Shown: one piece after another, positions 1 to 64,000 of the stretch
How positions within the stretch are numbered: the stretch's first letter is position 1
Layout of the letters: each line of letters opens with the position of its first letter
DNA from: Owenia fusiformis
Lineage: Eukaryota; Annelida; Polychaeta; Sabellida; Oweniidae
Reading direction: 5' to 3'
DNA: 64,000 nucleotides
Assembly: GCA_903813345.2 (NCBI GenBank)
Contig: CAIIXF020000025.1
Location: 62,001-126,000 of the forward strand
The notes under the pieces: model-generated
What the model was told of the DNA's origin: nothing
The model's database searches: none
The model's input: the letters and a program-made list of their open reading frames with translations, nothing else
Program-made: the position numbers and the translations under genes

Positions 1-2680
1 AATAGTTTACCTCATAAAATCAGAGTATTCCCACAGTGGCTATGCTTCAACATTGTTGTCTGTTAGTTCTGATGCATTCTGGAAAATCAATAATGTTGTG
101 TGTGTAAGAATACAATAAATGTGTACATGACAGGCCTGAATACAGAATGCAGTTGTTCTGTTTTTTGGTTTACAAAATCATTTACATCCAAATTTTTTTT
201 TTGATTTTGACTTTAAATTGGGCCAAACTTTTTCTGGATTTTTTCAGGATGGGATAAAAAGGAATTTTATTGTGAGCCCCTGGTTATTAATATTTCATAT
301 CTAGTGAGACATTTGTAATCAGAATAATTATATAATACATGTACATTCTCTTACCTATACAATACAGACATGTACCTTTATTAATATTGGTACATGTAGA
401 TGTATAAAACATATACTGTGTCTTTATAAGCTGATCAAATATTTCTAGCTGGAAACCTTCACAAATACTATGAGGGGCACAGATCTTCTACAAGTCTTTG
501 AACTCGACACCAATCACTTTTATTGTTGCACTATATCGAAGAACTGAAGCATTGTCTTGAGGGGTGATTGGTCAATTCTTTCATGGCAAACCGCATGTGG
601 AAATTGTGCTGTGCCAGTACATCAACCTACAATAAATGAAGCACAAATATAAAGGTTTGGATCAAATTATGAAATTTTGTTTGGAAAAGATGGCTTATTA
701 AGAAGGCACATATCAAGTGAAAGTATGACAAGGCACAAAGTGAACAGAATTGCACCCTTGAATAGAATACAAAAAAAATCCAAAATAGCAACCCTAACAT
801 TTACTTAGATTGCCTAATGCCTAAAAACTAATCAGCTCTAAACTTTCATTTGTAGAAACATCTCTAAAATCTTGAATGAATGAATACATGAAATCTGTAT
901 TAACATTTACTCAGATTGCTGAAAAAGGAATGAGTTCTAAACTTTCATAGGTAGAAACATCCTTGAAAATTTCAAATGGATCCCTCAAATAGTTTGGCTG
1001 GAAACCTATAGACAAGCCTTGACAGAAAGGAGTATAATTGGTTTTCTAAGTTAAGAGATTGTTTCACATAATATAATGTAATTTCTTGTAAGAGTGATTT
1101 TAATTAATAATTATCACAAAGAATTATGCCATGTATAAATATTACTGAGAATTGAAAGTACAAATGTGGTATTGGTATATGCCAGAAATCAGAACTAAGA
1201 GGTGTTGACATCTATTTTTCTAATGAATGTATGGATGTGATTTGTGAATGAAAGATGAAATAGGAAGGAATTTGAATGAACAACAGGCTCTACATGGAAC
1301 AAATATATGCTTGTATGCTTGTTAATGAACTCTTTTTGAAATAAAATACTATTCGTCACAAGATGGGGTGACAGTTGATTATTTCGTTTATCAGAAATCA
1401 TTGATTGAACGTTAAATTTGGAAATAACATGTGTGTTTACTAAAAAGTTGAAATTAAGTTAAAGTGAATTTAATTTGGAATTTGCTTTTGAAACTGGGAA
1501 AGTATAACGTAATAGACCAAAATCTTAGTTGATTTAGTTTAACTTTAGACCCGTGGATTTAAGGATGACCCAGGAAAATTAAACATTATTGTTTTCACTT
1601 AGACATACTAGATGATTTCTGATGCATTTTCCACAAGACAGATTTCATAATAAAATACACAATATAAGTCATTACAGTAGAATACTGATTGTAATTGTAC
1701 ATGCAAGACATTGTAAGGCATGTTGAATAATTGGTTAAATACAAAACCTGGAGGATCTGCATATAAGTTACCTTCAACTTTGCCAGAAAATAAGAATTAA
1801 AATGAAGACTTAAACCTAAATAACTTTTTGATTTGGAGATCTTGACTTGAGGAGTTTGCTGCATTTTCTTGTTTGACAACTTTGAATTTTAAAAATAAAA
1901 CGATCAAAGGACTATATTGCAACAGTTTTTGAAACAAGATGATCCAGCCAGTGAAAATGTATATAACGGACACGTAAATTGAAACATAATTTGCTGTTTT
2001 AAATTGTCAATAATGTATGATGTACAATACAACATTAGTTAGGCCTATTGCTTTCAAGTGATTGACAGAATATTGATTTTTGTTTGTTTTGGCGATCAGT
2101 TTATTGGTAGATTAGTTGGTTGGTTGTTTGTTTGCTTGATTGGTTTTATTACTGGTACGTTGAGTTAGAGATTAGTTGGGCATTTTGAGGCATAAAAATG
2201 ATAAAATGAAAAAAATTATATTCATAACCCTGATAGGAATGTTAGGTACTCAATCACCCAGCTACCGGGTCACCCATTTTTTACACAAAACCTCGTCTTT
2301 CGGGGTATGTAATTGCCTAAGGTTAGGAAGAAGTCTAGTTCCTATTCTTTGTATGTTTTTGATGGCTTCAATGTCCTTTTTATACTACAGGCTCCAAGTT
2401 GAGTTCTTACAGTGCTGGTGGATATTAATTGATCAGTCGTTTAATTGGCAATTTTCTTGAATTTTTACAATTAATGTCCCAAACTCCCACAAACTGCAGA
2501 AAAGTATATACCATAAATCATATTTACCAAAATGAGTGTCTCCAAGGCTTCACACCAGCGTATGCACAATGCATTTGTCACGAGTTTGAGCTGAAATTTT
2601 GTGCATTCTACCTATCAGATAAGAGTCTCAGGGGTATGTAGGCAAATTCATTTTGGTAGGAGCACTCTGTTTAGTTTGAA
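1..2680. other. AT-rich stretch without a supportable gene
   Basis: Short open frames occur here on both strands, but none has a recognisable domain, an exon-like boundary or a related copy elsewhere in the window. The only structured content I see is the dispersed repeat near 735-1015. I find no RNA gene. Confidence 0.5.
735..1015. repeat. Dispersed repeat R, two degraded partial copies
   Basis: A block containing 'aacatttactYagattgc' followed by 'ctaaactttcat' and 'gtagaaacat' occurs twice in succession (about 795-870 and 900-965). Related copies lie at about 7600-7740 and 9050-9190, where they adjoin the exon-cassette repeats. Here too the block follows the 'gaacagaattgcacccttga' text seen next to the cassettes (compare 9020-9060 and 50290-50320). 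This is probably an outlying, decayed piece of the same amplified unit. Confidence 0.55.
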
Positions 2681-2689
2681 AACGCACCC

Positions 2690-2840
2690 TTTATTATTAT
2701 TATATATCAGCACTATATACTCCAAGATTGGACGGACAAGGCCATTAAGAGTAGCTTGAGAGAATCTTTGCCAATATATGTAGCTTCGCTTTATTACTCC
2801 TAAAACTATATTTGCTCTATTTGCTAAAAATTAGGTCCTG
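2690..2840 (-). mobile_element. LINE reverse-transcriptase scrap (CR1/L2-like)
   Basis: The minus strand reads ANRANIVLGVIKRSYI, then VRPILEYIVLIY. This matches the RT thumb region of CR1/L2/Daphne-type LINEs, which typically reads 'AN..LG.IKRSF ... LVRP.LEY...VW.P'. Only about 45 residues are readable. Flanking frames are not recognisable, so this is a dead fragment. It could belong to another non-LTR clade. Confidence 0.55.
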
Positions 2841-2844
2841 CAAA

Positions 2845-3900
2845 TGTGTTTCTATTTTTCATTTACTGTCTCAATGTGGTCATTTGATTGCTTATTTTTT
2901 AGATTCGAAGTTCAAAATTGTAAACCAAGTTGTAAATAAACCATAGATCTATTTTTTGAATGTTAAGGTTCAGATTGTATCACTGTTAAATAAATATCTG
3001 CTTTAAATCGGCTTACTAGCCTTTTGCGGATTATTGATGTAGATGTAGAAAATCAAAGTAGACTCTTAGATCTACAAATTAATAGGGAGAATAAAAAGTT
3101 CAAGTTGTCAAAAAATTGTTTGTAATGTAACCTACAAGCTAATTTTTTATAGAATGGATATTTAGTCTAACCATGTGATACTTACATGACTAACTTTACA
3201 TTTCGCTGCAAAGAACCTCTAAAAACGATAGAAATCATAAGTAAAAAGCTTTCTTTGGAGAAATAAATGTAAATAGACTAGTCTAGGTAGCCATTTTGAA
3301 TTTCGAAAACTAGGATTTTGTACAGTAATGAATCCTTTTTACAATAAAGTCAAAGTTATATATGTAATACAGATTTTATTAATTTGTGAATGTTAAGTAT
3401 TAATTATTATATATACAATTATATTTGTAAGATGTAAATGTGTTTTTACCAGCATATATAAAATGATTCTGTTTGGTACACCATGAGAATAGTTGAATAG
3501 TTTGGGAACCCCAAATATACAGTAGGTAACTAACTCCCATAATTCTTTGGTATTTATTGCCCCTAGATTTAGATTCCTATTGGATGTATGCTATGACATT
3601 GTACTTTGGAAGATATCTTCCTTTTTAAATCATGAATAAGAAAAGGTGAGCGAATATTTGATTAATAAGTAATATCTTAGTCTAATGAGGACTTTAAAGG
3701 TCAAATTTACGATATATATACTATTAGATCTATAGGTCTGAATGACCTAGTAGTGAATAACTATAACTATAACTAGGGATGTTTTACACCGTGTTTTGGT
3801 AGGGTACATTTACAACATTAGGTCTAGCCTAGGCCTAGATTATTTGGTAAAACATTGCAAGATCAGGGTGCAGTTCTTGCCCGTAGCCAGCTTTTAGGCC
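2845..3900. other. No gene or repeat recognised
   Basis: AT-rich sequence with no long open frame, no clear inverted repeat and no match to the repeat families found elsewhere in the window. Confidence 0.5.
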
Positions 3901-3910
3901 TACCAGGAGG

Positions 3911-4008
3911 TAGTTCAACAAGTTAAAACTAGTCACGGCAACAAGAACACTCAGATTATAAACGAAAGCCGTGGTATTCAATACTATTGGGTTAAACTTG
4001 TTGAACTA
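3911..4008. mobile_element. 98-bp MITE with perfect 9-bp target duplication
   Basis: The element starts TAGTTCAACAAGTT and ends with the exact reverse complement AACTTGTTGAACTA, giving perfect 14-bp terminal inverted repeats. Both sides carry the same 9-mer ACCAGGAGG (3902-3910 and 4009-4017). A 9-bp target duplication is usual for Mutator-like elements, so a non-autonomous MULE is the best guess, though other superfamilies cannot be excluded. It has no coding capacity. The intact ends and duplication suggest a fairly recent insertion. Confidence 0.85.
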
Positions 4009-4253
4009 ACCAGGAGGGGGAGCTTTTTCACAATTTTGTCCAAAAATCACCATACTTTATCAATAGTTCTGGAAGAAGGATGTTTCCTTCTTGATGTGGA
4101 AAGTATCAACCAGTTCAAGAATGAAATAGACAGACATCTTTCAATTTTCAAATTCCAATGTAATCTTGCGGATTGCCCCCCCCCCCAAAAAAAACCAAGA
4201 ATCCTACAAATTCATCCAATATTAGTCCGAATAAGTAGATCTAATCGAAAACA

Positions 4254-4748
4254 CGGACGTCAAGTACGTTTCTGCCGAAAGCTGGAGCTATATATTTTTT
4301 AAGGACTGGAAACAAGATGGCAGTCTATTTCAATTCTGCCAATTCGTGTTGGCCTTATTTATCACTATTGACTCAGTTGTTCATCTAGTTTTTCTTACCT
4401 TAGATACTTAGTAATCTATTTAGTATAATATTGTTTCCAAAATTATTGTCATTTGCGATAATTAGTACTAAAAGTTCTTTTAACAGGTCAGCTGCCATTT
4501 GCTTGGCTTAATCATACCAGTCCACAAAAACAGTGAAATCATATTAAAAATACCAATAAAACTTTAAAATTGAGGCAGATGCGATACAAAAAGACTCTAT
4601 TAGATACAGATATACAGATTACAGTCACCAAGATGAGCTAATTTCAAGCGAGACTGGGAAATAAAAAGGTAGTTCATTCTTGTTTCCAGTTCTCTAAATA
4701 ATCTATGCTCATTGCTCCGGCTTTCGCCAGAAACTTACTTGACGTCTG
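4254..4748. repeat. Inverted repeat, arms about 65-70 bp
   Basis: The left arm (about 4254-4318, from 'gacgtcaagtacgtttctg' to 'ggaaacaagatgg') is matched in inverted orientation by 4676-4748 ('cttgtttccagttct' to 'aaacttacttgacgtctg'). The arms are clearly diverged. The interior holds no recognisable coding sequence. This may be the core of an old foldback transposon, but I see no clean termini or target duplication. Confidence 0.5.
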
Positions 4749-5151
4749 TGATCTAAAAAGATAAAATCTATCTGGATAAATTATTGGATCATACAAATTC
4801 ATGGCCCAAAGTTACCAATATTGCTTAGCTCTGGCCTGGGGGCCCACAGGACCTTGAAGCTTATTCCGTACCAGGACTATAATCCTTGATTGGCCTCCAT
4901 CTTTACAACTTGGGAGAAAAATTCACGCCTCCCTAAATTAAAATACCTACCTCAATAAATTCCTGAGTATTTGTGCATTCTTTTTTTTGTATAGTTGAAT
5001 CCCCAATGATTTGGGTTTGTCAGCAGAATGAGTAAATTTTCGTTTTTGTAAGCAATATTTGCATGTAATATTTTATTTACTAATTTCAACTGTCCAATTC
5101 CTCCATATATTGGTTCATCCAGGCTCTGCTGCACCATTCATACGGGGAATC

Positions 5152-6262
5152 TCCTAATAGTAAGCTGAATTAGTTTGTTTTCTTCCAACATGGTTATATT
5201 AGCATTGTAGACATTATTCGGATCACAATGGTATATAACAATGTTATATTTGAGAGTATGCATGGGGGAAGATTCAATTCTTATAGACACAGGTCCTTTT
5301 TTGAGATTTCATGATATTTCTTTTGGGTAGGGTTACACCTTACAGTTTGCATCACAGATTGAGTACACCCAACTGAGGTGAACATGGCCATATGGGGTAT
5401 CATTGGAAAGTGATTTCTACTATTTTTCGAGTGGTATCTATGTCAAGGCGCTTGATTGCATCCTATGACGTCATAATGGTAGGAAGAAACAAAGGGTTCA
5501 TTCAAAACTGCCCCGAAAATAACTGAATGGCACGGGAGAATGGAGTTTGGGTTACTTGGCACAGTGGCCTCGCCCCAAAAACGCCAAAGTTGCTTCAAAA
5601 TGTCACGATTTTGGTACCATTGTTCAGTTAAGATACAGCCTTTTAATATGATATGCGCTATTAGGCTTCTTAATGAACTAAAAAACCTCTAAAAGGGATA
5701 AAACTTACAAAATACCCCCAAAAAGCGCCTTCTAATAGTAAACTGAATTAGTTTGTTTTCTTCAAACATGGTTATATTAGCATTGTGGGCATTATCCCAA
5801 TTACAAAGATATATAACAATGCTATATTTGAGAAAATGCATGGGGGAAGATTCAATCCTTATAGACAAAGGTCCTTTTAGCAAAATACAGAAAATTTGAT
5901 TTCGAGATTTCTTGAAATTTCTTTTGGGTAGGGGTACCCCTTACAGTTTGCATCACAGATTGAGTACACCTAATTGAGGTGAACATGGCCATATGGGGTA
6001 TCAATTGAAAGTGATTTTTACTATCTTTTGAATGATATCCATGTCAAGGCGTTAGATTGCATCTTATGATGTCATAACGCTAGGAAGAAACAAAGGTTCA
6101 TTCAAAACTGCCCGAAAAACAATTGAATGGCATGGGAGAATTGAATTAGGGGTACTTGTCACATTGGCCTTGCTTCCATAACACCAAAGTTGCTTCAAAA
6201 TGTCACGATTTTGGTACCATTGTTCAGCTAAGATATAGCCCTTTAATATGATATGCGATATT
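5152..6262. repeat. Direct duplication of a block of about 515 bp
   Basis: 5152-5667 and 5732-6262 are about 90% alike by eye. Shared landmarks include 'atgcatgggggaagattcaat', 'gtgaacatggccatatggggt' and 'aaatgtcacgattttgg', at an offset of about 580 bp. A unique spacer of about 65 bp lies between them. Neither copy has coding capacity that I recognise. Single-base differences spread through both copies mean the duplication is not recent. Confidence 0.8.
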
Positions 6263-6521
6263 AATCAGTCATATTGAAAATTCCTTCTCGAGCAGAGGTC
6301 CTACACCCATAAGGCATAAGCCTATAAAATTTGAATAAAATCCATCAATCGGTATTTGAGTTATCGTCCAAACACACGGATGTCATTTGTTGTTGCTGCA
6401 TTAGTGTTTTCATTCGTTGTCTTCTTTCTTTGTCTTGAATTGATTGTGATGTTAGTTATCTTTCTTCAGGGTCCACAGACTTGAGACTGCGCATAGGTGG
6501 GTTAAATGTTTTGATCCGTCT

Positions 6522-6645
6522 GGAAAACTCTCCGCTTCCTCTTACTGATGCTCTTATGTTGTCTTCTGTCAGTTCCTCCCTCTTACTTATGATTTGTCTT
6601 CTTACTTTACCCTCTTTGCGGAGAATATACCGTTTCATATTCATT
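6522..6645 (-). pseudogene. Exon-like cassette E, copy 1
   Basis: The minus-strand frame reads MKRYILRKEGKVRRQIISKR and continues EELTEDNIRASVRGSGEF. The piece is basic and charged, about 41 residues long, and also present at 7971-8097. I do not recognise the family. It lies just downstream of cassette C on the same strand, which suggests both are exons of one gene type. No second, conserved copy of a whole gene is present to test this. Confidence 0.4.
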
Positions 6646-6765
6646 AGTTAATGTTCTCTTCCTTCATTAATTTTCCAATGCTTTATGATGATATTCTCCT
6701 GCATATTGTATTTAATACATATACATTTTTTCTTGTTCTAGCTTTTTTTCTTGTTTCTAGCTTAC

Positions 6766-6880
6766 CATCTGTAATGGTGTTTCCATTAAGGATGAAGGTA
6801 TATTTTTTATCAATCTTCAAATTTCTTTCTATCCATAGAACCGTTGACATTTTATAAATGTCATCTTGTAGGGCAATGAT
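6766..6880 (-). pseudogene. Exon-like cassette C, copy 1
   Basis: The minus strand reads LQDDIYKMSTVLWIERNLKI then DKKYTFILNGNTITDG, ending at a canonical donor (G|GTAAG, GT at 6764-6765). The same exon with the same donor occurs at 8216-8330 and, on the plus strand, at 48739, 50814 and 51946. Plus-strand copies have an acceptor (tttctttcaag) right before the ATG. This copy lacks that acceptor. Function unknown. The residue pattern is faintly like a beta-rich nucleic-acid-binding fold, but I cannot support that. Confidence 0.5.
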
Positions 6881-7511
6881 CAAAAGATTAAGAAAAATGG
6901 CTACCATTATGAAATTCAATGGCCATCTTCAAAATCTCCTTCAGCAAAGCTCCTTTGTCTATCCCTATATATAAATTTTGAACCAAATCCATTCACTGGT
7001 TTTTAGTTATCAAAGATTACATATTTTTTTACAAAAATGGCTGCCATTTTGAAATTCAGCGGGGTACCGCAATTATGACATAGCACAGATATCTGCCCGC
7101 TTGGAGCGGAACGTAAAGCTATATCTGCCCACTGATGAAAATACAATTTTATACAAACCTGCTTTATGTACCTATAACACTTCCCAAGTATGGGATAAAT
7201 GTATTTATACAATTTTCTACAATTTCAGCCAAAAATGTTTTGGTGGTGACATAAACATGAATGTGGATAGAATTTAATTCAAGCATCAGTATTAATTTGT
7301 GCGACCCAAAAAATATCATAGCATTCAAAAATTATTTTAGATACAATTATATAAAGAACTTGACATCTATTCATTATTTTCAAAACTCTGAAGATTCGCT
7401 GCACCAATGACATATGTTATCTGGGACATCTGTGTACTTGAAAGAATAAAGAATCTAAAATTCAACAAGGCATTAATATGACAATATGTCCCCACTTACT
7501 TGGTCAAATCA

Positions 7512-7970
7512 CTCCTGAGAACTTGTAGATGATTTTGAAAAAAAGTTGGTCAATTTGAAGCAAGTTGAAAAAAGACCTTTTTGACAAGATTTAACGACGG
7601 AAAATCCAAAATGGCCATCTTAACATTTACTTAAAATGCCCAAAAAGTAATCAGTTCCAAACTTTCATATGTAATAACATGCCTGAAAATTTCAGGTAAA
7701 TCCCTCAAACAATTTGGTTGAAAACCTGTAAACAAATTGAAAAGTGAGACACTAGCTGCCCACCTGCATGCTCACCTACCACAACCCATCAAGCCAATAA
7801 CAATATGGTACGTTTTTTTAGGTACAATAAAAAGTTAAGTTCAAACAATGTTTAAATATAATTACCACTTCAATTTTGGTTTCTGGTGTACAGACCAGTG
7901 TCACTGGTCCCTGCAAATATCTAGCTAACTCTAAATTTTTGAAGAGGTATTTTCTCCCTTATGGAAAACT
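7512..7970. other. Spacer with a copy of repeat R
   Basis: No gene. The part at about 7600-7740 is a copy of dispersed repeat R ('ccatcttaacatttactta', 'gtaataacatgcctgaaaat'). The stretch at 7880-7970 shares 'gaagaggtattttctccctt' with the cassette-A repeats at 12.8-13.9 kb. Confidence 0.6.
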
Positions 7971-8097
7971 GGAAAACTCTCCGCTTCCTCTTACTGATGC
8001 TCTTATGTTGTCTTCTGTCAGTTCCTCCCTCTTACTTATGATTTGTCCTCTTACTTTACCCTCTTTGCGGAGAATATACCGTTTCATATTCATTAGT
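7971..8097 (-). pseudogene. Exon-like cassette E, copy 2
   Basis: Same charged reading frame as at 6522-6645 (KRYILRKEGKVRGQIISKRE and on to SVRGSGEF), with very few base changes. It ends in 'ggaaaactctcc' like copy 1, and its 3' flank then diverges completely. That marks the edge of the duplicated block. Unknown family. Confidence 0.4.
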
Positions 8098-8215
8098 TAA
8101 TGTTCTCTTCCTTCATTAATTTTCCAGTGCTTCATGATGATATTCTCCTGCATATTGTATTTAATACATATACATTTTTTTCTTGTTCTAGATTTTTTTC
8201 TTGTTTCTAGCTTAC

Positions 8216-8330
8216 CATCTGTAATGGTGTTTCCATTAAGGATGAAGGTATATTCTTTATCAATCTTCAAATTTCTTTCTATCCATAGAACCGTTGACAT
8301 TTTATAAATGTCATCTTGTAGGACAATAGT
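8216..8330 (-). pseudogene. Exon-like cassette C, copy 2
   Basis: The minus strand reads VLQDDIYKMSTVLWIERNLK then IDKEYTFILNGNTITDG, followed by a GTAAG donor at 8211-8215. It is nearly identical to 6766-6880. The open frame runs through the exon, so purifying selection on a parent gene, or very recent copying, is possible. Unknown function. Confidence 0.5.
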
Positions 8331-8968
8331 CAAAAGATTAAGAAAAATGGCTACCATTATGAAATTCAATGGCCATCTTCAAAATCTCCTTCAGCAAAAC
8401 TCCTTTGTCTATCCCTATATATAAATTTTGAACCAAATCCATTCACTGGTTTTTAGTTATCAAAGATTACATATTTTTACAAAAATGGCTGCCATTTTGA
8501 AATTCAGTGGGGTACCGCAATTATGACATAGCACAGATATCTGCCCACTTGGAGCGGAACGTAAAGCTATATCTGCCCACTGATGAAAATACAATTTTAT
8601 ACAAACCTGCTTTATGTACCTATAACACTTCCCAAGTATGGGATAAATGTATTTATACAATTTTCTACAATTTCAGTCAAAAATGTTTTGGTGGTGACAT
8701 AAACATGAATGTGGATAGAATTTAATTCAAGTATCAGTATTAATTTGTGTGACCCAAAAAATATAATAGCGCTCAAAAATTATTTCAAAAACAATTATAT
8801 AAAGAACTAACATCTCTTCACTGTTTTCCAAACTCTGCAGATCAGCTGCACTTATGACACACTTTATCTGGGACATCTGCGTATCCTGAAAGAACAAAAC
8901 TAAAGAGCTTAAAATTCAACAAGGCATTAATATGACAATATGTTCCTACTTACTTGGTCAAATCTGAA

Positions 8969-9290
8969 ATCTAAAGTCACATTTGAACTCATGAGAACTT
9001 GTAGATGATTTTAAAAACAAGCCACATGGTGAACAGAATCACACCCTTGAACAGAATACACTTTTCGGGATGGAAAATTCAAAATGACCACCTTAACATT
9101 TACCCAGACTGCTGAAAACTGATCAGTTCTAAACTTTCCAAAGAATCATCTTTTTAGGATGAATCCATGAAACTTGTAAACAACCCTCAAGAGACACGTT
9201 TTAAGGATTTAATACAAGTATCAGTATTAATTTGTGTGACCCAAAAAATATCATAGCATTCAAAAATTATTTTAACTCTCCTGCGCAATT
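8969..9290. other. Spacer with a copy of repeat R and a short unit-C tail
   Basis: No gene. About 9050-9190 is a copy of repeat R. 9210-9275 repeats the 'cagtattaatttgtgtgacc' text found in both 6.5-9 kb units. Confidence 0.55.
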
Positions 9291-9294
9291 TTGC

Positions 9295-10390
9295 CATCTT
9301 CCGATTTTCTAATTTTGTAATTTTTCATCATTTCCAGATTTTTTCTCTCGATTTCCCCCGATTTCTTCAAAAAACTTCGCATATTTTAGGTAAAAATCCC
9401 CCGATTTTGTCTGTGTCCTCCCGTTTTTTCCTCCTACCTTTGATTTTTAAAACTTCGCATGTTTTAGGTAAAAATCCCCCGATTTTGTCTGTACCCTCCC
9501 GTTTTTTTCCCTCCTACCTCCCGATTTTTAACTTGAATCTGAGTACTCATCAATTGTCTCCAGTAGTTACATATAAGTCAATTAACTCCAGTGACATCTA
9601 ATCATGAAAAACAAAGTTAATCTAATATAAATGTCCAATCAACAACAAGGAAATTAGCGCACGCGCAACAATTTTAATCAGTAAGAGCGAATCCATCCTT
9701 TATTACGATTCTAGCGCATGCGTATAACGTAGATAATCTCCTGAATGGCTCCCAGGATGCAACATCGATACCGATACTCCCTATGTTGTGACTACAAAAT
9801 TCGAATTCAAACTGCATTTTCGTTTGGTATCTTTACCAAGAGAAACTTCCTGTTTTATAAAGAAGTCTCTTGTTTTTAAAAAAAATATCCTGTTTTCTCT
9901 TGTTTTTAAGGAAAATATACTGTTTTGTCCTGTTTTAAAAGAAAATATCCTGTTTTCTCCTGTTTTTAAAGATAATCTGCTTTCTCATGCTTTTAAAATA
10001 AATTGTTTTCTCCTGTTTTTAAAGAAAACCTCCTGTTTAGACTGAAAATCTCCTGTTTTCTCCTGTTTTTTAGATGGTAACTTGTTTTCTAAAAGAAGCC
10101 TCCTGTTTTCTCCTGTTTTTTAAAAGAAGTCTCCTGTTTTCTCCTGTTTTTTAAAGAAAATCTCCTGTTTAGACTGAAAGTCTCTTGTTTTCTCCTGTTT
10201 TTTAGATGGTAACTTGTTTATTAAAAGAAACCTCCTGTTTTCTCCTGTTTTTTAAAAGAAGTCTCCTGTTTTCTCCTGTTTTTTTCAGTAAAACTCTCCT
10301 GTTTTTCTCCTATTTTTTGCAAAATATCTCCTGGATTCTCCTGTTTTTTTTAAAAAAAACTCCTGTTTTTTTCTCTGAGAGGTTGGCAGG
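9295..10390. repeat. Strand-asymmetric T-rich low-complexity block
   Basis: The plus strand is dominated by two short themes: 'cccccgattttgtctgt' and 'cctcccgttttttcc' in 9340-9540, and then many copies of 'ctcctgtttt' in 9840-10375. The block ends 'gaggttggcaggtatg', which looks like the end of a known style of animal interspersed repeat. It is inserted into cassette-A DNA, which resumes right after it ('aaggatctctgtctttccaa'). The open frames it contains are by-products of its composition. Confidence 0.65.
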
Positions 10391-10394
10391 TATG

Positions 10395-10490
10395 TTATTT
10401 AAGGATCTCTGTCTTTCCAATGTCACAAGACCAAAATTTGGATACTACTCCATTCTCACTGTCCCCATTTGTGACTTGAACACTAGACTC
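10395..10490 (-). pseudogene. Exon-like cassette A, copy 1
   Basis: The minus strand reads VTNGDSENGVVSKFWSCDIG then KTEILK. Related frames lie at 10690-10770, 12895-12985, 13220-13320, 13540-13640 and 13860-13960. The T-rich block abuts its 3' side. No family recognised. Confidence 0.4.
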
Positions 10491-10619
10491 GAATAACCTT
10501 ACAGAGCAAAGTTACCCTAAAATTGAAGTAATCTGTCCATTAGTTGCTGAAAATTTAAAATAATACATGAAGAATTAATTTTTAAAAAATTGAAATAAAA
10601 AATCTTTATACAAAGTAAT

Positions 10620-10775
10620 GTTATGGGTCTTTGCAAATACCTAGTGGTCTCTATATTCTTGAAAATACATTTTCTCCCTTCTTCAACAATTTGTTTTTCC
10701 AATGTCACCAGACCAAAATTTGGATATTACTCCTTTCTCACTGTTCCCAATTGTGACTTCAATACAACATAAACA
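10620..10775 (-). pseudogene. Exon-like cassette A, diverged copy
   Basis: It carries the 'aatgtcaccagaccaaaatt' and 'actcctttctcactgt' landmarks of cassette A and an open minus-strand frame (TLEKQIVEEGRKCIFKNIET). The differences from other copies are many, so it is old. The stretch on its other side resembles the text at 7890-7930. Confidence 0.4.
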
Positions 10776-10956
10776 AAATCAAACCTTTAAATAAAATAAA
10801 CAGTTTTCAGAATGGAAAATCCAAAATAAACAGAAATGGCGGTCCCCCATGTAAAATTCTATTTTGAAGGAGCAGAGATAGAACAAATTCATTAATATAA
10901 ATATCTGAGTATACTTCTTTCCACATGACTCTTTTGGTCTCCAGCAAAAAGTCAGC

Positions 10957-11440
10957 TTGCTTCACAAGCAGAAAATCAATTATTTTACTCAAACAACTCG
11001 AAAACGTGGAAGAGGACCACTTAAACATATGTTCTCCCTGTTTGATGCCATGGTAACATCCATCTTGTGCTATGGTTCAGAGATATTGGGATTTGAATGG
11101 TATAATGTAATTGAATGTACACAAGGTCAATTTTGTAAATATTACATAGGTGTGGGATCACAATCAAATGATGCAGCAGTATTAGATGAATGTAGCAGAC
11201 TTCCACTTTGTATCACTTATATGCTCAGAACCATAAAATACTGAATAAAATTAAGAAGATTGCCTAATCATAGACACAAAGAATCATGTTATAATATGCT
11301 TTTGCAACTAGATCAATCTGGGGAAACAACTGTGACATCAAAAATAAAATATTTGCTTTTTTCACTGGGATAAGAACATGTATAGTTTGAGCAAAGTGTA
11401 AGAAATCAATTATACTTTATTTTATATGTAAAAAAGACTT
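10957..11440 (+). mobile_element. LINE ORF2 C-terminal fragment
   Basis: The plus strand reads LFDAMVTSILCYGSEILGFE, then a Q-x-FCKYYIGV segment, then DECSRLPLCITYMLRTIKY. Past a stop it continues NHRHKESCYNMLLQLD. This matches the C-terminal half of RTE/CR1-type reverse transcriptases ('LFD.MV..IL.YG.E.WG ... Q..FCK...GV ... E..R.PL'). A near copy in inverted orientation lies at 46960-47330, joined to the same neighbouring cassette B. The LINE end and the cassette were therefore copied together. Confidence 0.75.
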
Positions 11441-11509
11441 AAAAGTTATGTAGTCATTGATGTAGGATCATAATCAAATAATGCAGTGGCATTAAACAAT
11501 AAAATGGAA

Positions 11510-12273
11510 GCAACAAAACCTTTCTTTTATTTTTCTGACTTTGCCACTTAGATAGATGGTGATTAAGGGAATTATCAAATCACTGGAACTTTGTATTTTG
11601 ACTGATTTATTCAGTAATACCATAGACTATTGTTTTTTCACAAGATTCTCCTCCGGAGGTATAAGTTTCTTCCTTTCTTGAGACTCAAATATAACGTCTA
11701 CACGTCTATATGTTTTCAATGTATTGGGTTCATTGAGAGTATATAGTTTCAAGAACTACAAAATAAAAAAAACAAAACCTTTTTTTATTTTTCTGACTTT
11801 GCCACTTAGATAGATGGTGACCAAGGGAATTGCCAAGTCACTGGACCTTTGTATCTTTACTGATTTATCAAGTAACACCATATAATGTTGTTTTTTCATA
11901 ACATTCTTCTCCGGGGGTATGATAAGTTGTGCCCTTTCTTGAGACTCCAATATGACATCTACCCGTCTGTATGTTTTCAATGTATTGGGTTCATTGAGAG
12001 TATATAGTTTCAAGAACTACAAAATAAAAAAAACAAAACCTTTTTTTATTTTTCTGACTTTGCCACTTAGATAGATGGTGACCAAGGGAATTGCCAAGTC
12101 ACTGGACCTTTGTATCTTTACTGATTTATCAAGTAACACCATATAATGTTGTTTTTTCATAACATTCTTCTCCGGGGGTATGATAAGTTGTGCCCTTTCT
12201 TGAGACTCCAATATGACATCTACCCGTCTGTATGTTTTCAATGTATTGGGTTCATTGAGAGTATATAGTTTCA
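11510..12273 (-). repeat. Tandem array of a 261-bp unit (cassette B)
   Basis: Units 11752-12012 and 12013-12273 look identical base for base. A third, clearly diverged unit precedes them (about 11510-11751). Each unit holds one cassette B exon on the minus strand, preceded by a pyrimidine-rich tract and 'ttttgtag', a good 3' splice-site consensus. Zero visible divergence between two units beside a diverged third points to a very recent unequal exchange or a gene-conversion event. An assembly duplication is the alternative. Confidence 0.85.
11756..12013 (-). pseudogene. Exon-like cassette B, tandem copy 1
   Basis: The open minus-strand frame includes YTLNEPNTLKTYRRVDVILE, then AQLIIPPEKNVMKKQHYMVL and SGKVRKIKK. 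It follows a tattttgtag acceptor, so the exon would start FLKLYTLNE. I know no family with this sequence. The alternating hydrophobic and charged pattern suggests beta structure. Because the frame stays open in several copies, a functional parent gene may exist. Confidence 0.45.
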
Positions 12274-12274
12274 A
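12017..12274 (-). pseudogene. Exon-like cassette B, tandem copy 2
   Basis: Encodes exactly the same 85 residues as the neighbouring copy at 11756-12013. It has the same acceptor consensus upstream and shares the 261-bp period. Function unknown. Confidence 0.45.
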
Positions 12275-12589
12275 GAACTACAAAATAAAAAATATAGCAA
12301 TAAATATTAAACTCAACAAAGCACAGGATGAACAATATCATACCTAAAGCAAGATGGCCACTAATAAGGAATGAAACTTCTTACATATAAAATGTGTAAA
12401 AATTGAAGTATATATTTGAAGATTTCTGAATTATTTTAAAATAATGTGGTGAAGTTGATTATTAACTACTGGCAACTAATTCATCTTTGAATTAATTTTT
12501 ATTTTCAAAGTGATAAGAACATGTTTAGTTTGAGCAAAGTGTAAGGATCACAATAAAATAATGCAGTGGCATTAAACAATAAAATGGAA

Positions 12590-12925
12590 GCAACAAAATC
12601 TTTTTTTTATTTTTCTGACTTTGCCACTTAGATCGATGGTGATTAAGGGAATTGTCAAATCACTGGAACTTTGTATCTTGACTGATTTATTCAGTAATAC
12701 CATAGAATATTGTTTTTTCACAACATTCTCCTCCGGAGGTATAAGTTTCTTCCTTTCTTGAGACTCCAATATAACGTCTACATGTCTATATGTTTTCAAT
12801 GTATTGGGTTCATTGAGAGTATATAGTATATATATTGTATTTTCACAAAATTCTTCTCTGGAGGTATAAGTTTTTGAAGAGGTATTTTCTCCCTTATTTA
12901 AGGATCTCTGTCTTTCCAATGTCAC
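12590..12925 (-). pseudogene. Cassettes A and B fused in one open frame
   Basis: A 117-residue minus-strand frame begins in cassette-A sequence (MTLERQRSLNKGENTSSKTY, a different frame from the VTDGDSENG reading). It runs into cassette B (LNEPNTLKTYRHVDVILESQ, then ENVVKKQYSMVLLNKSVKIQ). The join lies in the 'ttcttctctggaggtataag' text that the 320-bp array also carries. It is probably a junction made by recombination between repeats, not a natural exon. Confidence 0.4.
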
Positions 12926-14085
12926 AAGACCAAAATTTCGATATTACTCCATTCTCACTGTCTCCATCTGTGACTTCTACTTCCACTCTGTTTTCTAATA
13001 TTTTTTTCTGAAATAAAAAACAAAACACAAAATGAACACAATCACACGCTTGAACTAGACATTAAGATTGCAAGCAATCTTACGGAGGCCCTGTAGGCTT
13101 TTCTGACAAGTTGAAACTTTGTATCTTGACTGATTTATTCAGTAATACCATTGAATATTGTATTTTCACAAAATTCTTCTCCGGAGGTATAAGTTTTTGA
13201 AGAGGTATTTTCTCCCTTATTTAAGGATCTCTGTCTTTCCAATGTCACAAGACCAAAATTTTGATATTACTCCATTCTCACTGTCTCCATCTGTGACTTC
13301 TACTTCCACTCTGTTTTCTAATATTTTTTTCTGAAATAAAAAACAAAACACAAAATGAACACAATCACACCCTTGAACTAGACATTAAGATTGCAAGCAA
13401 TCTTACGGAGGCCCTGTAGGCTTTTCTGACAAGTTGAAACTTTGTATCTTGACTGATTTATTCAGTAATACCATTGAATATTGTATTTTCACAAAATTCT
13501 TCTCCGGAGGTATAAGTTTTTGAAGAGGTATTTTCTCCCTTATTTAAGGATCTCTGTCTTTCCAATGTCACAAGACCAAAATTTTGATATTACTCCATTC
13601 TCACTGTCTCCATCTGTGACTTCTACTTCCACTCTGTTTTCTAATATTTTTTTTTTCTGAAATAAAAAAACAAAACACAAAATGAACACAATCACACCCT
13701 TGAAATTAAGATTGCAAGCAATCTTACGGAGGCCCTGTAGGCTTTTCTAACAAGTTGAAACTTTGTATCTTGACTGATTTATTCAGTAATACCATTGAAT
13801 ATTGTATTTTCACAAAATTCTTCTCCGGAGGTATAAGTTTTTGAAGAGGTATTTTCTCCCTTATTTAAGGATCTCTGTCTTTCCAATGTCACAAGACCAA
13901 AATTTCGATATTACTCCATTCTCACTGTCTCCATCTGTGACTTCTACTTCCACTCTGTTTTCTAATATTTTTTTCTGAAATAAAAAACAAAACACAAAAT
14001 GAACACAATCACACCCTTGAACTAGACATTAAGATTGCAAGCAATCTTACGGAGGCCCTATAGGCTTTTCTGACAAGTTGAAAGT
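12837..14085 (-). repeat. Tandem array, about four units of roughly 320 bp
   Basis: The landmark 'gtatcttgactgatttattc' recurs at 13121, 13444 and 13764, giving periods of 323 and 320 bp. Each unit has a cassette-A exon on the minus strand (VEVTDGDSENGVISKFWSCD), preceded by an acceptor-like ttatttcag. Each also carries part of cassette B and a self-complementary motif, AAGATTGCAAGCAATCTT. Units differ at only a few positions, so amplification is recent. Confidence 0.85.
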
Positions 14086-14184
14086 CGAAACTAAAGTCAG
14101 ATTTGAGTTCCTAATAACTTGAAGATGGTTTTTATAAGTTCACATGGTGATCTTTTACAATCACTCACTTGTCCATCTGTCTAT

Positions 14185-15240
14185 CCGTGTGTCCGTCTGT
14201 CAACAATAGTGGCACGTTTTAAAACCTCTGTCGATAGGATTCCCGTTTGAAGTTATTTTTATTCAATATCAATACAGAAAACTCCCCTCTAACCTCTGTC
14301 GATAGGATTCCCGTTTGAAGTTATTTTTATTCAATATCAATACAGAAAACTCCCCTCTGACTCCTGGTTCAAAAGCTCACCAATTTTCAAGATGGCCACC
14401 ATTTTTGACCCATTTCCTAGCTTTACAAATTATGTCAGGTGTCCTGCATTGTTAAAATCCATGTCAATGTGAAGAGTAGTTATATGAAATAATTTTGTTA
14501 CAAAAAAATCAGCAAAAATTATATCCGTTTTTTTTTTATTTTCAGCCATTTTAGTTAACATTGATCTGTCCATCTGACTCAAAAAAACACTTTTCCTTCA
14601 ACAATAGTGGCACGTTTTAAAACCTCTGTCGATAGGATTCCTGTTTTAAGTTATTTCTGTTCAACATCAATACAGAAAACTCCTCTATGACTCCTGGTTC
14701 AAAAGCTTGCTTATTTTCAAAATGGTCGCCATTTTTGTCTTACGAAATTCACTCTTGACCCATTTCCTAGCTTTACAATTAATTTTAGGTGTCCTGCATT
14801 GTAAAATGCCATGTCAATGTAAAGAGTAGTTGTTTGAAATAATTTTGTTACAAAAAATCGGCAAAAAATTTTATCCATTTTTTTATTTTCAGCCATTTAG
14901 TTAACATTGATTTGTCTATCTGTCTCTCAGTCAGTCCAAGATAGTGGCAAGTTTAAAAGCCTATGTCTTTCAACACTTGGCTCTTTTTAAATCCTCTGTA
15001 GATAGGATTCCCATTTTAAAATATTTTTGTTCAACATCAATAAAGAAAAAATCCCTGCGACTCCTGCTTCAAAAGCTCGCCTATTTTCAAAATGGCCACC
15101 ATTTTTATCTCTGGAAATTCACTTATGGCCCATTTCCTAGCTTTACAAATAATTTCAGGTGTCCTGCATTGTAAAAAGCCATGTCTTTGTAAAGAGTAGT
15201 TGTATGAAATAATTTCATTACAAAAAAATTGGCAAAAAAT
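14185..15240. repeat. Tandem repeat of about 350-370 bp, three units
   Basis: Units begin near 14200, 14600 and 14945 and share 'gataggattccc', 'catttcctagctttacaa', 'gtgtcctgcattgt' and 'aaagagtagttgt'. Inside the first unit a 69-bp piece is itself duplicated exactly (14221-14289 and 14290-14358). Open frames here (for example 14944-15174) follow the repeat and show no domain. Confidence 0.8.
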
Positions 15241-15249
15241 TAAAAGCAT

Positions 15250-16240
15250 AAAGTTAGTAACATGTATCAATAGAAAGCAAATCAATGCATTCAAAACATC
15301 TTCAAATGTCACTTGACATTGTAATTCATTTATTACTAGAATATAGGACTCTACCTATTTTATATGTCAGTTTTCAATTTAGTACATGTTTCATAATTGA
15401 ATCTAATGTATTCATGCTAAATGTGTTAAATAAAGATAGCTTGAGGGGGTGAGACAAACGATGTCTGATTTGGCTGAAATTTTTTTTGTGCGGTCCCTAC
15501 TAACCATAGATCATAATGTATGAGTAGCAACTTGATCAGAAAAAAAATTCCAAAAATGAAACACCCTATCCAATGCCCATGGTACTAATTTTTAACAATC
15601 ATCTATCCTCTTTTTATCATTTTTTAAATTGTAATATACATGTGGTATAGTTCATTTAAAAGAGCTCTTTGGTCTGTTTTGTAGGGGTTTATCTTATTTG
15701 CATATTTATGATAATATTTATAGTATGTTTTTATGCAGTTTTGTACATTACAGCTGGTATGTGTTGGCCAGGACTAGTGCTATTCCCCACATATTGCAAA
15801 CTCCTATGGCACCATGGTAACCAGATTAGATCTGTCTTTCAACAGGTTGCGGTAAGTAAACACTTTCATTGCTAGAACATGTGTATTATATTTTATTTGT
15901 ACAGTTTTATCACGGTTGTTGTACTATTTATAATAACTGGGGTGCGATATTCACAGGTGAGTGATAATTGCCTATGTGGCATGATTGAGTAGATAATCCA
16001 AGGTAAGTGATATTAGCAGAGATGTAAAGGGTAGGGCCGCTATCCCAGGGGAGGGAAGGCCTTAGGAGAGTCAATTTTCTATTATGTAATAAATATCTTC
16101 AGCTATGAGTTACTTTTGACAAGTTATTTATACAATACATATCAATTCCTTAAATGTTTTATGAAATATGTCTGGAACAATAGAAAGTAACAATGATTGC
16201 ATATTTTCCCCATCAGAAAGGGGGTATTAGACATTGTTTC
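15250..16240. other. No supportable gene
   Basis: AT-rich DNA with short hydrophobic open frames only. The sequence 'aaaaatgaaacaccctat' near 15555 resembles the terminal text of the 40718-41601 foldback, so a degraded end of that family may lie here. Confidence 0.4.
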
Positions 16241-16248
16241 TTTTCATG

Positions 16249-18788
16249 TTAGATCATAGTTTTAAGAGCTAGAACTGGGTCTAAAATAGACTTCTCCCCT
16301 TGTACCCCACATATGGGAATTTCAAGCACCTTTTGATCAAATTGTATTGTTTTTGAATGTCTCACTGTTAACACAGCTTCATATTGAGATTTAAAATTCA
16401 CATCTGACACCAAAAGAGTTTTGTTACTAATTGTTTCCACATTTCTTGGTAACAATGTAGATTTTCTCATGAAAGAAGAAAACGCAACCAGACAAGCTGC
16501 CCAGAAAGCAACGTTACAATTATTTGTAAGGTCAAGACAAGCACAAAGGTTTTGCAAGATCTCTGGCATTATTGCTAGTTTCTGCTTTGGTGGTTGTCCA
16601 TGGCAACGTTTGATACCCCTCATCACTAATTACTCGTCAAAGTTAAGGAGGGGGTTCTCAAATCCTGCTTCAAGATGCATAATCCTTATTATGTTATGGT
16701 ATCCTGGAATGCTACTGGGATTTAACGATCGAGCCAAAAAGGCTGAATATGCAATGATAGTTATTTTTGCAGCTAGTACTGGAGATAATCTAAAATATGC
16801 ACAAAATCGCAGATATGCTAATCGCATTGTTGTATGTCTTTTTAGTGGATTCCGCATAAGCCATCTGTTTGTATCCTTGTGCTTCCTGAACAATACATCT
16901 CCATTCCCTTTGTAGAACTCCTGCAAAAACATATATGTATGTACAGTCAAGTTATTGTACATGTTATACCATCCACTCTCAGGTGAGGCCACATATAAGG
17001 GCATAAGGTTTATCACTTTATCCAATTTAAGAATACATTCTTTTTCAGTTAAACGACTGATAGTATCACTGATTACATTACACTTAGTATTTATATATCT
17101 GGCAGTTATATAGAAATTATGTTCTATGGACACCAGAATAAATGACAGATCCATCGCATAACTGTTACATTCCTACTAGATCCTTTATTTATCTGATGTA
17201 TGGTGGCCTGGTTATCAGTATACACTACAATATGAGTATTTATCCAATGAGAACACCATCGCTCAGCTGATAGTACAACAGTTATTAACTCTTTCTCATT
17301 GATATGGAGGTGTGACAGATTTTGATAATCTGTATCCCAATGTACATAAAACCAATCACCCGCATAATATGCCCCAGCTCCATCAATGCAGAAATCACTT
17401 GTAAAATAATCTTGTGGTTTCATATCTTCAAAAAATGGGACAGCATTGCGTAACTGTTCATACCACTTTATACATTCTTAAATCCCACTTGGGTAGCAAC
17501 ATAATAGAATTTGCTGTGTTTTTTTTTTTTTAAGAATGTATGGTTTTATCAAAAGGAAAGTGCATTATTTTTCTATTGTTTTTAAAGAATGTACACTTGG
17601 CAAGCTATCAAAAACAAGTGAGACATAAATGACCATTGACAGTTTTTGAAAAAAAAATACATGTACCCTTCTATTGTTACTGTGCATTCTTTAGAATAAA
17701 ACAATTTATCAATTTTTGTTGCTATCTACATCATTGATCTTATCTTACTTACAAATATTCTGCTGTATTCAAATGCAATGTTCTGGACTGGACAGTCACC
17801 TGTAGTGCACTGAAGCTAGACTAATTATAGCCCACTCAGTCACTTACATCAACTCACACTCATGAGGTCAATGCAACCAACTCTTTTTGTTGTTACAATT
17901 AATTGGCTATATAACTACATGAACAGTCAACTCAAAAGAGCTCACTCACTTACATGTATCAAACCACTTACCCCTACATGAACACTCAAGACAAAAGAAA
18001 TAAAATTTTCCAGATTAGATCATTGACCATTTACCTGCAATATACTATTTACCTATAATAAGAATGTGTGTGATTTAAGTAAGATAAAGCATTCAAATTC
18101 GATTTGATAAGAAATAATAACCTCAGGCCTTCGGTGTATTATTTCTTATAAAATCTCATTCTTATGCTTTATCCAGTACATAGCACCACTTAATGTCAGC
18201 GCGCACTTTTATTCAGCCGTGTATGATAATGTCTTCCTTTTACTGAATTAAGCGCCGGAGGAATGTTCTTCCCCCGCGAATTACTTTTGCTACCCAGTTT
18301 AGCTTTCCAATTAGCTTCTGCAATTCTAACTTTGTTGCACATTTTTTCCGCTGCCAATTCTCCAAAAGCGCACACAAGACTGCTACCTTGTCTTGTGGTA
18401 AACTCAAAGTTCGATTTGCACTGTTAATTACTACTCCCAGGTATGTGAGCTCCTGGCAAGGGGGTACTATTTTATTCCAGCTAATCATGAATCCTAAATC
18501 CTGAAGTAGGGATAATAGTTCAGTATAGGCTAGCTGACATTCGTCCCTGTTATTAGCTATCACGAGCAAATCATCTAAATACGCCTTAACACAGTAGCCA
18601 CGGCGGCGCATCATCCTTGTTACAGCACTCGACAATCTAGAAAATATGCTTGGTGCCATAGAACTACCAAACATTAATCTACGATTCACTAAATAAGTCG
18701 GCTCTGAATCTCTGGTAAATGTCCATTGTAAACCAGAGACTTCATAGCAAGAGCTGTGAATACCAACACTTCTGACCCTCAGTATCAC
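16249..18788 (-). mobile_element. DIRS-like tyrosine-recombinase retroelement fossil A
   Basis: Treated as a fossil. Parts in minus-strand order are a reverse transcriptase with a YLDDLLV active-site box (about 18240-18788), an RNase H-like part with YTDNQATIHQI (about 17124-17460) and part of a tyrosine recombinase (about 16249-17150). The gag and 5' part of RT are not found. The order RT, RNase H, YR on one strand defines the DIRS order. The element is broken in several places and interrupted by a foreign insertion between RT and RNase H. It looks old. RT and RNase H resemble DIRS1/PAT-type elements more than fossils B and C do. Confidence 0.85.
17473..18240. mobile_element. Insertion within DIRS fossil A, with a stem-loop
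   Basis: The coding parts of fossil A stop at about 18240 and resume near 17473, leaving about 770 bp without retroelement similarity. The insert contains a strong imperfect palindrome at 18083-18174: 'gataaagcattcaaattc' pairs with 'tctcattcttatgctttatc', and 'taagaaataata' pairs with 'tattatttctta'. 'acattctta' and 'taagaatgt' also face each other near 17472 and 17533. It is probably a non-autonomous element or a nested pair, but I could not define its ends exactly. Confidence 0.5.
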
Positions 18789-18906
18789 TATTTAATAATA
18801 TACAAAATGTTTGGTAAAACATAAATGATACTATAAAAAATATAAATGACACACGCTGAGGATGAATAAAATATTCTAAACCTCCCATGTTTTTATATTA
18901 CTGATA

Positions 18907-19042
18907 CCTTGGTCACATTTGCTCCACTTTTCACTACGGCGCCCGGCGGATTGAGTATTTTGTTCAAAATTGAATACTATATTGAGCAAAGCACTCAATC
19001 GGCCGGGTGCCGGCCGATGGATCGGAGCAAATGTGACCAAGG
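18907..19042. mobile_element. Small foldback MITE, about 136 bp
   Basis: It starts ccttggtcacatttgctcc and ends with the inverse ggagcaaatgtgaccaagg, followed by a GC-rich sub-terminal part ('gcccggcggattgag' against 'ctcaatcggccgggtgc'). 'ATA' lies next to both ends, a possible 3-bp target duplication. It sits between DIRS fossils A and B. No coding capacity. Confidence 0.7.
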
Positions 19043-19049
19043 CATAAAG

Positions 19050-19520
19050 CTAAGCTAGGTTGATCCACCCTTCACAAGATACTGACAGTGTACACACTGA
19101 ATTTATTCTACAATATATGAGATATAATTCTGCTACAATATACAAGGTACAAGTACAATACAACACAATGCTGTCTATTCATTACAGTAAATTACTCCCT
19201 TAGTAACATTGTTTCATTTATCTCAATCATGGTTGTTAAATGATCTGCCAACTACATCCCTATGTAGTCAACAGAACCAAATACTTGACCATAATTAATG
19301 ATACAAGGCTTTAGTTTCCTTCATAACTTATAGTGTGGAAAGACAATTTGTTATGTTTTTGTTAAACAAGTTTAAGTTAACAGAATTTAGTGCTGTGCTA
19401 ATTACTAGTGTTGACAGAAACAAAAAACGGTCTTTGTTGAACATGGATTTCATCAGGGTTAATAGCAATTATGTTGTGACATGTGATTATTCATCCTGTT
19501 AACGAAACCACATCTGCTAA
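19050..19520. other. Spacer between DIRS fossils A and B
   Basis: No open frame with a domain. This may include the 3' end of fossil B, but I could not recognise terminal repeats. Confidence 0.4.
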
Positions 19521-19526
19521 CCAAAC

Positions 19527-22500
19527 TTAGATTGTAGAGATTCTGATGTATTTTTTGAAGGCATTACTTTTCCATCTACCCATTTCTCTGATGGGAGCAT
19601 CTGATATGTTACATAATGCAGCATGACTTCAGGCACCTATTCTAAAGGAGTGCGCTTTAAAATATGTTGGATTCAAACCCACAAATTCCAATGCCTTGTT
19701 AAGAATCCTCGTAAAATGTGATCTAGTAATTACTTGACCACTACCCCAAGTAAACAAAGGACCAGGTGAAATTCCACGATATTTTAAATAATTGACCATG
19801 ATAGAAACTGGGCAATAAGATTTGTCAGTGATGGACTGAATTGCCAGGACAAATGGCCGTTCCATAGTGTTGTGCTTGAAATGTGTGATTGTAAGTTCCA
19901 TCTTAAGACCTTGATCCTCTATAAATTTTAGATCATTCCTTTGTAAAATAAGATCCATATTCGGATCATTCTTTGACCTCACTGTTATTTCACCAATTTT
20001 AAGGAAAGCGTGAAATGCCAGCAAGAATATTGATTTAAATAATATGACTTCATGACCATTGTGCAACACTTGAGGAAGGGCATTTATCAGTTTGTGCAGG
20101 ATTGGCATTGACTGATGACTGATCTTTGGCAGCACCAATTAAAATTTTTTGAACCAGAAATTTTTTAAGGGATCATTCAAACCAGAGATTTTATGCATAT
20201 AAGCAATAGCAGACATATATGAGTAAATAGTTGATCCCCGCTAGTTCTTAGTGTTTAGATAAGATACAAACAAACATAATGTATCTTGAGCAATTGGAAG
20301 ATCACCACACAAGTTGAATGTTTGTGTAAACGTAGTAAACATCTCCCAAGTATGTTTGTACGACTTTTGTGTTTTAGTCTCTTGTGCCTTACTTATTAGA
20401 CTTTTTGCATTTTGTGACAATTCTTGAATGTTGAGAGCTGTGGAATTGTTGTCATGAATCTGTTAACATCTGGTTCCAACTCTTTGAACTTCTCTATCTG
20501 TAAGTGCGATAAAAGATCACATGATTTATTGGTTTTGGTTGAGATCCAGTCTGCTTTAAACAATATGTTGTTTGACAAACAGGCTAACACTAACCTTCTC
20601 AGCAGAAACATGAGCCGGCCACTACGGAAATGTTATCGCAGAAGAAAACAATTGATTTGTTGCTTATTTAATTTCCCCACAATTCAGTACTTAGAACAAT
20701 TGGATACAGTTCCATTTCGGCAATATTGAATTTTTTCCATTCATCATTCCACTGACCACTGAACCACTTTTTTCCAAACATTGCTCCAAAGCTCAAAGTT
20801 GATGCTGCATCAGTAAATAATTGCAGACAGTTTGAATTTTGCCACATGTTATTAAGGAATATTGCTTTCCCATTAAAATGCTTTAGAAATCTCAACCACA
20901 TGTCCAGATCCAGCTTGGCACTTTCTGTTATCTTAATATGATGATTAGGATTAGTTTTCCCCAGAGTTAAATTAATTAGCCTCCTAAGAAATGTTCTTCC
21001 AGCAAGTATCACCTTACACGCAAAGTTAAGCAGACCTATCACTGATTGTATCTGAACACATTTGGGTTTCCTACCCTGACTGGCAAGGGTTAGTAATTCA
21101 GAAATCTTTGAAACACATTTGTCTATTTTTGACTGAGGCAATTTTAAAGACATTTCTACTGTTGATATCTGAATACCCACGAAAGACAATGTGTTAGTAG
21201 GAAAAAAGTTTTTTCCTCTGCAATGGGAACTCCAATATCTGAACAAACCTGTAGAAAATTGTCCAAATCAACCTTGCATCGCTCAGTAGATGCCACAAAT
21301 AGAAAGTCATCAAGAATATGAGTTACCCCATAAACCTTCAATTTTGCAAGGGCAATCCATTGTAAAGCAGAACTAAAAACTTCAAACAATCTACAGCTAA
21401 TGCTGAGACCCTTTGGTAAATTCCTATCATAGTAAAACTGGCCATCAAATTTCATGAACAGATATTTGTAACTCTCTGGAGATACTGGTATGCAACGAAA
21501 AGCATTTTTATGTCAGTCTTACTTAAAAAACAACCTTTATCATGAATCCTAACCAAATTAACTGCATCATCTATTGTTGCATATTGGACAGTGCAGTAGT
21601 TATGATCTATCATGTCATTAACTGAATTTCCTTCAGGACATGATAAATGGTGAATTAACTGATATTTATTGAGTTCTTTCTTGGGGACTAGACCCAAGGG
21701 GCTAACACATATTTTGCTAAGTAGATTGGAATCGAGGTCATAAGGGCCTGAAATTCTGTTCTCGTGAGTTTCTTTAAGTAATTTTTCCGTGACTATGTTT
21801 TTGTTATCATTTGCCGATTTTAGGTTAGTAATATTATTGAAATGAGGAAAGTTTACTTCAGACTCATCACAGTAAATGCTGAAACCATTGGAAAAACCTT
21901 TGAACAAGTATTGTCTTGAAATTTCATCGTAGCCTGTCAATTGTTCTAACAAGACCAGCGGATTAATTGGAGTGGCAAGTGGAGCATGATTGTCTATGAA
22001 CTTATTCAACTGAGTTACTACTGGAACCGGATTTTTGGGCTCGAAAAGAACCATTAGACTGCTTATTTGACGCTTTTTGACAGTTCACTGCTCTGTGTTG
22101 ACCATCACATTTTGAGCATTTATTCAGTTGAAATTTACATGGGTCATATGTACATGAGTTGCCATCATTCCAGTTCCAGCAGTACCCCAGTTTGTTACCA
22201 TTATCAAACTTTTAACCTTGCTTTCCAGATTTGTTGAAACTCTGTTTAGCATTGGATGGCTTGTCCTTTTACTACCTGTGGACATTATGAGAGAGTTCAG
22301 AATGTATTTTACCCCAAGGTAGTGAAGGTCGTCTTTCCTTCAATTTTCTGAACTCTTCATCATATTGTAGTCAATTGCCACCATTACGCATTAGTTTGAC
22401 AACAATGTCATTGGATTTCAATAATTCACTAGCCAATTCAAGTTTTCTAGCTGTTAAAATTGTACTATAAATTCTAAACGCATTCTGCCACTCACCAAAT

Positions 22501-23139
22501 GCAAGAGCTTTTTTCGACACAGCTGGGGCAAAATACAATGCCATTTCCCCGTCTTGGTTGTTCGCTATGGATAACTGGTGTCTATCAAATTTGTCATTCT
22601 TGATCAGAATAGCAAAGTCGACATAATCACCATTCCATATTTTTGATTTGATTTTATTGCTAACATGAGTATCAAGGGGAAGGTCAATTTCGACATAGGT
22701 ATCTTGCTCCAACTCACAGTTTCAAGTATATTAGAAGACAATGCGTATTAGTGTCTGCACTAGTGGATGCCACAGCTGGAGATGCCTGATTGTCATTTGG
22801 GTCCTTCGCCATAGATTGATATTTCGCAATAGTGTCCACAATAATGCCCTCTATGTCTGACTTTCGTACAAAATCTGTTGACACTGTAATTGTGTCAGAT
22901 TGGCGGCCAACCTGATCACTGTCCGCCGACGTCATGTTAGGGGTTGCAGGGGTAGATGGGCCAACCTGTAATCTCGCTCTAGATTGGCAGCCAGCCTGAA
23001 CACTGTCAGTTGACGACATGTTAGGGGTTGCAGGTGTAGCTGAGCCAACCTGGGATCTCGCTCTGGTCCCCATCGCTTTTTGCAACTGATGCTTGACCTG
23101 GGCTTCGTGTTGCCCTTTTGCATCTTCTCCCCTTTCCAC
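19527..23139 (-). mobile_element. DIRS-like tyrosine-recombinase retroelement fossil B, nearly full length
   Basis: Treated as a fossil. Minus-strand parts in order are: a gag-like region with a proline/serine-rich N-terminal half (about 22371-23139); a Cys/His cluster of the CxxC-x3-H type (about 22070-22210); reverse transcriptase with an ILDDFLFVA box (about 20990-22054); RNase H-like (about 20400-20990); and a tyrosine recombinase ending with HSFRIGA and an REMGRWKS segment (19527-20140). This is the typical DIRS layout. It is broken at roughly half a dozen points and has no open full-length gene. RT and YR are closest to fossils C and D. Terminal split or inverted repeats were not identified. 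Confidence 0.88.
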
Positions 23140-23259
23140 TCATATTCTGGAAAAAAGTGGAAACAAGTAATGTGTTCTATTAATTTAAAAGTACATTGCG
23201 TATATAAAATGTTAAGCTGAGACAAGGGAATTAAATAATTACTAGTACACAACATATCA

Positions 23260-25340
23260 CTGATGGATGTACATACAGTACATTAAAGATAACACAAGGG
23301 GGGGAATAACAATGGACAAATACTTGGGTATTCTTTGGCCCATCCCTTCCACAAGGGCAACATTCTTAAAACAATTGCCTCCCTTAGTAGTACAAAAAAA
23401 CTTATTAATTATTTGTGTAAAGCAAATATTAAATAGAATTGCGTAATTCCCTTAACTCTTACTGATACATACAGGATGGCACCTCTTACACTTTATATAA
23501 AAATTGTGTTGCCATCCCAATTCAAATGTACCAAATTATTACACAAATATTCCAGATGTGGCTCAAATTTCTTCTGGAACCAACCATCATGTTGCTAAAG
23601 TGTTATACTATCCCCACATACAAGGTTGGGTAATAGTTAGCTATTGAGACAACTTTATTATACGTTGTAACATCTGGTAAACAATACTGAGCAAATTCCA
23701 TTACAGTAGGATTTAGCACTGAAAGTTACTATGTTTGTTACTTTCAAATTGAATCAGGATAACAGAACAATAGTAGTAACTATAAAAAATAAATAAACTT
23801 ACCAAACAATCTAGTTGAAAGTATTTGCAGTTATTTGCAGTAATATCCCGTTTACATAAGTAACCTGTACAGCATGTATTTGTATAGACAGTTGATCAAA
23901 CTGACGATATCTGATAGTGGGCTACTCCCTTCAGCCTCTGCCAAAACAGAAGCTCGAATCCTATCGGCTCACATAAAATACATTATGTTTCAAGGCAAGC
24001 TAAAACATATTTCACCTTTGTGTCAGATTTTAATCGGGTACTGCATTCCTGATGAGAGGGCTCTAATGATTAAATGAGAAAGTATTTAAAATTTAAAAGT
24101 TATCATTGTCCTCCATTGTCCTGGGTTATGTAGAAGCAGTACTGAACCTGGAAGATAGCATATTGCAAGAATCAATAAAAACAATTCAATAATGACCAAT
24201 GAAATATTATAATCTCGATCCATAGCATCACGTCCGGTGATCGTACAAAAATGATGGAGGATGGATTAGGCGATTTCTGCAAAAAAACTCAACAAATTAG
24301 GGAGATTTATTTTTTCAAGAGAAATTTACAACTGAATTGCCAAATGCAGTCAGAACGCATTTGTAGTATGACTGTCTGTGAATAAAGGCTCTCTGAAAAC
24401 TCTGTAATAATGACATAATCTCAAGTGCCATAATTTTTGGTTTAACTATAGGCCCAGATCCTAGCTAGATTTGACAATCATATTTTTTACATTGTATGTT
24501 TTAGAATTTATACCATCCTGTGCTTTATGCTGCATTAGTAGTCATTGAGAACCCTCTTAACATCTCCCTTACATTTACTGATATTTCAAAAAAAAATTTT
24601 GTTGTGTGATATTTTATCAAGTAAAAACTCATGAACAGTGCATTCTGGTCAGTGGTTCCCCTAAGAGTAGATACTCTGAGATTAGATTAACATATACTGT
24701 ACAACTACTCTGACTGAGAGTTGTGATAATAATATTTATCAGAACACTTATAATTATAAGCCTCCTTGGACTTTTTCCTAAAGGTCATGCTTAAATGACA
24801 AGCACATATATTGTTCACATTACACAACATTTTTCAATTCTACTTAGTTAGAGTATGACAACATGTTTACAAATGATAGCAGAGTAATGGGTTGGTATTG
24901 AGATAAAAGACCACACTCATGTTGTTCAAATATGAATGTTTCCCTTTGCATGGAAAATACAAATCAATAGTCTAGTGATTTGTGCGTAGCATGCACTAAT
25001 AAGCTCCAATATTGGTAGAAAATATAATCTGTCTTGTTGCTGTCAACATGTACAATACAGCATGTATGCTACAAAAATAAAAACAAGCCTTATATATTGG
25101 CTGTGGAAATCATAACCGTGCCACTTATATAGAACTTTGACAGTGCATGCTAGACGTATATTTAATCTATTACCTTGATATTGTTCTGTAGTTGACCAAA
25201 TCAAGTTAGATGAATTTGAAATTGAACTGACATATCTCAGTATATTTATTTATAACATCAACGAAAATTGTGTGCTCCCATTGAGAAGTATAATCCTGCG
25301 CATGCACAGATGGACAATAACAAGTGTATTGGTGATGACT
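23260..25340. other. Long stretch without a recognised gene
   Basis: Only short, domain-free frames occur (for example 23874-24077 on the plus strand). I see no tandem repeat and no element ends. It may hold host intergenic or intronic DNA. Confidence 0.45.
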
Positions 25341-25345
25341 AAATA

Positions 25346-25848
25346 CTGTACGCCCGGTATTATTCATGAGCTTTAATTTCGCGAATTTTGCGAAAACACA
25401 GTTTCGCGGCTATTAAATTTCGCGAATTTTACTTGTACTAGTAATTGGAACTAAGACACTAGTATGTCATTTACGTTCATCATTTCACAGGACAGCAGTC
25501 CCTACCCATAATGCACTACTAGTATATTTAACAAGCCACTGAAATAATTTACTCAGACAAAGGGAAACGTCATCAATTGGCCACGAAAATAAAATGAGAC
25601 CTGGCATTGTTGGTAGTAGTTGGCCTGACTAGCCAACGTAAAATGGACATGTTGGTGGAAATCATCCAATTATCGCCCAATAACACTAGACGAAACGTTT
25701 TATACAAAACGAAATGCATCAGAGCCTCGGGTAAAAACAAATTCCCGGGGATTTAATTGGCAATTTCGCGACGATAATTTTTTGCGATTTTAACACCATC
25801 GCGAAAAGCGCGAAAGTTAATCGCACGTGAATAATACCGGGCGTACAG
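25346..25848. mobile_element. MITE of about 503 bp with CG-rich ends and TA target duplication
   Basis: The left end CTGTACGCCCGGTATTATTC is matched by the inverted right end GAATAATACCGGGCGTACAG, and TA lies on both sides (25344-25345 and 25849-25850). Sub-terminal DNA carries many 'tttcgcgaa' and 'ttcgcg' motifs on both flanks, continuing the palindrome loosely. It has no open frame. The TA duplication suggests a Tc1/mariner-type or similar partner. I recall this end sequence style from other marine invertebrate genomes, but cannot name the family. Confidence 0.8.
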
Positions 25849-25899
25849 TACATATAAGATTACATTTATTTTGCACGGGAAAGCTATGTTTTGATTAGC

Positions 25900-26880
25900 G
25901 ATTTTTAGCATTTATGATTGAAAATTCAGAAATTTTTTTACATATTCTTTTTTGAACAAGTGACTCTCTGATGTTTTGTGACGATACATTCTTAATAATA
26001 TTAATATTGTTAAAATACATTGTTTCATCAGTGTTTAATTCATCCAAATCCTGTTTTATGCAAGCTTTCAGCATATTATATTGAAGTATAGTTTGACCGG
26101 TTTTTCCAATTCCTCATAAGTACAAAGTCTACCATTTTTGACAATATCATTCATGAATATTAATCCTCTCTTTATCCAATTATAAAAAACCAAATGGTGG
26201 CTCTCAACATTTTTCTCTTCTAATTGTTTCCTTATTTGTTAAATTGTAAATGCTTGTATACAATATTATGGTAAGCAATGAAATATTTTTGAACTTTGCC
26301 TGAACAGTAATGAAAACTGGCCCTGCTGTGAAAAATAATATATCAGCATAATCATTATATAACACAACATCTAAAAGCATCTTGAATATACAAGTATTGT
26401 TATGTTACATTGCTAATCAGTAATGATGCATGATTTTTTTGTATCTTTATATTATACTAAGAAGTTGGGACAGCTGCATTCAACATTTTCAATAGAGTAT
26501 TTAGTTATTAGGTATAGTAGGCCTCTAGTTATAGTATCACATATCTCACTAAGTAGTTCATTGGTGTACCTTGTATATAATTCCATTAACTAAACGCTTC
26601 CTTGGTGTACACTTTTCCCCACCGAAAACAGTTCTGAAATATTTGCATTTTAATTTAGGAACTGAGATATTGCTTGGGAAATATTTTAATGTAACTCTAA
26701 CCCTTGAATCTATGTTTACATTTAATTTAGTAATTCATCTATAACTGTCATAACACTTTCTTAGCATTCTCCATAGTTTGCCATTTATTCCTTGTTTATT
26801 CCTTTTTATGATACAACACAACAAGCTAACTTTTCATGCTCTACAGCTTTAATTAAAATATTCTCATATCAAAAGCAGAG
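25900..26880 (-). mobile_element. Possible L1-like LINE scrap
   Basis: Minus-strand frames around 26050-26330 give pieces such as GIGKTGQTILQYNMLKACIK and KERINIH, separated by stops. Their order and composition recall the linker region of L1-type ORF2. No motif is diagnostic, so this is a weak call. The rest of the stretch shows nothing I recognise. Confidence 0.25.
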
Positions 26881-26888
26881 TAGTGGTG

Positions 26889-27143
26889 TCAGACTTTAAT
26901 TTTAGAAAGGTTGTACTTTTTATCCATCTTTTCATAAATTTTATGGCCCAAGTCATTCAATATTTTATGTACACTTTCAATTCCCTGTTCACCTTGAAGA
27001 CCCATCCCACAATTGTATCTTTCTATCCATTCCGATATGTGATCTTCAATGAAATGTTGTTTCAAGGTGATATTTGTTCTTTTAAAGTAGTGTCTATATG
27101 CTTCCATGTAGCTGTCAAGTTTTACTTGAATTATTGGTAACTC
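26889..27143 (-). pseudogene. DDE transposase relic, C-terminal block (locus 1)
   Basis: The minus strand reads ELPIIQVKLDSYMEAYRHYF, then LKQHFIEDHISEWIERYN and GMGLQGEQGIESVH. The pattern of H-x3-EDH, about 20 residues, then G-EQG-x-ES-x-H is one I recall from a transposase-like family in cnidarians and molluscs. A histidine pair before a catalytic glutamate is a known feature of RAG1/Transib and related DDE superfamilies. The glutamate in GEQG or in ES is the candidate third acidic residue. A MITE directly abuts the upstream end and splits this block from its N-terminal parts at 27840-28417. Confidence 0.65.
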
Positions 27144-27706
27144 ACCCTATGCTTAGTGAGCGGACCTAATTTCAAGGGTGATGGTAAAGACGAGACATGG
27201 CGCCCAAACCTGGCCTGTAACTAGGTGCACTGATGCTTTCTTCGCAAATTACATCGCCATTGCTCGTCATCGAAATTCTGATCGCCGAATAGACACTCTA
27301 TAGTAAACATTCATTTTGTATTAGATGTACATAACTAGAGACCGCCTTATTTCGCATATATGAAAAAATAAAACATATCCAGGTACATATATCTTTATAT
27401 GTGACATCGATCAGGAATTATTGACATATTGACAATATTAGGTTGTAATTTCTTGCGGTAAATTCAAATTGTATCTTTAAACGACTGTTTCATCTTAACT
27501 ATTCGTTTTATTGGATGTAAAACAAACGGTATGCATAGTTTAACATCTTTCACTTCTAAAACAGCATAAAATATCACAATATTATCACCTTATGCTGCAA
27601 TAATACGACTTCAAAGATTATGGTACTAACATTCTTTGGTTTTTGGGCGCCCTGCCTCGTCTTTACCATCACCCTTGAAATTAGCTCCGCTCACTAAGCA
27701 TAGGGT
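27144..27706. mobile_element. hAT-like MITE of about 563 bp inserted in transposase locus 1
   Basis: The left end ACCCTATGCTTAGTGAGCGG is mirrored at the right by CCGCTCACTAAGCATAGGGT. The inverted repeat continues for about 55 bp ('atttcaagggtgatggtaaa' and its inverse). The flanks are GGTAACTC on the left and GGTAACTA on the right, an imperfect 8-bp target duplication that would suit hAT elements. No coding sequence. Both flanking sequences are transposase relic, so this insertion is younger than the relic. Confidence 0.8.
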
Positions 27707-27839
27707 GGTAACTACTCAGTCTCAATTTCTTTGTTGTGAGAATTGCGTTGTGAACAATTGACAGTTCTTTATTTATATCCTTGAAAATATTACTTATATG
27801 ATGTGCTGCTGTTATACTAATTTATTTTCATTTTTAGTC

Positions 27840-27965
27840 CTTTTGAGATTAATATAGCCTGAACCACTGCGTTACAAAGATCATTTCCATGATTTTCCAT
27901 GGTATGGTGGCCTTTGTATGTAATGTTTTTTTAAAACTTGGTTAAGTGTGGCAGCTACAGTTCCA
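27840..27965 (-). pseudogene. DDE transposase relic, middle block (locus 1)
   Basis: The minus strand reads SGTVAATLNQVLKKHYIQRP then PYHGKSW. I recall an R-x-x-YHG-x-S-(F/W) block in the same transposase-like family, lying between the C-x-x-C part and the GEQG part. Its position here, between the block at 28190 and that at 26889, fits that order. Stops follow, and the family call rests mainly on this context. Confidence 0.5.
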
Positions 27966-28189
27966 GATTCTAAGTGAAGTTGATTTTTTTTTGTTTTTCT
28001 GTCTTCGATTCCTTTTTAATCATTTTCCCTCTTTGTTTATTTGGAATATTTTCAAGCTCTTTTTTCAATTTGGAAATTTTCTGAAGTTGAGTTATACATC
28101 TTATAGTTGAACATATATAATATATATAACTCTCAATTTTAGTATCTGAGTAATATGTAAATTGAACATGGTTTGGGATTCGCATGAAT

Positions 28190-28417
28190 TTATAATAATT
28201 TGTTGACGGGTGACTGGGTCATTGGTGTACCCCATGTTTCTTCAGAAAAATTGTGATCACTTAAGAATGCAGCGAATATTAAAGTGTTCTTTGGGACATT
28301 TGGATTTCTTGAGTTCAATATTTGGTAATAAATTTTATTTAAAGATCCACTTCTCTGATCTGCTCCAATTTTGATCCAAATCGTGTCATTGGAGATAACA
28401 TGGGATTGCTCTATCAT
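28190..28417 (-). pseudogene. DDE transposase relic, first acidic region (locus 1)
   Basis: The minus strand reads NDTIWIKIGADQRSGSLNKI, then QILNSRNPNVPKNTLIFAAF. It aligns by eye with locus 2 (EEIWIKARTNSGKGSFKVTA, then QVCNFKNPNAKSNTIAVAI at 57240-57540). The aspartate in GADQ takes the place of the family's usual first acidic residue. Locus 2 has asparagine there. The second acidic region with CC-x-x-C is not found in locus 1. Confidence 0.6.
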
Positions 28418-28458
28418 ATTAATTTTTTTTCATTTTTTATTATTATTAAGGTGTGATT

Positions 28459-28645
28459 TTACATGTATTTTGAATTGTTAATATACATCATTTTTTGAAG
28501 CTTAATCTTCCTTGTCTCAATAAGATTCCCACACTTTTCAAAAATGTGGTTTTGGCCTATTTTACATTGTGAAATTTTCCAATTTTCCTTCTCCATACAG
28601 AAGTCCAAATTCTCTCCTTTTTTCACAACAACCATCATTCTGAAA
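28459..28645 (-). pseudogene. Exon-like frame upstream of transposase locus 1
   Basis: The minus strand reads MMVVVKKGENLDFCMEKENW, then ISQCKIGQNHIFEKCGNLIE, preceded by an acceptor-like run ending 'ttttttcag'. It lies on the same strand just upstream of the first acidic region, so it may be an upstream exon of the transposase relic. I do not recognise the domain. Confidence 0.35.
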
Positions 28646-28780
28646 AAAATAATGCATACATGAAATAGTAATACAAAACAACAAGACCCAAGGTAAACAA
28701 TATTGTACCTAAACAAAGCAGTATTTGCTTGTTGATCTAGAAAGCAAGATGGCCTCCAAAATGTTCATTAGCTCTAGAAT

Positions 28781-28969
28781 TTAAATATCTACTGCATTTT
28801 GCACCTTATGATACTGTACTGTTGCTAGCTCAGGGTCAATGTCTTCATTTGTAGAAATACCTTTAGGGGCTTTTCTTGGCATCTTTTTTGGTACCAAGCC
28901 TTTTAGGGAAACTACCAAATCAGCAGAATTGACTGAAGATGGACCAATAAGCTTGATGAAATCCTTCAT
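28781..28969 (-). pseudogene. Exon-like frame, unknown
   Basis: A 62-residue minus-strand frame, MKDFIKLIGPSSVNSADLVV through KGLVPKKMPRKAPKGI to an acidic end. No family recognised. The strand and position suggest it may belong to the same decayed gene as 28190-28645, but nothing proves it. Confidence 0.25.
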
Positions 28970-28999
28970 AATTTTTTTTCTTTTATATTTCTTTGTCTT

Positions 29000-29790
29000 G
29001 CATTAAAGCTGATTTAAGATTTCAATGTTCCCCTGGCAACAAACCTTCATAAGGTATTCTAAAACCTTTTGGAAAAGCTTCTCTCATCACATTTTTGCCC
29101 TTTGTTAAATGTTCATCAATGTTCCTCTGAAATATAAGGTACTAACTTCCTTGATTTTTTCATTGGATTGTTTGTTGTCTTTGTCCATCCCCTAGGGTTT
29201 CTTTACTTGTTTATCTTCTTTTTGATATGTTAAATACTACCTCATATTGTTTGGAAGAAATATTTGTCTCCCATTCTTAACTACTAACTCCATTACTCAT
29301 CTCCATGGCCCATGGTTCCAAATGTTGTGTTGGAAAGAAATGTTACTATTTGAAAACTCAAGCTATCAAAATAAAAATTGCTGTAGTTATCTGTTTTCCT
29401 TTATATTCTGTTTTTAAATTGGTCCTTAACCATTTTAAACTGTCAGTATAGCCAGGAATAACCTTTGAATAGGAATTACTATTGTTCCTGTTGTGTAACT
29501 TTGACCCGTGATTTGAACACTTTATCCTTGACTATTTGTTATTTAATTTAGCACACATAAACTAGAGGAAATTTTCGACATTGGAAATTTTTTGTTTTTA
29601 TTTTACTTCAATAACAATAAAATTACAAGTAATCGAATCAAGGGTGTCATTAATGGGTTTTCACCAAATTGATGCCATAGAATCATTCTATTAATTGTTC
29701 ATTTAAACAATTTTATTGACTTTTATCTCATTATCTTATCAATATTCATCTTATCGAATTTCATCTCAAGTGGTCCTGTATTTATGGTAC
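29000..29790. other. No gene recognised
   Basis: AT-rich sequence. The short frames are not supported by motif or repetition. Confidence 0.45.
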
Positions 29791-29893
29791 TTATGAATAG
29801 TTTATTACAAATCCTACATTTGGATATTGTATACTTGTCCTAGATCTATACTGTCTGATTGTAATTGTCTGGCTAAGGTAAAGGTAATATGAT

Positions 29894-30079
29894 TTACTGT
29901 TCCTTCGGCCAGTTGAAAATGTTATGGGCTGATCTTTTTCTTTTCGGTAATACTGTCTTGGCGACTTTACTGCCATGTGTCCACTTGTAGAATTCTCTTC
30001 CAGTTGCTCTTTTAAAATGAAAGGCTTCGTACATTGAAGGATCCTGCATCTCAGCTAACGCATGTTTTAAGGCCATCAC
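29894..30079 (-). pseudogene. Fragment of an unknown gene or element
   Basis: The minus strand reads LKHALAEMQDPSMYEAFHFK, then GREFYKWTHGSKVAKTVLPK. The composition (aromatic residues, GREFYKW, HGSK) looks like a real protein fragment and not chance, but I cannot place the family. It could be a transposon protein, given the surroundings. No repeat copy is present in the window. Confidence 0.35.
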
Positions 30080-30084
30080 ACATG

Positions 30085-32515
30085 ATCCTCAAAGTTGTGT
30101 GGTCCAACTACCCCATGCCCATACTCATCTCTTGGATTTCCTGGCAGTTTCCACCTAAATACTCTTTGTTGAACACTATTTTTAAATACTTCTACTAATA
30201 TGTTTTATTTACTTAAATTAGCCAGACCACTTGCAAATCCTTTCCTTTCTGTACTCAGAAGACTCTAATGAACTTAACTCTATACAAGTAAATGTATAAA
30301 ATACTAGTCGAAATAGCATACACAACTTATACTAATGTGGTAAGCGTGATAAAAAGTGATGCAATGACTAGTCTTTTATTGTTTGTGTTAATCATCAAGC
30401 AAACACAAAAATAATCAATTTGATGGGATAATAAGGAAAGTGCAAGCTAACCCACTCCCACAGTGCAATAGGTAAATTTTAGGAGAGGATGCAGGCGAAG
30501 GTTCACACAAAACCACACATTAATACAATGAATATGATTAAGATTAGATCTAATGATTTTATTATAACATAATAAATATGGTGATTAAATAATGTCATGC
30601 AATATGATTTATAAATATAGCAAATTAACATAAAGATTAAAAGTGATAATTAAGTATATGTATGTCAATATACAATAGTACATGTATGCATAGAAATGTA
30701 GGAAATGTTTAGATCAGATCTGTAATAATTCAAAATTATCTAAATCTGTTATTCATGTAACTTGTAAGTTAAACATTCAGAATCACAACATAAATTATGT
30801 CATGCGAAATGCGACCTAAAAACAGTTCTGTTTGATGAATCTAAGATATGAATTATTTTTTGTTATTTGGCCTGGAAGTAGTTAAACCAGAAAACATATG
30901 AATAAACAGATAAGGCCCATGTTGATAAATTGTCTTCCACAAAGTTCAGACTTTCAGACGCCAAAGAATTCAACCTTTGACCCCAAATTGCTTCTGACTG
31001 ATCCAGAAAAGAATGTGTAAAAATATGTTGAGAAATTGTCTTAATATTCAACCTCCCTTTAAATTGTACTATGATATTTCTAATGATTCGATATAGTAAG
31101 AATATTGGTAAATTAATAAATGGATGCGTTGGTAAACATTCAGTCATGTGACATCAACAAAAGCCCTCTGCTTTTAGAAATGGCGCTAAAATATTTGATT
31201 CGTTACTCAAACTTGATATAATCATTTATTCCCACTATGGGGCCTTTATACTTCGTGTGAAAGTATATTTGCAATTCATGGACTTCTAAAACCAAAACAA
31301 TTGATACGACAATGTCGATACAATGTCATCAAAACAATCAGAAGTTTCAAACTCCTCTATCAGTCCAATTCATTCAGTAATCTAGCTTTAATCTCTTAAA
31401 GATTTCTTCTAGATCTAGTATTCAATCTATCATACCTATTTAGAACATGAATGAAGCTCAAATCTTACTCACCCACATAATCTACTGATCTACTTTTGCT
31501 GAATGTTATCTTGTTCAAGATCTCGATGGCTTTGGAAATCAACTACTCCTTCCTCAAAATAGCCTCGCTTTAAATAGGGAATTTCTTACAGGGATTCCCC
31601 AAACATCATATTCCAAATTTAGAAGATTCGTCATATAATAGGAAACGTTTGCATCTTTCTCCTCTCTGTTTACCAACATTGTTAATGTTTATCAACAATC
31701 GATGACTCAAAGGTATTCGTAAAAGCATAATATTTGGTGTAATCGAAGGTAAGTGAAAATATGGTTATTTTGATTTGACTTCCGGGTTATCTGAGATGAC
31801 GGTATGTTACAAATGTACTGTACAGTTGTAACGTTATAGTCATTCAAACAATGTAGCAATTTGGTAAAACACTGGTAACTGTGCATTTTGAACTTATACT
31901 GCCATTTGACCATTATTAATCATATGGCTTAATAAAAAATTCTAATGTTGGAAATCTTCTCTAGTTTATCTGTGGTAAAATTAATAACAAATAGTTAAGG
32001 ATAGAGTGTTCAAATCATGGGTCAAAGTTATTATCAAAAACTTGTGTGGGATACTACATAATAAGAACGGAATGTACTAAAAACCCTTCGACCCTGCGAC
32101 CTACGACTTACAGCGTGTCAAGAATTTTTGAAACATATTTTTATAAAAACCCTTCGACCTTCTATTTTCTATCTTTCTTTCTGTCCGATCAACAATAAGA
32201 ACAGTTATACAAGAAATGTAAACGAAGTGAAAATATTCCCAAAAATTTTCCGAAAGGCATGTCATTTCCGGAAGTTATGATATGTTATATTACCGAACCT
32301 GGATGTAGACTACCGAGTTGATCTGTAACCACAACAGGCCTAATGTTCTGAAGTTATTTGACTTTTTGAGATACGCAAATTACATTCTGCTTTTGCATGT
32401 CAGTGAAATCTGCAAATAAGGAATGCTCTTGGGACTGGAGGAAAGTTTCCTTGTTCAGAGGTTTTCCTTATAGAGGGGTGCCACACTTTCAGCAAACTCA
32501 AACTTGCTGAATAAG
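30085..32515. other. Long stretch without a supportable gene
   Basis: Short frames only (for example 30863-31147 on the minus strand, unknown). No tandem structure or inverted ends were seen. Confidence 0.4.
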
Positions 32516-32519
32516 CATA

Positions 32520-32600
32520 TTTGTATATATATGAGTATTGATTGATTGTACTAATGCTAACTCCATACTTGGTTGCTACACCTTGCAGTGACATCTGACA
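32520..32600 (-). pseudogene. Possible helix-turn-helix scrap of a pogo/Tigger-like transposase
   Basis: The minus strand reads MSLQGVATKYGVSISTINQY. This resembles the psq-type helix-turn-helix 'SLR.VA..YGVS.STI' at the N-terminus of pogo/Tigger transposases and some host regulators. Downstream residues do not continue the match, so the call is weak. Confidence 0.3.
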
Positions 32601-32919
32601 TCAACCATTGGCTGAGGGTAAAGGAGTGTTCTCCCTATGTTGATTTTAGCTGCTGCTCCTGATGATGACTAGTTGATGTAATTATTGATATGATGTGTAG
32701 ATATGTTGCTAAGAACTGAATTTCAAGTTTCATCAACCCCATTTTACCCCATATATTAGGGTAATTAACAGTTGGTGGGATGTTATATCCTGTAAACAAT
32801 TGGCTTATCTTAATCTCAATCATATTAATCTAAGCTTTTTAGGATCAGGACTTAGGACTTTCACACCTCTGAAAAATAATGGAATATACAGTGTTACCAA
32901 TATTCCATATTCGCCATTT

Positions 32920-33470
32920 TCCAAGTTCGCCCAGTTTCAGAAATTGTTGATTTTGATGTCAAAAAGTCAAATTTTCTGTAAATACTAGACACTTTGTTGA
33001 AGTAGAACTCTCAAATAACTTGTAGTGGTTACTGTATATGCAACCTATGTTCTCTAAAGATTTCAAAGCTCTTGAAATTACAGTTTTTTTATGTTTACAC
33101 TAAAATTTGACAAAAAGTAGGATTTTGTCATTTTCAGGGAACCTTCTCATGTATAAAAGTCAACATTGGCTGCACAAATTAAAACTGCTATTCGTATTGA
33201 GTCATATTCACACTCATTTTATGCATATCCATAATGCCTTTTTGACCTTTCATCGCCATTTGGCCCAGTTTCTGAGAAATTGTCGATTTTGACCTCAAAA
33301 AGAAAATGCTGATTTTCACGTAAAAAAGTCAAATTTTCTGTAAATATTATACACTTTGTTGAAGTAGAACTTTCAAATAAATGGTAGTAGTTGCTGTATG
33401 TGCAATATATTTCATGAAGATTTCAAAGCTCTGTGGATTACAGTTTTTGACAAAAAGCAGGACTTAAGAG
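32920..33470. repeat. Direct duplication of a block of about 200 bp
   Basis: About 32935-33130 and 33265-33475 share 'gtcaaattttctgtaaata', 'cactttgttgaagtagaact', 'gatttcaaagctct' and 'gacaaaaagYagga', at an offset of about 345 bp. The copies are diverged. No coding capacity. Confidence 0.75.
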
Positions 33471-33878
33471 GAGTCATTTTCAGGAACTTATCGTCAATGG
33501 CAAGTTTTGTGATTGACAAGTTTCTCAAAGTTTGTCCCTATACTTGTTCATTATTTGCAATGAATTACATCATAACTAGTTTGAATCATTCCCTACATAT
33601 TGCTCAATATATGTAAGCATCAAATTTCTACTGTTATTGAGATATTTGATGTTAAAACCAGTAAAAATAAGTTTGACCAAATTTTGGGGAAAATCATCTA
33701 CAAGTTGCCATTATGTGGATTTAAATTGTGGTCACCTTAATGATAAAAAACCTACAGAGCCCTGAATAAGTAAAATGTTCAAAGTCAAAGGTCCTCAAAC
33801 TAGGTCTCAAACTGTGCTATCTAAGTTTATCAAAGTCCGAGACTACAAATCAAAAAAATCAATAATTTTCTTTGAAAA

Positions 33879-34238
33879 TCAGGATATGCATTCCTCTGAA
33901 GGTTCTACACTGTGTGAGCAGAGGACCGTGGGTCCTTTATTTCTTTTGGCTGCAGGTTTTTGACATTTTAGTATAAAATGTTCAAAAGTTTCATCCTTTT
34001 CATGACAAGCCTTGTATAGTCGCTTGTCGTGCCTGTCTTTTATGTCTTTCCATTTGCCTGAGATTGCACTTAGATTATCTCTTCCAGTTAGTAGGATTAT
34101 TATTGTCTTACATATGTGAATATATTGGCATTCTTGAAATGCAATTTTCCACCACACTATTGGTGTGCCAAAACATATAACATTTCTATAAAGGAAAGCG
34201 TAGTAATTAAACATACATTGTAATTTCCATTGTCGCAT
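33879..34238 (-). mobile_element. LINE ORF2 C-terminal fragment
   Basis: A 119-residue minus-strand frame contains ILLTGRDNLSAISGKW then ACHEKDETFEHFILKCQ. This is the C-terminal 'C..C...ET..HFL..C' zinc-like tail common in RTE/CR1/Jockey-type LINEs. The first cysteine pair is partly lost. A SINE copy on the same strand follows at 34357. Confidence 0.65.
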
Positions 34239-34356
34239 TACATATTCTCATGTATTATCCACACATATTAGAATTCGGTGATTCTGCGTCGCCGCAGAAA
34301 AACTGCTAAATTTTCAAAATGTTTGCAATATTTGATTTTTCACATGGAATTTCCCA

Positions 34357-34631
34357 GAAATGAATAAACACAAGGAGCACACACGTCTCGAACTGGCAAC
34401 CTCGTTGATACGGCACCCAATCGCCTAGCCTGAATTAGCTGGCGCTCAAACCCTCTTGGCCAACTCGACAACTCCATAAAAGGTTGTTTTGTTAGTCGAT
34501 CTGACTAGAGGCAGCTGATGTTAACGCTCGAACACATTAGAGGAAGCACAACTGACATTTCCTACCCTTTTTTTCCCTTTGACATTTGCGCATATATATT
34601 CCTACACATACGCACACTTCTCAACTGTCCT
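34357..34631 (-). mobile_element. tRNA-derived SINE, copy 1
   Basis: Read on the minus strand it has a tRNA-like head: 'gttgtcgagttggccaagag' (A-box-like), a long middle part, then 'ggttgccagttcgagac' (B-box-like). The gap between the boxes is longer than in most tRNAs, which suggests a type II tRNA (Ser or Leu class) ancestor. Two further copies lie at 39067-39309 and 39364-39459. Copies 1 and 2 both have a simple-sequence tract and then 'tctcaactgtcct' at the far end. It is not a functional tRNA. Confidence 0.7.
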
Positions 34632-34639
34632 GTTGGAGG

Positions 34640-35250
34640 TCCCATTTGGATTTCATTTTTTAGGATGTCTTTGAGGTTGTCCAGGTTTGTGTCTTAGTTT
34701 GGGTATCATTTAATATGGAGGAGGAGGCAGATGATACATTGCATGGACTCAGAAATGAAATATAAGAGGATCTATGATACTTGACATTTTGCAGCATGGA
34801 GGTCACTTAAGATACCCCTGAATCCGTAATTCAGTTTGTCTAATTGTCAGATTGTGTTGTGCAAACTTCCAGAATATTTTTGTTTGGTGTCTGCATACCC
34901 ATGCCCTTTTCAATTGTATGGAAAATGTAAGCAGCTTAACATTGCTTGGGATTTTTTGGATCAGCTTGGATAGGGCTGTCATTGTCACAAAATAGACAAT
35001 TAACGTTGAAGTCAAAGTTTTCAGCAACTAATAACCTTGTTTGTTTTGGTTGTGGTTCTTAATTTTTTAATATATGGAATGGAGATGTATATGTGCATAC
35101 CAATTCTTATGACATTTCAGACAATTTGCTATCTTGGTCCAAGTCCATTTGTAGTTTTTTGTGGATCCCATCATTGTTATCTTTACTGACCTTGATTATT
35201 GTTTAATGCTCTTAGAATAAACAGATATATTAGTTCTTGTCCTTTGTCTT
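34640..35250. other. No gene recognised
   Basis: A 74-residue minus-strand frame (34803-35027) has no motif I know. Nothing else is seen. Confidence 0.4.
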
Positions 35251-35399
35251 TACAGTTTATCGAAAAGAAACATTCATCCGCTTAAAAAGAAATAATGCTT
35301 CCAAAAGTGAGTGGAACCACTTTGACAAGAAACGATGTCTCACAGATGAGTTGACATTTCTTATTTTATTCTGTGCAAATTTATAATAAAACCAAATGT

Positions 35400-35720
35400 C
35401 ATTAAAATCATAATATTTTCTGTTACTCCAAACATAATGCAAAATATAAGTGTTTGTTAAACTTACAATTTTCATTGATTTGCCAGACCTTTTCCTGGGC
35501 TTTTTATCCAATATTTCCTCTAATTCATGGGCTGATGCAGGTTCATATATCAACGTGCACTTTTTGTCCAAAATCTATGCTGCCAATTTGAAGAGGATAC
35601 CTCTTTCATGCAGAAACATCTGCTCATCATAATCTATTAAATTGTTCTTAGAAATCTCATATCTTAGATGAGCCTTGCATGAGCAGGCACTCCAAAGAAG
35701 TGTCCAGATCAGATAAATTT
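35400..35720 (-). pseudogene. Fragment of an unknown gene with a GT donor
   Basis: The minus strand reads LRYEISKNNLIDYDEQMFLH, then, past a stop, KCTLIYEPASAHELEEIL and KKPRKRSGKSMKI, ending at a GTAAGT donor. It looks like exon sequence with a basic tail. It is on the same strand as the Cys-rich frame at 35810-36019. No family recognised. Given the locale, a transposon gene is likely. Confidence 0.35.
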
Positions 35721-35809
35721 TAATTTTAAATCATCAAGATCTCCATTTATTTGAGAAATATGAATTTATATACGTGGTTATTGAAACTAGGTCAGTTATT
35801 TGTTGTTGT

Positions 35810-36019
35810 TTACTGAGTTCCGGCGATTTGCCAATCAGATGTATCCCTGCTTTCAACATTGGCTGTGGCAATACAAATTAGTTTTATCAACAATTCATTT
35901 TTCATAGTATCCATTGTGAATTTAGTTTTATCAGGTCCTATATGTCCTCTAATCAGATTTTTACACTTAGTACACCTCCTTCCAGAATTTGAGTCTTCTG
36001 TAATATTTTTGATATCCAT
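35810..36019 (-). pseudogene. Cys-rich N-terminal fragment, unknown gene
   Basis: The minus strand reads MDIKNITEDSNSGRRCTKCK, then NLIRGHIGPDKTK. The C-x-x-C-x4-GH-x2-P pattern is a small zinc-binding motif seen at the start or end of several transposase-like proteins. The second cysteine pair is not visible. It may be the start of the gene whose next piece lies at 35400-35720. Confidence 0.35.
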
Positions 36020-36024
36020 TTTTT

Positions 36025-37565
36025 ATTATGTAAAATGTTCATGTTTTTTATATAAACTTTGTTTGATACAATCCGTCCACTCCTATCTTGGCTACACACA
36101 CAATATGAATATGAAAAACACATGTGCAAATTGCAATTACAAATAAGTTAATAAATATATAAAGATGCTGCTTACATTAAAATTCATTTATTACATAAAT
36201 ACACAATAATCTTTACCCAATGCAAGATATTGCCATTTTGCATCCTAAAAAGTCACAAGTGCAAGATGAGATTTATTTGTGACATCATTGGTTTATAAAC
36301 ATTAACAACATAGCAACAGATACACAGTTGCTAGGAGTATCTATGCTCATTCTCTAAAATTAATCTGTGACGTAATTACAATGCAACCTTGTTAACACGC
36401 ATATTCATGTAATTTCTATATTGTTGTTATATATTGTAATGACGTAATAGCATTTGAAAGATGAAGTTCCATTAATTTGAATCTATTTTTCACTCAGTTT
36501 TCTCATAAAAAGGTGAAAATATGGCATTATATAAAATCATATTAGAAAATCTCTCTTGTAGTCTTACTTGTGCAAGATTTCATTCTTGACTTGCTTTGAT
36601 AATGTTTCTTCCTCTTGTCTGCGACTCAATAAAGAAGAATTATCAAAGCTCATCAAGAATGAACGATCTTCCACAGTTACCCATAGAAGAACCTCTTTAT
36701 CTATTCATATTATCTTTATCTTAATCAGTCATAGTAGATTGCATCTCATACCTTTCAGTAGTTTGCTATTTCTATTCACCGTCTTAATCATACTCTTTTG
36801 AGAATTTTTTTGATGGGCATCTGTGGAGAAAGTGATATTCAACCATGTCTTATATATGAAATAAGGTTCACACAATTGAATTGCTCACTTTTGAAGAACA
36901 TTTTCCAATTTTCCAAACTATTTTGCTGTGCTTGATTAAGTCTTACCCTGTATGAAGGCTGTTTTGCGTTTATCAATAAATCCATGAAGTAGGGTTGCAT
37001 CATACTATATATGGTTGTACATGAAAAGGTGATGTCCATGTAAAAATATTGTTGATTTCGTTTTGAAGTTATTTTATATTAATAACAGATAATTTGTCAA
37101 AATTAAAGTCTATTGAGATGGATGGCTAATCTTCATGACAAAGGAGTAAATCAAGATTTTTCAGAATTATTGAGATATAAAAAAAAATTATTATCTCATG
37201 TTCTAATGAATATTTTCCAATGAAATTTTCAGTTACAGAATCTGATACAACATGTTATAAAAGTTAATTTTGCATTTTAATTATTTAAAAACTTTTCCAA
37301 GTATGAGAAATGGAAATATTTTTTCAATCGCCTATAAAAAAGTTAATATGTCTTCATATTCAGGTCCATATGTACATATTTGTATACCCTATACGTTCCA
37401 AAAGGATATATGTCACATAATAAGGCATATATTATGTTTAAACCTCCAGTGGGACACGTGCCCTTTTAGTTGGTGTATCTGTGTTAAAGTACAAAACATT
37501 AAGCTGGACATATAGGCATCTTACACTACTTACAGAAGATTTGAAGAACAGAGAGTACAGTCAGG
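36025..37565. other. No gene recognised
   Basis: AT-rich DNA with short frames on both strands that lack motifs (for example 36568-36801 and 36839-37039). No repeat copies were seen. Confidence 0.45.
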
Positions 37566-37569
37566 TCTG

Positions 37570-38990
37570 TGTTTAGAATTATCATATTAGGTGATAAAAT
37601 GACACCCAGTCAAATGAGCAGCCAATACTTGCTCCTGGCTATGGTGACATTCAGGCCGTGGTGTTGTTCTGGTAAATCTTTCCAAGAGGTCATCAATAAC
37701 ATCCTGCCTAAATTTAATGGGAGTAGATTTTTGAGTTGGGTCCTAGTTTTTATACAGGATATAGCCATTCACAAAGGCTGTTTGGTGCAGTATATGATAT
37801 AATGGGACTTACCATTTGAGACACTTGTGTGGATAATTGTATGCAGCTAGTTACTGGTCATACAAATCAGTTCACCCATATTGGAAATATAGTCCTTGAT
37901 GAGCACTGGCTTTTGAACTGTTCTGAGACCTCATGGGACTTCTTTGATTTGATATCTTTGTCAATCCAATTGTTTGTATGAACACTTAATAATCCGATAA
38001 CCCTCTTAGTATCATGCCACGCTACAGCAACGATTTTTCTTCTGCACATGAATTTGGGATCATCTCCCTTCTTCAGTTTTAGGTTTTCTTTTTGGTTCAT
38101 TTAGTACAACTGGCATATGCAGCCTATTTACTTGTACTGCACCACAGGCTCCAGTGTTCTGATTTGCCAAGTCATGAATTAATATGGGTGCAGAATAAGA
38201 ATTGTTCATGTATATGATGTGATTCTTGTTGTTGAATCCTTGTAATAAATGATGCACCACTTTGCAGTAAATGGTATAGCATTGTACATTGGAAATGTTA
38301 ATTTTACTGAATAAATCAGTTGTTTAGTAAGTACCCACTCCTACTTTCATGCAGTCCAAAATTGTTGTGCCCCATTACGTTGGCTATCCAATACATATAT
38401 TGGTGGAATGATACATGACTCTTGAATTTAACTCTTGAACTTGCTCTCTAACAATGCTCTTGTGAAGGCTGATCTTTGACTCTAGAGGATTGTAATCATT
38501 ATTCGCATCATTTGGGTTTTTCATTATTTGCTCATCATTGTTTGAGAAAAGTAAAAATGTAGAAATATTGTTGAAGGGCTCACGATGCATAACATTTGAG
38601 TATATTGGTGTTACAGTCAGCCAGTACACATACTTCAATTGTCTCTGATAGTGGGTATGTCATACTGAGTAAAGGATATCTGGAGAGTCGCGCACACTCT
38701 CATTTTAGCTGATGTAGTGGCTGTCATTTTTTTCTAACGGTTGACTTCCTAGAGAGCTCCAATGCAGGATTATAAAAATACTGTTCAGCATAGCGATTTG
38801 TCTCGCGAGACATACATCAAAAACTTCATTTGGAAAAAATAGCTTGAAATAATCCGTTGGCTTATATCCATTAATATTCACAAGAATTTCCATCCTATCT
38901 GGATTGTAGGGTTCAAGCCAATCTGTGGCATAATCATCATAGGGGTCAGTAATATCATATGACTTCCTTACATAAGATTGTGCTGCACCT
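37570..38990 (-). pseudogene. piggyBac-like transposase relic
   Basis: Minus-strand pieces follow the piggyBac (DDE_Tnp_1_7) order. First is YKPTDYFKLFFPNEVFDVCL after a ttttttccag acceptor (about 38700-38990). Next is KYVYWLTVTPIYSNVMHREP (38384-38638), then LQGFNNKNHIIYMNNSYSAP with a GA-x-QVNRLHMP segment (38060-38260). Then come AVAWHDTKRVIGLLSVHTNN (37867-38100) and a C-terminal part with GYILYKN and LTGCHFI (37570-37800). The aspartate usually found in the DN-x-Y motif reads as asparagine. The segment with the first catalytic aspartate is absent between 38270 and 38380. Stops and frame changes separate the parts. No TTAA-flanked ends were identified. A domesticated gene is unlikely given this decay. 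Confidence 0.8.
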
Positions 38991-39066
38991 GGAAAAAATA
39001 CAAAACGTGATATATAAATATGAATAATTAGGTAATGCTGAACACAAAATAGGCAACCTATAATAA

Positions 39067-39309
39067 ATGAATAAACACAAGGAGCACACATGTCTCTAAC
39101 TCACAACCTCATGGTTATGGCACCCAATCGCCTAATTTGAACGTGCTGGTGCTGAAGCCCTCTCAGCCAACTCGACAACTCCAAAGAAGGTTGTTTTGTT
39201 AGTTGATCTGACTAGAGGCAGCTAATGTTAATGTTTGAACACACCAGAGGAAGTACAACGGAGATTTTCTACACACACACACACACACACACACTGCTCA
39301 ACTGTCCTT
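39067..39309 (-). mobile_element. tRNA-derived SINE, copy 2
   Basis: Nearly colinear with 34357-34631: 'tgaataaacacaaggagcac', 'ggcacccaatcgcct', 'ccaactcgacaactcc', 'ggttgttttgttagt' and 'gatctgactagaggcagct'. An (AC)n run (39271-39294) replaces the mixed tract of copy 1 before 'ctcaactgtcct'. Differences are scattered, so the copies are old. Confidence 0.7.
39271..39294. repeat. (AC)n microsatellite
   Basis: About twelve uninterrupted AC units, inside SINE copy 2. Confidence 0.95.
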
Positions 39310-39363
39310 AAGAATCCAGAGCGGGTTTATACCTCTGCAACTGAAAGCTCAGATGGTGATCAT

Positions 39364-39459
39364 AAATTGATAAACAGAAGGAGCAGATGCGTCTCAGACT
39401 CAGACAACCTCGTGGTAATGGCACCCAATCGCTTAGTTTGAACGTGCTGGCGCTCAAGA
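39364..39459 (-). mobile_element. tRNA-derived SINE, copy 3 (truncated)
   Basis: Shares 'ggagcaga..cgtctc', 'acaacctcgtggtaatggca' and 'cccaatcgctta...gaacgtgctggcgctcaa' with copies 1 and 2, then stops. Only the B-box side survives. It lies about 55 bp from copy 2 in the same orientation. Confidence 0.65.
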
Positions 39460-39490
39460 ATAAGAATAAGTCTAGACCTAGTTTACCAAG

Positions 39491-39676
39491 TTAATATATA
39501 ACAAATAACAAATTTCTTGGTTGAGCAGCCCTGGGCTGAAAATGTTGCCTTGCAATATGCTCTACTTCATCCATTTTACCCTCCATTGTGGACTCAATAT
39601 CATTTAGACCAAAATCGTCGTTGTTAGTTGGGCACCCATTTGTTCTTTCACACACAGCACCTCCAGGACAGCCCAA
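39491..39676 (-). pseudogene. Exon-like frame upstream of the piggyBac relic
   Basis: The minus strand reads LNDIESTMEGKMDEVEHIAR then QHFQPRAAQPRN. The acidic character and position 5' of the piggyBac parts would fit the acidic N-terminal region of a piggyBac protein, but no motif proves it. Confidence 0.25.
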
Positions 39677-39679
39677 CCC

Positions 39680-40715
39680 TTTATGAAATGCAAAACAAAA
39701 ACCAGATAGGATGTAGGGGATACATATTTTATTATGGTTTTTGGGTAAGGAGGTCTCATACTATTGTTTGTTTATCCACAAAATACTATCCACTGCTCAT
39801 ACTGACCACATTTCCACATTCTCTTGAGATCTTCCTTTGCATGCTGGACCTCAATCAATGCTTCAATGATCCCTTGCTTTACTTTACCTTTTTTGTTTTC
39901 CCCTCAGTGTTGACAAAAGATTTGCTCATCTTTAGCCAATTTAAGAGTGAGAGTTTTTGTAAATATAAACAGGAAGTGACTTAAATACACTGAATAAAAT
40001 GCCCTAGATAATTTCGAGAAATCGTTTCTAAATTTTGGTGAAGATTAATATTTGTGAATTTTATTTTTACCAAAATCACCAAATTAAAGCGGGCACCAAA
40101 TTAACCCAATCTACAGTGTACTGATAACTGATTATCCTGCAATAGGAATCTCTCACTGTATATAAAGATGAATCTAAGAAAAACTTTTTGTTAGATGGGA
40201 TAAGCAAGGTAATTTTAATCTCACCTTTTATTCTTTATATACAATTGTTTGCTCTCATTGACATCTAAAGCTATCTTTTTTTCACATGTGATTATGGCTG
40301 CTATGCTTGATTAGAAAAAAATACATACACCGGTAAGTTTAACTATGCTCTGTCTATGGAAACCAAAAGTAACCATTCCTCATCAGAACTGCTATCAGTC
40401 TCACCATACTTGTTCTTAAGTCAGAATAGTCCCAAATCCTGAAACTAAAGATAGAAATGTCTTAAGTCAATACAATTCCTCCCAATGAAAATTTAAAGGA
40501 TCTCTAGGTGTCATAAAAAATGACAAAACATTGCTTCCTGGACGAGATCAAATGACTTTGACATATTCTTCACATTCCTGGCCTTTATGATAATGCCAGC
40601 AGTGATCATTCAGAATAAATGGAACAATTTTTGGCTTAGTGGTGGTACTATCTTTAGGGTGTCAGTTTTCTTTGCCTGTTGCCTTTTCTTATCATCCAAT
40701 GCTTAAGCCTCCCCT
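39680..40715. other. No gene recognised
   Basis: One 118-residue plus-strand frame (39628-39984) has no domain. The rest is AT-rich and featureless. Confidence 0.4.
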
Positions 40716-40717
40716 TA

Positions 40718-41601
40718 GGGTGTTTCATTTTTCAAGAATGTTCTCGGATCATAATGGCCCTTTAACATGGGGTTACAAATGGTGCCAGTAGTTTACTAAT
40801 TTTTTTTTCAACAAAATCGGATAATGTACAAACTGGTCCGTCGGCCGTTCTTTCCGTCCCATTGGATTACATTGTGGGTGACGCCAACTTTTCAATGGAA
40901 AATATTATTTTGCACTTCTTTGCTTATCATTTGATGGAAATTATGGGAAAGTGTTTTCCTGTTAAAAGCATTTGGATATACATCAAAACACTTTCAATTG
41001 ATGCAAAGTAGATTGTTCTAACACTTTTTGTTGCTGAGGTATTGCCAGTCTACTAACCTGTATGGTAGTCTACTGTGGGAGGAGGTCAAAAATAAAAATT
41101 GATTTCGGCCACTTTTAAACATGTTTTATTAAATTTGCAAGGGGATATTTTGTTATATTATGATAACATTTTTTTTAAATATTCAAATTGTTGACAGAAA
41201 AGACATTCATGAATTTAACTGTCCAATATATGCATTTTTTATTTGTTTGTTTGACCCCTGGACCAGTAGATCTGCAATATCTTTGCGATAAAAAGTGGTA
41301 GAACAGTCTAGTTTACATCAATTGAAAGTGTTTTGATGTATTCTCAAATGCTTATATCAGAAAAATTGGTTCTAACCATTTCTGGTAAATCAGCAGCAAA
41401 GAAGTGCGAAACATTGTTTTCCATTGAAAAGTGGCCGTCGCCCACAATGTAATCCAAAGGGACGGAAAGAATGGCGGACGGACCAGTTTTTATGTTTTCC
41501 GATTTTGTTGAAAAAAAAATCAGTGAACTAACAGCACCATTTGTAACCCCGTGTTAAAGGGCCGTTGTAATCCGAGAACATTATTGAAAAATGAAACGCC
41601 C
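40718..41601. mobile_element. 884-bp foldback element with arms of about 340 bp and TA target duplication
   Basis: The left end GGGTGTTTCATTTTTCAAGA and the inverted right end GGGCGTTTCATTTTTCAATA start arms of about 340 bp that match along their length ('ggacggaaagaa' facing 'ttctttccgtcc', 'catcaattgaaagtgttttga' facing its inverse). TA lies on both sides (40716-40717 and 41602-41603). The central piece (about 41085-41265) has no coding frame. This is a non-autonomous TA-target element, probably Tc1/mariner-related. Arm differences show it is not new. Confidence 0.85.
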
Positions 41602-41802
41602 TACCTCCCCCCTTTGGCAGATTTATGCACTTAAAATAATGTTATCCACTGTAGTCATTTCAGCTAAGATATTTCAACATTACTAACTAACATATATTCT
41701 CTAAGCATACCTTTACTTGAACCTGAAACATGAAGTCTAAAGATAACATGATTCAGGATGTATCAGTACAACCTTAAATGCGTATTTAATGATACATTTT
41801 GC

Positions 41803-43351
41803 TTAAAAAATTTGTTTATCAAGGGATTTTCTAACAACTTTATCACATGTTGAATTCTTTGATATTTTCCCCTCATTAACAGATAATCCATCTGGGGCAG
41901 ACAAATGGTGCATCTTATGAAACTCACCTTGTGTTTTCTTGGACACTAAATTCACTGGTGAAACTACTAAGCCCCTTATATGAACACAGAAAATACCTTG
42001 TTCTACTTCTTTGTTAAACTTATATTTCAAAGTATCACAATGAGTAAAGATGGATTTAAGATTCTTAGGATCTTTTTGTGGGAGAGGTCCAGAAAAAGGA
42101 ATAAAGAAACTTTCTTTAAAACCTTGTCTCAATTGGTTTTTATCTGTGTCATAATCTTTTAAATAAGGCAACAAATTGTTGATTAAGACTGGTGTAACTA
42201 CAGGATAATCACAAATCTGTTATTTCAATGACTGAAGGAGGAAAACTTTGGGTGAGGTGATGGTTGTTCTTCTCATAATCTCCACTGGACAATTCCTCCT
42301 CCTCTTTGCTTTATCTGTGTCTTCCTTGTCAACCATATTCATCACCCTCCAATCACCTTTTGACCAGAGTTACTTTTAGAGCTCCACTTCCATTTAGAGC
42401 CTTTCTGTTTCTCTGCATCAAAAGAGCCATTGGGCAGGTTTAGTGACTTATAGTAGCTGACTTGATCAAGGACCCTTCAAGAGCACCACCGATTCATCCT
42501 ACTCTTTCTGAATAACCTATCTTATATCTCCCAGTTCATTCCCCTTTGTTTTTAGTGACTGGATAAGGGCAATACATTATGTCAAGTCACCAGCCTCTGC
42601 TGGGTAGACAGACAGGTAAATCTTTTTAAATATCAAAAATGCTTTTAAACAATCCATATATGATAAATATTTGATATTTTTTGATTCTTGTTTGGCAAAA
42701 AGAACATGTTTAATTTTCCCATATACTATTGTTGTTACTTTCACATCATTATAGCCATCACTATTATTATTATCATTTTAGGAGGGTTAGGATGGATATA
42801 CACCCCCAAACTGATCCTGTATTGACATTAGCAAAAGGTAAAGAATTTAGCATAGGACCCCCAAAACCTTGTCATGTTATATTATGATTTTGTCTTATAC
42901 CCAAGGGTGTGTCTGATCTTAGATCTTGGTCCAGTTGTTGTGACTCATAACTAGCTACAGGAGGTTGTGGTTGCTGAAGTACATGCGACTGTTGACTTGT
43001 TATCATGAATGGTGATGTTGAGGGCCTATACTGATAGACTGAAGGAGGAACTTTGGGTTCATAAGGTATATAAGGTTGCTGATTATGCATGAAAGATGTT
43101 GATGGCTTTTGCTGAGGAACATTAGACTACTGATTGGGAAGGAAGGATCCAGAGGCCTTTTTTGTGTTATATATGACTGCTGATTTGGCATAGATGCTGT
43201 TGTGGGGTTTTGCTGACAAGCCAGAGGGGAAAATTGAATTGTTTCCATTGACATTGCCTCGCCTCGCCTCCCATCTAATTTTGTATATTAGGGTGTGAAT
43301 ACTGGGGCTGAACTTGACCCATATCCATCCAGTAAGCCCGGTGCCATCCAC
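41803..43351 (-). mobile_element. DIRS-like retroelement fossil E, heavily decayed
   Basis: Treated as a fossil. One part (41803-42174, minus) matches the start of a DIRS-type reverse transcriptase, with a SPVNLVSKK box and HHLSAPDGLSVNEG. Upstream, 42872-43351 encodes proline- and glutamine-rich pieces that may be the gag region. No RNase H or recombinase part is seen next to it. It is broken many times over and probably the oldest of the five. Confidence 0.6.
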
Positions 43352-43359
43352 ATCCAGTT

Positions 43360-44780
43360 AGCTTGGTGCCATCCCCAATTCGTTGATTCCCTGTACACCC
43401 TGGTCTGGTTGACCATGGGGCTGAGTGAATTCTTTGTTAGTGTCTGTTTGGAATATTTGCTCTTGTGGTTGTTTTCCTAATCCTTTTCAGTTTAGGCCAA
43501 AGTTGTACCACTTTTCTTTTTATTTCCTTTGCTATAGTTTTTCCCCCATGATCCCCTAAAAAAAACATTGCATTATTAATTTAAGAATCAAGACATTCAA
43601 AGACAACCTGTCACCATTTATTGATCTTCGTAGAAGACATGGGCTGATAGTTTGTATGGAGCGACACCATGAGTAAAAGCTTATGCAATTACCAAACAGA
43701 CCCTGTTGTCTACCCATTCCCTTATTTCCCTTGCCATGTCAAAAAACAGTTGCACTTAACTACCTATAATACCTTCAGCATATGGTCTATAACTAACTTC
43801 CCCTTAATTATTTTTACCAATAAAGTTGTGCTCCTCGTTGCAATTAATACCAAGAAGGCAACTATGTGTAGATTTTTTGATAAATGGACATACCATCTCT
43901 ATTATAGGTTATCTAAACTATTGAACCCATTGCAGTACTTAGGTCATACTAATTAATACATATTCCTTCTTTTAGATTTACTTAATCAGTTGCAGTACCA
44001 AGGCCTTGTTTTTAAGTAAAACCTCCACAACCATTTCTGCCATCCTACGGTCGCAGGGCTTCAAAATCCAAAATATCCTCTTTCTTTTTACATCCTGCTA
44101 TAAACAGTAAGCATTTCCCTGATTAAGAACTCACCATTTGATTCGCTATCGCAACACTATGACAGCAATCATACTTCATCGGTGCATAATTAGATCATGT
44201 GACTCAGTTTAATCGGACGCTTCCAAATTAGTTATAGCAGTGGGGAAGAAGGAGGTACGGATTCTGTACACCTGCTTAGGAGGATGCATTTCTGCTAACT
44301 AGTTATTTGCAACTATCTATTTCAGTACCTAGGTTTTGTGGTACTTAACTTCCCCACGTACCATCACCATATAAAGTAAATAAGTTCCTAAAATTAGTAA
44401 AAACTATGTGTTACAATTAATGGTTTGAAACCCTTAATTATGTTTTATCATATTGCCCATAAGTGTAGTGGTAAGTGAAATAGGAAGATTTACAAGGCTT
44501 AATAGGTTATTCAATATGCATCCTAATTTATTATCATAATTCTACAGTTCTAGGAACGGTGTGTAAAACTATATAATAAAAATATTCATCTACAGGACCT
44601 AAATCATGTGTTAATAATATCAACCCATGTACTGTCTTTGTTAACAGGTTATGTGTACTACAGGATCAGTAACTAGGTCCATGTGCTATTCTTAGCATAG
44701 CCTCCATGTGCTATTCTTAGCATAGCCTCAATGTTCCATCTCTGTTACCTGTTTGACTGTATCTATTAGTAGTATGAATT
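43360..44780. other. No gene recognised
   Basis: Short frames without motifs. A 25-bp piece, 'ccatgtgctattcttagcatagcct', is repeated at about 44680-44728. Confidence 0.45.
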
Positions 44781-44785
44781 AACTG

Positions 44786-45605
44786 CTCGAGCATTAACCG
44801 GTTAACTGGGTGTTTTTAACAGTTAAAGTCGGTTAAATGACCAAACTTGAACTAATAATTTCAAATGAAATATACATCTTTGATCTTGAAAGTTGAAAAA
44901 ATTTGGGAAAATGATATATCAGCATTTATTTTTTACTTTCGTCAAGCTTTACTCTATTCTATTCATACACTACCTGACTACTGGTATTTCTAAATTACTT
45001 ACCACACTGGTTTGCTCTTGGAATTTTCATGAATGCACCATAACAACAAGAATTGCAGCTGATTAGTGTTTATTTTAATTTTAATTTTCTCACTACCAAA
45101 GCAAGGTTTTGACCTTTGACATTTTGGCGATGTTGATAGACAACAATAATAACAAAACTGACAATGATTGGATGTTTACATGTTTGTAAGGAATCATCTG
45201 GCCTATGAGTTGATTACACATGGTTGACATTTGAAAAACAAACAGATTAACATGCAAAGTAAGGGGTTAAAGTTGCTGATTGGATGTTTGTAAGGAGTTA
45301 TCAGACCTATCACATGTATGAGTAGCTTACATGAAACTGACGCTTGAAAAACAAACAAATTAACATGCAAAGTAAGTGCGGGAAAGCAATAATATGGAAT
45401 TGAAGTTGCTGATCGGATGTTTGTAAGGAGTTATCGGACTTATGACATGTATGAGTAGCTTACGTGAAACTGACACTTTAAAACAATAGCATGCAATATA
45501 AGTGCGGAAAATAACAGAATTATACATGGTCAACTAACCACCCATAAAAACACAGACCGGTCAAGGCATTATCGCCAGTCAACCGGTTAATACTTGACAC
45601 CTCTA
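44786..45605. mobile_element. Probable non-autonomous hAT-like element with internal tandem repeats
   Basis: 'gcattaaccggttaactgg' at 44790 is mirrored near 45590 by 'ccagtcaaccggttaatact', giving short inverted ends. Inside, a unit of about 125 bp occurs three times (about 45165-45510: 'ttgctgatYggatgtttgta', 'aaggagttatc', 'acatgtatgagtagcttac'). The 'ggtgtcaagtattaaccggtt' style of end is one I associate with hAT elements. I could not fix an exact target duplication. Confidence 0.55.
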
Positions 45606-45609
45606 GTAT

Positions 45610-46600
45610 CTATGTTCCATTGGTTACAGTACCTAGGACATGTGTTGTCTTTGTTCACTTTGTTTCTCTATAAAACAGGCTATAAGTAGGTTGTGACATC
45701 CCAAAACACATGACTTTCACTTCTAATAAGATCATACTCTATACTTCTAAGAATAGTCTGTTTATGAACTATTTAGAGCTTTAAATTAAATCTTACACTG
45801 TAAATTAAAATATACTTGCTGGACCTTCCCAATGCTGTGGGGATGGCGGTTTTTAGTGCCTTCCTCCTTGGGGATGGCTGTTTTTAGTGCCTTCCTCCTT
45901 TTCTACATGCCCTGGTCATTGAAATGGTCACCATGTATGTCTATAACTTGACTATTCTCCTTTTGCATCTTTCTACCCAGTAAGTTCAACTTGTAGTTCA
46001 TCAACTCTATTACCTTATTGCATTGTCTGGCATGAGCTATTGTTTTTATTATTATTATGAGTTGTTTGTCTGTAATCATCTAAAGGGATTTTTTCCTATG
46101 ATTACTCTCCCTTTTGGGAACAAATGTTTTCTGGTTTTCTAGGATAGTTCATTTTAAAAGTTTATGAAATTTTTTGTTTGTGGTTTTAGTATCTTTTGCT
46201 GGTATCTCATTAGTGCTTGGGTATAGTCTCTAAAGCATGTTGAAAAAATATACTTAAATGTTAAGTGGTACATTTGTGGAAAATCTCACATTCAACAGGT
46301 TCTGAATGAAAATACTAGTATGAGAGCTACAAGTAAAATACTAAAGAACAAAAATCCAAGAAAAATAAACATTTTGACAAGCAGAATCCCTAACATTTAA
46401 AAATATTATTTCTAAATTGTGTGCGCATAAAGTGATTTGCAATTGGAGTTTTGAGACAATGAATGTTGCTAATTCTTTTGTTTAATAATAGAAGGTGATG
46501 ATTATATTCAGCATAAAAGCTTTTTTTACTTTAAGAGCCCAACATATAAACAAGTTCAACAATATGTTCTATAAAAAAACAATTAAATTACATATTTTTT
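45610..46600. other. No gene; small tandem at 45838-45900
   Basis: A 31-bp piece, 'ggggatggcggtttttagtg' plus 'ccttcctcctt', occurs twice. Nothing else recognisable. Confidence 0.5.
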
Positions 46601-46603
46601 GCA

Positions 46604-46909
46604 ATGTTTCATCTTCAACTCCATCCAAAAACATATAAACATGTAGACGTTATATTGGAGTCACAAGAAAGGGCGCAACTTATTATACCTCCGGAGAAGA
46701 ATGTTATATTGGAGTCACAAGAGAGGGCACAACTTATCATACCTCCGGAGAAGAATGTTGTGAAAAAACAGTACTATATGATATTGCTAAATAAATCAGC
46801 CAATATACAAAGTTCCAGTGACTTGGCAATTCCCTTGGTCACCATATATCCACATGGCAATGTCAGTAGAATAAAAGAATGGTTTGGTTGCTTCCTTTCT
46901 ATTGTTTAA
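46604..46909 (+). pseudogene. Exon-like cassette B, inverted copy with internal duplication
   Basis: The plus strand reads YKHVDVILESQERAQLIIPP, after which the ILESQERAQLIIPPEKN part is repeated in frame, then NVVKKQYYMILLNKSANIQS and SDLAIPLVTIYP. The internal direct duplication adds 19 residues. It is in the opposite orientation to the 11.5-12.9 kb copies and is joined to the same LINE 3' end, as there. Confidence 0.55.
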
Positions 46910-46958
46910 TGCTGCTGCATTATTTGATTGTGATCCTACATCAATGACTACATAACTT

Positions 46959-47335
46959 TTAAGTCTTTTTTACATATAAAATAAAATATAATTGATTTCT
47001 TACACTGCTCAAACCATACATGTTCTTATCCCAGTGAAATATGATAGTTATGATATTTTTTATTATTTTTGATGTCCCAGTTGTTTTCCCAGATTCATCT
47101 AGTTGTAAAAGCATATTATAACATGATTGTTTGTGTCTATGATTAGGCATTCTTCTTAATTTTATCCAGTATTTTATGGTTCTGAGCATATAAGTGATAC
47201 AAAGTGGAAGTCTGCTGCATTATTTGATTGTGATCTCACACCTATGTAATATTTACAAAATTGACCTTGTGTACATTCAATTACATTATACCATTCATAT
47301 CCCAATATCTCTGAACCATAGCACAAGATGGATGT
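46959..47335 (-). mobile_element. LINE ORF2 C-terminal fragment, inverted copy
   Basis: The minus strand carries the text of 10957-11440: 'cttgtgctatggttcagaga', then MLRTIKYWIKLRRMPNHRHK and SCYNMLLQLDESGKTT. A short internal part is missing. Since both the LINE end and the adjoining cassette B match the 11 kb region in inverse order, the whole segment was copied as one inverted duplication. Confidence 0.75.
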
Positions 47336-47339
47336 ACAT

Positions 47340-47625
47340 ATCTTTAAGCCTTTGTTTACATATAAAAATAAAATATAATTGATTCCTTACATTTTGGTCA
47401 AACTATACATGTACTAATCCCAGTGATTAAAAGCAAATATTTTTTTTTGATGCCCAAGTTGTTTTCCTAGATTGATCTAGTTGGTAAAGCATACTATAAC
47501 ATGATTTTGGATGTCTATGGTTAGGCATTTCTGTTAATTTTATCCAGTATTTTATGGTTTTGGGCATATAAGTGATACAAAGTGGAAGCTGCTACATTCG
47601 TCTAATGCTGTTGCATCATTTGCTT
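47340..47625 (-). mobile_element. LINE 3' fragment, further copy
   Basis: Repeats the end of the preceding LINE fragment ('tttacatataaaaataaaat', 'gcatactataacatgatttt', 'ttaggcatttctgttaattt') with scattered changes. Another copy lies at 49150-49460. Confidence 0.65.
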
Positions 47626-47959
47626 GTGATTTCACATCTATGTACACTTAATGACCCAAAAAAACCTACAAACGTGTAGATGTTATATTGGAGTCTGAAC
47701 CTCAAGACACAACTTATCATACTTCCGGAGAAGAATGTCCTAGTTCTAGAGCTGATAAAGTTTTTGGTGGCCACCTTGTTTTTTAGTGGCCATTTTGAAT
47801 TTTTTTTTAAATCTTGTCATCTCAATTAGTGGCCATTTTGAATTTTTTTTAAAATCTTGTCATCTCAATTTTAGGAAAACCACTTGTCAGATTTTGTCTG
47901 AATTTGCATTGACAGGGGGTAATATTTGTTGGTGGTGCCAAATGAAAACACTCACCTGT

Positions 47960-48130
47960 ACCATTTTTTCTGAAGGGGCTTTGGGAACTGTTCTGTAATA
48001 TCTCCCATGTCTGATCCAGAATTATTTGTGTCACACTCTGAGTTGATGTTGATTGTTCTTGCTTCTCTTGTTTCAGTCTTTTGTATAATTACTCTAGAAT
48101 AGCCTCTGTAACAGCCTCATTCAAACTTGG
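47960..48130 (-). pseudogene. Exon-like cassette D, copy 1
   Basis: It shares 'tttgggaactgttctgtaat' and the serine-rich stretch of the better copies at 49795 and 51140, but is more decayed. Its strand is opposite to cassettes C and B in the same unit, so D belongs to another gene or to a divergently read one. Confidence 0.4.
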
Positions 48131-48738
48131 CTCTTTTCATTTCTGACTGATTTCCGTTTGGGTGGAGGAGAATGAGATCATATCAACTTGCCCTTGTACT
48201 AGCCTGCTTGCACTTCTTGTTTTTGGTATTGTTTATATGGTTTTCTTGGAATATAGAAGATGGACCTGAGAAATTTGACAACATTATGGTACTACGTTAA
48301 AAGATAGATAGGATATAAACAATTTTGATCAGATGGGTGAAAATAAAGAAATGAATTACGACATAATTATTATTTTATTGTAATTTTATTTTTAGGATTC
48401 AAATGTACCATATTGCCCAAAAGACGCATATTAAAAAGCAGGCTCATAAAAAGTTGTAAGAGATGTAAGTTCTTTATATAATTGTATTTGAAATAATTTT
48501 TGAGCGCTATGATATTTTTGGGTCACACAATATGTCATTGGTTCAGCGGATCTTCAGAGTTTGAAAAATATTTTTGTTCAGGCCAGGGCTGTTTCTAGGA
48601 TACTGTCTTGAACTCCAATTTTGGCGAAACACTAACTTTTGAAATGCTTGTAATTTTTCACATTTGTGGGTAAACCATAGTAATTGACAGATTAGTGTTT
48701 TAGTTTAATTCTTTCTAATATGCAATTTTTCTTTCAAG

Positions 48739-48821
48739 ATGACCATTGTCCTACAAGATAACGTTTATAAAATGACAAAGGTTCTATGGATAGAAAGAAA
48801 TTTGAAGATTGATAAAGAATG
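48739..48821 (+). pseudogene. Exon-like cassette C, plus-strand copy 1 (shortened)
   Basis: It starts after a tttctttcaag acceptor and reads MTIVLQDNVYKMTKVLWIER then NLKIDKEW, ending at a GTAAG donor. The middle-to-end part found in other C copies is absent, so the donor joins directly after KE. Within 20 bp a new tattttgtag acceptor opens cassette B, which makes C and B look like neighbouring exons. Confidence 0.5.
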
Positions 48822-48842
48822 GTAAGATATATATATATTTTT

Positions 48843-49100
48843 ATTTTGTAGTTCTTGCAACTATATACTCAATGATCCCAATACTTTGAAATTATATTAA
48901 TGTATAGATGTTATATTGGAGTCACAAGAAAGGGCACAACTTATCATACCTCTGGAGAAGAATGTTGTGGAAAAAACAGTACTATATGATATTATTAAAT
49001 AAATCAGCCAAGATACAAGGTCCAGTGATTTGGCAATTCCCTTAGTCACCATCTATCCACATGGCAAAGTCAGTAGAATAAAAGAAAGGTTTGTTGCTTC
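48843..49100 (+). pseudogene. Exon-like cassette B, plus-strand copy 2
   Basis: Right after 'tattttgtag' it reads LQLYTLNDPNTLKLY, with later pieces like VILESQERAQLIIP. Frame changes break it in the second half. It shares 'ccatctatccacatggcaaa' with 46840-46860. Confidence 0.45.
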
Positions 49101-49149
49101 CTTTCTATTGTTTAATGCTGCTGCATTATTTGATTGTGATCCCACATCT

Positions 49150-49460
49150 ATGTCTGTACATATCTTTAAGTCTTTGTTTACATATAAAAATAGAATATAA
49201 TTGATTCCTTACATTTTGGTAAAACTATACATGTACTAATCCCAGTGATTAAAAGCAAATATTTTATTTTTGATGCCCAAGCTGTTTTCCCAGATTGACC
49301 TAGTTGGTAAAGCATACTATAACATGATTTTGGATGTCTATGGTTAGGCATTTCTGTTAATTTTATCCAGTATTATATGGTTCTGGGAATATAAGTAATA
49401 CAAAGTGGAAGCTGCTACATTCGTCTAATGCTGTTGCATCATTTGATTGTGATTTCACAT
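49150..49460 (-). mobile_element. LINE 3' fragment, third copy
   Basis: Same text as 47340-47625, at an offset of about 1.8 kb, so it was carried along by the tandem unit duplication. Confidence 0.65.
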
Positions 49461-49794
49461 CTATGTACACTTAATGACCCATTAAAAACCTACAAACGTG
49501 TAGATGTTATATTGGAGTCTGAACCTCAAGACACAACTTATCATACTTTCGGAGGAGAATGTCCTAGTTCTAGAGCTGATTAAGTTTTTGGTGGCCACCT
49601 TGTTTTTTAGTGGCCATTTTGAAGTTTTTTTTAAATCCTGTCATCTCAATTTTAAGAAAACCACTTGTCCGATTTTGTCTGAATTTGCACACATGATACA
49701 GGATATTGAGTTCTAGAGCCGATTAATTTTTGGATGGCCATCTTGTTTTTTGGTGGCCATTTTGACAGGGGAATAATATTTGTTGGTGGTGCCA

Positions 49795-50010
49795 AATGAA
49801 AACACTCACCTGTACCAGCTTTTTCTGCATTTGCTTTTGGGAACTGTTCTGTGATATCTCCCATGTCTGATCCAGAATTATTTGTCACACTCTGAGTTGA
49901 TGTTGATGGTTCTTGTTTGTCTTGTTTCAGTCTTTTGTATAATGACTCTGTAACAGCCTCATTCAAACTTGCCTCTTCATTTCTGACTGATTTCCGTTTG
50001 GGTGGAGGAG
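49795..50010 (-). pseudogene. Exon-like cassette D, copy 2
   Basis: The minus strand reads PPPKRKSVRNEEASLNEAVT (a basic PPKRK cluster like a nuclear localisation signal), then LYKRLKQDKQEPSTSTQSVT and GDITEQFPKANAEKAG. It ends at a GTGAGT donor. Low-complexity Ser/Thr linker character. The family is unknown. A nuclear protein exon is plausible. Confidence 0.5.
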
Positions 50011-50813
50011 AATGAGATCATATCAACTTGCCCTTGTACTAGCCTGTTTGCACTTCTTGTTTTTGGTATTGTTTATGTGGTTTTCTTGGAATATAGAAGA
50101 TGGACCTGAGAAATTTGACATTATGGTACTACGTTAAAAGATAGATAGGACATAAACAATTTTGATCAGATGGGTGAAAATAGAGAAATGAATTACAACA
50201 TAATTATTTTATTGTAATTTTATTTTTATGATTCAAATGTACTATATTACCCAAAGGACACATATTAAAAAACAGGCCCATAAAAAGTGTATTCTGTTCA
50301 AGGGTGCGATTCTGTTCAGCCTGTGGCTTGTTTTCAAATTCATCTACAAGTTCTCATGAGTTCAAATGTGACTTTAGATTTCAGATTTGACCAAGTAAGT
50401 AGGAACATATTGTCATATTAATGCCTTGTTGAATTTTACATTCTTTAGTTTTGTTCTTTCAGGATACGCAGATGTCCCAGATAAAGTGTGTCATAAGTGC
50501 AGCTGATCTGCAGAGTTTGGAAAATAGTGAAGAGATGTTAGTTCTTTATATAATTGTATTTGAAATAATTTTTGAGCGCTATGATATTTTTGGGTCACAC
50601 AATATGTCATTGGTGCAGTGAATCTTCAAGAGTTTGGAAAATATTTTTGTTCAGGCCAGGGCTGTTTCTAGGATACTGTCTTGAACTTCAATTTTGACCA
50701 AACACTAAATTTTGAAACGCTTGCAACTTTTTCACATTTGTGGGTTGAACCATAGTAATTGACAGATCAGTGTTTTAGTTTTATTCATTCTAATATGCAA
50801 TTTTTCTTTCAAG

Positions 50814-50931
50814 ATGACCATTGTCTTGCAAGATAACGTTTATAAAATGACAAAAGTTCTATGGATAGAAAGAAATTTGAAGATTGATAAAGAATACACC
50901 TTCATCCTTAATGGAAACATCATTACAGACG
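50814..50931 (+). pseudogene. Exon-like cassette C, plus-strand copy 2
   Basis: A complete 118-base exon: acceptor tttctttcaag, then MTIVLQDNVYKMTKVLWIER, NLKIDKEYTFILNGNIITD, then a GTAAG donor. The frame is open throughout. It is the best-preserved C cassette in the window. It may start a protein, as the ATG directly follows the acceptor, but an internal Met is equally possible. Confidence 0.55.
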
Positions 50932-51139
50932 GTAAGATAGAGATTTGAAAATGTAAAATAAAAATTAATTCAAAGATGAATTAGTTGCCAGTAGTAATAA
51001 TAATAATCAACTTCACCACACATGGTGGTTGATGCTTGTTCTTTTTTTTAACGTAATTGTGAAAACATACTTCCCACCTGCTCTATCGGGGAAATAATAA
51101 AGTGAGAAGTATAATTTTTTGGTGTGTCAAGAGCCACGC

Positions 51140-51330
51140 TTTTGGGAACTGTTCTGTAATATCTCCCATGTCTGATCCAGAATTATTTGTCACACTCTGA
51201 GTTGATGTTGATGGTTCTTGTTTGTCTTGTTTTAGTCTTTTGTATAATGACTCTAGAATAGCCTCTGTAACAGCCTCATTCAAACTTGCCTCTTTTCATT
51301 TCTGACTGATTTCCGTTTGGATGGAGGAGA
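51140..51330 (-). pseudogene. Exon-like cassette D, copy 3
   Basis: Same sequence as 49795-50010 (KRLKQDKQEPSTSTQSVTNN, then SGSDMGDITEQFPKA), with three more residues (ILE) near the start. It then diverges where copy 2 has its GTGAGT donor. The duplicated unit boundary falls there. Confidence 0.45.
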
Positions 51331-51945
51331 ATGAGATCATATCAACTTCCCTTTGTACTAGCCTACTTGCACTTCTTGTTTTTGGTATTGTTTATATGGT
51401 TTTCTTGGAATATAGAAGATGGACCTGAGAAATTTGACAACATTATGGTACTACATTAAAAAATAGATAGGACATAAACAATTTTGATCAGATGGGTGAA
51501 AATAGAGAAATGAATTACAACATAATTATTTTATTGTAATTTTTTTATTTTTATGATTCAAATGTACTATATTACCCCAAGGACACATATTAAAAAACTG
51601 GCCCATAAAAAGTGTATTCTGTTCAAGGGTGTGATTCTGTTCACCCTGTGGCTTGTTTTCAAATTCATCTACAAGTTCTCATGAGTTCAAATGTGACTTT
51701 AGATTTCAGATTTGACCAAGTAAGTAGGAACATATTGTCATATTAATGCCTTGTTGAATTTTACGTTCTTTAGTTTTGTTCTTTCAGGATACGCAAATGT
51801 CCCAGATAAAGTGTGTCATAAGTGCAGCTGATCTGCAGAGTTTGGAAAATAGTGAAGAGATGTTAGTTCTTTATATAATTGTATTTAAAAATAACAGATA
51901 AGTGTTTTAATTTTATTCTTTCTAATATGCAATTTTTCTTTCAAG

Positions 51946-52082
51946 ATGACCATTGTCTTGCAAGATGACCATTGTCTTGCAAGATAACATTTATAAAATG
52001 ACAAAGGTTCTATGGATAGAAAGAAATTTGAAGATTGATAAAGAATACACCTTCATCCTTAATGGAAACATCATTACAGATG
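51946..52082 (+). pseudogene. Exon-like cassette C, plus-strand copy 3
   Basis: Like 50814-50931 but with a 19-bp tandem copy of its start ('aagatgaccattgtcttgc' twice), which shifts the frame. It is followed by the same GTAAG donor. Confidence 0.5.
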
Positions 52083-52289
52083 GTAAGATAGAGATTTGAA
52101 AATGTAAAATAAAAATTAATTCAAAGATGAATTAGTTGCCAGTAGTAATAATAATAATCAACTTCACCACACATGGTGGTTGATGCTTGTTCTTTTTTTA
52201 ACGTAATTGTGAAAACATACTTCCCGCCTGCTCTATAGGGGAAATAATAAAGTGAGAAGTATAATTTTTTGGTGTGTCAAGAGCCATCC

Positions 52290-53080
52290 TGTGGCCATCT
52301 ATTTTGATTTATTGTTTTTATATAAAAACATTACATAATATTAAACAAATTAACAATAGTATAAATTCGTTTACATTGTCTTACATAATTGTATAAAGTA
52401 TTACATAATCTTACATAATGTTTGAAATGGACGCTAAAAAGCCTCTGGCTTAGTTATGAATTATCATGTTAGTGTGACCAAAGACCATGAAAAACACATG
52501 AACATTAATTTTTTTCTTAAGGCATGTGCCATTTGTGGAGAAAAATTAGCTATAAGAGTTTGAAAAGACAATGAATTTGTTTCCGGCGAGTTACGAGAAT
52601 TAGTCTTATTATTCTTCTAATATGCAAATGTTTTTAACTTTAAAGATTGGCCATCAGCTCAAACTCCAGGGAGTTTAAAATTTCGGTCACTATACCCTTG
52701 CTAAAACTAATTCGTTGCTAGCTATGTGTTTATACTGTATACAAGAACCATAAACTTTCCAGGCCAACTGCTCTGGGAAAGATATTATTCTTTAATTATT
52801 GTCAAACGTACTAGATTCCAGGGCAACTGCTCTGAAAACACCATTTGTTAATTTGATGTTATATTCTAATAAATGATAAAAGGGACTCTCATCTGGTATC
52901 AACCAATTCAATCATACTTGAATTTCCTTGCCCACTTTTTTCAAGAGTGCATGCATGTGCCAACCGTGTAATTTAAATTATGAGTCATAAATCATGATTC
53001 GATAGTGATAAGTTGATAGCTTGGGCAACACCTCAGGCTATTTATGAATTACATTGCCGAATTAATTTGAGGTCTTATGT
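52290..53080. other. No gene recognised
   Basis: AT-rich DNA. 'ccagg(c/g)caactgctctg' occurs twice (about 52760 and 52818). Part of this may be the 3' end of DIRS fossil C. Confidence 0.4.
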
Positions 53081-53085
53081 ATTTT

Positions 53086-55900
53086 TTAAAACTGTTTGAT
53101 GCCCTTCTCCCTAGGTGTATTATTTGCTGCCCTTCTCCCTAGGTGTATTATTTGCTGATCCCTTAGACCTTTGTTTATACACGCGCGAGTAGCCGAACCA
53201 ATTCTGAAGGAATGTGTCTTATAAAATTTTGTATTAAGATTCATGAATGTCAGGGCTTTTCTTAACCATTTGCTGAAGCTGTCTCTGTGGACTTGTGTTG
53301 TGTTTGATTGCAAAAACAGCGGGCCTTCTGACATACCCCTCAAATTGAGGTAATTTTTTTTAAGAAGTGAGACAGGGCAATATTTAGGAATGCTTCCTTT
53401 TTCAACTTGTATGCTATGCGATTTACCTGGTATACTATGTTTATATTTTTTGAAAGTGAATTCAAAAGCGCTTATTTTGGAACGTTCTCTTATGAATTTG
53501 TCATTATCTAATTGAATCAGATTTTGGTTACTTGAACCACCTTTTATTTCCCCTATTCTTAAGAAACAATGAAATGCCATAGCAAACATTGCTTTGGACA
53601 TTGTTTGCAAATAGGGATTTGATGGAATGATACAATTTAATGAATCGATAAGGCCATTCAAGATTGGTAGGGTTATTGGAAGTCTAGAGTCAATACATGG
53701 TTGTTTTTTCCTTAGGCCTAACAATGTTTTTTGAACGATGAAAGCATCGCTGGGTGTTCTATCATGTTGCAATTTGTGAATGTAACTCAAGGCGCTAATG
53801 TATGGTGTAATAGTAGAAGGTTTGAGATCTTTGAAGTTGAGATACGATATGAATAAAAGCACATCAGAGACATGACAGGGGAGCATCGGGATGTAAAATT
53901 TATATGAGTCATTAAATTGTTCATCCCATTTCAAGGCTGTCTTGTAAGCCACCCTTGAAGTTGGTTCCAAGGCAGCTTCTAGAATCCCCAAAAAATTTTG
54001 TTGCAGCTGTCGACTGGTAGGTTTGGTACATTTATTCCCTGTAAGTTAATAATTACATGGTGGTGTAATAGTTTAATTTTTGTAACTTGACCTCTGGATA
54101 AACTATCTGCTGATGTATTTAATGTTCCTGCCACATGTTTTGCACTGAATGGTATATTAAATGAGAGACAAGACAGAACCAATCTTTTGATGAGGGCCAT
54201 TATATATCCATCCTTTGACGTTTGTTTATTGATGATATATGTCACTGCTTCATTATCTGTGTAGAACAAGACATTTTTTTGTTTCTGAAAGAGTTTCCCC
54301 ACAAGTCTATTGCTAAAACTTTCGGATAAAGTTCAAGTATGGTAATGTGAATTTTTTTCCAGTGAGAATTACAAACTCCGTGGAAATAATTGTTTTGATA
54401 CAATGCGCCATAGCCCAAACCTGAGCTATCAGTGAAAAGTTTTAAAGTGTCGTAGGAGGTCCAATCGGGTGACTTAATGATTTCCCTCCCATTGAATTGG
54501 TTAAGAAATAAATTCCACATTTTCAAATCTTGCTTTGCTTCATTTTTCAGACGGATATGATAATGTTTGTTGGATATTCCCCTCGTCGAATCTATCATTC
54601 TCCTCAAGAAAGCTCTACCAGGGCATGCAAAAAATGAGGAGGCCTATGATTTCTTGCAATTACTTTAATTTAAGCTTATCTCTATATGCATATTTGTCTC
54701 TATCAAAGTATGACATTTATGAAGTTTTTTCTAATAGCAATCTGGCTTCCATTGATGCAGTGTCTAATTCGATGCCCAAAAAGTGAGGCAATTTATTGGT
54801 TCGGCAGATTTTTTTCTATAGATCATGAAATGCGTATGTCATTGCATATAGCCTGAAATTTTTGAAGGTACACTCGACCTTCTTGTTTTTGACACTACCA
54901 GGAAATCATCTAAGTAATGCAAGATATTTTGTGTTTCAAGTTGTTTTTTCATTATCCATTCCATGCATGAACTGAGTTTTTCAAATACAGCGCAACTACT
55001 AACGCAACCTTCTGGTAAAACTTTTTGATAGTAAAAATTACCCTCAAACTCAAAACCTAGTAATGGATAATTGTCTTCATGTAAAGGAATGATTCTGAAT
55101 GCGGAACAAATTTTGATTTTTATTAAAAAAACATTTTATACCCATTTCCGAAATTATTTTGATTGCTTCAGATATGTTTGAGTAATTGACGGATCGCAAT
55201 TCAGCTGGAATTCCATTGTAAATAGAAGAGCCTTTCGGATATGAAAGATCATGAATTATCTAAATTCGCCAGGGGTCTTTTTGGGGATTACTGACAATGG
55301 AGATCTGACAAAATACTTATCAAATGGTGGATCAAACTGGGGAGGTGAAATTCTGTTTGTTTGAATTTCAGATTTAACTTTCTCCTTAACAATGTAGTGA
55401 TTGATTATGGCCGACTTAAAATTAGTTGAACGCCTCGATTCTCTTTCATCAAAATAACCAATACTGAAACCGTTGCTGAAACCATTTAATAGGTAGCTAG
55501 ACAGAAATGCCTGGTATCCCTCGTTTAAGTTTGATAATCTATTATTATTATTAATGATTATTGGTGTTGGCATTGTGATTTGAGTTTTGACCCTTGTTAC
55601 TTGGAGTTTGAAAATTGAAGGACGAGTGCTGGGGTCAAAAATTCTTATTACGCTTCAAGTCTGGATGGTTTGCAGAGGGACTATTACACTTAAAGCAATA
55701 GTGGTGGAATTTGCATTCAGATTTTTTGAAGTTTGGCCTAATTGGAATTTATAACAAAATCCTTTGGGGATGTTTGATTTTGACTTGCTATTGCTTGGGT
55801 ATTGAGAGTTATTGTGCTTGTTATTTTGCTGTTTGCTTTCCCTCGAGGGAAGTAAAAATGAATAACGTGGGATGGGGTTGGTCCCAGGGTAAATTTCCTC
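53086..55900 (-). mobile_element. DIRS-like tyrosine-recombinase retroelement fossil C
   Basis: Treated as a fossil. Minus-strand parts are: a gag remnant with a Cys-rich cluster (about 55620-55900); reverse transcriptase (about 54640-55573, including SPLSVIPKKTPGEFR); RNase H-like with FYTDNEAVTYIINK (about 53979-54640); and a tyrosine recombinase with FLRIGEI and HSFRIGSA (53086-53991). The recombinase frame of about 300 residues is long and mostly open, so this copy looks younger than A or E. It is broken in a handful of places in RT and gag. It is close to fossils B and D. Confidence 0.88.
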
Positions 55901-56004
55901 GGATTTCCATTTTTATATTAGCATCTAGTAACTCAATATTATTCTGGAGATGTCCAATTTTTGCCAACATTGACATACATAGTGTCCAGAAAGTAAAGAT
56001 ACAA

Positions 56005-56780
56005 ATGATCTAATTTCATTAGATTTACTTGTTGTGAGATGAAATTGCTACATATTGTAGAATGACATTGTAAAAATATATCTTGCAACTGTCATGCATC
56101 AAATTATATACCACAACAGCAAAAGGACTAGTACTGTAACATTATTTAATCATTTGACATTACTATTGTTATACTGTTATATATTTTCCACCTTTATCTT
56201 AACATTCTTGGTGCATATTGACTGGAGATTCAAAGACCTGACAAAACCTTTGCTGTCAGTCTCTAAGATTGCTGATAACATTGGCTTCAAGCCGAGTCTC
56301 ATTTTTATGTTGAACTTCTCACAAATATTACTTTAACATATTCATTAATGTAGAAGTCCAATGGGACATTATCAGGGAAATATGGGCCATTGTAAAAAAA
56401 GGTTAATGTCAAGACATTCAATTGTAAGATTTTTTTCTTTGCTTTGTGCATTGGAGCATTGACTGTGGAGGTGCTCTATTGACTTTCCTATTAATCAAGG
56501 GACCTCTTTTCTAAGCACTTATATACTCTTTTTCTTTGATTATACTTGTGACATTACATAGTTCTGATATGTATCAATGATATCTTTATACTAAAGAGAA
56601 TACTATGGCAGCAACAATACAGTATTGAACAAAACAAAAAACTGATAAGAAATACAATAATAAACCCTATTTCAAATATATTTTAGCAATTTATCACAAT
56701 TTAGCAATATCCTTGAACTACTTCGCATACCCCTCACCACCGTAACCATGACAACCATAACTTTAACACATTTAGACTAT
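56005..56780. other. No gene recognised
   Basis: Short frames only. The 3' end of the locus 2 transposase relic may extend here, but I find none of the blocks that locus 1 keeps (YHGKS, GEQG). Confidence 0.4.
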
Positions 56781-56783
56781 ATG

Positions 56784-57600
56784 TTATAAAAGTTGGTAGA
56801 TGTATTGTAATGTAGTTCCTCTACCATCTGTAGCGATTTCATTACAAAAAACTAAATATCTTAAAATTAGAGTATTTGTTTCTTTACTTTCCGTACACCC
56901 TGTATATGTTGACTTGTCTTTTTCACAACTATTGAACTTACTGTCATTAAGTTTCAGTGCCAGATGTGAGTTAGAAGCCAAACGATAAGCTAGCTCCAAG
57001 TCTATGTGGTAGCAATCTATCTCAAGTAAATCATGATGTTTTTTTAACCACCCCAAGCAGGATATGGAGCCAAAGTGGACATACCTGAGATAATGGCACA
57101 TTCCATAAATTTACTTTTCCTTTATCTTCAAATTGTTTGTTGGTACACTCGGCTACACAGCGATTTTTTCAAGGACATTGAATTGCATCGGATGTGCAAA
57201 GGCAAAACAAGCAGCAGTGTTTTCCCTTTGCTCCTTATATACCATACAGGTCAGCCCCCATTGTGTAATTATCACATACAAATAGTCGAACAGTTTTGTT
57301 TTTCCATTTGATACTCTGGATTTTCACTATCACTATTTCAGGACTGAGTATATCAAATATTGGTTGTGTGTTGCAATAATAGTTCTTCATTGGAGATATT
57401 GCAACAGCTATAGTGTTTGATTTGGCATTAGGATTTTTAAAGTTACACACTTGTGCTGTAACCTTGAATGACCCTTTACCAGAATTTGTCCTAGCTTTTA
57501 TCCATATTTCCTCATCAATGTTCCTTCTCAGCATATCTCTCTTGTCATAATCATCAAGTAAGTCGCAGAGAAATCTACTCAGATTATTAACATAACGAGA
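56784..57600 (-). pseudogene. DDE transposase relic, catalytic-like region (locus 2)
   Basis: Minus-strand order: YVNNLSRFLCDLLDDYDKRD, then EEIWIKARTNSGKGSFKVTA and KNPNAKSNTIAVAI. Next is VRLFVCDNYTMGADLYGI and, past a stop, GAKGKHCCLFCLC. Then come VCPLWLHILLGVVKKHHDLL and EIDCYHIDLELAYRLA. An aspartate (CDNYTM) followed about 20 residues later by C-x-x-C matches the second acidic residue and zinc pair seen in RAG1/Transib and other DDE superfamilies. The usual first acidic residue reads as asparagine (RTNSGKG). The relic ends near 56784 without the C-terminal blocks. Confidence 0.65.
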
Positions 57601-57639
57601 GGTTTACTTTTTTGTAACAAAATCATTGACGCTTGATGC

Positions 57640-58330
57640 GGATTTATCATCCTTCACCTTAGCTTGGATATTCTTCACCTGGATATCAGTTTTGTTTTTT
57701 AATTGACTGTTTAGTTCTCTCCTGACTGTCTTCTAAGCTGCTAATCCAACTCCATGTTTAGCAAGCTGACGACATTGTATATTTATTGTCAGTGAGATCT
57801 AATGAAAATTTTAATGCCAGGGAATCTGCAGCATTTATAGTCACTTCTTTAGTAACCTTTTGCATCATCTTTTATTTAATATTGTCATCTAATGACTTTA
57901 TTTCTATGGTGTGCTGGTGAACGTCTTCATTGCCAGTTACTACACTTACTTACTGATTTTCTGTAAGTTTCAACATATTTCATCCTTTTTGGCATGATTT
58001 TTCAGAAGCTACATCACTGCCTATTTTGGGTTGAGGAGCATATACCATTTTAAATCTCTTGCTCTTTGTGTTGCATGCTACTGACATTTTATCTTTAGAC
58101 TGAAATAACTGTCTTTTTTATAACCAAGCTGCTTGCTTCTATCGCTTCTTTAGAAGCAGGTGAGAAGTTTCCTATTCTTTTCATCAATGAGAGTTACCTT
58201 TCAATTCTACCACAGGTGAAGTTCCTATTTCAAAAAAGATCATTTGCAGTTGAAATAGATGTGTCAATGTTGAATGATTCCAGAGTTTTTGTACATTTAG
58301 GGGTGCTATAATTAATGTTATTTAAGACTT
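57640..58330 (-). pseudogene. DDE transposase relic, middle region (locus 2)
   Basis: Minus-strand pieces in changing frames: DKMSVACNTKSKRFKMVYAP, then INAADSLALKFSLDLTDNKY (about 57750-57850), then IQVKNIQAKVKDDKSASSVN. The ALKF-x-LDLT-x-NKY segment is a good match to the text I recall before the first acidic residue in this transposase-like family. It is much decayed and links the Cys-rich N-terminus (58616-59097) to the catalytic part. Confidence 0.5.
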
Positions 58331-58615
58331 TTTCAATGCCCTAACAGAAAGCTTGGAATTAGTACATAATAGGATTTTATTAGTACTGATGCCCTTTTAG
58401 GGCCAAACACACATCCGATATACAATTTTCAATAACAGTAAATATACCAATAAAGTAAAGAAAATAGGATTATATTCTTCAAATGATAATTATAAAATAA
58501 TAATAAAAATGATAATTATAAAATAAAGATGATTCATTCACAGTTGAAATAGATGTGTCAATGTTGAATGATTCCAGAGTTTTTGTACATTTAGGGGTGC
58601 TATAATTAATGTTAT

Positions 58616-59097
58616 TTAGCAGTGGTAAATTCCAATTTGTTCATGAATTGAATCTGTTGTTTGAACAGAATCAAAAGTGGATACGTTCCGTTCATCATTA
58701 AAAACTGAGGCAATGTTTTTTGGTCGTCCTCTTTGTTTCTTTCTTGGTTGTCCACCTTTGGATTCATCAAAATATTGTTCATATAATTTACAGTTGCTAC
58801 TATGTATTTCAAAGTCATATATATCCACTGATTTGCATGTGTTTGTAGCTTGACAACTCCTAGCAGAATTAAGGAGAGTGTTAAAGCATGATCTGCAAAG
58901 TTTCTTTGGATGAATCTTTGGATCATCAGAATCTATATCAAGGTGGAAAATGTTGAAATATACTCCCTTTAACTAAAACAAAAATTAGCATATCCTTTCT
59001 TTGAAGTTTCTTGTTTAGTTTTTTGTTCTCTTTTGCCACATATCCTGCAGGTGTTAAGTAAACAATCCGCATTGTAACTGCTGTTAAAACTTGTCAT
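58616..59097 (-). pseudogene. RAG1 N-terminal-like Cys-rich region, copy 1
   Basis: From a Met at 59097 the minus strand reads MTSFNSSYNADCLLNTCRIC then GKREQKTKQETSKK. After a frame change it reads YFNIFHLDIDSDDPKIHPKK, LCRSCFNTLLNSARSCQ, YDFEIHSSNCKLYEQ and GGQPRKKQRGRPK. Vertebrate RAG1 has, in the same order, CRICG, then F-R-I-D-V ... IHP-x2-FC-x2-CW, then W-H ... C-D-I-C, then a basic stretch. The order, the IHP-x2-(F/L)C-x2-C core and the spacing agree. The last cysteine of the final pair is tyrosine here. In RAG1 these cysteines bind zinc. A GRPK AT-hook-like motif ends the part. I recall such a domain joined to a transposase in Aplysia ('N-RAG'). Confidence 0.75.
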
Positions 59098-59799
59098 GAT
59101 CCTAATTAAAGTCCATCATACTCATTGTATAAAAACTGAAAGAAAGTAATCCACAACTGTTTTATAAACATAAAACTCTGTAGAATAGCTACATTATATG
59201 TTTCTTGTATAGCAAATTGGAGATTTTTCTTAAATCAACTTTAAAGATGGAAAGTATCGGGATAAGCGAACATTCTTAAGGTTGAGAAAATTAGCCTAAG
59301 GATTATTAAGGGTATCAAATTGGTGAGAAAAATGGTTGGGGTTTAAGGTGATGACAGACTATTTAATTTATCTGTTGGAGATGGTTACAATTGTAGTTTC
59401 TATAAAACCATGAAATCTAGATGCTGATCTGCAGCTTAACTTCCTCTCAGTTGAACTCATTCCCTTTTGCCTATCCATGAAATCAGTGTGAATACATATA
59501 TACAATAATTTTTTTTATTATCTGTTTTAGTTACCTTGATGATGGAAAGTTTGATGTCGCTAACAACAAGCTAAAATTTGACATCGCTGAAGGATTAATC
59601 AAAGACTTTTTCAATGCCCCAACAGAAAGCTTAGAATTAGTACATAATAGGATTTTATAAGTAGTGATGCCCTTTTAGGGCCAAACATACATGCGATTAT
59701 TCAATTTTCAATAACAATGAATATAGCAATAAAGTAAAGAAAATAGGATTACATTCTTCAAATGATAATTATAAAATAATAATAAAAATGATAATTATA

Positions 59800-60215
59800 A
59801 AATAAAGATGGTTCATTCACAGTTGAAATAGATGTGTCAATGTTGGATGATTCCAGAGTTTTTGTACATTTAGGGGTGCTATAATTAATGTTATTTACCA
59901 GTGGTAAATTATGCTCACTTCCAATTTGTTCATGAATTGAATCTGTTGTTTGAACAGAATCAAAAGTGGATACGTTCCATTCATCATTAAAAACTGGGGC
60001 AATGTTTTTTGGTCATCCTCTTTGTTTCCTTCTTGGTTGTCCACCTTTGGATTCATCAAAATATTGTTCATATAATTTACAGTTGCTACTATGTATTTCA
60101 AAGTCATATATATCCACTGATTTGCATGTGTTTGTAGCTTGACAACTCCTAGCAGAATTAAGGAGAGTGTTAAAGCATGATCTGCAAAGTTTCTTTGGAT
60201 GGAAGAAAGTAATCC
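59800..60215 (-). pseudogene. RAG1 N-terminal-like Cys-rich region, copy 2 (5'-truncated)
   Basis: The minus strand reads FHPKKLCRSCFNTLLNSARS, CKSVDIYDFEIHSSNCKLYE and QPRRKQRG, with a stop where copy 1 has the Arg of GRPK. Beyond it the frame goes on with SVFNDEWNVST, EQIGSEHNLPL and NYSTPKCTKTLESSNIDTSI. The part before IHP, with CRICG, is missing: unrelated-looking TFFHPKK follows the duplication join. It runs further 3' in frame than copy 1. Confidence 0.75.
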
Positions 60216-60678
60216 ACAACTGTTTTATAAACATAAAACTCTGTAGAATAGCTACATTATATGTTTCTTGTATAGCAAACTGGAGATTTTTCTTAAATCA
60301 ACTTTAAAGATGGAAAGTATCAGGTTAAGCCAACATTCTTAAGGTTGAGAAAATTAGCCCAAGGGTTATTAAAGGTATCAAATTCGTTAGAAAAGTGTGC
60401 TGGGGTTTAAAGTGTACTAGGGTTAAAAGTGATGACAGACTAATTAATTTATCTGTTAAAGATGGAAATAAACTATACCCTACAATTGTATTGAAATCAT
60501 GAAATCTAGAGTAATCTCAACAGGCACATTGGCCATATTGTTTATCATAACAACAAGCCACTGAGCATGCTTAGCATTAACAGCGGATCTGCAGCTTAAC
60601 TTCCTCTCAGTTGAACTCAATTCTGTTTTGTCTCTCCATGAAATCAGTGTGAATACATATGTACGGTAATTTTTTTGT

Positions 60679-61161
60679 GTTACTTCGCTATACCTGCTAG
60701 TTGCATAAATAATTTACAAAAGATAATAGATTTATGTTGGCAAGAATAATATTATATGGCCATTTATTTCATTATAAAATATTACATAGCAAGTTTGACA
60801 TTATAAACTGAAGGATGGTGGAGGGGAATGGGTGGCAAGTTTAAATTTCAATATTTATACGTATACATGAAGTGAGTTCGTATTCACTCACTGTAATTGT
60901 AAGACTGCTTGATACTTGTGTTGGAATGGAATACTGACCAAGCAGTCCCCTCCTTCTCATTGGATAACCCTGTGTTACTATGGAAATGCTCAGACTACAA
61001 AACCCCTTATTGGCATAAGTGTAGAATTTGTGTTACTTCGCTATACCTGCTAGTTGCATAAATAATTTACAAAAGATAATAGATTTATGTTGGCAAGAAT
61101 AATATTATATGGCCATTTATTTCATTATAAAATATTACATAGCAAGTTGGGCATTATAAAC
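60679..61161. repeat. Direct duplication of a 131-bp block
   Basis: 60679-60809 and 61031-61161 are almost identical ('gtgttacttcgctatacctg', 'tattatatggccatttattt'), separated by about 220 bp of unrelated DNA. This is likely a recent event. Confidence 0.85.
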
Positions 61162-61307
61162 TGGCCACACTAATCCATGTAATGGATTAGTTTTGCCCAA
61201 CCAGGTATAGAGGTCATGTTGGTAAGAAGGTCTAAGAAGGTTTTGTGGTTTGAGGATGAAATTCATGAATATTGATTAAAACTCATCAATTAAGACTTAC
61301 TCATGTA

Positions 61308-62399
61308 CGAGGGGTGATCAATAAGTAATGGACGCTTTTTTACACGGATGCTTTTTATGGACCAATCTCTTTGATTTTTTCACCACTGATACATCATTCA
61401 ATTATCTATCAACTCTGAAGATCTAAAGACAAGATATGTAATCCGTGTTGATATATCTTTATTTTCGCGAAGGGGGTACAGGTACCCCGGGACCGACATT
61501 TACGTCACATATTCTGAAGAAATGCCAATTTAGCATATCAGTTAGATTTGAACTTTTTAATATGCCAAAAGATTTGTGTTGTTTGAATATCATGTTCCCT
61601 GTGGTAACACATAAAAGATTATAGTATTGTGATTTCAAAGTATTGTATGATCAGGGTTTGCAGGTTGATTTGAGAATGCACTGTGGAAGAAGGGGCTAGT
61701 AAGAGGAGGTAAGACCGTACTCCATGCGGATAATGCCCCTGTCCAAATATCTCAAACTGTGCAGGATACAATATCCCTGGACCTGAACATGAACATGAAG
61801 CCCTTGACCCATGCAGCCTTTAGTCCAGATCTGGCCACATATTATGACTTATTTATTTCTATACTACTTATTTCTGTAGAGAAAGGATGCAGATTAAATG
61901 ACATTGATGAAATAAAACCAGCTGTGTAACTGCAGCTTGTTACCATGTCAGAGAATGGATTCGGCCTTGACTTTCAATCTTGGGTTGAGAGGATAATGAG
62001 GAGTGTGTAGCACTTGATGGAACCTATGTAGAGGGCCCTGTAGAATGAAGGTGGCATGGATCCCACAAAGTGATGACAAAATATTTAAAATTAGTTATGG
62101 CGTATCAAAATGGTGTAATTCATAATCACCATGGTTCGTTTTGTTCAACTTGCGTTGAACTGCATTGCACGTTAAATTAGGTAAATAGCTTAAGAATGTG
62201 TGACGTTATGTCGGTCCCGGGGTACCTATACCTCCTTCACAGAAATAAAGATATATCAACATATATTACATGCTTTGCCTCCAAATCTTCAGAGCTGATA
62301 GAAAATTGAATGATGTATCACTGGTGAAAAAATTAAAGAGATTGGTCCATAAAAAGCATCTATGTATAAAAGCGTCTATTACTTATTGATCATCCCTCG
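61308..62399 (+). mobile_element. mariner-like element with long TIRs, non-autonomous relic
   Basis: CGAGGGGTGATCAATAAGTA at the left faces the inverse of CGAGGGATGATCAATAAGTA at the right. TA lies on both sides (61306-61307 and 62400-62401). The inverted repeats run about 210 bp (61308-61517 and 62191-62399), with roughly one difference in ten. The interior has only the C-terminal part of a transposase on the plus strand (61711 onward): VLHADNAPVQISQTVQD, then HAAFSPDLATYYDLFIS, then stop codons, then W-V-E-R-I. The HADNAP and SPDL...D motifs hold the second and third acidic residues of the mariner triad, with about 38 residues between them, more than the usual 34. The N-terminal DNA-binding part is missing. 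Confidence 0.88.
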
Positions 62400-62401
62400 T
62401 A

Positions 62402-62885
62402 TAGGTGTTTCGTTTGTATCTTACTTAGCAAGTAACTAAAAGTTACACTTGCTGATTACTTATCACATCAATTGCCACCTCATTTGTCTAACCCAGCAAG
62501 TGTTTAGATTGTAGTTCTAACTACTAATTGATACTAATCTATGTTTTCCCTGAATGGGCATATATCACCACTTTAGTGGCAGCAAGTAGATGAGGTGCTC
62601 CTCAGCAGCTCCTCAGCAGCTTTTTTATATTTATTAACAGTGACCACAGGCTGATGTATAGTTAACATGTGCAGAATTTTCTTGAAACTTTTCGTGGGAA
62701 ATGAAACATTTTACCCATTAATTGCGTATATTTTGATAACTCGTTACTGAAATATGGTCTAGAGACCCTTTAGAAGTAGATAAGCATTGGTTAATGTAGA
62801 TACTGATAATCGTTTTCAGATAAAAGTATCTTGACCCTTGGATAAACTAAAAGTTTTAATCCATGGAATACGATTGTAGTTGATG
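62402..62885. other. No gene recognised
   Basis: Spacer between the mariner-like element and DIRS fossil D. It may hold the 3' end of fossil D. Confidence 0.4.
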
Positions 62886-62890
62886 TGTAA

Positions 62891-64000
62891 TTACATGGAA
62901 TGGACACGAATATATCGCCTGACTGCTTTATATTTCCATCTTCCCATTTTTCCAACCTGTCCTTCAGAAAAATTGTTTTTTGTGACTAAATCACTGGAAC
63001 GACCAATACGAAATGAATGTGATTTGTATTTTTTAGTGTCAAGACCAAGTGTGGATAAGGCTGATTCTAATATTCTAGAATATTTTTGTCTTGAGACTGG
63101 GAATCCTTTTTGATCTTGAAACAATGACCCAGTGTTTGAGTGAGTAATGAGCCTGTAATGTTGTAGAGTACTGACTGGGCAAATAGAGTGATTTGTAGAT
63201 TTGTCAATTTGAAGTCTAAAAGGAGTGGAGCAGGTGTTATGCTTTTAGGTCTTGAATGCTATGATAATACACTGCTGTTTAAATTCAATGTTTTCCCACT
63301 TCACAGTATGATTTGCTTTCCCTCCAGAAGCTATTTCAGATATCCTTAAGAATGCATGATATGCAAGGGAGAACATTGCTGTGAACATAATTTTATCATA
63401 TTTGTTTTCTGAACACAGAATTGGTAAAACACTTATTAGTTTATCCAGTATGATATCTGTGATGGGTAATCTTGCATCTTCAGTGGGGGAAATTTTCGTT
63501 GCCCCTCTCAACATTTTCTTGATGGCTAAATTGTCAGAAGGATCTGGCAGTTGTTTAAGTTTATGGTAATACGATATCCCAGATATTATGGTCATTATGG
63601 TAGCACTAGCATAGTTTTGAAGCGAAAGATGTGCAATAAAGTCACTAAGTGTTTTGTTGGAACGGGGAACATGGGTGGTCTGGGCCCGGTAGAGTAATAA
63701 GACTTGTGGAAACTAGTAAATTTCTCCCAAGCACGAATATATGACTGTTGAGTTGAGGTGGTGAGTGATTTATTGATTAAAACTGCAGTTCTGGTTTTAT
63801 TTTAACTTTAGATTGATAACTGGATCCACTGGTTCTGATTCCAGATAAGGTGCTAGTTTTCGGGCATGGTCCATCTGAAAATGAGAGATTGCGTCACTAA
63901 TAGAATTCTTGGAAGTGGAGATGTATAATGTTTTTAAGAATGTTATTTTCAAGGCATGTAAGGATCAGTTGTCTAAGTAGGGCCATTGTGATTTTGCTTT
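62891..64000 (-). mobile_element. DIRS-like retroelement fossil D, cut by the window edge
   Basis: Treated as a fossil. Minus-strand parts visible are the end of an RNase H-like region near 63840-64000 and a tyrosine recombinase (about 62891-63600) with YHAFLRISEIASGG, then HSFRIG and GRWKYKAVRRYI at the end. Gag, RT and most of RNase H would lie beyond 64000. It is broken a few times in what can be seen. By the recombinase sequence it groups with fossils B and C. Confidence 0.85.

Follow-up and report, generated by a model that had tools for sequence, protein, structure and literature searches.

Within the window, by which we mean the entire 64,000-nucleotide stretch of Owenia fusiformis DNA under analysis, the minus strand carries the decayed remains of a RAG1-like zinc domain and, on the same strand about 1 kb further on, those of a transposase. 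Both lie among duplicated and inserted sequence, and a second, divergent transposase relic lies elsewhere in the window. The features on which the argument draws are the following.

58972-59097, minus strand: first cysteine module, with CRIC; 42 codons and then a stop, in another frame than the second module
58616-58972, minus strand: second module, part of the RAG1 N-terminal-like (N-RAG or Chapa) domain; 118 codons and then a stop
58324-59515, minus strand: duplication unit 1, with the more complete N-RAG copy
59602-60676, minus strand: duplication unit 2, with an N-RAG copy that has an in-frame stop (PF12560 below cut-off)
58240-58324, minus strand: partial third copy (85 bp, 96-98% identical) of sequence found after the N-RAG domain
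56913-57603, minus strand: transposase relic 1, Chapaev-type, with internal stops, about 1 kb downstream of the N-RAG domain
55975-56905: inverted-repeat element whose 59-nt arms are 78% complementary; relic 1 stops here
26898-28405, minus strand: transposase relic 2, a divergent relative of relic 1
27143-27707: element inserted within relic 2, with inverted arms of 66 nt that are 95% complementary

Read along the minus strand, the two modules present CRIC (59049-59038, inside the first module), then F-x2-D-x3-D-x3-IHPKKLCRSC, then H-x3-C and finally the basic GGQPRKKQRGRPK. The first module (59097-58972) includes LLNTCRICGKREQ before its stop, and the frame of the second starts at 58972 and gives a relic of 118 aa (58972-58619) that includes, in this order, FNIFHLDIDSDDPKIHPKKLCRSCF, EIHSSNCKLY and GGQPRKKQRGRPK. 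The initial annotation had claimed these motifs in this order; they are present on the minus strand as stated, except that its H-x3-C-x2 pair lacks the cysteine that should follow, the relic reading HSSNCKLY where the RAG1 stretch printed with the database match reads HTPSC. The two modules it had placed in one stretch are also both there, but in different frames, and the single 160-codon frame it had used contains two stops and does not include the second module. The printed RAG1 stretch shares I-F-x2-D-x3-D-x3-IHP-x3-C-x2-C and H-x3-C with our relic. RAG1 itself has a C-x2-C at the position matching the H-x3-C region of the relic. Of the putative zinc ligand pairs, CRIC, CRSC and H-x3-C can be read in the relic, with CRIC standing in the separate frame and outside the profile match described below. 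All six frames of the window together contain a single instance of F..D...D...IHP..[LF]C..C, a motif defined post hoc from the relic and RAG1, and 100 first-order simulated windows contain none; its shorter core, IHP..[LF]C..C, turned up once across the 100 simulations. CRIC by itself is found three times in the real window and 40 times across the 100 simulated ones, and it therefore carries little weight when taken alone.

Profile searches bear out the RAG1 likeness of the second module. The Pfam scan covered seven of the 20 ORFs of at least 80 aa in 52000-64000, together with the CRIC piece. A comparison with a profile of the RAG1 N-terminal region was the check that the initial annotation had proposed, and in it the 118-aa ORF matches RAG1_imp_bd (PF12560) at 30.1 bits (cut-off 23.3, E 4.9e-7). 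The family also passes on the whole 1866-residue frame with X at the stops (24.4 bits, E 2.6e-5), as well as on a joined reading of the CRIC piece and the ORF (33.1 bits against the curated cut-off of 23.3). On the joined reading the match takes in residues 48-128 and profile positions 146-222 of 284, that is, the second module only, and over the ORF and the joined reading together the span starts at profile position 146 or 147 and ends at 222 of 284. As this stretch begins after the CRIC piece, the CRIC module receives no support from PF12560; the piece on its own (59097-58993) has no Pfam match. The claimed likeness to the RAG1 N-terminus accordingly holds for the second module, with the CRIC module falling outside the match. 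We infer from its motif and its position in the sequence that the CRIC module would be the first half of the same N-RAG domain.

Several controls accompany this match. None of nine control sequences (the 118-aa ORF reversed once and shuffled eight times) matched PF12560; three of them matched other families weakly, with E 0.0089 at best. Against PDB sequences (E up to 10) the ORF retrieved only three RAG1 sequences, and these weakly (E 0.01-0.024). The joined reading had them again as its best matches (0.013-0.076), followed by a haemoglobin at 1.5. A single-sequence fold of the N-RAG ORF had a mean pLDDT of 45, too poor for a structure search. Viral contigs scanned with the N-RAG ORF, the transposase ORF, a C-terminal piece of relic 2 and alignments of relic 1 with relic 2 and of the N-RAG domain with RAG1, and genome contigs scanned with the two alignments, gave no confirmed relatives; as these collections contain viruses and prokaryotes, the result carries little weight. 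Rfam at gathering score yielded no matches and ARAGORN no genes.

The same joined reading brings in the first alternative, namely a zinc domain of ZAD (zf-AD) type that has no relation to RAG1 and came from a transcription factor or from another transposon. Here zf-AD matches residues 16-76 (59052-58874, minus strand) over model positions 1-55 of 75 with E 0.00099 and takes in both cysteine pairs, which PF12560 fails to span. However, this amounts to 19.7 bits against a cut-off of 28, and a shuffled control had reached E 0.0089 with another family. PF12560 scores 13 bits better and reaches into the H-x3-C and the basic part, and once the CRIC module is removed it stays above its cut-off while zf-AD is no longer listed. 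We hold such an origin to be extremely improbable. Rival zinc families had been named in the initial annotation as what would speak against a RAG1-like region; in the event zf-AD proved the weaker match, below its cut-off, and no BED family was listed.

The DDE-like transposase relic that had been placed next to these modules is indeed present downstream of them, at 57603-56913 on the same strand. Its ORF 57603-57235 scores 21.8 bits against DUF1280 (cut-off 25). Past a stop, the sequence can be read on to 57040 and then, after a frame change near 57040-57056, to 56913, and the parts so joined reach 24.8 bits (E 1.9e-5), a score just below the cut-off of 25 and without a shuffled control. By eye, the relic has the D of a CDNY (57273-57271), a C(2)C (57213-57202) and an LH (57069-57064). 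DUF1280 has been assigned to Chapaev transposases, with RAG1 and DUF1280 placed together in clade II (PMC3985635), and relic 1 is on this ground probably of Chapaev type. The motifs described for Chapaev transposases are C(2)C, LH and H(4)H, along with CAC...GTG termini and target-site duplications of 3-4 bp (PMC4079192). Since C(2)C and H(3-4)H are common to EnSpm, Mirage, Chapaev, Transib and RAG1 (PMC12730594), these motifs do not single out Chapaev, and the call rests on DUF1280.

Relic 1 is cut off at the 55975-56905 element before the third motif, H(4)H, and the final E, so that no one copy shows all the motifs, and the 3' end is not preserved next to it. Neither CAC...GTG termini nor a target-site duplication were found, an inverted-repeat search of 54000-64000 having returned two pairs, neither of which bounds relic 1. 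Beyond the 55975-56905 element lies, by our own reading, a DIRS-type retroelement (53086-55912, minus strand), with a reverse transcriptase Pfam match at 54839-55135 inside its remains and a very weak Phage_integrase match (E 0.11) at 53086-54045. Below it, inspection of the three minus-strand frames of 51500-53200 by eye recognised no more of relic 1.

The nature of this relic bears on a second alternative, in which the locus would descend from a genuine RAG-like (RAGL/TransibSU) transposon of the kind reported in protostomes, carrying RAG1L and RAG2L genes. The PF12560 match would fit it, and most RAG1L proteins of protostomes are described as having kept the three N-terminal zinc motifs (PMC7204232). 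The downstream relic, however, resembles DUF1280 rather than the RAG1 core of vertebrate or protostome RAG1 and RAG1L, and no RAG1-core, RING or Kelch family was listed nearby in nine frames (55000-60600 in three minus-strand frames at E up to 10 and three plus-strand frames, and 60600-64000 in three minus-strand frames, both at E up to 1), although strong decay could hide one. We therefore give this alternative little credence.

The N-RAG side of the locus has been duplicated in tandem, a feature absent from the initial annotation. The two units are 87-98% identical by aligned block and 98% identical over the N-RAG block. Unit 2 has no counterpart of about 58913-59136, that is, of the CRIC module and the start of the next. 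Its N-RAG copy (ORF 60013-60297) scores 13.8 bits against the PF12560 cut-off of 23.3, and past its in-frame stop the frame is open again to 59758. In the shared N-RAG frame four codons are substituted between the copies and all four substitutions change the protein, one of them to a stop. After the stop, the domain frame of unit 2 extends across the 85-bp segment, of which a further copy, at 58240-58324, directly adjoins sequence on the transposase side. That the domain and the transposase belonged to one gene is best supported by this bridge, which lies in the N-RAG frame and borders on the transposase side. The 630 bp from 58240 to 57610, between the bridge and the readable transposase, are too broken to prove a single reading frame.

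These observations also have to be set against a third alternative, that of chance neighbours: an element consisting of N-RAG alone, comparable to N-RAG-TP, might have come to lie beside an older Chapaev relic. There is precedent in that N-RAG-TP is described as made entirely of RAG1 N-terminal-like sequence (PMC8355894); further, the readable parts of our locus are about 1 kb apart, and the duplication is restricted to the N-RAG side. On the other hand, the two parts share a strand, stand in the expected order and are connected by the common 85-bp segment. We regard a chance juxtaposition as unlikely, if less so than the two alternatives above, and infer from strand, order and bridge that the N-RAG domain and transposase relic 1 derive from one gene.

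Relic 2 is a divergent relative of relic 1. A tblastn search with relic 1 over the 64-kb window found 28390-28271 (37.5% identity over 40 aa, E 6e-4; 1.6e-4 in the reverse search), and tblastn with pieces of relic 2 over the window returned relic 1 and otherwise nothing better than E 0.38. By eye, relic 2 has IWIKIGAD (D at 28360-28358) and, beyond the inserted 27143-27707 element, H(4)H (27056-27039) and GEQGIESVH (E at 26978-26976). Its short first piece matches DUF1280 at 19.9 bits (E 6.3e-4), below the cut-off of 25 and without a shuffled control. A whole-frame Pfam scan around it (26500-31500, three minus-strand frames) found no family, and with the C-terminal piece the only matches were a ribosomal protein at E 1.5 among PDB sequences and GDH_HM3 at E 0.22 in Pfam. 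As for the catalytic residues, relic 1 would retain the second D, and relic 2 the final E and the first D, that of IGAD, with which an N is aligned in relic 1. There is a CRIC upstream of relic 2, at about 29800, without a profile match, and we therefore claim no N-terminal domain for relic 2.

The locus combines a RAG1-type second module, duplicated in tandem, with a relic that resembles DUF1280 and lies downstream of it on the minus strand; both are decayed. This is the arrangement of a Chapa domain before a transposase, and in our judgement the feature probably formed the N-terminal end, with a Chapa or N-RAG domain, of a DNA transposon of Chapaev type that is now dead. The element no longer works, because its frames are shifted, stops are present and an N stands at the position aligned with the D of IGAD. 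Its closest known counterparts are the Chapaevs with a Chapa domain (Kapitonov and Jurka, 2007, via PMC4411706), which likewise have a RAG1-like zinc domain ahead of a DUF1280-like DDE transposase; the Chapa domain is described as a truncated N-terminal part of RAG1, named after the Chapaevs and present in them (PMC4411706). The motif likeness is divided between the two relics, with C(2)C and LH in relic 1 and H(4)H in relic 2 only. In contrast to the Chapaevs, the present copy is decayed and truncated, and its termini were not found. Two Chapaev subgroups are described as carrying a RING, whereas none was listed at our locus in the nine frames scanned. The Aplysia californica N-RAG-TP of Panchin and Moroz (2008), described in PMC8355894, PMC2996935 and PMC13337447, is likewise a transposon encoding a RAG1 N-terminal-like protein; by these second-hand descriptions it is wholly N-RAG-like, whereas our locus has a transposase relic next to the domain, which fits the Chapaevs. 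The combination of a RAG1-like zinc domain with a Chapaev transposase is thus already in print (PMC4411706), and in view of these published descriptions the locus adds a decayed member to a kind already known. The class membership proposed in the initial annotation stands in its core, but the bearing on the origin of the RAG1 N-terminus that it drew from this had been published before (PMC4411706, PMC8355894).

As to how the intact element might have worked, the transposase would be a DDE enzyme of the CMC group with an RNase H fold. Its protein would most likely have begun with the zinc-binding N-RAG or Chapa domain, followed by a basic segment and then by the catalytic domain, which would have cut and pasted the element. 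General knowledge of DDE transposases underlies the role proposed for the N-RAG domain, most likely that of an accessory part of the transposase, binding zinc and nucleic acid. That the domain would bind DNA is suggested by analogy with RAG1, whose residues 87-217 bind two zinc ions that this domain requires for folding and for DNA binding (PMC3124419).

The locus is a further example of a RAG1-type N-terminal zinc domain that precedes a Chapaev-type transposase. It agrees with the published view by which transposons had combined this domain with a RAG-related DDE core earlier than V(D)J recombination, and, being a decayed copy without termini, it provides no further test of that view (PMC4411706). 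Given that the joined relic matches PF12560 in its second module and, more weakly, zf-AD from the CRIC to the CxxC, one might speculate that RAG1 inherited the first half of its N-terminus (CRIC ... CxxC) from a ZAD-type zinc domain. We rate this as an improbable idea, drawn from sequence likeness; were it true, the N-RAG domains of Chapaevs would connect ZAD domains with RAG1. It is counted against the idea that zf-AD was not listed when the RAG1 stretch was compared with Pfam (E up to 10), a comparison in which the middle of the stretch was masked. Our search of the literature found no paper connecting RAG1 with ZAD.

Additional repeats and mobile-element remains occur in the window. A 137-nt direct repeat (60674-60810 and 61027-61163, 99% identical, starts 353 bp apart) begins where duplication unit 2 ends. 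Further along, 61299-62408 has 201-nt inverted arms (87% complementary) flanking a relic ORF on the plus strand (61669-61929), which is without a Pfam match and which we take by eye to be mariner-like (HADNAPVQ). Nearby, a tyrosine-recombinase (Phage_integrase) match near 62891-63712 (minus strand) is read as DIRS-type remains, as is a reverse transcriptase match at 18240-18791 (minus strand). Finally, there are two tandem arrays, one at 12832-14083 with 323-bp units in 3.9 copies (97% matches) and the other at 11512-12292 with 261-bp units in 3.0 copies (94%).
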